Source of the DNA: a virus
Direction: 5' to 3' (one strand)
DNA: 50,393 bases
IMG/VR virus record: IMGVR_UViG_3300023443_001574
Span: 1 to 50,393 of that record
Made by a program: the position numbers and the translations under genes. Each line of letters begins with the position of its first letter. Position 1 is the stretch's first letter. Below are positions 1 to 50,393 of this stretch, one piece after another. The notes below the pieces were generated by a model. It did no database searches. It was not told the DNA's origin and worked only from the letters and a program-made list of their open reading frames with translations.

Positions 1-274
1 TGGAAATTCGAATGATGGGCTCAATGCCTTTTTGACCACATTGAAATTATGGGAAGATGGTTCCAAAAAAATCAAAGGAGTTTGGGAACTTGGAAGATTT
101 GGAATTATAGTAAATGATGACCATTCAAAAGACTTGGAACCTGATGGAGCTGGAATTCCTGCAAATCTGACGAAGGCATTGCTTTGGGAAAGGATAGAGT
201 ACAGGTCTGATTTCAAAGGCAATAGAGAACATTTCGTACTCTACTTCCGTGTGAACAAAGGGGACGGCACGTAG
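1..274 (+). CDS. Distal-tail-like protein, C-terminal part (5' end outside window)
   Basis: The reading frame is open from base 2 to a TAG at 272-274 and matches, almost residue for residue, the C-terminal half of the 174-residue protein at 47553-48077. An internal ATG at 32 is not the real start, because the homologous full-length copy starts 251 bases further upstream. It is followed without a gap by the tail hub gene, whose TTG directly follows this stop. Its place between the tape-measure-like protein and the tail hub suggests a distal tail (Dit-like) adaptor; no recognisable motif proves that. Confidence 0.75.
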   Translation, partial: GNSNDGLNAFLTTLKLWEDGSKKIKGVWELGRFGIIVNDDHSKDLEPDGAGIPANLTKALLWERIEYRSDFKGNREHFVLYFRVNKGDGT

Positions 275-2590
275 TTGGGAAAATTTGCAGAACTCAATGA
301 TATCCTTGTTATTCTAAAAGATCACTCAGGAGACCCCGGAGCTGACGTCAATGGAGACTTTGACTTATCAACAAAATGGATCGTGATAGAATACAAAGAT
401 GAAGTTCCACAATCTGTCAGAATAGTTTTCAATGCAGACTATGGAAGATTTCTGACCAGGACACCAAAAATCAAAAAGAGGGACAGAATCTTTGTCAGAA
501 TTACAGAGAAGGATGGCACTATCACAGAAGATGTTTTTCATGTTAGAAAGATAAAGAAAAAACGTATCCAGGGAGTTGGATTGGGATTGGAAGTAATGTG
601 TCCTCATCAATCCGAAAATCATTGGAAGAGAACAATCTCCTTTAAGAAACGTGGAAAGCGAATATCTGGAAACAAAGCAATAGAAATTTCAGTTGCTGAT
701 CTTAATGCAAGTAAAGGTTCCAAAGATCCTACAATAGAAATTCCAGCTACATTCGACCAAGTTAAAAAACTTGGAAATCGATTTGACGAGAACACTACAA
801 ACAATTACTTTTTTGAATCAGTCAAACTCGAATCAGCAATTGCTGAAATAAAGGACATTGAGTCTCAACCAATAGAAGGAGGAGGTTCCTTTGAACCGAT
901 GTATGTTAGATTCAAATCAAAATACAATCATGTTCCTCCCGGAGTTGACCTGGACACTGTGGTCCTGCAAGCTTTCGAGCAAGGATTCAAAGACAACTCA
1001 GGAGTTTTCAACAGCACTCCTAGTACTACACTAGTGCATCCAACAATTGAATCCGGAGACAGACCAAATATTCTTTCAATGAATTCAGATGAAGATCCAG
1101 AACAGGGAACCAATCTCGTTGCAATTGGAGACAAAACATCTGGTAGTTTCACCAGGGAATGGATGCTGTATGTTGGCGCAAAAGAAACGTTTGACTCCGC
1201 AAAAACTTACGATAATACTGCAAATTACAAACCGGGCCATCTAGTGAAGGATGATGATGCATTAACATATGAAGCAAAAATAAACACTACAGGAAACAAA
1301 CCATCATCTAGTCCAACGCAGTGGGTCCAAAGAACTTTCACAAAACCAGCTCAATGGCTCACTGCCACATCTTACACCATTCATGATTTGGTCCGGAATA
1401 ATGACATTGCATACAAAGCATTACAAACGCATACATCGAGTGCAGGAGATGAACCTGGACTTGATGATACTTTTTGGATAAGAGTTAGCTTTGCTCCAAC
1501 AGTAGATTATTCTCCACTGACAAAAGACAAAGTTCAGTATTGGGTCAATGCTCTTGGTGGAGGAAAACATGCGGCAACTAACAACTCCAAGACTGCAATG
1601 ATAGACCCGAATGTGATAATTGAGGATGCGCTTCATCCAAGAACTTTCGTACGATATGTCAACACAGATCCTAGTTTGATTCCAGCAGAACTCAAAGTAG
1701 GTGGTAATATTCCAGATGCATTTAGAATGTTGGTTATCAATCCAGCCACTGGAGTAGAGACAGGAGCTGGAGATTTTGCAGGAAATGACCCGGCAGGAAT
1801 CGCATTTGCTGGAAAGGTTGCTGAGTTTGTAGATGATGATAATGATGGAACAGGTTTCTGGAGAGTCTTCAAAGGAAGAACCACTGCACAAGACCAGGAA
1901 GTATATGACTGGTTTGAAAGTGATTCTTGGGTCAAGGAACCATGTGAAGGAGGAACATCTTATGTTGATGGAGCTGGAGTTTGTGTAATTGGTTCACGTA
2001 ATGCTAATTGGGTCAAAGGAGCTTACAGATTAACTGAAGTTCTGTTTGTGGGAAAAGTTGGAAGATTCTTTTCTGCTGGCCAGTTTGAATGTGTTCATTC
2101 TGTCAAATGGGATTCCGGAAATTCGAGAGTTGATATGGGCAATGAAAAAATAATTGAAGAACTTGACTCTACTACATCAGCAGTCTTCATCAAGTCAGCG
2201 CCATTGGACACAACCAGGACCTTTCCATTCTTTGTCGGATTGAATTTTCATGCTATGCATCCATTCACGTCTAACGCAATACCATTCGGAGCAGTTACAA
2301 TTGGAGAGAAAATTAAGCATCCAACTATGGATTTGAACAATATGGATTTGACACATCTTCTCAAATCAGAATGGTTTGGACCAGGAGTTGAGGATTACTA
2401 TCCACTACAAGCTATTCTTGCATGGATGAAACTTTCAATCAATGACTCAGTCTTAGGATTTTTTGATCAACTTGATGGTGATTTCAAAATTGGAATTTCA
2501 TTGTCTGACAGAAATGACAACACAATGATAATAGAATACACTCACAGCAGAAATTCCAAGGTATTGCCATTAGAAGGTCTACTTTCAAAA
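1..2590. repeat. Left copy of diverged terminal overlap (pairs with 47804-50393)
   Basis: Every position x here corresponds to x+47803 at the right end, from base 1 to the last base of the window, with no net insertion or deletion. The copies differ by scattered, mostly synonymous substitutions (12 in the first 274 bases by my count) and by a dense block of replacements near 1180-1450. The final 114 bases (2477-2590 against 50280-50393) are identical. Gene order is consistent with one genome read past its own start, so I treat this as the wrap-around of a circular or circularly permuted map mixed from two strains. Confidence 0.9.
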
Positions 2591-3169
2591 CTAAAACCAT
2601 ACCAGGGAGTTCCAGGAACCTCTGCATTTTTGGCAGCACAGGAACCTTCCGGAATAGTGGCCTTTGATCCTACAGAATTTCTATGGGGTTGTATCTATAC
2701 AAGAGACTCATTTGATAACCAGGGACGTTATCTTGGATTGCGTTCCAGATTCCTAACCAAATCAGAGATGAAGATGTCAATTGATGCATGGCGATGGGCA
2801 AAACCCCTGGTGGCCACTAATGTAGATGAACCAAATGCAAAACCAGATGTAAACATAGAACCTCAGAAATATCAGAAAGCATCAATTGCAAATTATGCTC
2901 AACTCAAAAATTTCATCCTGGGATTAGCAAAATTTGTGAACTTTGACAGACGTTCAATTACCCTGGAAGTGGCCAACGGAATTCCTGTTCAGTTTGGAGA
3001 TCCGGTCTTTCTTACTGATGCGGAATCAATTGATGATGCAGATGATTCAATTGCAAATACTTTCAAAGGAGTTGCAGATGGAATCACATTCTCATTGTCT
3101 AAACCAAAGAATGGTCCTGGCGGACTAAAAAAATTCGTTAGAATTGTCAGGAGGTTGTATCCAACATAG
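275..3169 (+). CDS. Tail hub / receptor-binding protein with two chitin-binding-like modules
   Basis: A 964-residue protein starting at a TTG that directly follows the previous stop. Residues about 310-400 contain two consecutive modules with the pattern aromatic-x5-Y-x2-G-x-L-V, a short turn, then Y-E/K-A, P and a closing W: first NYKPGHLV with YEAK and QWVQ, then SYTIHDLV with YKAL and FWIR. This is the pattern of CBM5/12 (type 3 chitin-binding) modules, known in phage tail proteins that bind surface glycans. Position after the tape measure and distal tail genes and before the fibre fits a tail hub (Tal/gpJ-like). No lytic domain was recognised. The right-end copy differs most in these modules, as expected for a host-contact surface. 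Hub role is inference; the module pattern is seen. Confidence 0.7.
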   Translation: MGKFAELNDILVILKDHSGDPGADVNGDFDLSTKWIVIEYKDEVPQSVRIVFNADYGRFLTRTPKIKKRDRIFVRITEKDGTITEDVFHVRKIKKKRIQGVGLGLEVMCPHQSENHWKRTISFKKRGKRISGNKAIEISVADLNASKGSKDPTIEIPATFDQVKKLGNRFDENTTNNYFFESVKLESAIAEIKDIESQPIEGGGSFEPMYVRFKSKYNHVPPGVDLDTVVLQAFEQGFKDNSGVFNSTPSTTLVHPTIESGDRPNILSMNSDEDPEQGTNLVAIGDKTSGSFTREWMLYVGAKETFDSAKTYDNTANYKPGHLVKDDDALTYEAKINTTGNKPSSSPTQWVQRTFTKPAQWLTATSYTIHDLVRNNDIAYKALQTHTSSAGDEPGLDDTFWIRVSFAPTVDYSPLTKDKVQYWVNALGGGKHAATNNSKTAMIDPNVIIEDALHPRTFVRYVNTDPSLIPAELKVGGNIPDAFRMLVINPATGVETGAGDFAGNDPAGIAFAGKVAEFVDDDNDGTGFWRVFKGRTTAQDQEVYDWFESDSWVKEPCEGGTSYVDGAGVCVIGSRNANWVKGAYRLTEVLFVGKVGRFFSAGQFECVHSVKWDSGNSRVDMGNEKIIEELDSTTSAVFIKSAPLDTTRTFPFFVGLNFHAMHPFTSNAIPFGAVTIGEKIKHPTMDLNNMDLTHLLKSEWFGPGVEDYYPLQAILAWMKLSINDSVLGFFDQLDGDFKIGISLSDRNDNTMIIEYTHSRNSKVLPLEGLLSKLKPYQGVPGTSAFLAAQEPSGIVAFDPTEFLWGCIYTRDSFDNQGRYLGLRSRFLTKSEMKMSIDAWRWAKPLVATNVDEPNAKPDVNIEPQKYQKASIANYAQLKNFILGLAKFVNFDRRSITLEVANGIPVQFGDPVFLTDAESIDDADDSIANTFKGVADGITFSLSKPKNGPGGLKKFVRIVRRLYPT

Positions 3170-3369
3170 CCACTTCCGCAGGTGTACGACCACTTTCAAG
3201 TGAGTCAGCCAGAATTCAAAGAGCTCTCATCAAGGATGAAGAACAATTCATACAATCACTAAAGATTTTTAATAATACTTCAATTGTTGGCTCTGCTGGA
3301 GCTCAAAGCGCAGGAATATCTAACGCTCCAACAGAGGGTGGAAACTTTCTGAGAAGAGAAGGAGACTTT

Positions 3370-6300
3370 ATGATTGGTCAGTTGGGCCTCCATCCAATAC
3401 TTGTCACAATTGCATCCGGTGTTATAGATGCTAGACTGGTTGCAGATGCTTTCACAAGTAGATTGATTGTGAATGGGGAAGGAGGAGCCAGTGATGACCT
3501 TGATCAGATTCTCAGTGAAAAGCAACCTGGCTCAATTGTGGTAATTCAAGGAATTGTTGGCCAAGTATTAACAATCAAAAATCTTGCAAAAGGTGGAGGA
3601 GATGAAGACATTCGAACCCCTGGTGGAGTAGACTTTTTTGTAGTTGGAGAACAAAATGTCACTGTCATCTATGATGCAGTAAACAATGAATGGGCTTTCA
3701 TGGATGGAGCTCTAGTCGGAGTCGGAGATGTTCCAGATGGAACCGTAGAGAATGATCATCTAGAATGGGATAACATTGGAAAGGCATGGATAGCTCAACA
3801 ATTCTTTGAATTTGGTTCTGGTAATCTTCCAGCAGTTGGAGATTTACGTTTCAAAAATAATACAATTGCTGCTGCATTCAGAAATTTTGCTAATACTGGA
3901 GATATCGAAGTCAAAGTTGATACAAATGACTTTGTTGATATCACTGAAAATAATAACGGTCTTATCACTTTACGACTCAGAGCTCAGCACGCAGTAAATC
4001 CTGATCAATCACTTACACTCACACAACTATCAGGAACCGGAGGAGCAGCTACATTTGCCAGTCCAACTCAGATAAATCTGGATATTGGAGCTACCGGAGT
4101 TATCAGCATCACAGTAACTGGTGTGAGCTTGAATGATCTTGATTTGACTGATGTTACAAATATCATTGGAAGAGATGATGCAACTCCATTCAAGATCATT
4201 TTTGATGCAGCAGAAGATTCTGACACTTTCATCTCAGATGACACTGCAACTGCAGATAGAATCAATGTAACAGCTGGAGGAGTTACTTTCTTTTCCTGGT
4301 TACATGATGGAACCAGACCAATTGCTGGAATCGTATCTGGCGCAAATGGCATCCTGACAATATCTGATGGCCAATTTGCAGGAGATGCCAGAGCTGTTCC
4401 TCCGGATGCGGATATTGATAATGATGCTTTGAATTACTATATTGATACTAGTTCAGATCCTCCAAGAGCAGCCTTTAAGAGAAAAAGTACTGTCGGAGTT
4501 GTCACTACTGGAACCTATCTCTACTCTCCAGTAGATTTTGATATTGAGTTTACAACTTCCAATACTGATATCGGTTCATCTGTAACTCCATATGATGCTT
4601 CATTCCTGAGACGTCTGATGCTCGTATCAGGAGGATCATTGCTGACTGGTTCCCTAATGGCCAGAAACAATGCAGGAGACTTTGAATTCAACGTTCCAGT
4701 AGCAGGCGATTTATATCGATTCTTTTGGGCTGGTGGAAATGATATCCTCTTTACTTTTGGTGGAACAACCAACGAAATTCAAGTTGATACTCTGAATGCA
4801 CAATTACAACTTACACTACAACCAACAGCAATCAATCCAGCTATTGACGGCATCATCCGACACGTCACTGGTGGAGATGTAAAAGTATTTTCAGGTGGGG
4901 TCCTTCGCAATATGTCAGATATTGGCAGTGGCGCACCTCCATTTGATGACAACCAAGTAATTATTCAAGATAATTTAGATAACACGAAAACACTCACGTT
5001 CAATCTATCTTTACAGAATCCACTGGCTGCAAACCTTCTTTCATGGGCTGCTGGCGGTTCTCGTACCCATACATTCTCATCAACATCTGGAACAATAGCT
5101 CAACTAAATCTAGCACAAACATGGACAGCTGAACAAACATTCAATGCAGATATACAGCTTGGTGCAAACATTGACCTTACAGGAAATAGAAACATTGAGA
5201 TTGGTAGCGATGTTTTAGATATTCGTCATTCTGATCTTGATGGTCTTGTAAATACAAGAGTTATGACAGGAAATCAAAGTGTAGGAAGAACATCTTTCAT
5301 GCTTGACTTAGAAACCACTGGAGATGTTCAGACAGGTGGAGGTCCTATAATTAGTTTCAGATATACCGATTCAATCCAAACAAATCAAATCTTAGGAGAA
5401 ATGGGTTTTGTAAGAGGTAGTGGTACAAATGACAGTGACTTTATTCTTAAAGTTACACTAAATGGTGGTAATGTTGAAAGACTAAGAATTGATGAGAATG
5501 GAGTAGCGACATTTACTGGTGATGTTACTTTAGCAGCAGGAAAAAATCTAACTCTCCAAGCGTCAGGTGCAGTCGGTTTTATGGATATTGGTGAAATTAC
5601 AACACCAGGAGATCCATCAGCCAATTTCGGAAGATTATATACAAAAGATGTAGCAACAACTCATTCCGAATTATTTTATCGTGATGAATTAGGAACTGAA
5701 ACAAATCTACTTGCTGGTAGTGGAAGTTCATTCGCAGATGATGTATTCGATATTCACGATGATGTAACGCCAGCTAAGATTTTACAATTTACATTAGCAG
5801 GCCTAACCAGTGGAACAAGTTTGATTAATGTTCTAACAACTTCGGCAGTCAGAACATGGTCACTTCCTGATATAACAGGCACATTTGCTTTGCTACAAGG
5901 AACACAGACATTTTCAGGCGCAAAAACATTCTCTGCAAATCTAACAATGAGTGCAGCCGATATTATAATGGCTGACAACGATGTTTTAGGTCTTAATGAA
6001 CTTGGATTCACTGACAATCATCAAATTCGAGGTTTATCTACTGGAATTGAAATCGAAACATCATCTAACGATTCATTCAAGGTAATCGAGGGAAATTCAA
6101 ACGATAGAATTTTGACTTTTGATAATTTTATCATAGGAGCTAATAGAGTCAGTCGTTTGATACTTGAACATAATGTTGCAGCAGTTCAAAGTCCTGTTAT
6201 AATGGTATTCAAAAATCAAGCGAACGCAGCAAGTAACCATTCAATAGCCCAGATCTTTTATGAACAAGATAATGCAAGTGCAGTGGTAACAGATTTTGCC

Positions 6301-6591
6301 CGAGAACAAGTAGATGTATTAGATGCTACGAATAATGGGGAGGAAGCCTCATGGTTCGTGCAAGTTATAGCAAATGGTAGTTTAAAAAATGTTATTCAAG
6401 GTGATGGCAATTCCAGTGGAAATATTAATCTAGCATTTCGTGGCGCAACCCCACAATCAGCACCAAACTATACAATTTCAAATCCAACAACTGATAGAAC
6501 CCTTGACGTTGCAAATGAACTTCTTGATGGTGTTCGTGAAACACTAGGAACTCTAATACAAGATTTAATCGATGTAGGACTGTTGACTTAA
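3370..6591 (+). CDS. Long tail fibre / adhesin-like protein; true start lies upstream
   Basis: A protein of 1073 residues from the first ATG, rich in G, T, N, D and short beta-type segments, as in tail fibres. Near 5590-5720 it has the segment PGDPSANFGRLYTKD followed by ELFYRDELGTETNL, a pattern I know from many phage fibre proteins. The C-terminal 40 residues are charged and helical. The frame stays open upstream to 3142 and reads as coding (for example NFLRREGDFM just at the annotated ATG), yet has no ATG, GTG or TTG there; the real start is therefore undecided, perhaps a rare ATA codon at 3166 after an AGGAGG at 3149-3154. It follows the tail hub, the usual place for fibres. Confidence 0.75.
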   Translation: MIGQLGLHPILVTIASGVIDARLVADAFTSRLIVNGEGGASDDLDQILSEKQPGSIVVIQGIVGQVLTIKNLAKGGGDEDIRTPGGVDFFVVGEQNVTVIYDAVNNEWAFMDGALVGVGDVPDGTVENDHLEWDNIGKAWIAQQFFEFGSGNLPAVGDLRFKNNTIAAAFRNFANTGDIEVKVDTNDFVDITENNNGLITLRLRAQHAVNPDQSLTLTQLSGTGGAATFASPTQINLDIGATGVISITVTGVSLNDLDLTDVTNIIGRDDATPFKIIFDAAEDSDTFISDDTATADRINVTAGGVTFFSWLHDGTRPIAGIVSGANGILTISDGQFAGDARAVPPDADIDNDALNYYIDTSSDPPRAAFKRKSTVGVVTTGTYLYSPVDFDIEFTTSNTDIGSSVTPYDASFLRRLMLVSGGSLLTGSLMARNNAGDFEFNVPVAGDLYRFFWAGGNDILFTFGGTTNEIQVDTLNAQLQLTLQPTAINPAIDGIIRHVTGGDVKVFSGGVLRNMSDIGSGAPPFDDNQVIIQDNLDNTKTLTFNLSLQNPLAANLLSWAAGGSRTHTFSSTSGTIAQLNLAQTWTAEQTFNADIQLGANIDLTGNRNIEIGSDVLDIRHSDLDGLVNTRVMTGNQSVGRTSFMLDLETTGDVQTGGGPIISFRYTDSIQTNQILGEMGFVRGSGTNDSDFILKVTLNGGNVERLRIDENGVATFTGDVTLAAGKNLTLQASGAVGFMDIGEITTPGDPSANFGRLYTKDVATTHSELFYRDELGTETNLLAGSGSSFADDVFDIHDDVTPAKILQFTLAGLTSGTSLINVLTTSAVRTWSLPDITGTFALLQGTQTFSGAKTFSANLTMSAADIIMADNDVLGLNELGFTDNHQIRGLSTGIEIETSSNDSFKVIEGNSNDRILTFDNFIIGANRVSRLILEHNVAAVQSPVIMVFKNQANAASNHSIAQIFYEQDNASAVVTDFAREQVDVLDATNNGEEASWFVQVIANGSLKNVIQGDGNSSGNINLAFRGATPQSAPNYTISNPTTDRTLDVANELLDGVRETLGTLIQDLIDVGLLT

Positions 6592-6596
6592 TTATA

Positions 6597-6698
6597 ATGT
6601 ATTACAAGACTTCGTTAGCAAGAATAATGTATGGTGAAACTCGTGTTGTTGTTGCATTGTTAATGTTTGATCTTAGATATCTTGGATTATTAGGGTAA
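6597..6698 (+). CDS. Very small hydrophobic protein (33 residues)
   Basis: ATG to TAA reading frame placed five bases after the fibre stop. The product begins MYYKTSLARIMYGETR and continues with a hydrophobic C-terminal half containing VVVALLMFDL. It fills the otherwise empty gap before the next gene. It may be a small membrane protein or chance; there is no motif to decide. Confidence 0.35.
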   Translation: MYYKTSLARIMYGETRVVVALLMFDLRYLGLLG

Positions 6699-6728
6699 TC
6701 CTTTTAGGTGTCTAATCTAGGTGAAATC

Positions 6729-7016
6729 ATGCCAATAGATAATGATAACATTCAATCTCACATTACTTCCTTGGAAACTAAAGAACGGGAGCTTAGGACA
6801 AAGATGGGCCAGATAAGAACTGCATATAGCCATCTTTTTGACATACTTCAAAGAGAAACACTAGAATCAGATCCTAACTTTCCAGATGATCGTACTAAAG
6901 ACATCAAGGTTCCTGTAGATATCATGGATGATGAAGCAGGCAAAAAAATGGTAGCTGTCAGAAGACAAGAAATCTATGATCATTGGATAGCTGAAGCAGA
7001 TACGTTACTAGCTTAA
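6729..7016 (+). CDS. Small helical protein of unknown function
   Basis: About 95 residues, charged and predicted by eye to be mainly helical, with an N-terminal heptad-like segment (SLETKERELRTKM). I chose ATG 6729 because GGTGA lies five bases upstream (6720-6724), the same ribosome-binding sequence that precedes several TTG genes here; an in-frame GTG at 6708 would add seven residues but has no such site. It stands between the fibre gene and the candidate lysis cassette and could be a fibre chaperone or a minor virion protein. No family was recognised. Confidence 0.6.
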   Translation: MPIDNDNIQSHITSLETKERELRTKMGQIRTAYSHLFDILQRETLESDPNFPDDRTKDIKVPVDIMDDEAGKKMVAVRRQEIYDHWIAEADTLLA

Positions 7017-7062
7017 ATTCCTGAACACTCTAATTTTTATTTCTAAATTTTTTTCCTGAATC

Positions 7063-7455
7063 ATGTCAAAACCTGAGCCAGAGCCAAAAGAGGAAACACT
7101 TACTGAAGAACAAATAGAAAAAATGAAAGCTCGAGGACAGATCGTTGGTCCAGATCAAATGATGCAGATGCTGCAAAACAAGATGATTCTCATCAAAGGC
7201 AATGCAGACAAAGAAGAGCAACGTATTCTTGATCAACTGTTCAATATTTTTGGACGATATAATACATTAAACCAAACACTGAGTACAGAAATCAAATCCA
7301 CAAAGGAAGAGATAACAAGACTCCAGAAACTTTGCAAACTCCATCACATCGATTCCACTCCTCCAAAAAAACGAAAACCAAAAAACAGAAAGGAGAGACG
7401 CCAGGCTGAACGTGAAGCAAAGAAAGTAGTCAAATCTAAGAAAAGAAGAAGGTAG
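7063..7455 (+). CDS. Charged protein with coiled coil and basic tail
   Basis: 130 residues. The N-terminal third is acidic and proline-rich, the middle (about residues 55-95) has heptad-like spacing of I/L typical of a coiled coil, and the last 35 residues are almost entirely K and R, suggesting nucleic acid binding. The preceding spacer is T-rich with a TATA-like stretch. A repeated AGTTCTTTT motif begins at the stop codon (7454). I recognise no family; a packaged DNA-binding or regulatory protein is possible. Confidence 0.65.
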   Translation: MSKPEPEPKEETLTEEQIEKMKARGQIVGPDQMMQMLQNKMILIKGNADKEEQRILDQLFNIFGRYNTLNQTLSTEIKSTKEEITRLQKLCKLHHIDSTPPKKRKPKNRKERRQAEREAKKVVKSKKRRR

Positions 7456-7491
7456 TTCTTTTCTTTTCATAAATTCACTTCAAATAAGTGA

Positions 7492-7704
7492 ATGAGCAAT
7501 CCGGAGAAGAAATGGAGTTGGAAAAAACAGTACGCGAGGCTCATTGGGAATTTTTTAATCAGCTTTGGAACACCTATATTGACCTCATTTGCTCTTACAC
7601 AAGAATTTCTGCTGAGTTTGTATATCGCACTAGGAACTGCTACGGTTATAACGATGATTGCTGCAGGAAAGATGTTAGATGAATGGTCAAGAAAGCATTC
7701 TTAG
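7492..7704 (+). CDS. Small two-pass membrane protein, holin candidate
   Basis: 70 residues with a positively charged N-terminus (KKWSWKKQYAR), a hydrophobic segment at about 17-35, a short turn, a second hydrophobic segment at about 41-60, and a charged C-terminus (DEWSRKHS). This size, double membrane span and charge pattern are those of small holins. It stands upstream of signal-peptide proteins and two metalloproteases, which strengthens the idea of an egress cassette. An overlapping frame at 7488-7682 is less protein-like. Holin function is inference from topology and context. Confidence 0.55.
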   Translation: MSNPEKKWSWKKQYARLIGNFLISFGTPILTSFALTQEFLLSLYIALGTATVITMIAAGKMLDEWSRKHS

Positions 7705-7834
7705 TAAGATCTTACATTTCCTAGACAAGAAATGCGTTCCAATTTGTTCTGATGAAGAAGAAGAATAGTTTGACAAAATACTATAATGTTATTTATCGCA
7801 TATGATAAAACTTGCATTTTTACAAATGCACATA

Positions 7835-7942
7835 ATGACAAAACAAATACGAATAAGTAACAAAATACACAAAGAGTTAAAAAAAGAGGCAACCGACAGA
7901 GAAATGACTATCCAGGAAGTAGCGGAGGAAAGACTAGCATGA
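7835..7942 (+). CDS. Mini ribbon-helix-helix regulator
   Basis: 35 residues beginning MTKQIRISNKIHKELKK, then a helix and the MTIQEVAEERL segment: one beta strand followed by two helices, the ribbon-helix-helix plan of Arc/CopG-type DNA-binding proteins. An in-frame ATG at 7802 would add eleven residues. Its stop overlaps the next ATG (ATGA at 7939), so it is translated together with the secreted protein downstream and may control this gene group. Confidence 0.55.
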   Translation: MTKQIRISNKIHKELKKEATDREMTIQEVAEERLA

Positions 7943-8961
7943 AAAAAATGCTATTTCCGATTGTTGCGTTCTTCATAATTCTGATTGGTATGAGTTTTGC
8001 ATATGCTGACGAATTCAAAATGCCATTCGATCCTGATAATCTAGTTGATCATTGGGTAGATGTGGTCTTCAAGCCAACAGACAATGGAGGAATTGACATC
8101 ATAGTGGTTCACACAAGTACATTTCATTATGACAATCTAATTGAAGTGCCTGACACTATCACAGTCCAGACAGTTGATAACAATGATAGCATCATTGGCT
8201 CAACAGTTGTGACTTTGAAGCAAGGTGCTGAGAAGATATTAGATCCTGAACCAGAACCAACTCCAGCGGAAGAGCTAGGAATATCCGAAGAATCAATGGC
8301 AAGACTTGATGAGAAACGTGCTGAACAAGAGAAGATAGTAAAAGAAGCCTTGACTTGTATCTTAGGAATTGAAGGCAGTTCAATCTTCACAGAATATCGT
8401 GAAAGATTGGTCCTTGAAAAAATGATTTACTTCAAGAGTTTGCCTCTCGGTGGACAGGAAAGACAACTCATACTATGGACTGAGGAATGCCGAACATGGA
8501 ATGAATCATACATCTCAAAATCTCCTGAGTACAGAGACAAGTATCTTGCTGAACGAGACAATCCAGCATACTCAAAAGTATTGGATGAAACTGATTCGTC
8601 ATTTACTGATCCATTAACTGAACAAGATTTCCTAGATGAAATCGAAGATATAGAACGATTCATGTGCTCGATAGAGGGCAAACAGCGAGGACTCTGTGTC
8701 AAAGAGTTTGAAGGAATCAATCAAGGCGGATACACCGAAGGAGCAGAATGTTTGACGCAACTTGGCAAGACAATGTGTCCTCTAAAAGACTATAACGAAT
8801 TGATCTCAAGTTCGATTTCTGCGGAAGAGAATTATACTGAGATTCAGAAACTCGTGTGTGAGAAATACTTGAACCAATACTCAGCTCTAGTCGAACGAAT
8901 CAAAGCAGGCGACGAAACTGCACAACTCCCAAACTGGTTAGCCCATTGTGAGGTTTCATAA
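7939..8961 (+). CDS. Secreted or surface protein with signal peptide
   Basis: 340 residues. The start overlaps the preceding regulator by four bases. Residues 1-24 form a clear signal peptide (KK, a hydrophobic core FPIVAFFIILIGM, then AYADE as a likely cleavage site). A beta-rich region follows to about residue 95, a short PEPEPTP linker, then a helical cysteine-containing region (single cysteines spaced through the C-terminal half), suggesting disulfides outside the cell. The stop overlaps the next start. Together with the following anchored protein and proteases it may act at the host surface during release or entry. No family recognised. Confidence 0.7.
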   Translation: MKKMLFPIVAFFIILIGMSFAYADEFKMPFDPDNLVDHWVDVVFKPTDNGGIDIIVVHTSTFHYDNLIEVPDTITVQTVDNNDSIIGSTVVTLKQGAEKILDPEPEPTPAEELGISEESMARLDEKRAEQEKIVKEALTCILGIEGSSIFTEYRERLVLEKMIYFKSLPLGGQERQLILWTEECRTWNESYISKSPEYRDKYLAERDNPAYSKVLDETDSSFTDPLTEQDFLDEIEDIERFMCSIEGKQRGLCVKEFEGINQGGYTEGAECLTQLGKTMCPLKDYNELISSSISAEENYTEIQKLVCEKYLNQYSALVERIKAGDETAQLPNWLAHCEVS

Positions 8962-9596
8962 TGGACTCCCCCAATATTTTTTCTATAACTGGAATGTTTA
9001 TGGCATTGATAGCAATCGCAGTATCGATTGGATTTGCTTTAGATTCTTCTGGTGATGACCCACAAGTACAAGCAAACAAAGACAACATCGCCTTTCTAAC
9101 CGACTTCAAAAAAGCTCAACTCATAGTGAACAACGATTTGATAAATATTGCAGGCAATAATACTGCAGATATCATCGCAGTGAATAAAACCGGAGTAGCT
9201 AACAAGGCAACTAATGTTGATCAGACTCGTCAGATTGCTGTACTTGAAGGAATACAAACATCTCCAAAGAACAAAGATGTTCCTGTAACTGGATGCAGAA
9301 CTGGCGACATGAATTTGCTAACTAGTTCAGCAAATCCTAATGATATCAAAGATGATTTCCTTCGTGGGAGCATTGTCTACATCACTGGAAAAACTACTGA
9401 ATCCGGGAATACCCGGATGGACGTTCTTAGTATAGCAACCTCTGAGATAATTGAAGATTCATCATTCTTCGCTGGCTCTGATGGTTCCTGGACAAAAGTC
9501 TGGATTACAGATGAGAATGAGATAATAGGAAAATACAGACTCTTATTCGATACGCTAGGAGGACCAAAAGACTGTGTGGAAATCACTATCAAATGA
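8961..9596 (+). CDS. Membrane-anchored protein of unknown function
   Basis: 211 residues with one N-terminal membrane span (about residues 8-27, FSITGMFMALIAIAVSIGFA) and an extracytoplasmic part. Residues 40-85 look helical with regularly spaced N/T, and the C-terminal half is beta-rich with two cysteines (VTGCRTGD and KDCVEI) near its two ends. Its start overlaps the preceding stop and its stop overlaps the start of the metalloprotease gene (ATGA), so these three genes form one translational unit. Confidence 0.65.
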   Translation: MDSPNIFSITGMFMALIAIAVSIGFALDSSGDDPQVQANKDNIAFLTDFKKAQLIVNNDLINIAGNNTADIIAVNKTGVANKATNVDQTRQIAVLEGIQTSPKNKDVPVTGCRTGDMNLLTSSANPNDIKDDFLRGSIVYITGKTTESGNTRMDVLSIATSEIIEDSSFFAGSDGSWTKVWITDENEIIGKYRLLFDTLGGPKDCVEITIK

Positions 9597-9988
9597 TAGA
9601 CTTTCTCTTTTTTTTAATTATTCCATTATGCATTCCAGCCGGAGACAGTTATGATTGTGGCTGGCAAATCACTTTAATTGGTTCACTGCAAGATACTCCT
9701 GAAGAAATTTACGGCAAAATAAAACCACATTGGGAAGAAGATAATATTGTCGGATTCACTGACCAAGGACTCAAAACAATCTACATTGAAAAACACGCAA
9801 TAAACTTTTACCAGGTTCTTGGTTGCAATACTCTATGGCATGAAATCCAACATGCCTGGGGATTAATGGAAGAGGAAATATCAATGTGTCCATACACTAT
9901 GCGAGATCATATTGACAAATACAATCGATTGAACTTCTATCCAAATCCTGATCTTCCATTACCTAATGTTTCAGATGCAGAAGATTAG
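9593..9988 (+). CDS. Small exported zinc metalloprotease-like protein (HExxH)
   Basis: 131 residues. A hydrophobic N-terminus (residues 1-15) can serve as signal peptide or anchor. Residues 83-87 are HEIQH, the zincin motif, with His and Glu in place for zinc and catalysis; four cysteines could form disulfides. Length is short for a full protease, so it may be a minimal zincin. It overlaps the upstream gene and precedes a second metalloprotease 700 bases away. Likely acts on the cell envelope (many archaea have a proteinaceous S-layer), which is inference. Confidence 0.6.
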   Translation: MIDFLFFLIIPLCIPAGDSYDCGWQITLIGSLQDTPEEIYGKIKPHWEEDNIVGFTDQGLKTIYIEKHAINFYQVLGCNTLWHEIQHAWGLMEEEISMCPYTMRDHIDKYNRLNFYPNPDLPLPNVSDAED

Positions 9989-10027
9989 ACCTTACTCTTT
10001 TTTACAAAGCATTTTTCAGTAGAGCTA

Positions 10028-10330
10028 ATGTCAACTGAGACACAGCCAAAAATAAACCTAGCCGGATTCAACATCAAAGAATGGTCTCTCATCATTCTTC
10101 TCTTTGCCATAGCTCTAGTGTTCATTGTCTTTGCCATAGGAATGGCAGTTGCAATGAATGCAGACCAGGCAACAATCACATTCTCCGGAACCATTGATTT
10201 AGGCCAGTTCACAGGCGTCATCATTGGAATAGCTATGGTAGCAGTGGTTCTAGTTAGTCAGCAATTGACTGCCAAGAACCAAGCTACAGCAGTAGCAGCT
10301 ACAGATGAAGTCTGGTTAGCTGAGAAGTAG
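10028..10330 (+). CDS. Two-pass membrane protein, second holin-like candidate
   Basis: 100 residues with two strong membrane spans (about 21-43 and 61-80) separated by a short polar loop, and a soluble, alanine-rich C-terminus. It lies between two metalloprotease genes. The topology fits a holin or a spanning helper protein; I cannot tell which of this and the 7492-7704 product would form the pore, or whether either does. Confidence 0.55.
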   Translation: MSTETQPKINLAGFNIKEWSLIILLFAIALVFIVFAIGMAVAMNADQATITFSGTIDLGQFTGVIIGIAMVAVVLVSQQLTAKNQATAVAATDEVWLAEK

Positions 10331-10362
10331 TTCCTATTATCAACTCCTCTTTCTTTTTTTCT

Positions 10363-11025
10363 ATGGAACCAGGAATTCATTGTGAAGCTATAGTCAGCAA
10401 AGCTAATCAAAAAATTGAATTCAAAGAGAACATAGAAGGAATTGACGAATGGCCAATGTCCAAGAACTGGCCAGATGGTGAATTGAGTTATCGATTAAAT
10501 AATTTTTCTGAAGACTTTGCAGAGAAATGGCAGACACGTGCAATCGTTGTTTCATTGAGAGCCTGGAGATGGAGAATTAAAAAAATCTGGTTCAGACGAG
10601 AAAGAAATCCAGACACCAAAGTTGATTTAAATTTTGAATTCAAAGACTTAGCCCACTTTGATAACAAAAAGGGAATATTTGCACACGCTTTTTTCCCTGG
10701 TCAGGGAGCTGCCTCTGGCAATTGCCACTTCAATGATTTTTGGGATTGGGTAGCTGCAAGTAAATGGCAGGATCTAGCACGTGCTCCAATGGTTCCAATT
10801 TCAATTCATGAGATTGGTCACTTGTTAGGTCTTAGACATGACACACTTTCAAGTTCAGTGAACACTGAAATCATGTATCCATCTTTCAATCTTGGAAGAA
10901 AAAAATGGAAACTCGGTCCAAATACTGTTTCAAGAATCCAGGATAGATATGATGCTAGAACAATCAGCCAACGAATTATTGATTATTTTGCTATGAGAAG
11001 ATTCCGGGCCTCTGATTTTCGCTGA
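10363..11025 (+). CDS. Matrixin-type (M10) zinc metalloprotease
   Basis: 220 residues. Residues 149-159 read HEIGHLLGLRH, the complete HExxHxxGxxH zinc site of metzincins, followed by the Met-turn in EIMYPS (Met171). Upstream, GIFAHAFFPGQG and GNCHFNDFWDW (about 104-129) match the calcium and structural-zinc loop of matrix metalloproteases. The fold is thus complete. No signal peptide or propeptide cysteine switch is evident, so it may be released by lysis or carried in the virion. In context with the exported zincin, membrane proteins and secreted proteins upstream it probably cuts host surface protein during release or entry. Confidence 0.85.
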   Translation: MEPGIHCEAIVSKANQKIEFKENIEGIDEWPMSKNWPDGELSYRLNNFSEDFAEKWQTRAIVVSLRAWRWRIKKIWFRRERNPDTKVDLNFEFKDLAHFDNKKGIFAHAFFPGQGAASGNCHFNDFWDWVAASKWQDLARAPMVPISIHEIGHLLGLRHDTLSSSVNTEIMYPSFNLGRKKWKLGPNTVSRIQDRYDARTISQRIIDYFAMRRFRASDFR

Positions 11026-11055
11026 TCGCAAACTCCAAGCCTGGTGTTGAAAAAT

Positions 11056-11187
11056 AGAGGTTCCTCTTGATCGCTAAAGGATAGAAAAAAACTACAAAGA
11101 ATTACTTTGTATTACATCTACAGTAATAGATCTTACGTAAGACACTACTATTACTAGCTACAAGGTTAAGCTTAGTAGTAGTAGTGT
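11056..11187. promoter_or_regulatory. Cluster of hairpins and palindromes before replication genes
   Basis: The 224-base space between the matrixin gene and the next gene holds four inverted repeats: AGAGGTTCCTCT at 11056-11067; TACAAAG/CTTTGTA arms at 11093-11099 and 11105-11111; the 12-bp palindrome TCTTACGTAAGA at 11131-11142; and a long hairpin with an 18-base arm at 11142-11159 and its complement at 11169-11187 (one bulge, one G-T pair, nine-base loop). They end just before a TATA element. This could be an origin or an operator region controlling the replication genes; nothing here separates the two. Confidence 0.6.
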
Positions 11188-11205
11188 AGTAGTAAATAGT
11201 GTTTC

Positions 11206-11235
11206 TTCAATCAATATATTATTATAATATTATAG
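11206..11235 (+). promoter_or_regulatory. TATA-containing promoter of the 11250 gene
   Basis: A run of A and T with TATA-like words sits about 20-40 bases before ATG 11250, the distance expected for a leaderless archaeal transcript. Bases 11206-11228 recur exactly, in inverted orientation, at 18961-18983, where the distance to the start of the minus-strand regulator is the same (21 bases between element and start codon). Confidence 0.65.
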
Positions 11236-11249
11236 TTGCATTATCTTTA

Positions 11250-11939
11250 ATGAGTGAAAATGAAGCAACTGAAGTTGTACTTGTTGGCCCACTAGAGGCA
11301 GTATTTGCAAAACCTGAACTAGTTCAAGAAAACATCAAAATTTTCAGAGCAGCTCTTCCAAAGCTTTTAGATCCTAAAGTTGACATGGCAGTAATTCAGG
11401 GAAAGGATTTCATCAAAAAATCAGGATGGAATGTGATCAATGGATACTTTAATGTAAAAACTCAACCAACTCAATCCTGGAGAATTGAACTTCCTGATGG
11501 AGAGTATGCCATCATTGTAGTAGTTGAAGCTGTAAAAGGTGGACGGAGTGTTTCAAGAAGTGCAGAATGTTCAAGCTTGGAAATGAAATCAAAACATCAT
11601 GGAGAAGATTATGCCAGCCTGGAATCAAATTGTTATGGCATGGCAGAAACCAGAGCAGTTGGTAGAGCATCTGCAGCATGGTATATGGTAGGAGATGTTT
11701 CAGCTGAAGAAGTTGAAGATTCTCCTGGACCAATGAAAAAGGAAGGAGAAGAAAAATTTAATCCATCTCCAACAAAAACTGTTCCTTCTACACAACAAGG
11801 GGTTACAATCTGTGTTTGTCCTACTGATAAAGTCACACTAGATGAAGATGGAAAACATTGTACAAGATGCCAGAGAATATTAGATGAAACAAAACGCAAA
11901 CTGATTTGGAAGGAACAAAAATTCCAACCAACATCTTAA
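11250..11939 (+). CDS. Possible single-strand annealing / DNA-binding recombination protein
   Basis: 229 residues from ATG 11250, chosen over an in-frame GTG at 11199 because the TATA element lies between them. The segment GMAETRAVGRASAAWYMVG followed by SAEE (about residues 130-155) resembles the conserved helix of phage annealing proteins of the Rad52/Erf type as I remember it (TRAIGRAL...G..SAEE). The C-terminus has CVC and CTRC pairs about 15 residues apart, a probable zinc site. It precedes RadA directly, with which it could act in recombination-dependent replication. The family call is tentative. Confidence 0.45.
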   Translation: MSENEATEVVLVGPLEAVFAKPELVQENIKIFRAALPKLLDPKVDMAVIQGKDFIKKSGWNVINGYFNVKTQPTQSWRIELPDGEYAIIVVVEAVKGGRSVSRSAECSSLEMKSKHHGEDYASLESNCYGMAETRAVGRASAAWYMVGDVSAEEVEDSPGPMKKEGEEKFNPSPTKTVPSTQQGVTICVCPTDKVTLDEDGKHCTRCQRILDETKRKLIWKEQKFQPTS

Positions 11940-11955
11940 TTTTTTTGGTGATTAA

Positions 11956-13113
11956 TTGGCCAAAATAATCAGAAAATCTGAGAAAGTGACAATTCATCAA
12001 AGTGATAAGAAACCTGATAAGAAGATTGATCCACTTTCTCTGGATGATGTTCCAAAGTTAGGACCAATCAAAATCAAGGCACTGGAAGAAGAAGGATACA
12101 CTACGGCTCTACAAGTAGCTTGCAAATCTCCAACGTTTCTAAAAGAAGTCTGTGATATGGACAGAGAAGAAGCAGGAATTGTATTACACTATATCAAAAA
12201 TAAACTCAAAAAAGCAGGTATCCTGGAAAAACAAGAACTTACAGCTCTGGAATTATTGAAACGAAGAAAGCTCGTCAAACGGTTAAAGATTGGTTGTAAT
12301 AATTTTGACAAGCTTCTTGATGGTGGAATTGAATGCGGAGCAATGACACAATTCTATGGAGAGTTTGGTTCAGGGAAGACTCAGATGGTTCATAATCTTG
12401 CAATCCAAGCTCAACTGCCACGAGAACAGGGAGGATTTGCAGAGAAAGACAAACCTCCTCCAATTGTATTGATTATTGATTCAGAAAAAACCACAAGATC
12501 AGAAAGGTTTCTCTCAATCATGGCAGGAAAAGGGATAATCCCAACTAAAATTCCAGCCAAGATTAGAGACAAGCTTCTTGCATACAAAGAACTTGACATA
12601 GAAGAGCAAAAAGAGTATAACATGTTAGTGGCAAAACAGGAAAAGGAAGGTAAGGATTTTCTCAATCATATAGAAATTCAAGAGGTCACTGACACTTACC
12701 AATTATTTCTCAGAGTGCAAAATCTCTTGCAAGTCATGGAACATGTCAACATAAAGCTTGTACTCATCGATTCAATGGTAGCTACTGCCAGAGGAGAATA
12801 CATCGGACGTGGAAATATGAAAGCAAAATCAGAAATACTAAACGAGATGCTACGTAATCTCAAAATAATTTCTGAGAATTATAAGATTCCAATAGTCATC
12901 ATAAATCAAATCTATCACAGACCTGAAGAGGATTATGGAAGAGACCCTGATGTTTTCTATGGTGGAAACATTCTGGCCCACACAGTCACTTATCACATAA
13001 AGCTAAAAAAATCTGGAAAGAAAAGAAAGGCCATAATCACAAAGTCACCTTATCAGGCCAACGATGAGGCAACATTCATTCTTTCAGATGCAGGAATCAG
13101 TGATCCGAATTGA
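11956..13113 (+). CDS. radA: RadA/Rad51-type recombinase
   Basis: 385 residues from TTG 11956, preceded by GGTGAT. Residues 30-90 form a helix-hairpin-helix-containing N-terminal domain (KLGPIKIKALEEEGYTT). Walker A is GEFGSGKT at 135-142 and Walker B LVLIDS at 268-273, followed by the ARGEYIGRGN segment typical of RadA. Relative to cellular RadA there seems to be an insertion of about 40 charged residues at about 196-236, between the two ATP motifs. Forms filaments on single-stranded DNA for strand exchange; in a virus it probably serves recombination-dependent replication or repair. Confidence 0.9.
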   Translation: MAKIIRKSEKVTIHQSDKKPDKKIDPLSLDDVPKLGPIKIKALEEEGYTTALQVACKSPTFLKEVCDMDREEAGIVLHYIKNKLKKAGILEKQELTALELLKRRKLVKRLKIGCNNFDKLLDGGIECGAMTQFYGEFGSGKTQMVHNLAIQAQLPREQGGFAEKDKPPPIVLIIDSEKTTRSERFLSIMAGKGIIPTKIPAKIRDKLLAYKELDIEEQKEYNMLVAKQEKEGKDFLNHIEIQEVTDTYQLFLRVQNLLQVMEHVNIKLVLIDSMVATARGEYIGRGNMKAKSEILNEMLRNLKIISENYKIPIVIINQIYHRPEEDYGRDPDVFYGGNILAHTVTYHIKLKKSGKKRKAIITKSPYQANDEATFILSDAGISDPN

Positions 13114-13253
13114 AAAAAGATACTTGCTCTATCTGTGGGGATGAAGGGATAGTAGAATACATCGACATATATTTTTTATTTGGATTTTTTAAAATTAAAA
13201 GAACAAAATGCCTTTGTGAAAAACACTACTTCCAAAAGGAGTTCAATAAATGA
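13110..13253 (+). CDS. Mini zinc-ribbon protein (47 residues)
   Basis: TTG start overlapping the RadA stop (TTGA), ending with a stop that overlaps the next ATG. Contains CSIC near the N-terminus and CLC about 30 residues later, with a His after it (EKHYF), a probable zinc-binding site. First of many such tiny genes in the early region. Confidence 0.55.
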   Translation: MKKDTCSICGDEGIVEYIDIYFLFGFFKIKRTKCLCEKHYFQKEFNK

Positions 13254-13504
13254 CTCCAAAGGTCTTTACACCAGGAATGAAAGTTGGAGAACTTTGTGAT
13301 TCTGACTTTGATAAATTAGCAAAAGAAATTGCAGAAAGAGCTAAAAATCTAGTCTTCATGACAGCAGATAAAAATTCAAAAGCAATATTAAATGAAATAA
13401 AAAATATGAAACTTGAGGCAAAACGAACTTTTACTTTGAACTTTGAAGTGACTTTATTTCATAATGATATTATTGAAATTTTGGGAGGATTCAGAAGAAA
13501 ATGA
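13250..13504 (+). CDS. Small protein of unknown function
   Basis: 84 residues. Overlaps its neighbours on both sides by four bases, so it belongs to the RadA gene chain. The N-terminal part is helical and charged, the C-terminal part (KRTFTLNFEVTLFHNDIIEIL) has alternating hydrophobic residues like beta strands. No motif or family recognised; a link with recombination is suggested only by position. Confidence 0.6.
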   Translation: MTPKVFTPGMKVGELCDSDFDKLAKEIAERAKNLVFMTADKNSKAILNEIKNMKLEAKRTFTLNFEVTLFHNDIIEILGGFRRK

Positions 13505-13803
13505 CTCCAATGGAAGAATTCTATTTGAAGATGGGATTCCTGGACTGCTTGCAGATGTCTGCACAAGCTGCGCCAAAACCAGAACAGGCCATCATGAAAC
13601 GAATGTATATCCAGGAGAAAATGATACCTGAAGTTCTACCAAATGTCCCACAAGAAGAGATTCTAAGACGCATCGATGAGATTAATGTCAGGAAAGTGAC
13701 AGAAGAGATGGTCCTAAAATACATCAAACCATATGTAGAAATGGAAAAGATGATAGATATTCTTAAGAAAGCAAAATATACAAACATTGGGGATTTGAAA
13801 TGA
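13501..13803 (+). CDS. Small helical protein of unknown function
   Basis: 100 residues, mainly helical by eye, with many M, E, K and I. ATG overlaps the previous stop and its own stop overlaps the next ATG. No catalytic motif. The second half (residues 50-90) could dimerise through its hydrophobic face. Confidence 0.6.
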   Translation: MTPMEEFYLKMGFLDCLQMSAQAAPKPEQAIMKRMYIQEKMIPEVLPNVPQEEILRRIDEINVRKVTEEMVLKYIKPYVEMEKMIDILKKAKYTNIGDLK

Positions 13804-13928
13804 ATTTATCTTCTCAAGATAAAAGTAAACGAATAACGAAATGCTGTCCTGATTGTGGGTGTACTAACATTAATCATTATTCATGGTGTAGGATTCACGA
13901 AACCTCTGTTGAAAGGTGGCATCATTGA
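13800..13928 (+). CDS. Mini Cys/His protein (42 residues)
   Basis: ATG overlaps the previous stop. After a basic N-terminus comes CCPDCGC and then a C and several His (WCRIH, WHH), enough ligands for one zinc. The stop overlaps the following TTG (TTGA). Confidence 0.5.
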   Translation: MNLSSQDKSKRITKCCPDCGCTNINHYSWCRIHETSVERWHH

Positions 13929-14104
13929 CAAAAGACCAACAAAGTTGGTTTATAATTAATCACTATCCAAAATTAGATGATATTACAGAGTTTGAATCCA
14001 AGTCTGAGGCACAAAAATTCTATATGGAAAATTGTCAAGATGGGAAAAATTGTTGGGGTATAATAATTCAAAGACCAAAAGGCTTCTTTACAATAGGTGA
14101 ATGA
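13925..14104 (+). CDS. Small protein of unknown function
   Basis: 59 residues from TTG 13925, which overlaps the previous stop in the TTGA arrangement seen elsewhere in this region; GTG 13916 would add three residues. The product starts MTKDQQSWFIINHYPK and has a short alpha/beta look, with two C (NCQDGKNCWG). No family recognised. Confidence 0.55.
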   Translation: MTKDQQSWFIINHYPKLDDITEFESKSEAQKFYMENCQDGKNCWGIIIQRPKGFFTIGE

Positions 14105-14125
14105 TGTAATGTCAATTTTTGTGAA

Positions 14126-14140
14126 AAGCCAACTTGGCTT
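14126..14140. promoter_or_regulatory. 15-bp palindrome before the 14156 gene
   Basis: AAGCCAACTTGGCTT is a perfect inverted repeat with a single central base, lying 15 bases before ATG 14156 in a short AT-rich spacer. It breaks the overlapping gene chain here, so it may be an operator or a hairpin ending the upstream transcript. Confidence 0.4.
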
Positions 14141-14155
14141 ACATGATTAAGGAAA

Positions 14156-15172
14156 ATGTCTTTAACTAAGCAAATCCTCAGTTTAAGTATGGTTGAAGAA
14201 ATTCAATTAGAAGCTGGAACATTCACTATAGCTGATCTTGATGGAATAATAAAAGTAACATTCACTATACCTGATCCTATAATAATAAAAAAGCAAGTAG
14301 AGGACCTAGAAAAGTCCTTAGTCGTAAAAGGACTTGCAACCAATCCAGATAATGACACAATCAACTATAAAGTTGTTGTAACAGGAAGTATAAGAAAAGG
14401 TTCGGCTGCAAATCCTGCTGATGTAATATCGGATGATGGTAGGACATTATACGGTAAAATAAATCCACAAGTAGGTATTGATAATTACTTTGTTATTGGT
14501 GACATAGTTTCAGTAGAAGCACCTGTTGATTTATCAGTAACCTTAGACGGTGTTTCAATACCTGTGACTATTCCACCCCCACCCACACCAACAGAAAAAC
14601 ATTTAATCATAAAAGGAGATCCAGCAAACGATAATAGAACTATAGCATATAGTGTTACAATAGCAGGAGGGGTAACAAGAATAGGACCAGAAGCTAGTCC
14701 TGTTTCAGATTTGATAGTTGGAACTAATATCACAGCTAGGATATATTCTGGAATAACTCCAGGAATAGGTATAAGTACAGATGATTACTTTTTTACAGGT
14801 ACACTTGAATCAATTAACTCATCTGTAAATCTTGTAGCTACAGTTGACGGTATTCCATTTCCTGTAACAATAGTTGAACCATCTCCTCCAGCAGGAAAAC
14901 ATTTAGAGATAAGAGGAGATCCAGCTAATCTAATAAATAAGATAATATCATATACAGTTACAATTTCAGGCGGAGTTACAACACTAGGATTAAGAAGCTT
15001 TGATCCTGTAACTGACTTTATAATTGGAACTAATATAGAAGGAAAAACAAAAGCCAAGACTGGTTTTGATGACTATTTCTTTACAGGAGAGATTGTATCA
15101 GTTAATTCACCAGTAAATCTTCTTGTTACAGTTGATTATGTTCCATTTCCTGTGATTACTCCAACATCATGA
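14156..15172 (+). CDS. Protein with three tandem beta-type repeats
   Basis: 338 residues. After about 55 N-terminal residues come three copies of a domain of about 90-95 residues, each opening K-x-L-x-I/V-K/R-G with ANP/PAN and closing with a DDYFFTGxxxSxNSxVNL-like strand and a PFPVT segment; proline linkers (PPPPTPTE, EPSPPAG) separate them. Such linked beta domains are typical of surface or virion decoration proteins. There is no signal peptide, and it is out of place among replication genes, so it may be an acquired cassette. Its stop overlaps the next gene. Function unknown. Confidence 0.65.
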   Translation: MSLTKQILSLSMVEEIQLEAGTFTIADLDGIIKVTFTIPDPIIIKKQVEDLEKSLVVKGLATNPDNDTINYKVVVTGSIRKGSAANPADVISDDGRTLYGKINPQVGIDNYFVIGDIVSVEAPVDLSVTLDGVSIPVTIPPPPTPTEKHLIIKGDPANDNRTIAYSVTIAGGVTRIGPEASPVSDLIVGTNITARIYSGITPGIGISTDDYFFTGTLESINSSVNLVATVDGIPFPVTIVEPSPPAGKHLEIRGDPANLINKIISYTVTISGGVTTLGLRSFDPVTDFIIGTNIEGKTKAKTGFDDYFFTGEIVSVNSPVNLLVTVDYVPFPVITPTS

Positions 15173-15327
15173 TGAGATTATCTAAGCAAAGACAACGAGC
15201 AGTTTGTCCTAAATGTGGAAAACCTAATAGTAAATTATATGAATTTAATGCTAAAGATTTCAGATTGTTAAAGTGCTCAGAATGTCATGAAGTATCACCA
15301 TATCAGAGGTATTTTGTTGTCAATTAA
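15169..15327 (+). CDS. Mini zinc-ribbon protein (52 residues)
   Basis: Starts at an ATG overlapping the previous stop; a second ATG follows at once. CPKCGKP and CSECHE lie about 25 residues apart, a regular zinc ribbon (CxxC...CxxC). Basic N-terminus (RLSKQRQR) suggests nucleic acid contact. Confidence 0.6.
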   Translation: MMRLSKQRQRAVCPKCGKPNSKLYEFNAKDFRLLKCSECHEVSPYQRYFVVN

Positions 15328-15339
15328 CTCAAAAAGAAA

Positions 15340-15453
15340 ATGAGCGGAAATAGCATCTCCAAATATGTCTGCCATGTCTGCAATTTCGTTACTAACTCAA
15401 AGAAAGTTTATGATGACCATTTTAAATTCAAGCTTCATCAGGATGCAGTGTGA
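15340..15453 (+). CDS. Mini C2H2 zinc-finger protein (37 residues)
   Basis: YVCHVCNF supplies CxxC, and DDHFKFKLHQ supplies the two His with the usual finger spacing. Its stop overlaps the start of the nuclease gene downstream. Confidence 0.55.
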   Translation: MSGNSISKYVCHVCNFVTNSKKVYDDHFKFKLHQDAV

Positions 15454-15965
15454 AAGTAAACCGAACCAGAAGCATAGCTAAAAAACAAATGAGAGAAAAC
15501 GGTAGAACAAAGAACCGTCCAGAAGAGAAACTTGCTGTCAATCTTATTGAAGTGGGATTGCCTGCTTACGCTCATGTCATACCACAGAAAAAATTAACAC
15601 TAAACGATCCTGATGGTCCAGACATTGAATTCAATGTAGACATCGCTGTAAGATTGGGACATCTTAAAACAGTCATAGAACTTCATGGTCCATATCACGA
15701 TGAAAAAAAGTATGTGAGAAGAGACAGAATTAGAAGACTGCTCCTGGAACACAATGGATGGAACACACTTGTAATCCATCATTCAAAAGCGCCTATTCTA
15801 TTCAAGGAATCCAAGAAATGGAAACTTGAAGAATTATCCAAAGTGTATGGTGAAATCATAGATCAGATTGGTGAAAAGTTACCACTCAGCAAAGAGATAC
15901 CAGATGGAACCTTTGAATTTGTATTACGTAAGACACAGCTAAACGAATCTGATCAAGTTAGTTAA
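15450..15965 (+). CDS. PD-(D/E)xK-type endonuclease, Vsr/DUF559-like
   Basis: 171 residues from GTG 15450. RPEEKLAVNLIE (about 23-34) gives the first acidic residue, FNVDIAV (about 62-68) the central D, and TVIELHGPYH (about 74-83) the E-x-H in place of ExK, followed by RRDRIRRLLLEHNGW with the typical R/D...L...GW pattern of Vsr and DUF559 nucleases. It probably nicks or cuts DNA. Role could be recombination, mismatch-type repair or host DNA degradation. Confidence 0.6.
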   Translation: MKVNRTRSIAKKQMRENGRTKNRPEEKLAVNLIEVGLPAYAHVIPQKKLTLNDPDGPDIEFNVDIAVRLGHLKTVIELHGPYHDEKKYVRRDRIRRLLLEHNGWNTLVIHHSKAPILFKESKKWKLEELSKVYGEIIDQIGEKLPLSKEIPDGTFEFVLRKTQLNESDQVS

Positions 15966-16021
15966 ATTATAAATTCTAAAAGAGATAATAACAAATTTTT
16001 TAAATCCTTTATGGGAAAAGC

Positions 16022-16378
16022 ATGAAACGCGATTATGACAGACTGTATTTAGGAAGCATTACTGTTAGGATGCCAGAATCAATGCTTAAGAAACTTGATG
16101 AAAAATGTGGAGCTGGTCTAAAATATCGAGATAGATCAGAGGCAATCCGTTCTTTAGTTTCTCTTGGAATGCAAGTTGAAAGCTTGTTAGAAATTCAGAG
16201 TGATCCTAAAAAGAAGAAAGAGTTTGAAGAGAAGATCACGTTTCTATTCCAGGAGAATAATCTAGAAAAAACCATGGAGACAATGACAGAGAAAGAGCTC
16301 AGTACAATAATCTTCATCGCAACGAATCTCCAGGATAAGAAGATTCAGCAACTCGTGTTTGACGTTAAGAAGAGCTGA
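16022..16378 (+). CDS. Ribbon-helix-helix transcription regulator
   Basis: 118 residues. SITVRMPESMLKKLDEKC then RDRSEAIRSLVSLGM (about 12-50) is a standard ribbon-helix-helix domain (CopG/NikR-like); the rest is a helical, charged C-terminal region that probably oligomerises. A TATA-like TTTTTTAAAT lies about 25-30 bases upstream (near 15996), so it has its own promoter. Placed directly before the MCM gene, it may control replication genes. Confidence 0.75.
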   Translation: MKRDYDRLYLGSITVRMPESMLKKLDEKCGAGLKYRDRSEAIRSLVSLGMQVESLLEIQSDPKKKKEFEEKITFLFQENNLEKTMETMTEKELSTIIFIATNLQDKKIQQLVFDVKKS

Positions 16379-16382
16379 TTGT

Positions 16383-18389
16383 TTGAGCAAAGTAGAAGCC
16401 AACGAATACACTGAATCAGCTAAACGTGATGTTATCTACAATTTTTTGAAAGACAACAAAGAACTTCGTGACATACTTTACAAATTTACAGCTAGACCAA
16501 GCGGAACGTTCCTTTTCAATCCAATGGGTCAGGACCTAATTTTTGAATGGTTCCTGGAAGATGCTGAACAAATCATCACGCAAACTAAGATAGCCTGTAT
16601 CCAACTCATCTGTGGATGGGGAGGAGAGAGATTACGTGATTCCCTGGTGAAAAATTTCACAGTACAAATTTCTGATTCAAACGAAATTAAGATGCAGGAT
16701 TGGAATGCAGAGTATGAAGGAATTCCAGTATCTGTGAACGTCCAAGTAATTGGAGCATTCAATGAAGAGACATATACCAAATCAGCATATTGTGCTTGTC
16801 CTGAATGTCATCATGGCAAAGAAGTTTTTGACTTGAGCATTGTTCCACGTTGTACTACTGATAGCTGCACACTCAAAGGAACCCTAATGATGGTCAGAAG
16901 AGAGACTTTGAAAACTGGACCAATCAAAACAATAATGATTCAGGAACCACTAGAAGAAGCAAAACACTCTGCTCCAAAAATTTTTCCATGTATTATCAAA
17001 GATGATGATGTAGTTGCAACATTCATTGGCCAACGAAAAAAGATAATTGCAATCTTCAGATCCGAACCACAAAAAGGAAAACCAACTAACCGCATCATGA
17101 TCCACGCAATCTCGGTCCATAGCCTAGGGGAAATGGATGAGATTCAACCAACAGATGAAGAGATGGAAAAATTTATGGCCATGTCCAAACAGGATAACTA
17201 TGTTTCAAAGATAGTTGATTCGTATGCTCCTGAAGTAAGATATGGTGGAACAGAACTTGCAAAGCTTTGTCTGATTCTTTCAATCCTTGGAGGAAACAAA
17301 GCAGGCAGACTCAGAGGATACATTCACGCTTTTCTGGTAGGAGATCCTAGCACAGCAAAATCAAAGATGCTAGAATTCATGCCACTAGTTGTTCAAAAGT
17401 CTGGCTTTGCAGTAGGTGGGACCGCATCAGGTTCTGGTATCACTGTAGCAATGGACACACTGCCAAACAGAATGAAGATGCCACGAGCTGGTCTGATTCC
17501 AAACTGTACTGGAGGATGCGCAGCAATAGATGAACTGAACCAGCTTGAAGATGAGGATCTGGGAAAGGTCTTCGAAGCTATGGAATCTGGCACAATTCAC
17601 TACAATAAAGGTGGATTCGATGTTCTACTAGTTGCGGAAACCGCAATCCAGGCTGGAGCCAATCCACGTGGATATTACTACAACAAATCCAAATCCATTG
17701 TGGACAATATCCATATGCCAGGACCATTGATTGCAAGATTTGATTTGAAAATTCTTCTCCAGGATAGCGACAACACAGTAGAAGAGAGAAACATACTGAA
17801 TCACATTTCCTTGATCAGAGAGATTGGAGTGGAGAAATATGTTGACACAAATGCATTGCTACAGCCACGTGAACTCATGGTGCTGTTCAACCTCGCAAGA
17901 TCATTCACTCCAAAGATGTCCAAAGAAGCAGAGAAATTGATCACAGATTTTCACATGATGATGAAATCACTTCCACAGGATGAAGGCTCATTCAGAATTG
18001 ACAAGAGATTCTTTGAAGCTATTGGAAGGATATGTATTGCATATGCGAAACTTCACTTCCAGAAGACTGTCACAAAAGAGATGGCCATGACAGTAATTGA
18101 GATTTACAAAAAAACTTTGAAGACATTTGGAATGAATGTAGAATCAGGAGAGATGCAACTCTCATTGGAGGAATCAGGAAAAACAAAGGAGACTGCATTT
18201 GTATTTGTTTTCAAAGACAAGCAGGAATCGCTGAATGAAACTTTTCTTCAGGCCGAGGTAGTTCTCAAAGGAATGTGCAAACACTATCCAAGATTCTGGA
18301 GAAACATGGATGAAGCTGCATTGTACTTTGACAAAATGGCCAAAGGTGAAAAGCTAGTTGCAAGAGCAGGAAGGTTCAATCTTTCTTGA
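16383..18389 (+). CDS. mcm: MCM replicative helicase
   Basis: 668 residues from TTG 16383, just after the regulator's stop; an in-frame TTG at 16359 lies inside that gene. The N-terminal half carries CACPEC and a C..C pair (RCTTDSC), the zinc site of MCM. The AAA+ part has Walker A GDPSTAKSK (near 17340), Walker B AAIDELNQ (near 17520), sensor 1 in AGANPRGY and the arginine-finger segment LIARFDLKILLQD (near 17735). A C-terminal helical region follows. As DNA unwinding motor it points to a replisome recruited or partly encoded by the virus; no polymerase or primase gene was seen. Confidence 0.93.
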   Translation: MSKVEANEYTESAKRDVIYNFLKDNKELRDILYKFTARPSGTFLFNPMGQDLIFEWFLEDAEQIITQTKIACIQLICGWGGERLRDSLVKNFTVQISDSNEIKMQDWNAEYEGIPVSVNVQVIGAFNEETYTKSAYCACPECHHGKEVFDLSIVPRCTTDSCTLKGTLMMVRRETLKTGPIKTIMIQEPLEEAKHSAPKIFPCIIKDDDVVATFIGQRKKIIAIFRSEPQKGKPTNRIMIHAISVHSLGEMDEIQPTDEEMEKFMAMSKQDNYVSKIVDSYAPEVRYGGTELAKLCLILSILGGNKAGRLRGYIHAFLVGDPSTAKSKMLEFMPLVVQKSGFAVGGTASGSGITVAMDTLPNRMKMPRAGLIPNCTGGCAAIDELNQLEDEDLGKVFEAMESGTIHYNKGGFDVLLVAETAIQAGANPRGYYYNKSKSIVDNIHMPGPLIARFDLKILLQDSDNTVEERNILNHISLIREIGVEKYVDTNALLQPRELMVLFNLARSFTPKMSKEAEKLITDFHMMMKSLPQDEGSFRIDKRFFEAIGRICIAYAKLHFQKTVTKEMAMTVIEIYKKTLKTFGMNVESGEMQLSLEESGKTKETAFVFVFKDKQESLNETFLQAEVVLKGMCKHYPRFWRNMDEAALYFDKMAKGEKLVARAGRFNLS

Positions 18390-18796
18390 CAAAATGGTTA
18401 GTTGCTAATACTGTTAGCGTCAAAGGTGGAAAGATAGAACATCAGATATCTGAAAAACCATTATTGCATGCTTGCTGTGCAGAAGATCACTTTGGAGATA
18501 CAAATATCGACATAAGGCCAGAAGTCAATCCTGATGTTGTCTGTGATGTACTAGAAGAATTACCATTTAAGAATGACCAATTTGCTGCAGCATTTGCTGA
18601 CATTCCTTGGATTGGTGCATGGCGTTGGAACGCTGCAAAAACTATCAAACACTTGCTTAGAGTGGCTCCAATAGTTTACATTATTTCTCCTTGGTTGTAT
18701 GGAGCTAAAACTTGTTATCCTGAAACGATTAATGTGTCCTGGAGACCTGGAATCAATCATCCAATTCTATTTGTTAAATATGTAAGAAGAAACTAA
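18386..18796 (+). CDS. Short methyltransferase-like protein
   Basis: 136 residues from TTG 18386, overlapping the MCM stop. TNIDIRPEVNPDVVCDV then ELPFKNDQFAAAFADIPW resembles the second half of motif I-III plus motif IV of class I SAM-dependent DNA methyltransferases, with DIPW in place of DPPY. The glycine-rich SAM loop is not obvious and the protein is shorter than usual, so it may be a reduced or inactive form. DNA modification to avoid host restriction is possible. Confidence 0.45.
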   Translation: MTKWLVANTVSVKGGKIEHQISEKPLLHACCAEDHFGDTNIDIRPEVNPDVVCDVLEELPFKNDQFAAAFADIPWIGAWRWNAAKTIKHLLRVAPIVYIISPWLYGAKTCYPETINVSWRPGINHPILFVKYVRRN

Positions 18797-18939
18797 TCTT
18801 CAAAAATAATTGTGATGTTGAGATCCTTTCCAAGAAGGCCTTTGTCCTTCAGTTCCTGGTGAAATTTTTTCGGAATATTGACATGAAGAGCTGGTCCTTG
18901 AGTGTTAATTTTAGATATCTGTTCTATAGTATGTTTCAC
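18793..18939 (-). CDS. AbrB/SpoVT-like regulator, the only minus-strand gene
   Basis: 48 residues from a GTG at 18939, chosen because the shared promoter element then lies at exactly the same distance as before ATG 11250. ALHVNIPKKFHQELKDKGLL followed by GKDLNITIIFED is the swapped-hairpin pattern of AbrB/MazE-like DNA-binding proteins. The stop lies at 18793-18795, overlapping the end of the convergent gene. It diverges from the ATPase gene, sharing a promoter region it may bind; autoregulation is inference. Confidence 0.6.
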   Translation of the reverse strand: MKHTIEQISKINTQGPALHVNIPKKFHQELKDKGLLGKDLNITIIFED

Positions 18940-18949
18940 AACTATTTTG

Positions 18950-18983
18950 ACGGATATATTATTATAATAATATATTGATTGAA
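18950..18983. promoter_or_regulatory. Divergent promoter with repeated 23-bp element
   Basis: AT-rich, TATA-bearing space between the minus-strand regulator and the ATPase gene. Bases 18961-18983, read on the minus strand, equal 11206-11228, and lie the same 21 bases before their start codon. Facing right, a TATA stretch near 18953-18966 would fit a leaderless start at GTG 18990. Confidence 0.6.
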
Positions 18984-20714
18984 AAAGTTGTGAAACCGAG
19001 CAAGATTCGTTTAGGCTATGAAATTGATACTGGAAAAGAGATCCAGATATCACCATCACATCTCATCGTTACCGGATTAAGCCAGAAAGCAGGCAAAACC
19101 ACAACGTTAGAGTCTCTAATCAAACGGAGTGGTTCAAAGGCAATTGTGTTTAGAACTAAAATTGGTGAAAAAAGTTTCCTGGATGGAACTGTCATTCCTC
19201 CATATTTCAAAGAAAAAAGTGACTGGCAATACATCGAGAGTTTGATTGAGGCTACAATGAAAGAGAAAGTTGGCAAGCTAGATAGAGCTGTCATAATCAA
19301 ACTCTCAAAAATGACGAGCGGAAAATCATTATTAGAATTTAAAAAAGTGGTAGACAACAGACTGCTAGAAAAAATAAACACATTCGAAAGCATGTTGCTA
19401 ACTAATCTGCAAGCATATCTTGAGATTGTGTTGCCAAAATTGCAGACAATACAATTTTCAAACACTCTTGAACTTGTCAATGGTCTCAACATAGTTGACC
19501 TGGAAAGATTCAGCAGAGACGCAGAAGTGCAGAGTCTAATCATCAGCAGTGTTCTTGAAGAAGTACTACATAATCACAAAGGCGTCATTGTGGTAATTCC
19601 AGAAGCTTGGAAATTCATTCCACAGAAAAGAGGAAATCCATGCAAAATGGTTGTAGAGGAATTCATCAGACAAGGAGCCACTAACGGAAATTATCTCTGG
19701 ATAGATTCTCAGGATATGTCAGGCGTTGACAAAACTCCTTTGAAGCAAATCTCAGAATGGATACTTGGATATCAATCTGAAATGAATGAAGTGAAACATA
19801 CCTTAGACCAAATACCACTACCAAAACAAAGTAAACCAAAAGAAGATGAAATCATGACACTAGGAACTGGCATCATGATATTTGCCAGCAGGGATTTGAC
19901 TGCCAAAGTCTACGTCCAACCTTTCTGGTTGAATGATGAAAAATCAATACAGATAGCAAAAGGTGAATTAAAAATAACAGAAATCGATGCTCCAGAACGA
20001 ATAGTTCAGAGTAAAATTGCAATTCAAACCACTCATGATGATGGAGTTGGCAATGAAGAAGTAAAAGGACTGAAACAGCTTATCAGCAAAGAGTTGATAG
20101 ATATGAGAACCGACTTTTTCAATAAAATAGGAGACATACAAGATCAAATAAACAAAGTCTTTGTAGATATTACAGGAATCAAAACCTCTACACCAGTCAT
20201 TGATGAAGATTCTATAGCATCCAAAGTATTACAAAAAATTCCACAACAAAATCATTCATCAAATCCTGTTGACAAGCAAACATTAATTGCTGAGATTATG
20301 GCCAAGATTCCAGCGTCTCCAGGGGCCATGACTTATGAAATAGCTCCACTTGAAAAAATCAAGAAAGACTTTTTGGAAGAAGCAAAGCAGAAAATTCTTG
20401 CTGATGTTGGAGAATTATCCGATGATGCAAAAAAGACGCTAAAATATTTGGAAGTAAAAAGTAAATTGGTAAAAACAAATGAATTGGTTGAAAAATGCTT
20501 TTTGATGAAAGCTGGAGGAAGTGCTTCCAAGAAAGTAAATAATGCCAGTTTACAACTTCGTGGCTTTGAACTTGCTAGAAAAGGAACTCACAGTGATCAA
20601 GAAGGATGCCTGAAATCTAGGATACAATCTTTGTTGGGAAATCATGAGGCAACAGAACAAGAAATAGAAAATCTGTATCAGCATATTCTCATGGAAATGT
20701 TAGGAGGTGATTAA
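18975..20714 (+). CDS. HerA-like ATPase with long helical C-terminus
   Basis: 579 residues from TTG 18975; an in-frame GTG at 18990 fits the promoter better and would remove five residues. Walker A is GLSQKAGKTT (34-43); VIVVIPEAW (204-212) takes the place of Walker B with the catalytic E kept and the usual D replaced by P; RQGATNGNYLWIDSQD then VDKTPLKQISEWILGYQ resembles the sensor part of HerA/FtsK-type motors. From about 350 on the chain is charged and coiled-coil-like. HerA drives DNA translocation with the nuclease NurA in archaea; no NurA was found here. It could act in recombination or DNA processing. Confidence 0.65.
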   Translation: MIEKVVKPSKIRLGYEIDTGKEIQISPSHLIVTGLSQKAGKTTTLESLIKRSGSKAIVFRTKIGEKSFLDGTVIPPYFKEKSDWQYIESLIEATMKEKVGKLDRAVIIKLSKMTSGKSLLEFKKVVDNRLLEKINTFESMLLTNLQAYLEIVLPKLQTIQFSNTLELVNGLNIVDLERFSRDAEVQSLIISSVLEEVLHNHKGVIVVIPEAWKFIPQKRGNPCKMVVEEFIRQGATNGNYLWIDSQDMSGVDKTPLKQISEWILGYQSEMNEVKHTLDQIPLPKQSKPKEDEIMTLGTGIMIFASRDLTAKVYVQPFWLNDEKSIQIAKGELKITEIDAPERIVQSKIAIQTTHDDGVGNEEVKGLKQLISKELIDMRTDFFNKIGDIQDQINKVFVDITGIKTSTPVIDEDSIASKVLQKIPQQNHSSNPVDKQTLIAEIMAKIPASPGAMTYEIAPLEKIKKDFLEEAKQKILADVGELSDDAKKTLKYLEVKSKLVKTNELVEKCFLMKAGGSASKKVNNASLQLRGFELARKGTHSDQEGCLKSRIQSLLGNHEATEQEIENLYQHILMEMLGGD

Positions 20715-20804
20715 TTGAAAGTAGAATTTCATATCCAGAACAAAAAGGACTGTGATTACGCAATCAACACATTAAAGAAAATACAGGAATCTTATCCAGA
20801 GTGA
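20715..20804 (+). CDS. Very small protein (29 residues) with strong Shine-Dalgarno site
   Basis: TTG 20715 is preceded by AGGAGGTGAT (20702-20711), the best ribosome-binding site in the window, three bases before the start codon. The product MKVEFHIQNKKDCDYAINTL and nine more residues is charged and helical. No motif. The site overlaps the end of the ATPase gene, so translation is coupled. Confidence 0.5.
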   Translation: MKVEFHIQNKKDCDYAINTLKKIQESYPE

Positions 20805-20840
20805 TCAAATTTTCTTTACCTAGCAGATCATATACATCAG

Positions 20841-20856
20841 AGGGGGTATACCCCCT
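20841..20856. promoter_or_regulatory. 16-bp G/C palindrome abutting a start codon
   Basis: AGGGGGTATACCCCCT is a perfect inverted repeat ending one base before ATG 20857. In this AT-rich genome it stands out. It may be an operator for a dimeric regulator; as RNA its G-run could serve or hide a ribosome-binding site. Confidence 0.5.
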
Positions 20857-21039
20857 ATGGAATACAAAGCTAATATCATGCTGGCCAATGTTGGACAAGA
20901 TGACGCCAAGGTCACACTATCTTTTTTTGTGACTGATGCAGGAAGTACAGAAGATGCAGAAGAAATCTATGAAGAACTCGCCAAAGTCATCAAAAAGCGT
21001 GGTGGCACTCAAAAAGAATCAAAAGAAAAAGAAGAGTAA
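20857..21039 (+). CDS. Small acidic protein of unknown function
   Basis: 60 residues. The first half (YKANIMLANVGQDDAKVTL) reads as beta strands, the second as a helix with many E and K. The gene overlaps the methylase downstream by 38 bases in another frame. No family recognised. Confidence 0.5.
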   Translation: MEYKANIMLANVGQDDAKVTLSFFVTDAGSTEDAEEIYEELAKVIKKRGGTQKESKEKEE

Positions 21040-21472
21040 ATTCGATAGGATTCATTTCTCTTCAAAAACCTACAAGCATAGGACTCCAATTGGATTATTC
21101 AAGGACCTGGACTCAGAGTTTCATTTCAATTTTGATCCTGCACGTCCTCCAATAGTTGGAGACTACAATGAGAATGCACTAGTGAAGCCATGGATAATCA
21201 AAAAGCATCCAAAGAAAAAACTCAGAGTCTTTGAGAATCCTCCATATGATAGAAAGCTCATGGAGAGATTCATCATGAAAACATGTATGTTATTTTTCCA
21301 AGGAAAGATTGAGCTTGCAGTTTTTCTATTACCATTTAGAGCATCAGCAGTGAGATATCTTATCAAGCATTTTCACAAAAAAGTTGAGTTCAGACTTCTA
21401 ATAGACAGAGTCAGATTTGGAACTGCAGAGAATGGAGCTCCATTTGATAGTGTGGTGGCCATCCTAAAATGA
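21002..21472 (+). CDS. Phage-type DNA N6-adenine methyltransferase (Dam family)
   Basis: 156 residues from GTG 21002; the frame is open to ATG 20936, but that part is the shadow of the preceding gene. HRTPIGLFKDLDSEFHFNFD at the N-terminus, then RVFENPPYDRKLMERFI with the catalytic NPPY, LAVFLLPFRASAVRYL, and a final RVRFGTAENGAPFDSVVAIL are the conserved blocks of phage Dam (DNA N-6-adenine methyltransferase) proteins. It would methylate adenines in viral DNA, protecting it or marking it. Confidence 0.8.
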   Translation: MALKKNQKKKKSKFDRIHFSSKTYKHRTPIGLFKDLDSEFHFNFDPARPPIVGDYNENALVKPWIIKKHPKKKLRVFENPPYDRKLMERFIMKTCMLFFQGKIELAVFLLPFRASAVRYLIKHFHKKVEFRLLIDRVRFGTAENGAPFDSVVAILK

Positions 21473-21585
21473 CTCAAATCTATATTTGTGTATGTCATAA
21501 AATAATTACTGGCAAAGAAAATTTTGCTAATCATCGAAAAAAATGTAGGAAGGTCCATGACTCACAAGAACAAGCAAAAGGGTAA
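21469..21585 (+). CDS. Mini Cys/His protein (38 residues)
   Basis: ATG overlaps the methylase stop. CVCHK and then NHRKKC give a CxCH...HxxxxC set of zinc ligands. Its end overlaps the start of the resolvase gene. Confidence 0.45.
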   Translation: MTQIYICVCHKIITGKENFANHRKKCRKVHDSQEQAKG

Positions 21586-21862
21586 CAACTATGAACATCG
21601 TTTCAATGCCAGGTTGAAACTCCAGGGAATGAAAAAAGTTTGGAGGCATTTTGGTTCTCTGGGAGCTACTGATGTGGAATGGACTGACAAAGATGGCCAG
21701 GAACACGAAGCTCAACTAAAATTCTCCAGCATCCAGCAGCCAAAGTTATCAAAGAAACACCTGGAACTGCTGAAAGAATATGCCAAGCAAAGATCCCACA
21801 AAAAGATCTGGACTGTTTGCAAGCAATCTGGAAAACCTGAAGTGTGGACATTAATTGAGTGA
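21557..21862 (+). CDS. Hjc-like Holliday junction resolvase
   Basis: 101 residues from ATG 21557; an upstream in-frame TTG at 21524 would add eleven. KGNNYEHRFNARL (first acidic residue E), GSLGATDVEW (catalytic D), and EAQLKFSS (E-x-K equivalent with Q-x-K and preceding E) in this order and spacing are those of archaeal Hjc and related PD-(D/E)xK resolvases, ending with the WTVCKQSGKPEVW strand. It would cut branched DNA from replication or before packaging, working with RadA. Confidence 0.7.
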   Translation: MTHKNKQKGNNYEHRFNARLKLQGMKKVWRHFGSLGATDVEWTDKDGQEHEAQLKFSSIQQPKLSKKHLELLKEYAKQRSHKKIWTVCKQSGKPEVWTLIE

Positions 21863-21932
21863 AAAGATAAAAACAACGATCACTTTACCTAAAGCAAGAA
21901 TGGTCACAAAAGTTTGATGTTCCTAGAATTTC

Positions 21933-22001
21933 ATACTTTTCCCTGTGGCCTTCTAATATGTTTTTATTGTAGTATGTTCCTCATACTTTAGGGAAAAGTA
22001 T
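21933..22001. promoter_or_regulatory. Inverted-repeat control region before a mini-gene chain
   Basis: Arms ATACTTTTCCCT (21933-21944) and AGGGAAAAGTAT (21990-22001) are exact complements 45 bases apart. The right arm also forms a close palindrome with ATACTTT just before it, and touches TTG 22001. A T-rich, TATA-like stretch (21958-21972) lies between the arms. Probably promoter plus operator. Confidence 0.5.
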
Positions 22002-22177
22002 TGGAAAACAAATTAGAAACCCAAATGGGTGACGGCCATAACGTCAAAAAAACCGAGATTATCCAAGAACAAATTGAGCAGTCTTTAACATGCTTGAAAG
22101 AAAATCATCTCGGCATGGCTAGAGAATATCTAGTTAATGCAGTATTGCGATTGGACAACTTGGAGAGTGAAATTTGA
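22001..22177 (+). CDS. Small helical protein (58 residues)
   Basis: TTG start in the inverted repeat and stop overlapping the next ATG. The product is helical and charged (MGDGHNVKKTEIIQEQIEQS near the N-terminus, then LGMAREYLVNAVLRLDNL). No motif. First gene of a chain of six overlapping small genes. Confidence 0.5.
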   Translation: MENKLETQMGDGHNVKKTEIIQEQIEQSLTCLKENHLGMAREYLVNAVLRLDNLESEI

Positions 22178-22299
22178 TGGGATCTATATGTGGTTGTTGT
22201 GGTTACAAGGCAGAATCAACATCTATGATGTATGACCATTTCAAAAGAACTCATTGCTTTGTTGCAACAGATGTTTTTGATGAGGAGTTGTTGTACTGA
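22177..22299 (+). CDS. Mini C2H2 zinc-finger protein (40 residues)
   Basis: CGCCGY gives CxxC and MYDHFKRTHCF gives the two His with finger-like spacing. Overlaps both neighbours by a base or more. Confidence 0.55.
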   Translation: MGSICGCCGYKAESTSMMYDHFKRTHCFVATDVFDEELLY

Positions 22300-22478
22300 T
22301 GGCTTCTGAACCAGAAGTAATCAAGCACATCATCGTCAAAGGCCATGATGATTGGAAGTACAGCCTTCACGTCACATTAGGACCAGTGGACAACCGGAAA
22401 GAGATCAAAGTCAGAGGAGATGACATGACAGAAGTTCTTGCTGACTATGACAAAATGAAAAAGGAGCTGATGAAATAA
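22299..22478 (+). CDS. Small protein of unknown function (59 residues)
   Basis: Begins in the last base of the previous stop and ends in a TAATG overlap with the next gene. Central strands (WKYSLHVTLGPV) followed by a helix (DDMTEVLADYDKMKKELMK). No family recognised. Confidence 0.5.
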   Translation: MASEPEVIKHIIVKGHDDWKYSLHVTLGPVDNRKEIKVRGDDMTEVLADYDKMKKELMK

Positions 22479-22630
22479 TGAGACGAGCAACAATAGTTCT
22501 CAATGACAAAGTTTTTGCAAAACTCCGTGACGTACAAGCCAAAAAACTCAAGAGAAGCACAAAGGCTGTCAGCTTATCTGCAGTCATCAATGAGATACTA
22601 GCAGGAGTCTTGAAGGTGAAGATAGACTGA
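22478..22630 (+). CDS. Mini ribbon-helix-helix protein (50 residues)
   Basis: RRATIVLNDKVFAKLRDVQA forms strand and first helix, and AVSLSAVINEILAGVLK the second helix: a minimal ribbon-helix-helix repressor. Third such protein in the window. It could bind the inverted repeat upstream of its own chain (21933-22001), which is inference. Confidence 0.6.
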   Translation: MRRATIVLNDKVFAKLRDVQAKKLKRSTKAVSLSAVINEILAGVLKVKID

Positions 22631-22812
22631 TGGGCTACTACGAAGATCATCACAGAACACATTATTTGAAATGTGCTGTCTGTGGAAAAATGACAGAATT
22701 TACTGAAGAAGGATTCAATGCTGAGTATCTTGAACCACTTTGCAGTGCTTGCGAAAGTTCAGGTGAAGTGCCACAAGACTTCAACACTCCAAGCGGAGGA
22801 ACACGATTCTAA
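22630..22812 (+). CDS. Mini zinc-ribbon protein (60 residues)
   Basis: CAVCGKM and CSACES lie about 24 residues apart, a zinc ribbon, after a His-rich start (YYEDHHRTHY). Overlaps both neighbours. Confidence 0.55.
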   Translation: MGYYEDHHRTHYLKCAVCGKMTEFTEEGFNAEYLEPLCSACESSGEVPQDFNTPSGGTRF

Positions 22813-22964
22813 TGGGAAAAGAAACTACAGGACTAAACTGCATGTTTTGTGGAACTGTCTGTCAGAAATTTCTTCCACATCTGGAAAAATATCACAAAGG
22901 AGCAATCGCTCCATTTCCTAAAACAGAAGAAGCAGCAGGCAAGTTTTTCAGGTGGCGCACTTGA
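22812..22964 (+). CDS. Mini C2H2 zinc-finger protein (50 residues)
   Basis: CMFCGTVC followed by LPHLEKYHKG has CxxC and two His in classic finger spacing. ATG overlaps the previous TAA; its stop overlaps the next TTG. Confidence 0.55.
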   Translation: MGKETTGLNCMFCGTVCQKFLPHLEKYHKGAIAPFPKTEEAAGKFFRWRT

Positions 22965-23161
22965 AAACCACAGTTAATTTCTGTACTAAAGTAAGATTAG
23001 GCCATCTGAGAAAACTGAAATCAAAAAACTACAAGATAGACAAAATTCTCAACGTAGCTAATTCTATTAGAATCGAGAACGAAGACTATGTGATAATGCG
23101 CCTGGCATTCAGTTCCAATTCACGTGGCATGACACAGGAAATGTGGGTAGTTCCTAAATGA
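22961..23161 (+). CDS. Small basic protein (66 residues)
   Basis: TTG 22961 overlaps the previous stop in the TTGA arrangement; GTG 22952 is an alternative. Basic N-terminal half (VRLGHLRKLKSKNYK), beta-type C-terminal half (YVIMRLAFS, EMWVVPK). No family recognised. Confidence 0.5.
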   Translation: MKTTVNFCTKVRLGHLRKLKSKNYKIDKILNVANSIRIENEDYVIMRLAFSSNSRGMTQEMWVVPK

Positions 23162-23352
23162 AAACCACTAACGTAGACATCATCCAGGATACAAAAAGAG
23201 ACTACCAGATAGGCTGCAAGCATTGTGACTGGACAATTAACTATCTTAATACAACATACTGGAAGATTGAAAGAATGATGGAGATGATTGCAGCAATGCC
23301 TCATCTTCCAGATGCATGTGCACATAATTACGAAATCAGAGAACTAAGCTAA
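23158..23352 (+). CDS. Mini Cys/His protein (64 residues)
   Basis: ATG overlaps the previous stop. CKHCDW, then a helix with MPHLPDACAHNY that supplies more Cys and His. Last gene of the overlapping chain begun at 22001. Confidence 0.5.
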   Translation: MKTTNVDIIQDTKRDYQIGCKHCDWTINYLNTTYWKIERMMEMIAAMPHLPDACAHNYEIRELS

Positions 23353-23408
23353 CACTCAATTTTTTTAATCTATTATCATTATTTTTTAATCTCAAAATAT
23401 CCTAGTCA

Positions 23409-23549
23409 ATGCCTAACGGACAATGGATCATAATACCATGTACTGTTCTTGACTGCCAAAGTTATCATGGAAGATGGTCCAAGTCCGGCAAGCAGCGAAT
23501 GGATGAACTGAAAGTTCCCTGTGAAAAACACAAAAATTCGGAAGAATAG
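23409..23549 (+). CDS. Mini Cys/His protein (46 residues)
   Basis: ATG after an AT-rich spacer that holds TATA-like words. IPCTVLDCQSYH and later VPCEKH give a C...C...H, C..H set of possible zinc ligands. Ends 62 bases before the next, larger gene. Confidence 0.45.
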   Translation: MPNGQWIIIPCTVLDCQSYHGRWSKSGKQRMDELKVPCEKHKNSEE

Positions 23550-23611
23550 CTCAATTTTTTCAGAGTTTCTGTATTTTTGTATGTAAAATATTGCAGTAAA
23601 ATTGCCTAGAA

Positions 23612-24958
23612 TTGTCTGAACTGGAAGTAGAGACCCAAAAAATCCTAAAAATTACTCCAGAGGAAGAACTTGAGAAATTAAAAAACCAGGAAGCCTGGAT
23701 AAAACAACAAATCAATCAACCGGATTCTGTCTTACGTAACATCTATTCAACTGATTCTCCAAAAAAAGATTTGATTGTTGATTGGGCAACACAATTGGAA
23801 AGGCGATACGAACTTGAATTACAATTAAACTTAAAACCGATCGTCAAAGAAGTAGGAGCTATCTCAACTTACATCAAAGATGAATTGAGAAAACTCAAAG
23901 TGCATGAAAGTACACTGCATTATGTCCATGAAGTGCTAGGTGTTAAATACAAGTACGAGAGTAAGAATAGATATCATCAGGAAGATGATGAAAATGATTT
24001 GCGAGGTTCAACCACGCAAACTAGTTCCAACACGATCGCTGATTTTGCAACAGAAAACAAATCACTCATTGACACCATCAACCAACAAATGGATTTTTTA
24101 CACAATCTGAGAAATAAAGCAAAGTCATCAAGAATTTTATCTGCACTATCTCATGAAGAACGCTTAATGTATGAAGAAACTAACTTACGAATCCAGGCTA
24201 CACAATTGTTTGCAGCCCAGGTAATTGATGACAGACAAAGTGTTCCAATCAATGCACAACTAAAACTTGTGATGGCCATAGTTGCAGCAACTAACAATTA
24301 TGCTGCTGGCATGTACGTTTCACAAGTCAAACAACATGGGGCCAACAAAGCATTGGAATCAAAAGACTTTTTTGAACAAACCTCAAATGCTGTCCTGAAA
24401 ATATTTTCAAGTAAACACAAAAAACTTTTCAAAGAAACTTTCAGGAAAATCAAAAACCTTCGAGCTGCAATTCAAAAGGCTGAAGAAAAAAGAAAAACAA
24501 AATCAGATGTTCAGAATCCTGCTGATGCGATGACATCAAAGCAGGCCATGAAAATTGTTTATGGGTTGATAAAAAATGTCATACCACTTTTTGATCATAA
24601 AGATGTCAAAGGCCATCATGATAGAGACGCTGCACTAGTGGACGGCCACTATGGACTACACTGTCCTGAATGTGGAAGCTTAAGAGTGAGAGAAAAAGAG
24701 CATCCTGATTCACATGAATGGCTTTGCTTCTGTTATCACTGTGAATGGTGGTTTGAGGCCAAGACAATATCAAAATGCTGGAATTGCCACATTCCATTTT
24801 TCGATGACATTCTAGCCGTGATCCTGCAGACTGCTGTAGATATCACAAACAAGAGAGGCGAACCACTTGGAGCAAAAAAATGCGAATGTCCCCGATGTGA
24901 GAAAGAAGTCATTCTTCCTGCAAAAATGTTCCAGGCTCCAAAACTCCGGGGCAAGTAA
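23612..24958 (+). CDS. Large helical protein with C-terminal zinc ribbons
   Basis: 448 residues from TTG 23612. Residues 1-310 are almost entirely charged helices. The C-terminal 110 residues hold CPECGS, CFCYHCEW, CWNCHI and CECPRCEK: two or three zinc ribbons. An AT-rich stretch with TATA-like words precedes the start. A hairpin with a T-run follows the stop. The layout suggests a nucleic-acid-binding scaffold or transcription factor; no family was recognised. Confidence 0.65.
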   Translation: MSELEVETQKILKITPEEELEKLKNQEAWIKQQINQPDSVLRNIYSTDSPKKDLIVDWATQLERRYELELQLNLKPIVKEVGAISTYIKDELRKLKVHESTLHYVHEVLGVKYKYESKNRYHQEDDENDLRGSTTQTSSNTIADFATENKSLIDTINQQMDFLHNLRNKAKSSRILSALSHEERLMYEETNLRIQATQLFAAQVIDDRQSVPINAQLKLVMAIVAATNNYAAGMYVSQVKQHGANKALESKDFFEQTSNAVLKIFSSKHKKLFKETFRKIKNLRAAIQKAEEKRKTKSDVQNPADAMTSKQAMKIVYGLIKNVIPLFDHKDVKGHHDRDAALVDGHYGLHCPECGSLRVREKEHPDSHEWLCFCYHCEWWFEAKTISKCWNCHIPFFDDILAVILQTAVDITNKRGEPLGAKKCECPRCEKEVILPAKMFQAPKLRGK

Positions 24959-25002
24959 ATTCTCTAAAAGCACAACGTCTTTGTAAGATTACCAATTTAG
25001 AC

Positions 25003-25048
25003 AACCTGGCGATTTGTGCGATTCATAATTCACAAACTGCCAGGTTTT
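25003..25048 (+). terminator. Hairpin with T-run after the 23612 gene
   Basis: AACCTGGC (25003-25010) pairs with GCCAGGTT (25039-25046), and inside it TTTGTG (25013-25018) with CACAAA (25031-25036), leaving a 12-base loop; a short T-run follows. It may end transcription or be a stable RNA element. The outer words recur in the structured stretch at 25497-25568. Confidence 0.5.
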
Positions 25049-25113
25049 CTAGGCAATTATGTTAAGTTATTTTGCATCATTCTTCTTATTAATTTCTGTC
25101 TGTCAAATATAGC

Positions 25114-25197
25114 GTGAAAACCGAACAATCAGCTCTAGATATTGCAGTTGAGAAACTAAACCTAAAAGACAAAATTCCACAACTAGAATCTGTATAA
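25114..25197 (+). CDS. Very small protein (27 residues)
   Basis: GTG to TAA frame reading MKTEQSALDIAVEKLNLKDK and seven more, with a helical, amphipathic look and an AT-rich stretch upstream. It is the only plausible frame in this gap and may be chance. Confidence 0.3.
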   Translation: MKTEQSALDIAVEKLNLKDKIPQLESV

Positions 25198-25219
25198 CTA
25201 GACATTTCAGACAATTCTC

Positions 25220-25471
25220 ATGGATTATTTTTGCAAAAGTCATGTTGCCTTAGCTATAGATGCAGGCCTGGCCAAGTCAAAAGATGGTAAAGTCATCATA
25301 GAAAACGGAACTAAACCTTGTGAATGGAGCGGTTGTGGTACAACTACTCCTGACACTTACAAGATGACCTATGAGAAAGGAGAAGAGCCAACAACAACTA
25401 TTGGAGAATCAACTACAGCCACATCTGAGACACCATCACAACCTCAAGAAGAAAAACCAGTGCCAGCATAG
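25220..25471 (+). CDS. Small protein with Cys/His N-terminus and low-complexity tail
   Basis: 83 residues. YFCKSH and then PCEWSGCG supply C..H and C...C ligands. The last 35 residues are T/S/P/E-rich and likely disordered. Stands alone between two strong hairpin elements. Confidence 0.5.
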   Translation: MDYFCKSHVALAIDAGLAKSKDGKVIIENGTKPCEWSGCGTTTPDTYKMTYEKGEEPTTTIGESTTATSETPSQPQEEKPVPA

Positions 25472-25771
25472 TTTTCTTCTTTCCTCTATTTTTTTAACAA
25501 CCTGGTATTACGTAAGACATGGCAGTTCGTGCTGCCTGCACATTCGTTAGCTTTTGCGAATGCCAGGCTCCTGGATCAAGAGTCAGACCATGACTTTCTC
25601 TTCCAGGAGCTTTTTTATCAAACTATGCAATATACTATATGAATTGAAAATGGGAAGTAGTGAACCCATTTTATAATTCCTCGGCTCAGGAGCAGCATTA
25701 TCAATCTCTGTGATGAGAGAGCCTAAATTTCTTAACTAAACAACTTTTCAGCTTTCATCTCAACAATTTAC
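25472..25771 (+). ncRNA. Gene-free, hairpin-rich stretch; candidate structured RNA
   Basis: No convincing gene in 300 bases. Inverted repeats follow one another: GGCAG/CTGCC (25521-25525, 25532-25536); GCCTG plus CATTCG pairing with CGAATG plus CAGGC (25534-25568); GCTCCTGG/CCAGGAGC (25567-25574, 25603-25610) with inner AGTCA/TGACT and six T after it; AATGGG/CCCATT near 25650. Neighbouring arms overlap, so alternative folds exclude each other. The first part shares ACAACCTGG and GCCAGG with the hairpin at 25003-25046. A small viral RNA, a leader with a terminator, or an origin are all possible. Confidence 0.45.
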
Positions 25772-25915
25772 ATGGCCAGGATGCAGCAATGCTACATATG
25801 CAGAACCCTCACTAACAAGGAGGACCTCAAACCGTTGCTAAGTCGAACTCATGAGTACAAAGTTTGTGACTGTTGTTTTAATTACTGGTGTGCCATACAA
25901 TTGAGATTGATCTGA
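25772..25915 (+). CDS. Mini zinc-ribbon protein (47 residues)
   Basis: CYICRT near the start and CDCCFNYWC near the end give a CxxC...CxCC pattern. ATG follows the structured gap. One base separates it from the next gene. Confidence 0.55.
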   Translation: MARMQQCYICRTLTNKEDLKPLLSRTHEYKVCDCCFNYWCAIQLRLI

Positions 25916-25916
25916 A

Positions 25917-26051
25917 ATGCCAATAGAATATGAAAAACTATCAACAATCATCTGCGCCTGTTGTGGAATAAAACTCAAGGGAGTATGGCTGTGTGCAAAA
26001 TGTGGCACAGAGAAAGACAGTGAAATCAAATGTCCAGGAGACCATTCATGA
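25917..26051 (+). CDS. Mini zinc-ribbon protein (44 residues)
   Basis: ICACCGIKLKG and LCAKCGT form a regular short ribbon (CxCC...CxxC), the layout of small archaeal rubredoxin-like ribbons; a further C and H lie near the end (KCPGDH). Stop overlaps the next start. Confidence 0.55.
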   Translation: MPIEYEKLSTIICACCGIKLKGVWLCAKCGTEKDSEIKCPGDHS

Positions 26052-26266
26052 GCTTACTTCATCAAATCCCATGTCCATATTGTGAGGGAGTAATGGGATG
26101 CTTTGCAACTTTCATCTATCATATGGGAAAGCAATGCCAAAGCGAAGAACACAAAGCTAAGCAAAGAGAGTATAAGGCAGGAATAGAACATGATTGGAAA
26201 TGCAAGTCGTTCCTGATTGAAGTTCCAAAATTAAAATTCAAAATTCCAGAGAAAGATGTAGTATGA
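26048..26266 (+). CDS. Small zinc-finger protein (72 residues)
   Basis: ATG 26048 overlaps the previous stop; an in-frame ATG at 26030 lies inside that gene. CPYCEGVMGCF with later YHMGKQC and EEH supply Cys and His like a modified C2H2 finger. C-terminal third is basic with alternating hydrophobic residues. Confidence 0.5.
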   Translation: MSLLHQIPCPYCEGVMGCFATFIYHMGKQCQSEEHKAKQREYKAGIEHDWKCKSFLIEVPKLKFKIPEKDVV

Positions 26267-26469
26267 AAGACATCAATGATATCATGCCAAAGATTCCCAA
26301 CATGAGATGGGGGGCTCTAATGAACTGGAGAGCATCAAATGCTGAACTTAAACAGCTTGATAAAATGATACCCAATGACAAGAGATGGCATACAATATTC
26401 CAAGACGAAGAATCAACTCACTTTGACAACAGGACTATAAGAAATCGTACTGCTGAATCAATGACGTGA
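26263..26469 (+). CDS. Small protein of unknown function (68 residues)
   Basis: Overlaps both neighbours. Helical with W and M (IPNMRWGALMNWRASNAELK). Its last residues TAESMT are repeated at the end of the next tiny frame as TAESVT, showing a local duplication. Confidence 0.45.
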   Translation: MKDINDIMPKIPNMRWGALMNWRASNAELKQLDKMIPNDKRWHTIFQDEESTHFDNRTIRNRTAESMT

Positions 26470-26546
26470 GCAAGAATGCAAAATACCCAAAACACGGTAA
26501 AGGAAAAGCAGTATCATACAAATTAACTGCTGAATCAGTGACATGA
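26466..26546 (+). CDS. Very small basic protein (26 residues), possibly duplication debris
   Basis: GTG start overlapping the previous stop; product basic (SKNAKYPKHGKGKAVSYK) ending TAESVT. Flanked by direct repeats (26449-26482 and 26526-26557, a few mismatches), so it may be a tandem-duplication product rather than a gene. Confidence 0.3.
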   Translation: MSKNAKYPKHGKGKAVSYKLTAESVT

Positions 26547-26641
26547 ATAGATGCAAATTCTGTGGTCATTTACTAGTATATGAAAAACATAGATGTCCTG
26601 TAAAACGAAGATTACTCTGGATGAGTGAATGTGAAATATGA
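26543..26641 (+). CDS. Mini zinc-ribbon protein (32 residues)
   Basis: RCKFCGH, then EKHRC and a final ECE: C..C..H and H.C ligands in 32 residues. Overlaps both neighbours by four bases. Confidence 0.5.
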   Translation: MNRCKFCGHLLVYEKHRCPVKRRLLWMSECEI

Positions 26642-26778
26642 GCATATTTTGGGAAGAAGAAGTAAATATGTCTACTACATGCCGAAATGGCTCTCATCAG
26701 AACTTTAAACGTGGCTGTCAAGGCAGCTTCAATAAAAGTGGCCATCGAGTTCCATGTGAATGTAATTGCCATGGCTAA
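26638..26778 (+). CDS. Mini Cys/His-rich protein (46 residues)
   Basis: ATG overlaps the previous stop. Contains TCRNGSH, RGCQGS and a C-terminal PCECNCHG. Many ligands but irregular spacing. A longer frame at 26687-26887 covers the same bases, but only its 3' part (26771-26887) looks real. Confidence 0.4.
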   Translation: MSIFWEEEVNMSTTCRNGSHQNFKRGCQGSFNKSGHRVPCECNCHG

Positions 26779-26887
26779 ACTATACAAGTGTCCATTCTGC
26801 TCAACTCTCGCTCCAATTGAAATGCTCAAAGGACACATCAGAGTAGCACATCAATGGTGGATAGAACAGCTACAAATAGGAATTTAA
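26771..26887 (+). CDS. Mini C2H2 zinc-finger protein (38 residues)
   Basis: ATG 26771 overlaps the previous gene's end. YKCPFCSTLAPIEMLKGHIR followed by VAH is a regular C2H2 finger (CxxC, then His-x4-His). Confidence 0.6.
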   Translation: MAKLYKCPFCSTLAPIEMLKGHIRVAHQWWIEQLQIGI

Positions 26888-26891
26888 AATT

Positions 26892-27005
26892 ATGAAGTGG
26901 TATACAACAAGAAGCTGGTGTAAATCTTGTGGAGAATGGAGAGGGAAAGGTTTACACTGTCCAGTCTGTGGCCTTAGAATGAGAAACAGTGGACGGCAAC
27001 ACTAA
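26892..27005 (+). CDS. Mini zinc-ribbon protein (37 residues)
   Basis: WCKSCGEW and HCPVCGL form a compact ribbon with twelve residues between the pairs. TAATG overlap with the next gene. Confidence 0.55.
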   Translation: MKWYTTRSWCKSCGEWRGKGLHCPVCGLRMRNSGRQH

Positions 27006-27118
27006 TGACTGAAGCAGATTGTGACTGTGACATAGAACACATCAATGATGAACTAGGCACAGTATGCATCAAACAAAATTGTAAGTGCCAAGACACTGAT
27101 TGCTGGTGGCATCAATAG
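27005..27118 (+). CDS. Mini Cys/His-rich protein (37 residues)
   Basis: Six Cys and two His in 37 residues (DCDCDIEH, VCIKQNCKCQ, DCWWHQ). Same length as its neighbour but different sequence. Last gene before the packaging genes. Confidence 0.5.
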   Translation: MTEADCDCDIEHINDELGTVCIKQNCKCQDTDCWWHQ

Positions 27119-27144
27119 AATAGTTCCATCTAATACAGTTCTTT

Positions 27145-27161
27145 TACGACAATCTGTCGTA
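27145..27161. promoter_or_regulatory. 17-bp palindrome upstream of terminase genes
   Basis: TACGACAATCTGTCGTA: seven-base arms around ATC, 15 bases before ATG 27177, at the boundary between early small genes and the packaging/head genes. May be an operator for late genes, a hairpin, or a packaging signal. Confidence 0.45.
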
Positions 27162-27176
27162 TCTGAGGAATAGATA

Positions 27177-27602
27177 ATGCCTCTAAACCCAACAGAAATT
27201 TTAGTTGTACTTACAAAAACAATGCGTTATTCTGAGAAAGAAGCGCTGAAGAAACTCAAAGAGAAAGGTCATGAGATGAGACGAGATGAATATTACAAAA
27301 TTCTAGCCCGAGTAACTAGCCAAACTAAGGAACGACTTTATGAAATCTGCAAAAACATGAAGGAACGCCACATTGATCGCATTAATGATGTGGAGATGAT
27401 ACGAGGACAACTTGTAGATTTATTGAAAGAGCCTGGAGTAACGAGAATAGAAAGACTCAAAGCTTTGCATGAACTCAGAGAATTACAACCATACATCTCT
27501 GCGTATGATGAAGCAGCACAAGGCGTCCTAGAAGATTCTGTAAGAGTATTTGGTGAGGAAGAACATGTTGATGTTTCCAGCTTATTTGTAGAGAAGAAGT
27601 GA
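27177..27602 (+). CDS. Terminase small subunit candidate
   Basis: 141 residues, all helical. The N-terminal part (TEILVVLTKTMRYSEKEALKKL then GHEMRRDEYYKIL) could be a helix-turn-helix, the middle is a coiled-coil-like stretch, and the C-terminus is acidic, the usual plan of small terminases, which bind the packaging site and regulate the motor. It ends one base before the large subunit gene. The call rests on layout and position. Confidence 0.6.
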   Translation: MPLNPTEILVVLTKTMRYSEKEALKKLKEKGHEMRRDEYYKILARVTSQTKERLYEICKNMKERHIDRINDVEMIRGQLVDLLKEPGVTRIERLKALHELRELQPYISAYDEAAQGVLEDSVRVFGEEEHVDVSSLFVEKK

Positions 27603-27603
27603 C

Positions 27604-29430
27604 ATGGGAGTCACTAAAAAAGTCATAGTTAGACCCCATCACCAGGCTCAGGAAGATAGAAAAAGAAAAGCTGATGCAATTGTAAAGAAGCAGTTAGACT
27701 TTCATTCTGATAAAGAAATTGTTGAAGAGCTTCCCTTACTTCCAATTGATAGAATGCAATGGGAATTGCATTGCAGACCATTCATCAAGGGAAAAAGAAA
27801 CAGGCTTCCATTCTTGCCAATGATAAGAGAAGCTATCCTGGACCCTCATCCATTCAAGCAGTATCTGTGGGGAAGACAATGGGGAAAGACAACTGGATTA
27901 GCTTCAGAGCTTGCACATGCAGCAAGTACTATCAACGATTACGATCAGACTTATGTTAATTTCAAATTAGATAACTTGAGAACATTCTCTGAAAACAAAT
28001 TCCGTCAAGATGTATTTGGCCAAGAACCATTAGCGACTTACGTATCAGGAATCTCAAAGCTTGGTGCAATGAATAGAATAGTAATGAAGACACGTTCCAT
28101 CATAGACATTTTACTTCCTGGTGAGGAATGGTCCAATCTCCTAGGAAAGTCCAATGAAAGAATTGTAGTTGATGAAGGCCAGGATATTGATTGGACTGGA
28201 TTCTTCAATGCAAGAGAAACACAAGCTGACACCATGGGAGATTTGATTATTGCAGGAGTTGGAGGATATACCGACACAGAATATCATAGATCTTGGCTTA
28301 GCACAAATCAGATGGAATGGGAATTCAAACACGGTGAACCGTACAAAGGATATGAGAACATGTCCTGGAGACGAGAAATGGAAGAACGATGCTTTGACAG
28401 TCACGGCCTTGTGTATGATGAAGAACTAGAACGAGTACTTGATGGCAAGTGGGTTCCACGAGCTCCAAAACATTATTCACGCCACGGATATTATTTGCCT
28501 CAAACATACAATCCAAGAATTCCATTAACCATCAAAGATGCAGAACAGCTCTACCATGTATCACCGGAATGGTCCATTGAGTGGAAACAAAAGAACCCTG
28601 ATATCTCCACTATAGATTTCAGAAGAAACGTGATGGCCGAGTTTGTAGAAGGTGAACTCAAACCAATTACCACAAAGATGATGCTCGATTTATTTGACAA
28701 AACCGTTGGACTGACAAGAGCAGAAGATGTAGATCACTATGCTGGCAAAATCTACATTGGAATTGATTGGGGGGGAGGAGGAAAGACCATCATCTGGATT
28801 TGGCAATGCCTTGATGACAATGCTCCAATCTTCAAGCTGCTATGGGTTGAAAGAGTTGAGACAGATGATATCAAGGAGCAAATCAGAATCTGTGAAGAAC
28901 TCATTGATGCATACGAAGGATACCAGATTGTGATTGATGCAGGAGGAGGATCAGCTCAAGTGCAATCTTTACAAAGTCGTTATGCAAGACGCTGTATCAG
29001 AAACTCATATCATGTAAGGCCAGAACGTCCACTGCCAACAGTCCTGGAGAAGCCAAGACTCAACAGGGAAATGCGATATGTGATTGACAGAACTTTTTCA
29101 ATTGATAGAATCATTGATTTGATAAGGCATCCATATCAACACGGAGATTTCATATCTAGCAGAATAATTCTTCCAGGAAAAGACTATGATGATGTCAAAT
29201 GGATAGTCCGTCAGTTTGTTGCACTTGAAGGAGAAAAACACATGCTAAAATCAACTGGCCAGACATACATCAAATACATTCACAAGGATACTGAGCCAGA
29301 TGATGCACTACAAGCTTGCAACTATTCTTTCATAGCCTGGGACATCAACCATGGAGGACGCAAAGTAGAATTCATGCAGCTTCAACCAAAAGATCCATTT
29401 GGTGATGGATACACAACTAGTCCACTTTAA
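27604..29430 (+). CDS. terL: Terminase large subunit
   Basis: 608 residues. Walker A GRQWGKTT (90-97), Walker B IVVDEGQD (187-194) with the catalytic E, then the RNaseH-like nuclease domain with D388 in YIGIDWGGGG, D445 in VIDAGGG and a late acidic pair in EPDDALQA (566-567). All the parts of a phage packaging motor and headful nuclease are present and in order. It pumps DNA into the prohead through the portal. Headful cutting would give the circularly permuted ends suggested by the window's overlap. Confidence 0.93.
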   Translation: MGVTKKVIVRPHHQAQEDRKRKADAIVKKQLDFHSDKEIVEELPLLPIDRMQWELHCRPFIKGKRNRLPFLPMIREAILDPHPFKQYLWGRQWGKTTGLASELAHAASTINDYDQTYVNFKLDNLRTFSENKFRQDVFGQEPLATYVSGISKLGAMNRIVMKTRSIIDILLPGEEWSNLLGKSNERIVVDEGQDIDWTGFFNARETQADTMGDLIIAGVGGYTDTEYHRSWLSTNQMEWEFKHGEPYKGYENMSWRREMEERCFDSHGLVYDEELERVLDGKWVPRAPKHYSRHGYYLPQTYNPRIPLTIKDAEQLYHVSPEWSIEWKQKNPDISTIDFRRNVMAEFVEGELKPITTKMMLDLFDKTVGLTRAEDVDHYAGKIYIGIDWGGGGKTIIWIWQCLDDNAPIFKLLWVERVETDDIKEQIRICEELIDAYEGYQIVIDAGGGSAQVQSLQSRYARRCIRNSYHVRPERPLPTVLEKPRLNREMRYVIDRTFSIDRIIDLIRHPYQHGDFISSRIILPGKDYDDVKWIVRQFVALEGEKHMLKSTGQTYIKYIHKDTEPDDALQACNYSFIAWDINHGGRKVEFMQLQPKDPFGDGYTTSPL

Positions 29431-29454
29431 GTAATTTGTAAAATTGGATTTGCT

Positions 29455-29643
29455 ATGGAATTAACAGAAGATGAAATCAAAAAGATGAAAGTTGACTATG
29501 TTCATGATTTATTGAAAATCATTGAAAGGCAAGATTTCCAGGTTTATGCAGTCAAGCTAGCACGACTCCAGGAGACTGATAGAAAATTCAAAGCAGGAGG
29601 TCTCAGAACTGTCATCACTATTTCAACTGAGCCTGTAAAATGA
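29455..29643 (+). CDS. Small helical protein of unknown function
   Basis: 62 residues. MELTEDEIKKMKVDYVHDLL at the start, helical, then a short strand (RTVITISTEPV). Between terminase and head genes; perhaps a packaging helper. Its stop overlaps the next ATG. Confidence 0.5.
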   Translation: MELTEDEIKKMKVDYVHDLLKIIERQDFQVYAVKLARLQETDRKFKAGGLRTVITISTEPVK

Positions 29644-29771
29644 GATGTCAAAAAAATTCATGCTGTATATTATCAAATAATCATAAAGGCCAACATGTAG
29701 GAAAAGGAACCAGGAACGAAGATTGTGATTGCCAGCATAATGCATCCAAGAGAATGAAGCAGTACGACTAA
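29640..29771 (+). CDS. Mini Cys/His protein (43 residues)
   Basis: RCQKNSCC, then HKGQH and DCDCQH. Many ligands for zinc; basic. Similar in style to the early mini zinc proteins though in the packaging module. Confidence 0.4.
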   Translation: MRCQKNSCCILSNNHKGQHVGKGTRNEDCDCQHNASKRMKQYD

Positions 29772-29807
29772 TTCCTTTAATTTAGAATTTTCATGAAATA
29801 GTTATCA

Positions 29808-30230
29808 ATGACAGTCAAAACTCTCAAGCGACAATCAACCCCATCAAAAGATGCCACAGTCTATTTTAGTGATCCTGAATTCCAAACCGGAGGAATCACA
29901 ATTGACCAGGATGCATACACTGCAGGTCTGGACAGAGTTTATGATGTGAGAGGATTAAAGAACATGAATATCACAGTCCGAAATACTGGAGGTGCAAACG
30001 GACTCACTTATACAATTGAAGGAAGCAGGAAAAATTTCGTAAACGTTTCCACATTGATTGATGCGGACTTTGACAATATAATTAAGGCCGACACCAATGT
30101 TGCTTTTGGGGCATTTGATACCAACAATATTGTTGACATTTCACCGGAAACATCTTCAATCAGATTAAGAGTCAAACGACAAATCACTGTGCTTGATACA
30201 ACATTAGCCGGAGAAGCTCAGGCAAATTAG
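29808..30230 (+). CDS. Beta-rich virion protein, possible head decoration
   Basis: 140 residues, mainly short beta strands (MNITVRNTGG, LTYTIEGSRK, SIRLRVKRQITVL). No signal peptide or membrane span. Located before the collagen-like and portal genes. Virion component is the likely role; family not recognised. Confidence 0.5.
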   Translation: MTVKTLKRQSTPSKDATVYFSDPEFQTGGITIDQDAYTAGLDRVYDVRGLKNMNITVRNTGGANGLTYTIEGSRKNFVNVSTLIDADFDNIIKADTNVAFGAFDTNNIVDISPETSSIRLRVKRQITVLDTTLAGEAQAN

Positions 30231-30239
30231 GTGATTGTT

Positions 30240-30854
30240 ATGGGTAAAACCAGAATAGATACTCCTGGAAGTGGAGGAGCTACAGGTCCAGCAGGAGCTG
30301 ACGGAGCTGATGGAGCACAAGGTCCAACAGGAACTACAGGTTCACAAGGAGATCAAGGTATTCAAGGTACACCAGGTACTATAGGAGCTACAGGTCTAGT
30401 AGGTCCACAAGGTCCAGCAGGAGATGATTCAACAGTTCCAGGTCCTCAAGGACTACAAGGTCCAGCAGGTGCGGGTGATATTTCTGATGTTCTTTATGAT
30501 TCTACTTACAGAAACGGTGGAAATCTGACCATTGTAAGTGCAGGAACCAACACATTCGGGGCATGGGTTGAATATTCGGCAGATATTGGCACAGGTAAAA
30601 AATTAATTGGCCTTGTTTACATATCCGTCCTCGGCGTGTTGGGTACATCTGTAGAAATTGAAATAGGTGAGGGTGCAGTTTCATCTGAAGTTGCAATATC
30701 TAGAATTAATAGTGTGGGTCTAGTAGAGGAAACTCGAACACATTTTCCATTAAATAGAACTATAACAGATAGTTCAAGGGTATCTCTGAGAGTAAGAGAT
30801 AATATTGGACAAGCAAAAAGTTATCATGTAGTAATATTGGTAGCACCTGCATAA
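30240..30854 (+). CDS. Collagen-like virion protein with C-terminal globular domain
   Basis: 204 residues from ATG 30240, four bases after GGTGAT (30230-30235); GTG 30231 lies within that site and is less likely. Residues about 10-80 are G-x-y repeats rich in P, A, Q and T ([19 protein letters not shown]), a collagen-type triple helix with one interruption; the rest is a beta-type domain that may trimerise or bind. Such proteins occur as phage fibres and head fibres. Its place among head genes suggests a fibre on the capsid rather than the tail. Confidence 0.75.
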
Positions 30855-30897
30855 TCTCAAATTACTTCCTAATATGAGCTAGCTCGCTCAGTGTTGC

Positions 30898-32859
30898 GTG
30901 AAGGCCAAGCTACAAAAGAAAGTTCTTAGATCTATCAAAGCCGGATTAACCGATGCAGAAATTTCAAAAGCACTAAAAGTTTCTCGTAGTTCAGTATGGC
31001 GAATTAGGTCCAATCTCAAAAACAATCCAATCCTGGACGGAACCGTACTCACTGAAAAAGAACGCAAGGCATATGATGAATACAAAGCAGAACAGAAAAG
31101 AACTGAGATAAAACGTCCATGGTGGACCAAAATATTTACATTAAGAAGAAGTCTGGCTGATGGTCCTCTAGGTGATTATGGCGAGCCTGGATTAATGGAA
31201 GCAACTCAGCATCATCAAAATTTTCTCAACAATTACACTCCGCAATACAATGTTCAACCAATTGAAGTGAAGCTTGACAAAAAGAAAATAGTAGACCAAT
31301 CCCCATATGTAGCCCGGTCCAGGAAAAGCGGTCAAGTTATTTTTCCTAAATTTTTCATGAATCCATACCAGGCATTAGATTATATCGTACTCCAGGATAT
31401 CTGGATGCACACCATATGCGGAACCATCATTGACGTCCTAACTGCATTCACAATGGGTAAAGGAATCCATCCAGTACTCAAGCTAAATGATGAAGATAAG
31501 GTTGAGATTAAAAAAATCAAAGAAACAAAAACTGTTTCAAAAGCTCCAGAGAAAGGACCAGGAGAAGTCGAGAAAGAAAAACCAGAACAGAAACAAGGAC
31601 AAGAGGAACCAGAACCTGAACCTGAAGCAGAAGACTCTCCAACAATGGAAGAAGTTGAGAGAGATGAAAGCAAGGAAGAAGCAATTGCCAGGGTCCTAGA
31701 TGAAAACAAAAAGCTCCTGGAACCATTGACTGCAATTGATGAATCATTCTCTGACCCACTTGGCGAAGACCCAATGATGGATGAAAGTTTCGACAGCAAG
31801 GTAACAGCTCTCGTGAGGAACCACTGGATTTATGGACGTGATTTGATGACAAAGGAATACTTCACGGAAAGAACTTTCAAGTGGGACGGCAAAAGCTTCC
31901 CTGCCATTCCAAATGTCCTCAAGGTATTACATCCAAGAGACATAGGCTTTGTGCAAATAGATCAGCCAACTCTCAAACTCAAAGGAACATCGTTGATGTT
32001 TTCAACTGACATCATATTAGCTGCTGACATGATTTACATGGAACATAATCCAAGCTCTCCAATCTACAACGGCAAGTTCTATGGTTATTCTAAGATGCAC
32101 AGAATGATTGGCCATGGTCGGGCTTTAAGAAAATTAATTGATAGAGACTTTCCAAACGTGGCCAGCATAGGATATGCAGGATTTTCAATTATCGCATTTA
32201 GAGAAGATAGCAAAGGCACTCCAGCAGAAGTGAGTCAGAATGAAACTTTTGTCAATACAATGACAGTTGGTTCTCCAAATGCTACGACTTTGAAAGATCC
32301 AGAACATGACATGAAGGTCCACAATGTAGACACTGACCCAAAAATTTCAGAGATGATTGAGATGGCCCACTTCCATGCAGAAGCTGCAGCAAAGTCCGCA
32401 GAGGTTCCAACTACTCTAATCTCCAAGGAGAAAGATCCTAACAGAGACACATTACTTGGTGTCTTACGTATCTTCAATGAGAACGTGATCCGCAGGGAAC
32501 GAATCAAGATTGGCAAAGTGTTCCAAATGCAGTGGTATATGCCAAACTGGAGAATCATCTACAAAGATCAAACAAAAATCCTGGAACAATTCCACGTTGA
32601 ATCTGAGTTTGATGACTTTAAACTAGAAGCCTGGGATGACTTGGTTGCAGGAGTTGTGGAATTATCAAAGCTCAATCCACTCAGAGCAGAAGCAATTGGA
32701 GACTTGTTAGGAATTGAGAACTATGAAACCAAAATTGATCCTGAAGGCAAAGCAATTGACCAGGAGATTGAACTTGGTGATGGCGCAAAGATTACAAAAT
32801 CAGCTCTTCCATCAAAGAAGAACAAATCAAGCCAGCCTCCAGTGTCAACCAAACTCTAA
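30898..32859 (+). CDS. Portal protein with N-terminal helix-turn-helix
   Basis: 653 residues from GTG 30898. Residues 1-45 (LTDAEISKALKVSRSSVWRI) are a helix-turn-helix of resolvase/terminase type. From about 130 on the protein has portal-like features: a long alpha/beta body, an acidic E/P-rich insertion near 215-265, a region with NETFVNTMTVGSPNATTL, and a long C-terminal helix part with HFHAEAAAKSAEVPTTLI. Position between terminase and protease/capsid genes fits a portal. The dodecameric portal forms the DNA gate. The added HTH is unusual. Confidence 0.7.
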   Translation: MKAKLQKKVLRSIKAGLTDAEISKALKVSRSSVWRIRSNLKNNPILDGTVLTEKERKAYDEYKAEQKRTEIKRPWWTKIFTLRRSLADGPLGDYGEPGLMEATQHHQNFLNNYTPQYNVQPIEVKLDKKKIVDQSPYVARSRKSGQVIFPKFFMNPYQALDYIVLQDIWMHTICGTIIDVLTAFTMGKGIHPVLKLNDEDKVEIKKIKETKTVSKAPEKGPGEVEKEKPEQKQGQEEPEPEPEAEDSPTMEEVERDESKEEAIARVLDENKKLLEPLTAIDESFSDPLGEDPMMDESFDSKVTALVRNHWIYGRDLMTKEYFTERTFKWDGKSFPAIPNVLKVLHPRDIGFVQIDQPTLKLKGTSLMFSTDIILAADMIYMEHNPSSPIYNGKFYGYSKMHRMIGHGRALRKLIDRDFPNVASIGYAGFSIIAFREDSKGTPAEVSQNETFVNTMTVGSPNATTLKDPEHDMKVHNVDTDPKISEMIEMAHFHAEAAAKSAEVPTTLISKEKDPNRDTLLGVLRIFNENVIRRERIKIGKVFQMQWYMPNWRIIYKDQTKILEQFHVESEFDDFKLEAWDDLVAGVVELSKLNPLRAEAIGDLLGIENYETKIDPEGKAIDQEIELGDGAKITKSALPSKKNKSSQPPVSTKL

Positions 32860-32899
32860 ACCAGTTCTATTATATCTCAACTTTCTGGAAATAATATTC

Positions 32900-33214
32900 A
32901 TGAATGAACAAGAATTGAAAGCAGCAGAAAAAGCTCTAAAAGAAAAAACTGAAGCTCAGGAAAAAGACTTTGCAGCTAAAAAGGAAGATTTTGAGAAACA
33001 TCTTAAAGCAAAAGAAAAAGAATTTGCAGAGAGAGTGAAAGCTAACGAAGACGACTTCCAGGAGAAACTTGAGAAGACTCATGCAGAGCTTGAGAAAGAA
33101 TTTGAAAATGCCAGTAAAGGAATAGCACGTCCAACAAAAAGCACTTACCGAGATTCCAAATTTTGGAAAACTGAGGAAGGCATCAAAATCAAAGCAAGAC
33201 AAGCAAAGAAGTAA
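32900..33214 (+). CDS. Coiled-coil protein, scaffold-like
   Basis: 104 residues from ATG 32900; the open frame to 32714 is the shadow of the portal gene's end. Residues 1-75 are an almost continuous K/E/A coiled coil, followed by a basic C-terminus. Between portal and protease genes it may be a scaffold or portal-associated core protein. Confidence 0.6.
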   Translation: MNEQELKAAEKALKEKTEAQEKDFAAKKEDFEKHLKAKEKEFAERVKANEDDFQEKLEKTHAELEKEFENASKGIARPTKSTYRDSKFWKTEEGIKIKARQAKK

Positions 33215-33250
33215 ACAGTTCTCAAATCAGAGAATTAGTTCCTTATTTTT

Positions 33251-34708
33251 ATGCAATGTAAATTAATGCAGCCTGTCTTCATGGCTGCCAGTGAAATCAC
33301 ATTCACTGAAACAGATGAAGGATTTTTTGTTGAAGGGTTTCTAATTTCAGATAAGATTAATGCAAATGGCTGGATGGTCACAAGAGAGGCTAATCAAAAA
33401 GATGGCCATGAATGGAAAGGAAGACCAGATATTTTTTTCATCAAGGATGGAAGACTTGATCATACTACTGGTAATTCGTTTGAAGCATCCATGGAAGCCC
33501 AAGAACCATTCCGCAAGGGAACCATGCAAAAAATTCTTGGTCTAGATATTGGAAGAAGACTGACCTCAATCTCCAAAATTGAAGACCCAGATATTATTCG
33601 AAGAATCAAAAACAAAGAAATCAAGTGGACGAGTCCTGCAGTTTTTCCAAGAAGCCTGGAAGATGTGGAGATAGTACCAACTGGTCCAAACTCTCACATT
33701 CACATTTTACATCGTTATCGTCCACTCCATCGAGCCTTTGTTGACGAGCCAGCTTATGGCAGAGGAGAGACACAACTAGGTCTTACATGCGAGGGAAACA
33801 GCAAGGAGTGTCTGGTAAAATTGGAACAACTGAAAGCTGGCATCGGTGATGATGAAGTTAATCCACTTAGAACAATTCCTTTGAAAGTTTCCAGATGTTC
33901 TGAAACAAATAATCTAATTGTTGAGCTTAAAGCTGGTGCAGAAGCTGATTGTGTTTCTAGAATTTTGTCTGAAAAGCTTGGTCCAGGAGAAGAACCAACG
34001 GACCAGGATCTGGCGATTGCATTCTCAGAATGTCGGAAACAAAAATCTAGCAAAGCAAACAGTTCTCTTAAACCAGAATCTAGATACGGTAAGCAAATGG
34101 GTAACGAAGAAATCACTAGAAAAGAGATGGATGCACTCAAATCTCAAATGAATGATATCTCTGAAGACGTCAAGAAAGCTCTGAAAGCTCAAACTGAGAC
34201 TGAAGAGGAAAAAGAGAAAGCTCGTAAAGCCCAGGAAGAAGAGGATAAGAAAAACGGTAAGGGAGGCACACAAGACACTCCAGATCCTAGAGCCAAGAGA
34301 GGAAAGCATGGCCAAGACAACGAGACCGAAAAGGAAAAGGAAGCTAGAATAGCCCAGGAAGAAGACGAGGAAAAGAAAGCCCAGGAGGAAGAGGAAAAGA
34401 AAATGACTGCTCGAATCGCATCTGAATTATCTGTTAAAATTCCATTAGTTGAAAAATATGTTGCTGCAAAGACTGCTCAAAAAACACTAGATGAGAAAGC
34501 ATCAACTGAACTTCGAGAAAAAATGCTCAAAGCGTCAGTTGAAGAGATTAAAGAAAAACTTGATGACATTGAAAGTTTTGTTGGCATATCTGAACAATCC
34601 AGTGAATCCAAAATAGGATACATGGGAACTACTGATTTTGTAGCAAATGCCGAACTTGAAAACAAGTCTACTGAAGAATTATTGAAAGAAGCGGAGATTG
34701 ATGTCTGA
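33251..34708 (+). CDS. Prohead protease fused to scaffold-like coiled coil
   Basis: 485 residues. The N-terminal 170 residues begin with VEGFLISDKINANGW and include GRLDHTTG (His71) and IKWTSPAVF (Ser128), with the order of strands of XkdF/S78-type capsid proteases; His and Ser are my candidates for catalysis. From about 280 to 420 follows a long E/K-rich coiled coil typical of scaffold domains. A segment IGDDEVNPLRTIPL (198-211) is close to one in the capsid protein. It would guide capsid assembly and then be cut away. Stop overlaps the next ATG. Confidence 0.6.
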   Translation: MQCKLMQPVFMAASEITFTETDEGFFVEGFLISDKINANGWMVTREANQKDGHEWKGRPDIFFIKDGRLDHTTGNSFEASMEAQEPFRKGTMQKILGLDIGRRLTSISKIEDPDIIRRIKNKEIKWTSPAVFPRSLEDVEIVPTGPNSHIHILHRYRPLHRAFVDEPAYGRGETQLGLTCEGNSKECLVKLEQLKAGIGDDEVNPLRTIPLKVSRCSETNNLIVELKAGAEADCVSRILSEKLGPGEEPTDQDLAIAFSECRKQKSSKANSSLKPESRYGKQMGNEEITRKEMDALKSQMNDISEDVKKALKAQTETEEEKEKARKAQEEEDKKNGKGGTQDTPDPRAKRGKHGQDNETEKEKEARIAQEEDEEKKAQEEEEKKMTARIASELSVKIPLVEKYVAAKTAQKTLDEKASTELREKMLKASVEEIKEKLDDIESFVGISEQSSESKIGYMGTTDFVANAELENKSTEELLKEAEIDV

Positions 34709-35208
34709 TGGCAGGCTCTGGTGGACCAGGAAACATTACTCATATTGACAATCTTTATGTCAAGACGGTTGCAGTCAAAACAAATGTCAAGGTTTTACTT
34801 GGCGAATTTTTGATTTTTGAAACAGATGGCTACAGAACTTTAGTAGCTGCTGATTTTTCTGCAGATAATAGATTTTTAAATTTACAAGTTGACAACGTGG
34901 TCCAGGCTGGAGAGGATGCAGACAATCTAACCACAACTGCAGTGAATGACAGAAAACCAGAAGTTGCCGTAATTACAAAAGGCTCTGATTGGGTCACAAA
35001 GATGGCTGTTGGAGTAGAACCAGGAAAGCCAGTTGGAATTACTAGATTAGATGCAAGAACTCCAGTGATCGCTGTTGCAGATGTTGCTAATGCATTACCT
35101 CCAATTCTTGTCGAAGTACTTGGAAGTTACAAACACCAAGAATTTGCTAGATTAGCTGCCGATTCCGTTTTGAATGACGATGGAATAATCTCCACAGGAG
35201 TAGTCTAA
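34708..35208 (+). CDS. Head decoration/stabilisation protein candidate
   Basis: 166 residues, beta-rich, starting in the last base of the protease gene and ending two bases before the capsid gene. This position (protease-scaffold, decoration, major capsid) is that of lambda gpD-like proteins. The opening PGNITHIDNLYVKTVAVKTN and the GVEPGKPVGITRLD turn give no certain family. Confidence 0.5.
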   Translation: MAGSGGPGNITHIDNLYVKTVAVKTNVKVLLGEFLIFETDGYRTLVAADFSADNRFLNLQVDNVVQAGEDADNLTTTAVNDRKPEVAVITKGSDWVTKMAVGVEPGKPVGITRLDARTPVIAVADVANALPPILVEVLGSYKHQEFARLAADSVLNDDGIISTGVV

Positions 35209-35210
35209 TC

Positions 35211-36578
35211 ATGAGCCAACAACTTCAACAACTCCAAGGCATGAAACACGGAGACAAACTAGTCTATTCTCCACGAACTGGAGGAATTTACTATGGCCGT
35301 GGCCACATCTCTGAACTAAACTTTGACAATCCAATGGATTTCTTGGGCATTAGAAAACTTGCTACAATGACAGCAACTCCAATTGAATTCAAAGGCAAAG
35401 TTAGCAATGCTCAAGCAGGCGCTGGAAGGACTATGTGGAAACACACTGATTATGAATTAAAGTATATGGCTGCAGCAAAAAAAGATCTTGCTCAGCAAGT
35501 TGTAAGGAAAAATCTTATTACACGAATCCAGGAGAACGGTTACAATGCAAGTGGCCTGATGGCTGCACAGCAATTGCAGCAAATGGATGCACAAATCGGT
35601 GGTATTGGCCAAGATGAAGTATCCCCTATTCGAGTTATTCCATTAATTAGAAAAATTCTAGGACAGAGACCAAACATCTTCTTTGTCGAGCAAGGATGGA
35701 GTACTGTCAATGTTGAGAAATTAGACGCCAGAGTTCCAGAACAAGACACGAGAACTGGTCAGGTCAAGATGAACCCACTTGAGAAGGTGGACTTTGACAA
35801 ACTCAAGTTTGCTGAAGACAGATTCAACCTAAAGAAAAATACTCATGCAACCTTGCTTCCATCTGAAACAAGCAAGAGAGCTGACTTTAACGTGATGCAA
35901 CTAAACTCTGCTGACGCCATGATATCATTCGCAAGAATGAGAAACGGATTGGCTTTACAAGAACTCTCCAACGCAGATGGAACACTAGTAACTCTAGATG
36001 CTCCAAGTGCAACATTCTCAATCAATGACCCCGATGCAGGAACTGCAGGAGTCTTCCCACATTCTGACTTTAGCATCAAGAAAGAACTCTTGACACAATT
36101 CCAGGACTTTCTAGATGACAACGAAGCAATTGTTGACGTCACTTACTGGAACCCAATTGACTTTGCAAGATACGAGTCAAACTATTTCACTAAAGCATTA
36201 AACCAAGGAATGAACGTAACAGTTTCCGGAGTAGTAACACTACCAGGCATTCCAGATGTAACTGCAATCTTGGATAGACGAGTTCCAAGAGGAATGTTCT
36301 ATGCAGCATCTTCCCAGGCAACTCTCAAAGGTGAAGGACCATTTGAGACAGAATTCTGGAGAGAATACACTAGAGACGCAGATGCATTTGTCATGAGAGA
36401 TTATGTGCAATTCCTAATTCCAAATCCAAAGAGATACACACGCAAGATCCAGATTGATGCAACAGCAGCATCCGGTGACGAGTTTGATACTTCCAAACAG
36501 GATGAAATCATTACTGACGCACAACTAGACACCTACATCAGAGGCGTGGCAGTACTCTTGAACAAGCCAGCAACATAG
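35211..36578 (+). CDS. Major capsid protein (HK97-fold expected)
   Basis: 455 residues, about the size of large HK97-type capsid proteins. Gene order (portal, scaffold/protease, decoration, this gene, connector) identifies it. An N-terminal 110-residue helical part may be the delta domain that is removed; IGQDEVSPIRVIPL (132-145) resembles the protease segment. The C-terminal part has YVQFLIPNPKRYTRKI, a beta segment followed by a helix. I cannot confirm the fold from sequence alone. Confidence 0.75.
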   Translation: MSQQLQQLQGMKHGDKLVYSPRTGGIYYGRGHISELNFDNPMDFLGIRKLATMTATPIEFKGKVSNAQAGAGRTMWKHTDYELKYMAAAKKDLAQQVVRKNLITRIQENGYNASGLMAAQQLQQMDAQIGGIGQDEVSPIRVIPLIRKILGQRPNIFFVEQGWSTVNVEKLDARVPEQDTRTGQVKMNPLEKVDFDKLKFAEDRFNLKKNTHATLLPSETSKRADFNVMQLNSADAMISFARMRNGLALQELSNADGTLVTLDAPSATFSINDPDAGTAGVFPHSDFSIKKELLTQFQDFLDDNEAIVDVTYWNPIDFARYESNYFTKALNQGMNVTVSGVVTLPGIPDVTAILDRRVPRGMFYAASSQATLKGEGPFETEFWREYTRDADAFVMRDYVQFLIPNPKRYTRKIQIDATAASGDEFDTSKQDEIITDAQLDTYIRGVAVLLNKPAT

Positions 36579-36591
36579 AACTAATTTCCGC

Positions 36592-36753
36592 TTGCCTCAT
36601 CCAAGACCTAAAGCCCCATTATCACCAAGAGATTTGAAAGATGACCTGGAGGTCTTTGCTTTCTCTAGACTGGACCATGCTCCATATTCAAGTGACATCA
36701 GCTTGGCATTACGTTCAAAGAAATTGAGAACACAAGGAACGGTTCCGAAATGA
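36592..36753 (+). CDS. Small protein between capsid and connector genes (53 residues)
   Basis: TTG to TGA frame whose stop overlaps the next ATG. Proline-rich start (PHPRPKAPLSPRDL), then a helix and a basic end. Coding is supported by the overlap and lack of other content in the gap. Possibly a minor head protein. Confidence 0.5.
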   Translation: MPHPRPKAPLSPRDLKDDLEVFAFSRLDHAPYSSDISLALRSKKLRTQGTVPK

Positions 36754-37163
36754 GTTTACTTAGTAATGATGCTCTGCAGTTTGTAACATTACAGTTCATC
36801 AAATCTCATTTCAAAATCACAGACACCCAAGATGACAATACTCTTCTAGCAATTGTGCAAGCTGGGAATCTTGAAGTCAAGAAACAGATAATCGCAGTGA
36901 GTGATGATTTAAATTCAATTGAAGGTTCTATCTTTTTTCAACCAGCTCAAAACGCTGCACTAGTATATGTTGAAGCAGAGATAAGACGCCAGATAAACCA
37001 ACTTTACACCGAAGCTGAAACAATCATGGCCAGGTTCAATGAGATGATGTTGACGCTAATCAGTGAAATTAGATCACAAGCTCCAGAAAGAACTTCCAGG
37101 AAACTAGCATCCAGGGAGACAGACTTTGAAGATGACTTTTTTGCAGAGAGAAGATTCCCCTAG
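36750..37163 (+). CDS. Head-tail connector-like protein
   Basis: 137 residues, helical. LLAIVQAGNLEVKKQI and AALVYVEAEIRRQINQLY are the sort of helices found in gp6/gp15-like adaptor proteins, which occupy the position right after the capsid gene. C-terminus acidic. The call rests on position, size and helical content. Confidence 0.5.
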   Translation: MSLLSNDALQFVTLQFIKSHFKITDTQDDNTLLAIVQAGNLEVKKQIIAVSDDLNSIEGSIFFQPAQNAALVYVEAEIRRQINQLYTEAETIMARFNEMMLTLISEIRSQAPERTSRKLASRETDFEDDFFAERRFP

Positions 37164-37214
37164 ATCGTAGGCTAGGAGATAGACTAAATAGATAAAAATA
37201 TAATTATATTTTTA

Positions 37215-37559
37215 TTGATAAAAACATATCCACAGTTAAAATATTATTACAAAAACAGAAAAGAAAAGATAACCTATGCCAGTAATCACGGAAAAGAAAC
37301 TAGGCATAAATTGATTCGTCTTTTGAATCCAGAAATCAAATGTGTAAAGTGTGGATTTAATGATATACGAGCTCTTCAATTAGATCATAAAAATGGTCAT
37401 GGATATAACGATAGAAAAATATTCAAATTAAGCGGAACTTCACTTTATCGATTTTATCTAAGTAATCCAGAATTAGCCAAACAAACCCTCCAAGTATTAT
37501 GTGCAAATTGTAATTGGATTAAAAAAAGCGGAAATAAAGAGAATGCTCACGTAAACTAA
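37215..37559 (+). CDS. HNH endonuclease
   Basis: 114 residues from TTG 37215. CVKCGF (first zinc pair), ALQLDHKNGHG (the D-H of the HNH core) and LQVLCANCNWIKK (second pair with the final N) are in the proper order and spacing. An AT-rich spacer with TATA-like words precedes it. It interrupts the connector genes and looks like a stand-alone homing-type nuclease, though HNH proteins also assist packaging in some phages. Confidence 0.85.
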   Translation: MIKTYPQLKYYYKNRKEKITYASNHGKETRHKLIRLLNPEIKCVKCGFNDIRALQLDHKNGHGYNDRKIFKLSGTSLYRFYLSNPELAKQTLQVLCANCNWIKKSGNKENAHVN

Positions 37560-37590
37560 TTCCTTTTTATCTAAAGTTTAAACTCTAATC

Positions 37591-38391
37591 GTGAAACAAA
37601 AACTCTGGCCAGTAATTGAACTGGAATCATTCCAGGCTAGACTTGAAAGATATCTCAGCGTTAGTGACAAGAGGCCAAACTTCATCAAACGCAATCTCTA
37701 CAATGCACTAAACTGGAATGTTATAGCTGTTTTAGAGTCACCAAAATCTGATGAAGAAATCATTGAGCAAAGTTGGCATTTTACAGATGGCCACATTCAC
37801 ACTGACGATAAATTAGACTTTTTAACAAAATTGAATTTTTACACTAGACCAGATATCTCACTAGGAGAAAAACTAAGGCATCTTCACATGAAAACCGAGT
37901 CCGCAAAGAAGTGGATTGCCGGAATGAACGAAGTGACCAATGATGGAGAGATTGGTTATGCAAATCAAGCAGCAGAAGAAGCTCCTGCAGCAAATGAAGA
38001 CTTTTTCGTAACAGCTCTATCAAATGAGCAATTAGCAAATCCTGCATCACAAAACGCTATTCTTGCAACTGATACATTCATGCAATTTGATAATCCAGGA
38101 GGAGCTGCAATTGCTGGCTCTAACAAGAACTTTGATACTGCATTCCCAAAGAGGAATGATGGAGATGCAGACAATACAGGAGCAGGAGTTGATATCGTAT
38201 CCTTCTTAACATCTTACACAACTGGAGATTTCAATGATGGTGGAACAACCATCAAGAATTTCTCTATCAATGACCAAAACACTCCAATAGCTGCAACCAA
38301 ATTATTAACTCACGGACAAATCACAGCATTCAACAAGACTGCAACTGACACTTTGAAGTTCTTCATCAACCATGAAATGAGGAGAGTCTGA
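37591..38391 (+). CDS. Virion protein of the head-tail junction region
   Basis: 266 residues from GTG 37591. N-terminal third helical with W and R; central part rich in A, N and D (EIGYANQAAEEAPAANED); C-terminal part with THGQITAFNKTATDTLKFFI. No motif I can name. Gene order suggests a connector or neck protein. Its stop overlaps the next ATG. Confidence 0.5.
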   Translation: MKQKLWPVIELESFQARLERYLSVSDKRPNFIKRNLYNALNWNVIAVLESPKSDEEIIEQSWHFTDGHIHTDDKLDFLTKLNFYTRPDISLGEKLRHLHMKTESAKKWIAGMNEVTNDGEIGYANQAAEEAPAANEDFFVTALSNEQLANPASQNAILATDTFMQFDNPGGAAIAGSNKNFDTAFPKRNDGDADNTGAGVDIVSFLTSYTTGDFNDGGTTIKNFSINDQNTPIAATKLLTHGQITAFNKTATDTLKFFINHEMRRV

Positions 38392-38750
38392 TGGCTGAAA
38401 CTACTCGTATCTACAATTACAATTCAGCAACAGATGGCTGGAAAATGTTTCCTGGTGCTGAACTAAAGACTATCAAGATTGACATGAAAAACAGAGGAAT
38501 CAGAGAAGTTGATATCGAATTCACTCATTATTGTAAGGCTGGAAAAACTCTTTGTGGATTAGATGAGCCTGCAGGTTCTTCATTCCGTAATGATGTCAGA
38601 AATCAATGTGATGGATGCAGAGAAGGATTGAGACAACAAACCATCGAAGCATTTGCTCTCCGTGATGCTGGAGATGAATCCAAAAATGTCGTTGACTATA
38701 AAGCTGCAGCAAAGAAAGACAAACCTGAATCATCCAAAGTGAGCCATTAA
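38391..38750 (+). CDS. Protein of unknown function with four cysteines
   Basis: 119 residues. HYCKAGKTLCG and NQCDGCRE provide two Cys pairs, a probable zinc site in the middle; the C-terminus is lysine-rich. Overlaps both neighbours. Probably a minor virion or assembly protein. Confidence 0.5.
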   Translation: MAETTRIYNYNSATDGWKMFPGAELKTIKIDMKNRGIREVDIEFTHYCKAGKTLCGLDEPAGSSFRNDVRNQCDGCREGLRQQTIEAFALRDAGDESKNVVDYKAAAKKDKPESSKVSH

Positions 38751-38953
38751 TGAATAGCCGTAAATTTTTCTCATTTTTAGAGCATACTTTCAATCATAAA
38801 CGAGTCGCTATGCAAAAAATGCAATATGCGGAAACAGCTAATGCTTCGGTAAGTTCGCCAAACTTTGTGGATCCTGCTATCATAGCAGAGAGTGAAGCAA
38901 AGCGTCTGGAGAACGAACCTGTTGTACTTGGGGCATCAAATCTATTTTACTAG
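38750..38953 (+). CDS. Small protein of unknown function
   Basis: 67 residues. Begins in the previous stop codon. Basic N-terminus (NSRKFFSFLEHTFNHKRV), acidic end. No motif. A 48-base T/A-rich gap follows. Confidence 0.45.
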   Translation: MNSRKFFSFLEHTFNHKRVAMQKMQYAETANASVSSPNFVDPAIIAESEAKRLENEPVVLGASNLFY

Positions 38954-39001
38954 AATAAAAGAAAAAAATTTTTCTAGAGTGTATATAATAGAGGCCGAAT
39001 A

Positions 39002-39190
39002 ATGGCTTTTCCAATGAAAATTCCATTTCAAAAAGAAATGGATATACACCAAGAACAATTTCCAGATCATGGCAGTTACATCATAACTGGAACTAATAAA
39101 AAAGAAAAATTAAGTGGAGTTTTCTGTAGGAAATGTAAAAAATACATCTCACCGATTAAATTTTTGACAAGCAAAAAGAGAAGGGGGTGA
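39002..39190 (+). CDS. Mini Cys protein with basic tail (62 residues)
   Basis: FCRKCKK gives one CxxC, H37-type residues precede it, and the end is KKRRG. The TATA-like TATATAAT near 38981 lies about 20 bases upstream, so it probably has its own promoter. Confidence 0.5.
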   Translation: MAFPMKIPFQKEMDIHQEQFPDHGSYIITGTNKKEKLSGVFCRKCKKYISPIKFLTSKKRRG

Positions 39191-39194
39191 TAGA

Positions 39195-39488
39195 TTGACA
39201 TTACTAGACAATTTTAAACCAGACACAGAAGAAGGATTCCCTGTTCATCAATTCGTCCACGCTGGAATGTTTTGGGCATTAGGTGTATTTAGTAGAGCAG
39301 ACATGATTTCTAAATTCAACTTACAAGCAAGCGATGAACCACAACTGGATGAGTTAGCAGCCTTTTACACTGGACTTCCAAACAATGAGAAATTTTTATT
39401 CATACAAAAAGTTGAAGGTGCACTTGAACTTTATGAAACTGGATTAATGACAGAACAAGAAGTAAAAACACAGTTGGAATTGACATAA
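39195..39488 (+). CDS. Protein of unknown function (97 residues)
   Basis: TTG start three bases after GGTGAT (39186-39191), the ribosome-binding word used by other TTG genes here. Helical (FVHAGMFWALGVFSRADMIS; NEKFLFIQKVEGALELYETG). Small helical proteins before tail fibre genes are often chaperones; nothing specific supports that here. Confidence 0.5.
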   Translation: MTLLDNFKPDTEEGFPVHQFVHAGMFWALGVFSRADMISKFNLQASDEPQLDELAAFYTGLPNNEKFLFIQKVEGALELYETGLMTEQEVKTQLELT

Positions 39489-39489
39489 A

Positions 39490-40773
39490 TTGGCTTTTCT
39501 AGTTGAAAAAGGAACGTTCACAAAACGCACAGACGTTGGAACGGATGTAATAAGTCATGGTTTGGGTGAATCCCCAAAGATTCTAATTTTCTGGACAACA
39601 GCACAAACAGCTACAGGATTTGCTGCTCATGTTATTTATTCAATAGGATTTTCAGATGGAACACGACACAAATGTGTTTCAATGGTTTCCGAAGATGCGC
39701 AAGGAACGTCTGATAGTGGTAGAAGATTCAGTGACGTAAAATGTATTCATATCCTAGTCCCTAATGGTGGAGCAGAAGCAGAAGCCGATATATCAGCAGT
39801 TTCATCCACAAATTTCACAGTAAACTGGACTACAAACGGAGGAGGAGCCGATATTATTCACTATCAACTTTTTTCAGGAAGTGACATAACAGTTTCAGAA
39901 GTTGGTCAATTTACAACGAATACTGTAAGTGGAAATCAAACAATATCACACACAAACAGTCCTATTGGTGGTTATGATGTTTACATGTTTTTACTTACAA
40001 GAAGTGGCGGTACGGCTGAAGGAAATGGTGCTGAACTTGGAATAGGGTTTGCAAGTGGTGCAGCAAACGAAGCAGCGCTGACTGTAGTTTCAGAACCTGG
40101 TAGAACAACAACCGCCACTCACAGAATTCAAAGAGATGATAGATGTATAGTTTTACTTGATATAAGTGATGGTGAGATTAGAGCAGAAGCAGAGTTTGTT
40201 TCAAAAACAACATCCGACTTTACTATAAACTGGGTAGATCCATCACCAACTGCTGACGTTATGGCTTTTATGGGAATTAAAGGCGGACTGCATCACGTAA
40301 ATACATTTACACAACCAGCTTCTACTGGAACTCAAGATATTACAGATGCGGGATTTCAACCCAAAGGTTACATGTTAGCTAGTCGTGGTCGTGTTGTTAG
40401 TAGTTCTAGTGATGCAATACATCGATTCATGTTAGGAGCAACTGATGGCATAAACCAAGGAGTTTTATCTAGTAGAGATGAAAATGCTGTAACAACCTCA
40501 AACGCAGACACTCACGAATCTACTGCTGATGTAATGATGTCAATTGCAAACACAGACGTAATACAAGATGAAGCAAATCACGATTCAATGTTACCTGATG
40601 GCTTTCGAATAGATTGGACTGATATTGGAAGCAATGCAGAAGTTGCCTATTGGGCTTTTGGTGATGCGGTACTTGTCAAAGTAACTCCTGAAACATTAGA
40701 CCTAGTTGAAGCAACAACAAAAATCCGAGGTTTGATTAAAATCGCTGAAGGAAAGGAGGCTGTATCTCAATGA
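39490..40773 (+). CDS. Virion surface protein with three similar beta domains and one end repeat
   Basis: 427 residues from TTG 39490. Three stretches of about 110-130 residues resemble each other, each ending with a strand like NFTVNWTTNGGGADI, DFTINWVDPSPTADV or GFRIDWTDIGSNAEV followed by an aromatic strand. The last 33 residues (VLVKVTPETLDLVEATTKI) are a copy of the 20-residue repeat of the 42151 gene, and 23 bases are identical (40671-40693 and 42270-42292). It is probably a fibre or spike component. Stop overlaps the next ATG. Confidence 0.6.
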   Translation: MAFLVEKGTFTKRTDVGTDVISHGLGESPKILIFWTTAQTATGFAAHVIYSIGFSDGTRHKCVSMVSEDAQGTSDSGRRFSDVKCIHILVPNGGAEAEADISAVSSTNFTVNWTTNGGGADIIHYQLFSGSDITVSEVGQFTTNTVSGNQTISHTNSPIGGYDVYMFLLTRSGGTAEGNGAELGIGFASGAANEAALTVVSEPGRTTTATHRIQRDDRCIVLLDISDGEIRAEAEFVSKTTSDFTINWVDPSPTADVMAFMGIKGGLHHVNTFTQPASTGTQDITDAGFQPKGYMLASRGRVVSSSSDAIHRFMLGATDGINQGVLSSRDENAVTTSNADTHESTADVMMSIANTDVIQDEANHDSMLPDGFRIDWTDIGSNAEVAYWAFGDAVLVKVTPETLDLVEATTKIRGLIKIAEGKEAVSQ

Positions 40774-41198
40774 CTATAACTCTAAAAATCATGTATTGGG
40801 AAAACAGCACAACAGTTACAAGAGAAGTTGATGTAACCGACACTGCAAAACTGGATGATCATGTTCAGATTCCAAAGATCAATGTAATCTTTATCATATT
40901 CTCAACATTGGTGGAAGGGATAGCTACCAGAGTCTATGAAAAGGAAGGATTCGATAATTATCAAATCATCTTAGATGGAATACAAAACATCTCTCAAATG
41001 TTTGCATGGGATGATAACGATGGTGGTTGGTTTCGTAATGCTAGTCCACTTGCAGTTGATGGCTACTCAAAATCATTTGTGTGGCCAGGATTATACTCTT
41101 ACAGTAAAGCAAATTATATTTCTTGGATGTTTACTGGTGTTCAATTAACTCCTGCTGAGTGGGCTAGTACAGAAGCAGCAAGGGATGCCTTGAAATGA
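40770..41198 (+). CDS. Protein of unknown function, likely virion-associated
   Basis: 142 residues. N-terminal strands with VTREVDVTD, then FAWDDNDGGWF, W- and Y-rich C-terminal half (YSYSKANYISWMFTG), like surface proteins. Overlaps both neighbours by four bases and lies between two repeat-bearing surface genes. Confidence 0.5.
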   Translation: MTITLKIMYWENSTTVTREVDVTDTAKLDDHVQIPKINVIFIIFSTLVEGIATRVYEKEGFDNYQIILDGIQNISQMFAWDDNDGGWFRNASPLAVDGYSKSFVWPGLYSYSKANYISWMFTGVQLTPAEWASTEAARDALK

Positions 41199-41440
41199 AA
41201 TGTGAAAAATGTGGTGGATCACTCAGAAGAATCGAACAACATTGGGATAAAAAAAATCCCAAACTATTACATCGTCATGCAGTCTGCAATGATTGTGGAG
41301 TAGAGGTCAAATGGACAAAAGAATATCAAGATCCTAAAATGGGCGAAATGATATATTTTCGTACTGTAGCAACCAAAAGCCTTCGTGTTGTACGTGAAAA
41401 AATCAAAATAAAAAAAGAACCTTGTGAGTGTCGTGATTAA
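41195..41440 (+). CDS. Small zinc-ribbon protein (81 residues)
   Basis: CEKCGGS and CNDCGV form a ribbon with HRH between, and a second C-x-C (PCECRD) ends the chain. Basic. A mini zinc protein inside the tail region, unlike its neighbours. Confidence 0.55.
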   Translation: MKCEKCGGSLRRIEQHWDKKNPKLLHRHAVCNDCGVEVKWTKEYQDPKMGEMIYFRTVATKSLRVVREKIKIKKEPCECRD

Positions 41441-42145
41441 ATGGTTTTTGAAGATATTAGTAAAGGTCAACAGGTAATACTTGCAACCGAAACAGGTCAG
41501 GATGGAGCTAAAACAGGTAAGACAACCTGTTTAACTGATGATACGAGTGCAACTTCATGTGTTGAAGTAAAGTCAGGACAGGGAATCAGAGCTGAATGGC
41601 CACACGTTCCAGGAGCAATGAGTAGTGTGACATTAAGAATTGGCGTAAACAGTATCATGAATGCTGGAACGTTAAGAGTTGCTCCATATTCAGATTTCGA
41701 TTCAATAAATAACACAAACGGAAAGACAACTGCTTCAATCGATTGTGCTGGAACACCTGCTTCTTGTCCTGGCGATGTTGACGAATCACTTGCTCAAGCA
41801 TTGATTGACGATTGTTTGACAGTAATTTTTACGTTTAGACTGTTTGAAAATGGTAGTGGTGCAAAAATCAAAGTTGGTGAACTAGATGTTGAAGCAACAA
41901 TCACAACAATTACCTTATCGGGAGTTACAAAAGACGATGATGATGTTATCGTTGGTTCAGTTGGTTGTACCACAGTCAGAATGACTGGTTCATTTCCAAA
42001 ACTTGCAACAACAATAGATCGACAAGCAAGTAATGCAACTACAGGAGCATATTCAGTTTCTTATGAAGATGATGGAGAACAATACAGAGTAATTGGAGAG
42101 AAAGGTGCAGAGTCTGATATAACTCCAGAAGTCCAGGGAGTTTAA
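41441..42145 (+). CDS. Beta-rich virion protein of unknown function
   Basis: 234 residues starting right after the previous stop. Beta-type, with cysteines spaced through the first half (TCLTDDTSATSC; IDCAGTPASC; DDCLTV). The last 80 residues (TLSGVTKDDDDVIVGSVG to YSVSYEDDGEQYRVIG) look like a carboxypeptidase-regulatory-type beta domain. Probably a fibre or spike partner of the repeat protein next to it. Confidence 0.5.
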   Translation: MVFEDISKGQQVILATETGQDGAKTGKTTCLTDDTSATSCVEVKSGQGIRAEWPHVPGAMSSVTLRIGVNSIMNAGTLRVAPYSDFDSINNTNGKTTASIDCAGTPASCPGDVDESLAQALIDDCLTVIFTFRLFENGSGAKIKVGELDVEATITTITLSGVTKDDDDVIVGSVGCTTVRMTGSFPKLATTIDRQASNATTGAYSVSYEDDGEQYRVIGEKGAESDITPEVQGV

Positions 42146-42150
42146 TCACC

Positions 42151-44397
42151 TTGGCAGTAGCCAAGAACATCTACATTCGAACGAATGCAGAGAGAACAAG
42201 CGGTACAGCAGTCGCTAAAAACATCTACATTCGTACAAATGATGAGAGAATATCTGCAGGAGGGGCAGCACTTGTCAAAGTAACTCCTGAAATTTTAGAT
42301 TTATCTGAAGGGACAGTTGTAATCATAGGGAAAACTAGAGTCACAAATGAGATATTAGACATCCCTGAAGGAAGTCTCGCACATAGAGCAAGAGTATTCC
42401 TCAAGAATGAAATCCTGGATTTAGCAGAAGCTGCAAATCCATTAAGATTCTTTCCTAAAGTTAGTGATGAGACTCTAGATCTATCAGAAGGAACAGTAAT
42501 CACAAGAGTCTTAGTCAGACTAAAATCAGAAATCCTGGACCTAGTTGAAGATGCAATCAGAGTATTAGGAGTAGTCAAAATCAAAAACGAAATCCTGGAT
42601 TTAGTAGAAGGAGCACTCAATGTTTTAGGAATAGTTAGAGAGAAGAGTGAGATACTAGACCTTCCAGAAGCACGTAACTTCATTAGAGGTAGAATCAAAC
42701 TCGCTCCTGAGATACTAGAATTATCTGAAGGCACAATCTTCACACGAGCACTCATTAGACTCAAAACTGAAATCCTTGATTTGGTAGAAAGTGCAAGACC
42801 TTTCATTGGTCTTATAGTCAAAGTCAAGAATGAGATATTAGACCTTGTAGAACAGGCAAACGGACTTTTAACAAAACTGCATGAGACTCTAGACCTAGTA
42901 GAGGGAGCAATTGCAAAAGTTACTGTAGGAGGTATTACTAAAGTATCTAATGAAATCCTTGATTTAGCAGAAGGTAATGTCTTCACGAGGGCCTTAATCA
43001 GATTGAAGGCAGAGATTCTAGATTTATTTGAAGGAGCAGTGAATATCGTTGCAAAGACCCGGGTAAACAACGAAACTTTGGACCTTCCAGAAGGAAGTGT
43101 AGCTCATCGAGCCAGAATCTTCATTGCAAATGAAATTTTAGATCTAGTGGAAGGGGCTCTTGTTGTTCTTGGTATTGCAAAAGAGAAAGGTGAGATTCTA
43201 GATTTGCCTGAAGCAAGAAACTTTGTCCGGGATAGAATCAAAGTAAGTGATGAGACTCTAGATCTTGTTGAAGGAACTGTAATTACTAGAGCATTAATCC
43301 GGTTGAAGGCTGAGATATTGGATTTGGTGGAAGCAACAGTTAGAATCATAGGTTTTCCCAAGATAGCAAATGAAACCTTAGATCTTCCAGAAGGAACAAT
43401 AATCACAAGAGCTCTCATTCGACTGAAAGCTGAGATATTAGATTTAGTAGAAGGAGCTCTTGCAATTCTTGGAATCGTTAAAATTGATAATGAGATTCTT
43501 GATCTTCCAGAAGCCAGAAATTTCACTCGAACTTCAGTGAGATTGAAAGCTGAGATACTAGATCTGTCAGAAGGTAATGTAATCACTCGGGCATTAATCA
43601 GATTGAAAGCAGAAGTTCTTGAACTTGTTGAAGGTTCCGTAATCACAAGAGCTTTAGTAAGACTCAAAGCTGAAATCTTGGATTTGTCTGAAGCAGCAAA
43701 TCCATTGAGAGCATTCAATAAAGTTAATGATGAAATCTTGGATTTGCCTGAAGGTACAGCAAAAGCACTAGGCTCAGTTAGATTAAAGTCAGAAATTCTT
43801 GATTTGGTTGAAGGCGCTATCAAGATATTAGGATTTCCAAAGATTGCAGATGAAATTCTTGATTTAGTTGAAGGCTCTGTAATAACACGAGCATTAGTCA
43901 GACTGAAAGCTGAAATCCTTGATCTGTCAGAAGGAACTGTTATCACTAGAGCTCTTGTTAGATTAAAAACTGAGATATTAGACCTGGTTGAAGATACAGT
44001 CAGAATCATTGGATTCCTAAAGATAGCAAATGAAATCCTGGACCTGGCGGAAGGTGCAATTGCGAAAGTCACTCCTATAGCTGCAGTTATTATCAAAATA
44101 GCAAATGAGATCCTAGACCTATCAGAAGGAACCATATTCACTAGAACTTTAGTCAGATTCAAAACAGAGATTCTAAACATTCCAGAAGTAGCTAATCTAA
44201 CTAGAATCTTAGTCAGAATAACAAATGAAACTCTCGATATCGTAGAACAAACAATACGGAAACTTGCAATCCGAATCAAAATAATCGATGTAACTCTAAA
44301 TATTGATGAAGATGACACTGCAAATCTTGGCACTGATTTAGATATCACTGCAGATCTTAACGTCAATTTAGACGATGACAGCGAACTTTCTCCATAA
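42151..44397 (+). CDS. Giant repeat protein: about 33 units of 20 residues
   Basis: 748 residues from TTG 42151. Two copies of AVAKNIYIRTN open the chain; then about 33 units follow with consensus E-I/T-L-D-L-x-E-G/A and a second half such as TVITRALIRLKA or ALxVLGIVKIKN. Most units are exactly 20 residues, a few 17-25. Alternating hydrophobic positions suggest two strands per unit and thus a solenoid or fibre. No cysteine, no signal peptide. The C-terminus is acidic. Recombination between 60-base units could change its length. A surface fibre or adhesin is the likely role; no family was recognised. Confidence 0.7.
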   Translation: MAVAKNIYIRTNAERTSGTAVAKNIYIRTNDERISAGGAALVKVTPEILDLSEGTVVIIGKTRVTNEILDIPEGSLAHRARVFLKNEILDLAEAANPLRFFPKVSDETLDLSEGTVITRVLVRLKSEILDLVEDAIRVLGVVKIKNEILDLVEGALNVLGIVREKSEILDLPEARNFIRGRIKLAPEILELSEGTIFTRALIRLKTEILDLVESARPFIGLIVKVKNEILDLVEQANGLLTKLHETLDLVEGAIAKVTVGGITKVSNEILDLAEGNVFTRALIRLKAEILDLFEGAVNIVAKTRVNNETLDLPEGSVAHRARIFIANEILDLVEGALVVLGIAKEKGEILDLPEARNFVRDRIKVSDETLDLVEGTVITRALIRLKAEILDLVEATVRIIGFPKIANETLDLPEGTIITRALIRLKAEILDLVEGALAILGIVKIDNEILDLPEARNFTRTSVRLKAEILDLSEGNVITRALIRLKAEVLELVEGSVITRALVRLKAEILDLSEAANPLRAFNKVNDEILDLPEGTAKALGSVRLKSEILDLVEGAIKILGFPKIADEILDLVEGSVITRALVRLKAEILDLSEGTVITRALVRLKTEILDLVEDTVRIIGFLKIANEILDLAEGAIAKVTPIAAVIIKIANEILDLSEGTIFTRTLVRFKTEILNIPEVANLTRILVRITNETLDIVEQTIRKLAIRIKIIDVTLNIDEDDTANLGTDLDITADLNVNLDDDSELSP
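42280..44280 (+). repeat. Array of 60-base repeats within the 42151 gene
   Basis: About 33 diverged in-frame units of mostly 60 bases. The best conserved words are those coding EILDL and ITRALIRLKA. Third-position differences show that the units are old and under protein-level constraint. Because of the biased codons the opposite strand has long open frames that are not genes. Confidence 0.8.
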
Positions 44398-44433
44398 TAA
44401 TACTAAAAAGAACCAAATTAGTTCATGTGATAG

Positions 44434-44994
44434 ATGGCTACAATATTTGGTAAAGGACATTTGAATGCAACATTTCGAGTTAAGCTAAAAGACATCATGA
44501 GAGGAGCTGATATTGATGTCTCATTAATCGCTGATCAATTCATCATATTTTACAAACCAAATGGAACGAACTTTCAAAAACAGGCCACATTAGACAATGA
44601 TCTGACTAATCCATCACAAGTAATTGCAATCGCCAATATTGTTGGAGATGGAATTGAGGATAAAATCACAGTTACAATTGCAAACACTAACGTACTGAAA
44701 GATGGTGAATTGATGAGTATTAGCGGAACTGTCAATTTTAATGTGACAAATAAGCCCATAACAATTGTAGACGGAACCAAGTTTACCTATCTATTAGGAA
44801 CTGTAGGAAGTACATCAGCAGAAACTGTTGGCAGCGTTACAACCCAGGGAGAAAAACTTGTCACTTATCAAAACACAGATCCTGAAACCTCTATCCTGGA
44901 TCAAATTGGAAAATGGGAATTTGCTGGCAAAGTAGATTTGACTAACAATGATGAGTTTCCCACAAGTGACAGAGCAATCTTTTGGGTGTCCTAG
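44434..44994 (+). CDS. Beta-rich virion protein, possible baseplate or fibre component
   Basis: 186 residues. NATFRVKLKDIMRGADIDVS and later FIIFYKPNGTNFQK at the front, then VTIANTNVLKDGELMSISGT and a final WEFAGKVDLTNN: the front-and-end pattern recalls BppU-like N-terminal domains of baseplate proteins (material properties then a closing strand), but this is a weak likeness. Ends directly before the next TTG gene. Confidence 0.45.
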   Translation: MATIFGKGHLNATFRVKLKDIMRGADIDVSLIADQFIIFYKPNGTNFQKQATLDNDLTNPSQVIAIANIVGDGIEDKITVTIANTNVLKDGELMSISGTVNFNVTNKPITIVDGTKFTYLLGTVGSTSAETVGSVTTQGEKLVTYQNTDPETSILDQIGKWEFAGKVDLTNNDEFPTSDRAIFWVS

Positions 44995-45822
44995 TTGGTA
45001 GTAATTGACCACAACAAGAATATTCAAAGAATAGTTAACAAAATTCTAGCAGACAAAACTCTATTTGATTCCGGGAAGACAGAAGGATTGCTCCGGGCCG
45101 TATTCTTTGGAGATCCTGAAAACCAAAAGAAAGAAGCTGCGATTCAGAAACCATATCTCTATATCACTACAAGAAATGCAACTCAAACAACACGATATAA
45201 TTTTGGAGTCATTGATGGAGGCAATGTCAATCAGCAAACAGTGGAATACGAATTAACAATTGTAGCTCAATCAAGTATTCGAACTATAGAATCACAAAAA
45301 CAACTCTATGATATCATTAAAAATTTGAGAACATTGGTAGAGACAGATCCTACATTCTTGAAACCAGTCACATTAGATGACCCTGTTTTTTCAAGGTCCA
45401 TAATCTCTGAAGCTCCATGGGATACAAAGATGAAAGGTAAACTCATCACTTCAGTTACTCTGATTTTACTTGCAACAATAGGAACAGCTTTCACTTTGAC
45501 AGTAACTGGAATTGCAACTCCAATCAAATTATTATCAAAGCCTTCTGCTCCTGAAGGAATCTTTTTTGATGAGAATAAAGAACAATCTGGCAAGCGAGTT
45601 GGGACTGAGCTAGGAGATTTTGGTGCTATATTTGCTGAATATGAGTGCAATGAAACCATAAATGCAGTCTTGCGAACAAAATTTGGCAATGAAGAGTCAG
45701 TAACTCTTTCCTTTGGAACTGATTCCAGGATACTGAACGTTCTTTTTGTGGATATTTCTCCAACTGTGGCTTTTGATGCAATTGAAAGATGTGTATTGCA
45801 TCTTGAAATTCTAAAAACTTAG
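44995..45822 (+). CDS. Tail terminator/completion-like protein with extra C-terminal domain
   Basis: 275 residues from TTG 44995. The first 170 residues (IVNKILADKTLF, PYLYITTRN, VEYELTIVAQS, LYDIIKNLRTLVE) have the alpha/beta order of tail terminator proteins (gpU/gp17-like), which cap the tail tube. A further 100-residue beta part (ECNETINAVLRTKFGNEESV) follows. It stands just before the tail tube gene, the usual place. Confidence 0.5.
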   Translation: MVVIDHNKNIQRIVNKILADKTLFDSGKTEGLLRAVFFGDPENQKKEAAIQKPYLYITTRNATQTTRYNFGVIDGGNVNQQTVEYELTIVAQSSIRTIESQKQLYDIIKNLRTLVETDPTFLKPVTLDDPVFSRSIISEAPWDTKMKGKLITSVTLILLATIGTAFTLTVTGIATPIKLLSKPSAPEGIFFDENKEQSGKRVGTELGDFGAIFAEYECNETINAVLRTKFGNEESVTLSFGTDSRILNVLFVDISPTVAFDAIERCVLHLEILKT

Positions 45823-45854
45823 TTCCTTTTAGTTCTTCAATCATAAATTAGTTC

Positions 45855-46343
45855 ATGGTTAATGTCAATGCCAAAATAGATAGAACCTGGAGAATCGATG
45901 GGGTTGTCTCAATTCTTGCTGCAGCACTTACCAAAACATACATTTTCGTCCAAGGGTTGACAACGGTTTGGGACTCTGGGACATATGAAAGAGATAGTAT
46001 TGGAGACGGAACATCAGTTTTTACTCAAAATGGAGATGTAATAGGCACTTTTAGTTTTCTAATGAAAAACACAGTTGATTTAATGCAACTTGATTCTGGA
46101 GTAGAGAATGATAGTTTTCTTTCCAATTGGCTAAAAAATCATGCAAAACAAGCTCCTACAGAAGTTCAATTCACTCAAACCTTTACAGCCAGGAAACAAA
46201 CGGTAGATCCTCAAGCTAGACTGGTATTCACTGGAAGAATAATGAAACCAGAAATTAGTCAGTTGGTAGATGTTGCAATTGATGATGTAGTCATTGATGG
46301 AGAAATAATAGCACTACTCAACGCAGAGAGATTAGATGTCTAG
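45855..46343 (+). CDS. Major tail tube protein candidate
   Basis: 162 residues. A short N-terminal beta hairpin, TVWDSGTYERDSIGDGTSVF, long strands (GTFSFLMKN, VQFTQTFTAR, ARLVFTGRIMKPEI) and a final DDVVIDGEIIALL fit the single-domain beta-sandwich of tail tube proteins. Lies between terminator and tape measure genes. AGTTC words precede its ATG. Confidence 0.6.
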   Translation: MVNVNAKIDRTWRIDGVVSILAAALTKTYIFVQGLTTVWDSGTYERDSIGDGTSVFTQNGDVIGTFSFLMKNTVDLMQLDSGVENDSFLSNWLKNHAKQAPTEVQFTQTFTARKQTVDPQARLVFTGRIMKPEISQLVDVAIDDVVIDGEIIALLNAERLDV

Positions 46344-46348
46344 ATATT

Positions 46349-46864
46349 ATGCAATTAAAATTAAAATTTGAATCAATAGAGGATATCAAGGAATTCAGTT
46401 CAAAGACTCAAAGATTAAAACTTCAGCTTTTACAATTCCAGGCAAAAACAATTAATGAACTTGCAGTAAACCTGACACTGACAAGAATTCACAACAAGAT
46501 GAGAGCTGCCGGATTTTCACAAAAAATTATTGATGGAACCGTTCTAGCTTCTATAGAAATACGCGGTTCAAAAAAAGTACGATTGATTTTCAAATCAGAA
46601 TATTTTTCTGAAACTGGTTTTGATGTAGCGTTGGGCAGGGAAGAAGGAACAGATGACCATTTCATAAAACCAGTATTCAAAAAAGCATTACATGGTGGAG
46701 ATGATTGGCCATTCTTTTCAAAAGGCCATGAAGTTAGCGCAATAGTTGCACTATTCATTATGAAAATCACCGTCAAAGAAACTCAGGAGCCATTCCAGGA
46801 TGAATATCGAAAGCGATTGATGAACTGGTATGCTGCAAATCTTGGAGGGATAGTAGTTGGTTGA
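46349..46864 (+). CDS. Tail assembly or minor tail protein
   Basis: 171 residues. Helical first half, then EIRGSKKVRLIFKSEYFSE and DDWPFFSKGHEVS. In tailed viruses the slot between tube and tape measure holds assembly chaperones, yet the sequence also recalls HK97 gp10-like proteins. Its end overlaps the next gene's start by eight bases. Confidence 0.45.
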   Translation: MQLKLKFESIEDIKEFSSKTQRLKLQLLQFQAKTINELAVNLTLTRIHNKMRAAGFSQKIIDGTVLASIEIRGSKKVRLIFKSEYFSETGFDVALGREEGTDDHFIKPVFKKALHGGDDWPFFSKGHEVSAIVALFIMKITVKETQEPFQDEYRKRLMNWYAANLGGIVVG

Positions 46865-47552
46865 TGAGTTTTTCGATATTGATTTAGAATCAGACTTTAC
46901 TAATCTGGATAAGCTAGACCGCATGTCAAAAAAGGCTGTTGTATCTCTTGAGAAACAACGCAAAGCGTTAGAAAAAGCTCAACAGCAAAGAGAGAAAGGA
47001 GGAGGAATCTTTGGTCCTGGCGCAATTCCAAAAGGTGCAGGAGGACCAAAAGACATTGCACGATTATCAAAACAGGATCTAAAAACCGAAAAGAAAATTG
47101 CCCGAATCATGGAAAAAGTCAGAAAAGCAGAAGTAAAACAACTTGGCAAGAGAAAAGGATTTCTTGGTCAACTTTTTGGTGGCAAGTCAGCAAAGAATCT
47201 TTTCGATATTGGCAAAAATCCTGTGCAATTCATGAGTACAATCATGAAGTCAATTAAAATTCTTGGACCAATCTTGACTGCCGTTGCAATTGCAAAATTC
47301 ATTGTCGATGAATTGATAAAGATTGACAAATTTCTCAAGAAGTTTATTGATGTTGCAGATGCCAGGATAAACAAATTTAGAACATTGCAAGATCAAGCAA
47401 ATGTCCAGGCTGGATTAGAGCAAAGAATCTATACTTCAGCTTCCGGCACTTTAGATCCTAGAGAATCTTACAACACGTTTGAGATATTCAACAGAAACCA
47501 GGGAGAGATTGAAACTCAATACGCATTACAAAATACCAGTGGAGTGGAATGA
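46857..47552 (+). CDS. Tape-measure-like protein, unusually short
   Basis: 231 residues from TTG 46857. Charged coiled coil at about 15-50 and 80-105, a glycine-rich linker, then one hydrophobic helix pair (about 130-160, MSTIMKSIKILGPILTAVAI) and a helical end. This mix of coiled coil and hydrophobic helices before the distal tail and hub genes is that of tape measure proteins. Those scale with tail length, so a tail of only some tens of nanometres is expected. No sheath gene was seen. Confidence 0.55.
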   Translation: MVDEFFDIDLESDFTNLDKLDRMSKKAVVSLEKQRKALEKAQQQREKGGGIFGPGAIPKGAGGPKDIARLSKQDLKTEKKIARIMEKVRKAEVKQLGKRKGFLGQLFGGKSAKNLFDIGKNPVQFMSTIMKSIKILGPILTAVAIAKFIVDELIKIDKFLKKFIDVADARINKFRTLQDQANVQAGLEQRIYTSASGTLDPRESYNTFEIFNRNQGEIETQYALQNTSGVE

Positions 47553-48077
47553 TTGGCAACAATTAGGGTATTCCGATTGACTCTTGCTGGAGATACCAAT
47601 AGCACAGAGTTTATTGATTTCAATGGAATCACTAAAGCATTACAACAAACAGATATTGAAAATGCATTCATTACAGAAATTAAACGACTGCCATCAGATG
47701 GAGTTGGAAACAATCAAGGCGCTGAACTTCCACTTGGAAACCAACAAGCTTTAGGCCAAGTAGAGGACGTCTACATTATCACTGGCTACATTTCCAAAAG
47801 GAATGGAAATTCGAATAATGGGCTCAATGCCTTTTTGACCACATTGAAATTATGGGAAGATGGTTCGAAAAAAATCAAAGGAGTTTGGGAACTCGGAAGA
47901 TTTGGAATTATAGTAAATGATGACCACTCAAAAGATTTGGAACCTGATGGAGCTGGGGTTCCTGCAAATCTGACAAAGGCATTACTTTGGGAAAAGATAG
48001 AGTACAGATCTGATTTCAAAGGCAATAGAGAACATTTCGTACTCTTCTTCCGTGTGAACAAAGGGGACGGCACGTAG
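47553..48077 (+). CDS. Distal-tail-like protein, complete copy
   Basis: 174 residues from TTG 47553, right after the tape-measure stop. Beta-rich: RVFRLTLAGDTNSTEFI, DVYIITGYISKR, HFVLFFRVNK. The C-terminal part equals the partial protein at the left end of the window with few changes. Position fits a Dit-like adaptor joining tube and hub. Followed immediately by the hub gene, TAG then TTG. Confidence 0.6.
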   Translation: MATIRVFRLTLAGDTNSTEFIDFNGITKALQQTDIENAFITEIKRLPSDGVGNNQGAELPLGNQQALGQVEDVYIITGYISKRNGNSNNGLNAFLTTLKLWEDGSKKIKGVWELGRFGIIVNDDHSKDLEPDGAGVPANLTKALLWEKIEYRSDFKGNREHFVLFFRVNKGDGT

Positions 48078-50393
48078 TTGGGAAAATTTGCTGAACTCAA
48101 TGATATTCTTGTTATTCTAAAAGATCACTCCGGAGACCCAGGAGCTGACGTAAATGGAGACTTTGACTTATCAACAAAATGGACCGTGATAGAATACAAA
48201 GATGAAGTTCCACAATCTGTTAGGATAGTCTTCAATGCAGACTATGGAAGATTTCTGACCAGGGCCCCAAAAATCAAAAAGAGAGACAGAATATTTGTCA
48301 GAATTACAGAGAAGGATGGCACTATCACGGAAGATGTTTTTCATGTTAGAAAGATAAAGCGAAAGCGTATCCAGGGAGTTGGATTGGGTCTGGAAGTTAT
48401 GTGTCCTCATCAATCTGAGAATCATTGGAAAAAGACAGTCTCCTTTAAGAAACGTGGAAAGAGAATATCTGGAAACAGAGCAATAGAAATTTCAATTGCT
48501 GATCTAAATGCGAATAAAGCTGTCAAAGATCCGACAATAGAAATTCCATCTACATTTGACCAAGTGAAAAAACTTGGAAATCGATTTGACAAGAATACTT
48601 CGAACAATTACTTTTTCGAATCAGTCAAACTCGAAACAGCAATTTCTGAAATAAAGGATATTGAATCTCAACCAGTGGAAGGAGGAGGTTCCTTTGAACC
48701 AATGTATGTTAGATTCAAATCAAAATACAATCATGTTCCTCCTGGAGTAGACTTGGACACAGTGGTCCTGCAAGCTTTCGAGCAAGGATTCAAAGACAAC
48801 TCAGGAGTTTTCAATAGTACTCCTAGTACTACACTGGTTCATCCAACAATTGAATCCGGGGACAGGCCAAACATTCTCTCAATGGATTCAGATGAAGATC
48901 CGGAACAAGGAACTAATCTTGTTGCAATTGGAGACAAAACCTCTGGCAGTTTCACTAGAGAATGGATGTTGTATGTAGGTGCAAGAGAAGTATTTGATAA
49001 TCCTAGAACCTGGGATTCAACAGCTAATTACAAAGAAGGCCATCTGGTAAAAGACGATGACGGAAAAAGATACGAAGCATTGGGGTTCACTAACAATGAC
49101 AAACCTTCTGCAAGTCCATTATTTTGGATTGAAAGAACTTTCACAAAACCAGCTCAATGGCTCGTTGCTACAGCTTACAGCAGATTTGATCTAGTCAAAA
49201 ACAATGATATCGCATACAAAGCACTTCAAGCTCATACCTCAAGCGCAGCAGATGAACCTGGAAAAGATGATACTTTTTGGATACGAATTAGCTTTGCCCC
49301 AACTGTGGATTATTCTCCACTGACCAAAGACAAAGTTCAATATTTCGTTAATGCTCTTGCTGGAGCAAAACATGCAGCAACCAATAATTCCAAGACTGCA
49401 ATAATAGACCCGAATGTAATAATTGAGGATGCGCTACATCCAAGAACTTTCGTAAGATATGTCAACACAGACCCTAGTTTGATTCCGGCAGAGCTCAAAG
49501 TAGGTGGAAATATTCCAGACGCATTTAGAATGTTGGTTATCAATCCGGCCACTGGAGTGGAAACAGGAGCTGGGGATTTTGCCGGAAATGACCCGGCAGG
49601 AATTGCGTTTGCTGGCAATGTCGCTGAGTTTGTAGATGATGACAATGACGGAACAGGCTTCTGGAGAGTCTTCAAAGGAAGAGTTACTGCACAGGATCAA
49701 GAAGTCTTTGATTGGTTTGAAAGTGATTCTTGGATCAAGAAACCATGTGAAGGAGGAACATCTTATGTTGATGGAGCTGGAACTTGTGTAATTGGTTCAC
49801 GTAATGTTAATTGGGTCAAAGGAGCTTACAGATTAACTGAAGTTTTGTTTGTAGGAAAAGTTGGAAGATTCTTTTCTGCAGGACAGTTTGAGTGTGTCCA
49901 CTCTGTAAAATGGGATTCAACAAACTTGAGAGTTGATATGGGCAACGAAAAGATAATCGAAGAACTTGAGTCTGCCACATCAGCAGTCTTCATCAAGTCA
50001 GCTCCATTGGACATAACCAGGACCTTTCCATTCTTTGTCGGATTTAATTTTCATGCTATGCATCCATTCACGTCTAACGCAATACCATTCGGAGCAGTTA
50101 CAATTGGAGAGAAAATTAAGCATCCAACTATGGACTTGAACAACATGGATTTGACACATCTTCTCAAATCAGAATGGTTTGGACCAGGAGTAGAAGATTA
50201 CTATCCACTCCAGGCTATTCTTGCATGGATGAAACTCTCAATCAATGACTCAGTCTTAGGATTTTTTGATCCACTTGACGGTGATTTCAAAATTGGAATT
50301 TCATTGTCTGACAGAAATGACAACACAATGATAATAGAATACACTCACAGCAGAAATTCCAAGGTATTGCCATTAGAAGGTCTACTTTCAAAA
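47804..50393. repeat. Right copy of diverged terminal overlap (pairs with 1-2590)
   Basis: Aligns with bases 1-2590 at constant offset. The last 114 bases (50280-50393) are an exact match to 2477-2590, after which the sequence stops, as assemblies do when a branch rejoins a shared path. Upstream of 47804 the gene carries on in frame into the tail operon, so this copy supplies the natural left context that the left copy lacks. Confidence 0.9.
48078..50393 (+). CDS. Tail hub / receptor-binding protein, second version (cut by window end)
   Basis: The frame from TTG 48078 runs open to the end of the window, about 772 codons, and matches the first 772 residues of the 275-3169 protein. Both versions are intact, so neither is a decaying copy. 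In the two chitin-binding-like modules this one reads NYKEGHLV, YEAL, FWIE and AYSRFDLV, YKAL, FWIR: the framework residues are kept while those between are exchanged. Most likely the same gene from a second strain. Confidence 0.8.
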   Translation, partial: MGKFAELNDILVILKDHSGDPGADVNGDFDLSTKWTVIEYKDEVPQSVRIVFNADYGRFLTRAPKIKKRDRIFVRITEKDGTITEDVFHVRKIKRKRIQGVGLGLEVMCPHQSENHWKKTVSFKKRGKRISGNRAIEISIADLNANKAVKDPTIEIPSTFDQVKKLGNRFDKNTSNNYFFESVKLETAISEIKDIESQPVEGGGSFEPMYVRFKSKYNHVPPGVDLDTVVLQAFEQGFKDNSGVFNSTPSTTLVHPTIESGDRPNILSMDSDEDPEQGTNLVAIGDKTSGSFTREWMLYVGAREVFDNPRTWDSTANYKEGHLVKDDDGKRYEALGFTNNDKPSASPLFWIERTFTKPAQWLVATAYSRFDLVKNNDIAYKALQAHTSSAADEPGKDDTFWIRISFAPTVDYSPLTKDKVQYFVNALAGAKHAATNNSKTAIIDPNVIIEDALHPRTFVRYVNTDPSLIPAELKVGGNIPDAFRMLVINPATGVETGAGDFAGNDPAGIAFAGNVAEFVDDDNDGTGFWRVFKGRVTAQDQEVFDWFESDSWIKKPCEGGTSYVDGAGTCVIGSRNVNWVKGAYRLTEVLFVGKVGRFFSAGQFECVHSVKWDSTNLRVDMGNEKIIEELESATSAVFIKSAPLDITRTFPFFVGFNFHAMHPFTSNAIPFGAVTIGEKIKHPTMDLNNMDLTHLLKSEWFGPGVEDYYPLQAILAWMKLSINDSVLGFFDPLDGDFKIGISLSDRNDNTMIIEYTHSRNSKVLPLEGLLSK

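Follow-up and report, generated by a model that had tools for sequence, protein, structure and literature searches.

The two ends of this viral contig resemble each other over 2.6 kb without being identical, which raises the question of what kind of molecule, or what kind of assembly, they represent. The window, that is, the whole stretch of DNA analysed, is the entire IMG/VR record of 50,393 bases, and the overlapping ends are the contig's own ends. The earlier note had claimed an end-to-end match with substitutions but no net indel, and this was confirmed: positions 1-2590 and 47804-50393 gave a single ungapped BLAST match with 257 mismatches and 0 gaps, in direct orientation, reaching both contig ends exactly at an offset of 47,803. 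The ungapped identity at this offset is 0.901; the highest value at any other offset is 0.317, the mean being 0.267 with an s.d. of 0.011, and a chance origin of the overlap is therefore excluded. The claim that the final 114 bases are identical and that the sequence then stops also held, the second-longest identical run in the overlap being 89 bases. At the left edge only 13 bases are identical, with the first mismatch at base 14; thus, the contig's two ends are unlike each other. No exact terminal repeat of at least 15 nt was found in the window, where the CheckV direct-terminal-repeat test asks for at least 20 bp. The parts of the overlap are as follows.

1-2590, + strand: left copy of the overlap (variant A), with the 3' part of a 174-aa gene and fibre residues 1-772; 90.08% identical, ungapped, to 47804-50393
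47804-50393, + strand: right copy of the overlap (variant B), running to the contig end; dN/dS 0.14, no stops
2477-2590, + strand: 114-base identical stretch on the variant A side, the same as the contig's last 114 bases
50280-50393, + strand: 114-base identical stretch on the variant B side, the same as 2477-2590; the contig stops here

Relatives of the virus were found via the terminase large subunit, which yielded 23 viral contigs with terminases 51-68% identical to that of the window; those designated G005, G006, G007 and G008 are used below. The terminase and the genes in the overlap and at the join are listed here.

27604-29430, + strand: terminase large subunit (PHROG terminase, E=4e-28)
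2-274, + strand: 5'-truncated copy (90 aa) of the 174-aa tail-region gene, its reading frame open at the contig start; matches the G005 gene adjoining the G005 fibre
47553-48077, + strand: 174-aa tail-region gene in full, extending over the point where the overlap begins; 56% identical to the G005 homologue directly upstream of the G005 fibre
275-3169, + strand: complete fibre/adhesion gene, 964 aa, variant A (PHROG tail fiber, E=1.2e-6; Pfam CBM_5_12)
48078-50393, + strand: fibre gene in its variant B form, truncated at residue 772 where the contig ends; 91% amino acid identity to variant A
3370-6591, + strand: fibre-like gene of 1073 aa that immediately follows the fibre; the genes at this place in G006 (E=2e-6) and G005 (E=6e-6) match it

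As had been noted earlier, the left edge thus cuts a gene that is complete at the right end. When the window was closed in silico from its right end to base 2591, an open fibre frame of 964 aa was obtained, and on such a circular map the 1073-aa gene is the one expected after the right contig end. A scan for close relatives with the single fibre sequence returned none, and a scan with an alignment returned only the fibre of G005.

The differences between the two copies are those expected of genes in use. For the part of the fibre in the overlap, 151.6 synonymous differences over 509.5 sites give a dS of 0.38, and 93.4 non-synonymous differences over 1806.5 sites give a dN of 0.054; the dN/dS is 0.14, and neither copy contains a stop. 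The overlapping part of the 174-aa gene has a dN/dS of 0.12, and the substitutions between the copies fall mostly at third codon positions. Because of the low dN/dS, the lack of stops and the prevalence of third-position changes, the sequences support functional alleles under purifying selection rather than errors or decay. Sequencing error was rejected as a source of mostly synonymous third-position substitutions lacking any indel, and a decaying duplicate or pseudogene was rejected on the grounds of the intact frames and the dN/dS value. The earlier suggestion of two strains behind the overlap is strengthened to this extent, namely that two functional variants are involved. Among the records searched, an exact 27-base search for variant B elsewhere found no other contig carrying it.

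Three of the longer relatives carry exact terminal repeats, of 121 nt in G005 (45,308 bases), 117 nt in G008 (49,129 bases) and 131 nt in G007 (33,709 bases), all of which fall inside genes. Closing these contigs gives open frames of 977, 596 and 439 codons across the join, respectively, and an offset of 1 or 2 bases at the join makes the restored frames much shorter. The three are probably complete genomes of the same lineage, of 45.2 kb (G005), 49.0 kb (G008) and 33.6 kb (G007), and the first two units bracket the 47.8 kb of the window. The gene that is cut is the fibre in G005, as in the window, the portal-position gene in G008 and another fibre-like gene in G007. Since the cut genes differ, the cut points of the contigs are not fixed physical ends. 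The circular order of the shared genes is nearly the same in the window and its relatives, so that cut points vary while circular gene order is kept, as is expected of a circular or circularly permuted map. Because the repeats lie in different genes, the frames are restored on closing and the gene order is kept, the comparison supports a lineage with circular maps that lack a fixed end at a homologous place.

The earlier note had also claimed that the order of the tail genes continues across the join, and two relatives bear this out. In G005, the N-terminal part of the fibre lies at one contig end and the C-terminal part at the other, and upstream of the fibre the homologues of window positions 44434 to 47553 follow in unchanged order. 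G006 (42,549 bases, without a terminal repeat) is unbroken across the equivalent region: the homologue of 44995-45822 is followed by small genes, a gene of 160 aa, the fibre (980 aa) and finally a fibre-like gene of 628 aa. The G006 fibre and the gene after it match the window fibre and 3370-6591 with E values of about 1e-6, the fibre identity being weak at 21-23%. The 160-aa gene stands in place of the window's 174-aa gene, yet no significant similarity between the two was detected, and comparing a profile of the fibre alignment to the fibre of G006 gave no convincing match. Taken singly these sequence matches are weak, and the weight rests on their order.

It is very likely that the genome map is a circle of about 47,803 bases, from a virus that is tailed and probably archaeal, and that the contig follows this circle for 1.05 turns (a whole round and a further 2,590 bases), starting on variant A and ending on a co-occurring variant B. 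The assembler would have started on variant A in the tail region, gone once around the map and re-entered the tail region on variant B, which is about 90% identical there. Assembly would then have stopped where variant B meets the 114-base stretch identical to variant A, and closure would have failed because two viral variants were present. That both variants were present in one sample is what we infer, as are the route taken by the assembler and the mode of packaging. The circular map could derive from circularly permuted, terminally redundant virion DNA (headful packaging) or from circular or concatemeric replicating DNA that was sequenced. Judged by tailed viruses in general, headful packaging would be the likelier source for one that bears a terminase.

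Of the circularly permuted or circular genome of about 47.8 kb proposed in the earlier note, the wrap-around and the unit of 47,803 bases thus stand, upheld by the three relatives with terminal repeats, the restored frames, the shared circular order and the unbroken G006; headful packaging and a truly circular replicating form are indistinguishable from the contig alone. An assembly branch, as proposed, is a plausible account of the right end of the contig but not of the left, where there is no exact overlap. The 114-base final match is an even number, whereas the relatives have overlaps of odd, k-mer-like length, and one k-mer length therefore does not explain the stop. Because of both these observations, a simple k-mer branch explains the right end at most. 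The effect is of a known kind in assembly, with an ordinary mechanism and no new biological structure. Terminal repeats often stem from circular genomes or from linear genomes replicated via concatemers, the repeats that remain when an assembler breaks a circle are as long as the k-mer, and CheckV does not yet detect artefactual chimeras formed by closely related viruses (PMC8116208).

A different arrangement would be two diverged fibres in tandem on the circular map of one virus, each preceded by its own 174-aa gene (fibre B first, fibre A second), with the contig broken inside the tandem. Both copies are coding-intact and most diverged at a carbohydrate-binding module, as alternative fibres might be, and an exact 114-base repeat could break assembly. 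However, a single fibre gene occupies the equivalent place in the closed G005 and the unbroken G006, it would take chance to put a contig end within each copy, and the neighbouring gene would need to have been retained in the duplication without a single indel. We consider this arrangement unlikely.

That the same 2.6 kb opens and closes the contig in direct orientation would also suit a linear virion genome with fixed ends and true long direct terminal repeats, as in T5 or T7. Terminal repeats from concatemer packaging copy one sequence and should be identical, but these copies differ by 10%; moreover, the repeat cuts genes, and the relatives are cut at other genes. Fixed long terminal repeats, which were rejected for the 10% divergence, are scarcely credible. 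Two separate genomes could instead have been misassembled together, in which case the 47.8-kb unit would not be real. If two variants were present, there must indeed be at least one switch between them within 2590-47804, which would make the contig strictly a chimera. Yet the gene order round the map is that of the relatives, the G005 and G008 units agree with 47.8 kb, the major genes all lie on one strand and the base composition is even, which renders an unreal unit highly improbable.

The two variants are most different in one part of the fibre, a module of the chitin-binding type.

1175-1474, + strand: divergence hot spot, fibre residues 301-400, variant A; contains a CBM5/12 module
48978-49277, + strand: counterpart of the hot spot in variant B; CBM5/12 module present

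Of the 100 codons in residues 301-400, 31 are non-synonymous; the rest of the overlap has 36 among 672 codons (Fisher p ~1e-12). Over residues 291-430 the dS is 0.89, compared with about 0.3 in the flanks, and dN is raised too. The Pfam CBM5/12 module is found in the hot spot of both copies, in two stretches in G005 and as a sub-cut-off match in G006. Because dS is also raised, import of a diverged module would be no less likely an explanation than local positive selection. A tentative and rather doubtful extension is that the virus population keeps alternative fibre alleles, that the module (about residues 301-400) is exchanged by recombination between co-circulating variants, and that this allele polymorphism broke the assembly. 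A diversity-generating retroelement was considered for the hot spot and rejected, as the substitutions show no adenine-only pattern and open frames of more than 200 codons contain no Y[MAVL]DD motif.

The identity of the virus was approached through its replication and packaging genes.

16359-18389, + strand: MCM helicase (Pfam MCM, E=3e-43); its phage-collection matches are all archaeal viruses
11956-13113, + strand: RadA/Rad51-family recombinase (Pfam Rad51, E=1e-44); best PDB match 1pzn 'rad51', next RadA; NCBIfam RadA below cut-off
30898-32859, + strand: portal-position gene directly after the terminase, portal by position only, with only a weak HTH family match; in G008 the contig break falls within the homologue of this gene

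The window carries a terminase large subunit, used as the mark of Caudoviricetes, together with archaeal-type replication genes (MCM and the RadA/Rad51 family), the mark of an archaeal virus. Because of the MCM helicase and the RadA/Rad51-type recombinase, the virus is probably an archaeal tailed virus. Bacillus, Geobacillus and Rossellomorea phages have the nearest terminases in the phage collection, with 21-24% identity. No family match to an HK97-type major capsid protein or a portal was obtained in the window, where candidates are given by position only. Two scans of GTDB genome contigs with the terminase found no relative that could point to an archaeal host; phage and plasmid records held no DNA-level relatives, positions 1-8000 had no DNA-level match, and tRNA and Rfam searches found nothing.

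Several known systems invite comparison. As in the direct-terminal-repeat contigs described with CheckV, the ends of the window repeat each other, and its relatives show the exact form with 117-131 nt; in contrast, the overlap of the window is 2,590 bases long and 90% identical and was missed by the exact test (PMC8116208). The window is longer than one unit, like the IMG/VR contigs that run more than once round a genome, but it makes only 1.05 turns, with the second pass on another variant (PMC8116208). With the MCM-bearing archaeal tailed viruses (Methanocaldococcus fervens tailed virus 1 and haloarchaeal tailed viruses) it shares an MCM helicase and a terminase, although its MCM is only ~20-27% identical to theirs. 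In environmental haloviruses, gene orders are circularly permuted and the genes for host recognition vary, and the permuted maps among the window's relatives and the concentration of variation at host-recognition genes are similar, whereas the viruses and the environment are others (PMC3316494).

On the wrap-around reading, an apparently linear record becomes a near-complete genome of about 47.8 kb from a little-known lineage of archaeal-type tailed viruses. For curation it carries a warning, in that there are two versions of its fibre gene and variants are probably mixed in the contig. Diverged overlaps of this kind would form a class of near-complete circular maps that exact terminal-repeat tests miss.

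Further features were observed elsewhere in the window. A 579-aa protein (18975-20714) is 74% identical to its G008 homologue while the terminases are only 56% identical, and judged by these sequences it is strongly conserved. It has a weak PHROG terminase match (E=3e-5), no match in Pfam, NCBIfam or PDB, and none in phage records. At 10363-11025 a Matrixin-type (M10) metalloprotease domain is encoded (Pfam, E=1e-22), with a G007 homologue that is 60% identical. A 64-base palindrome-like inverted repeat lies at 18933-18996, a 32-base near-copy of part of it at 11203-11234, and a perfect 24-base palindrome at 37192-37215. The 748-aa protein encoded at 42151-44397, in the tape-measure position, has many internal repeats at the DNA level.
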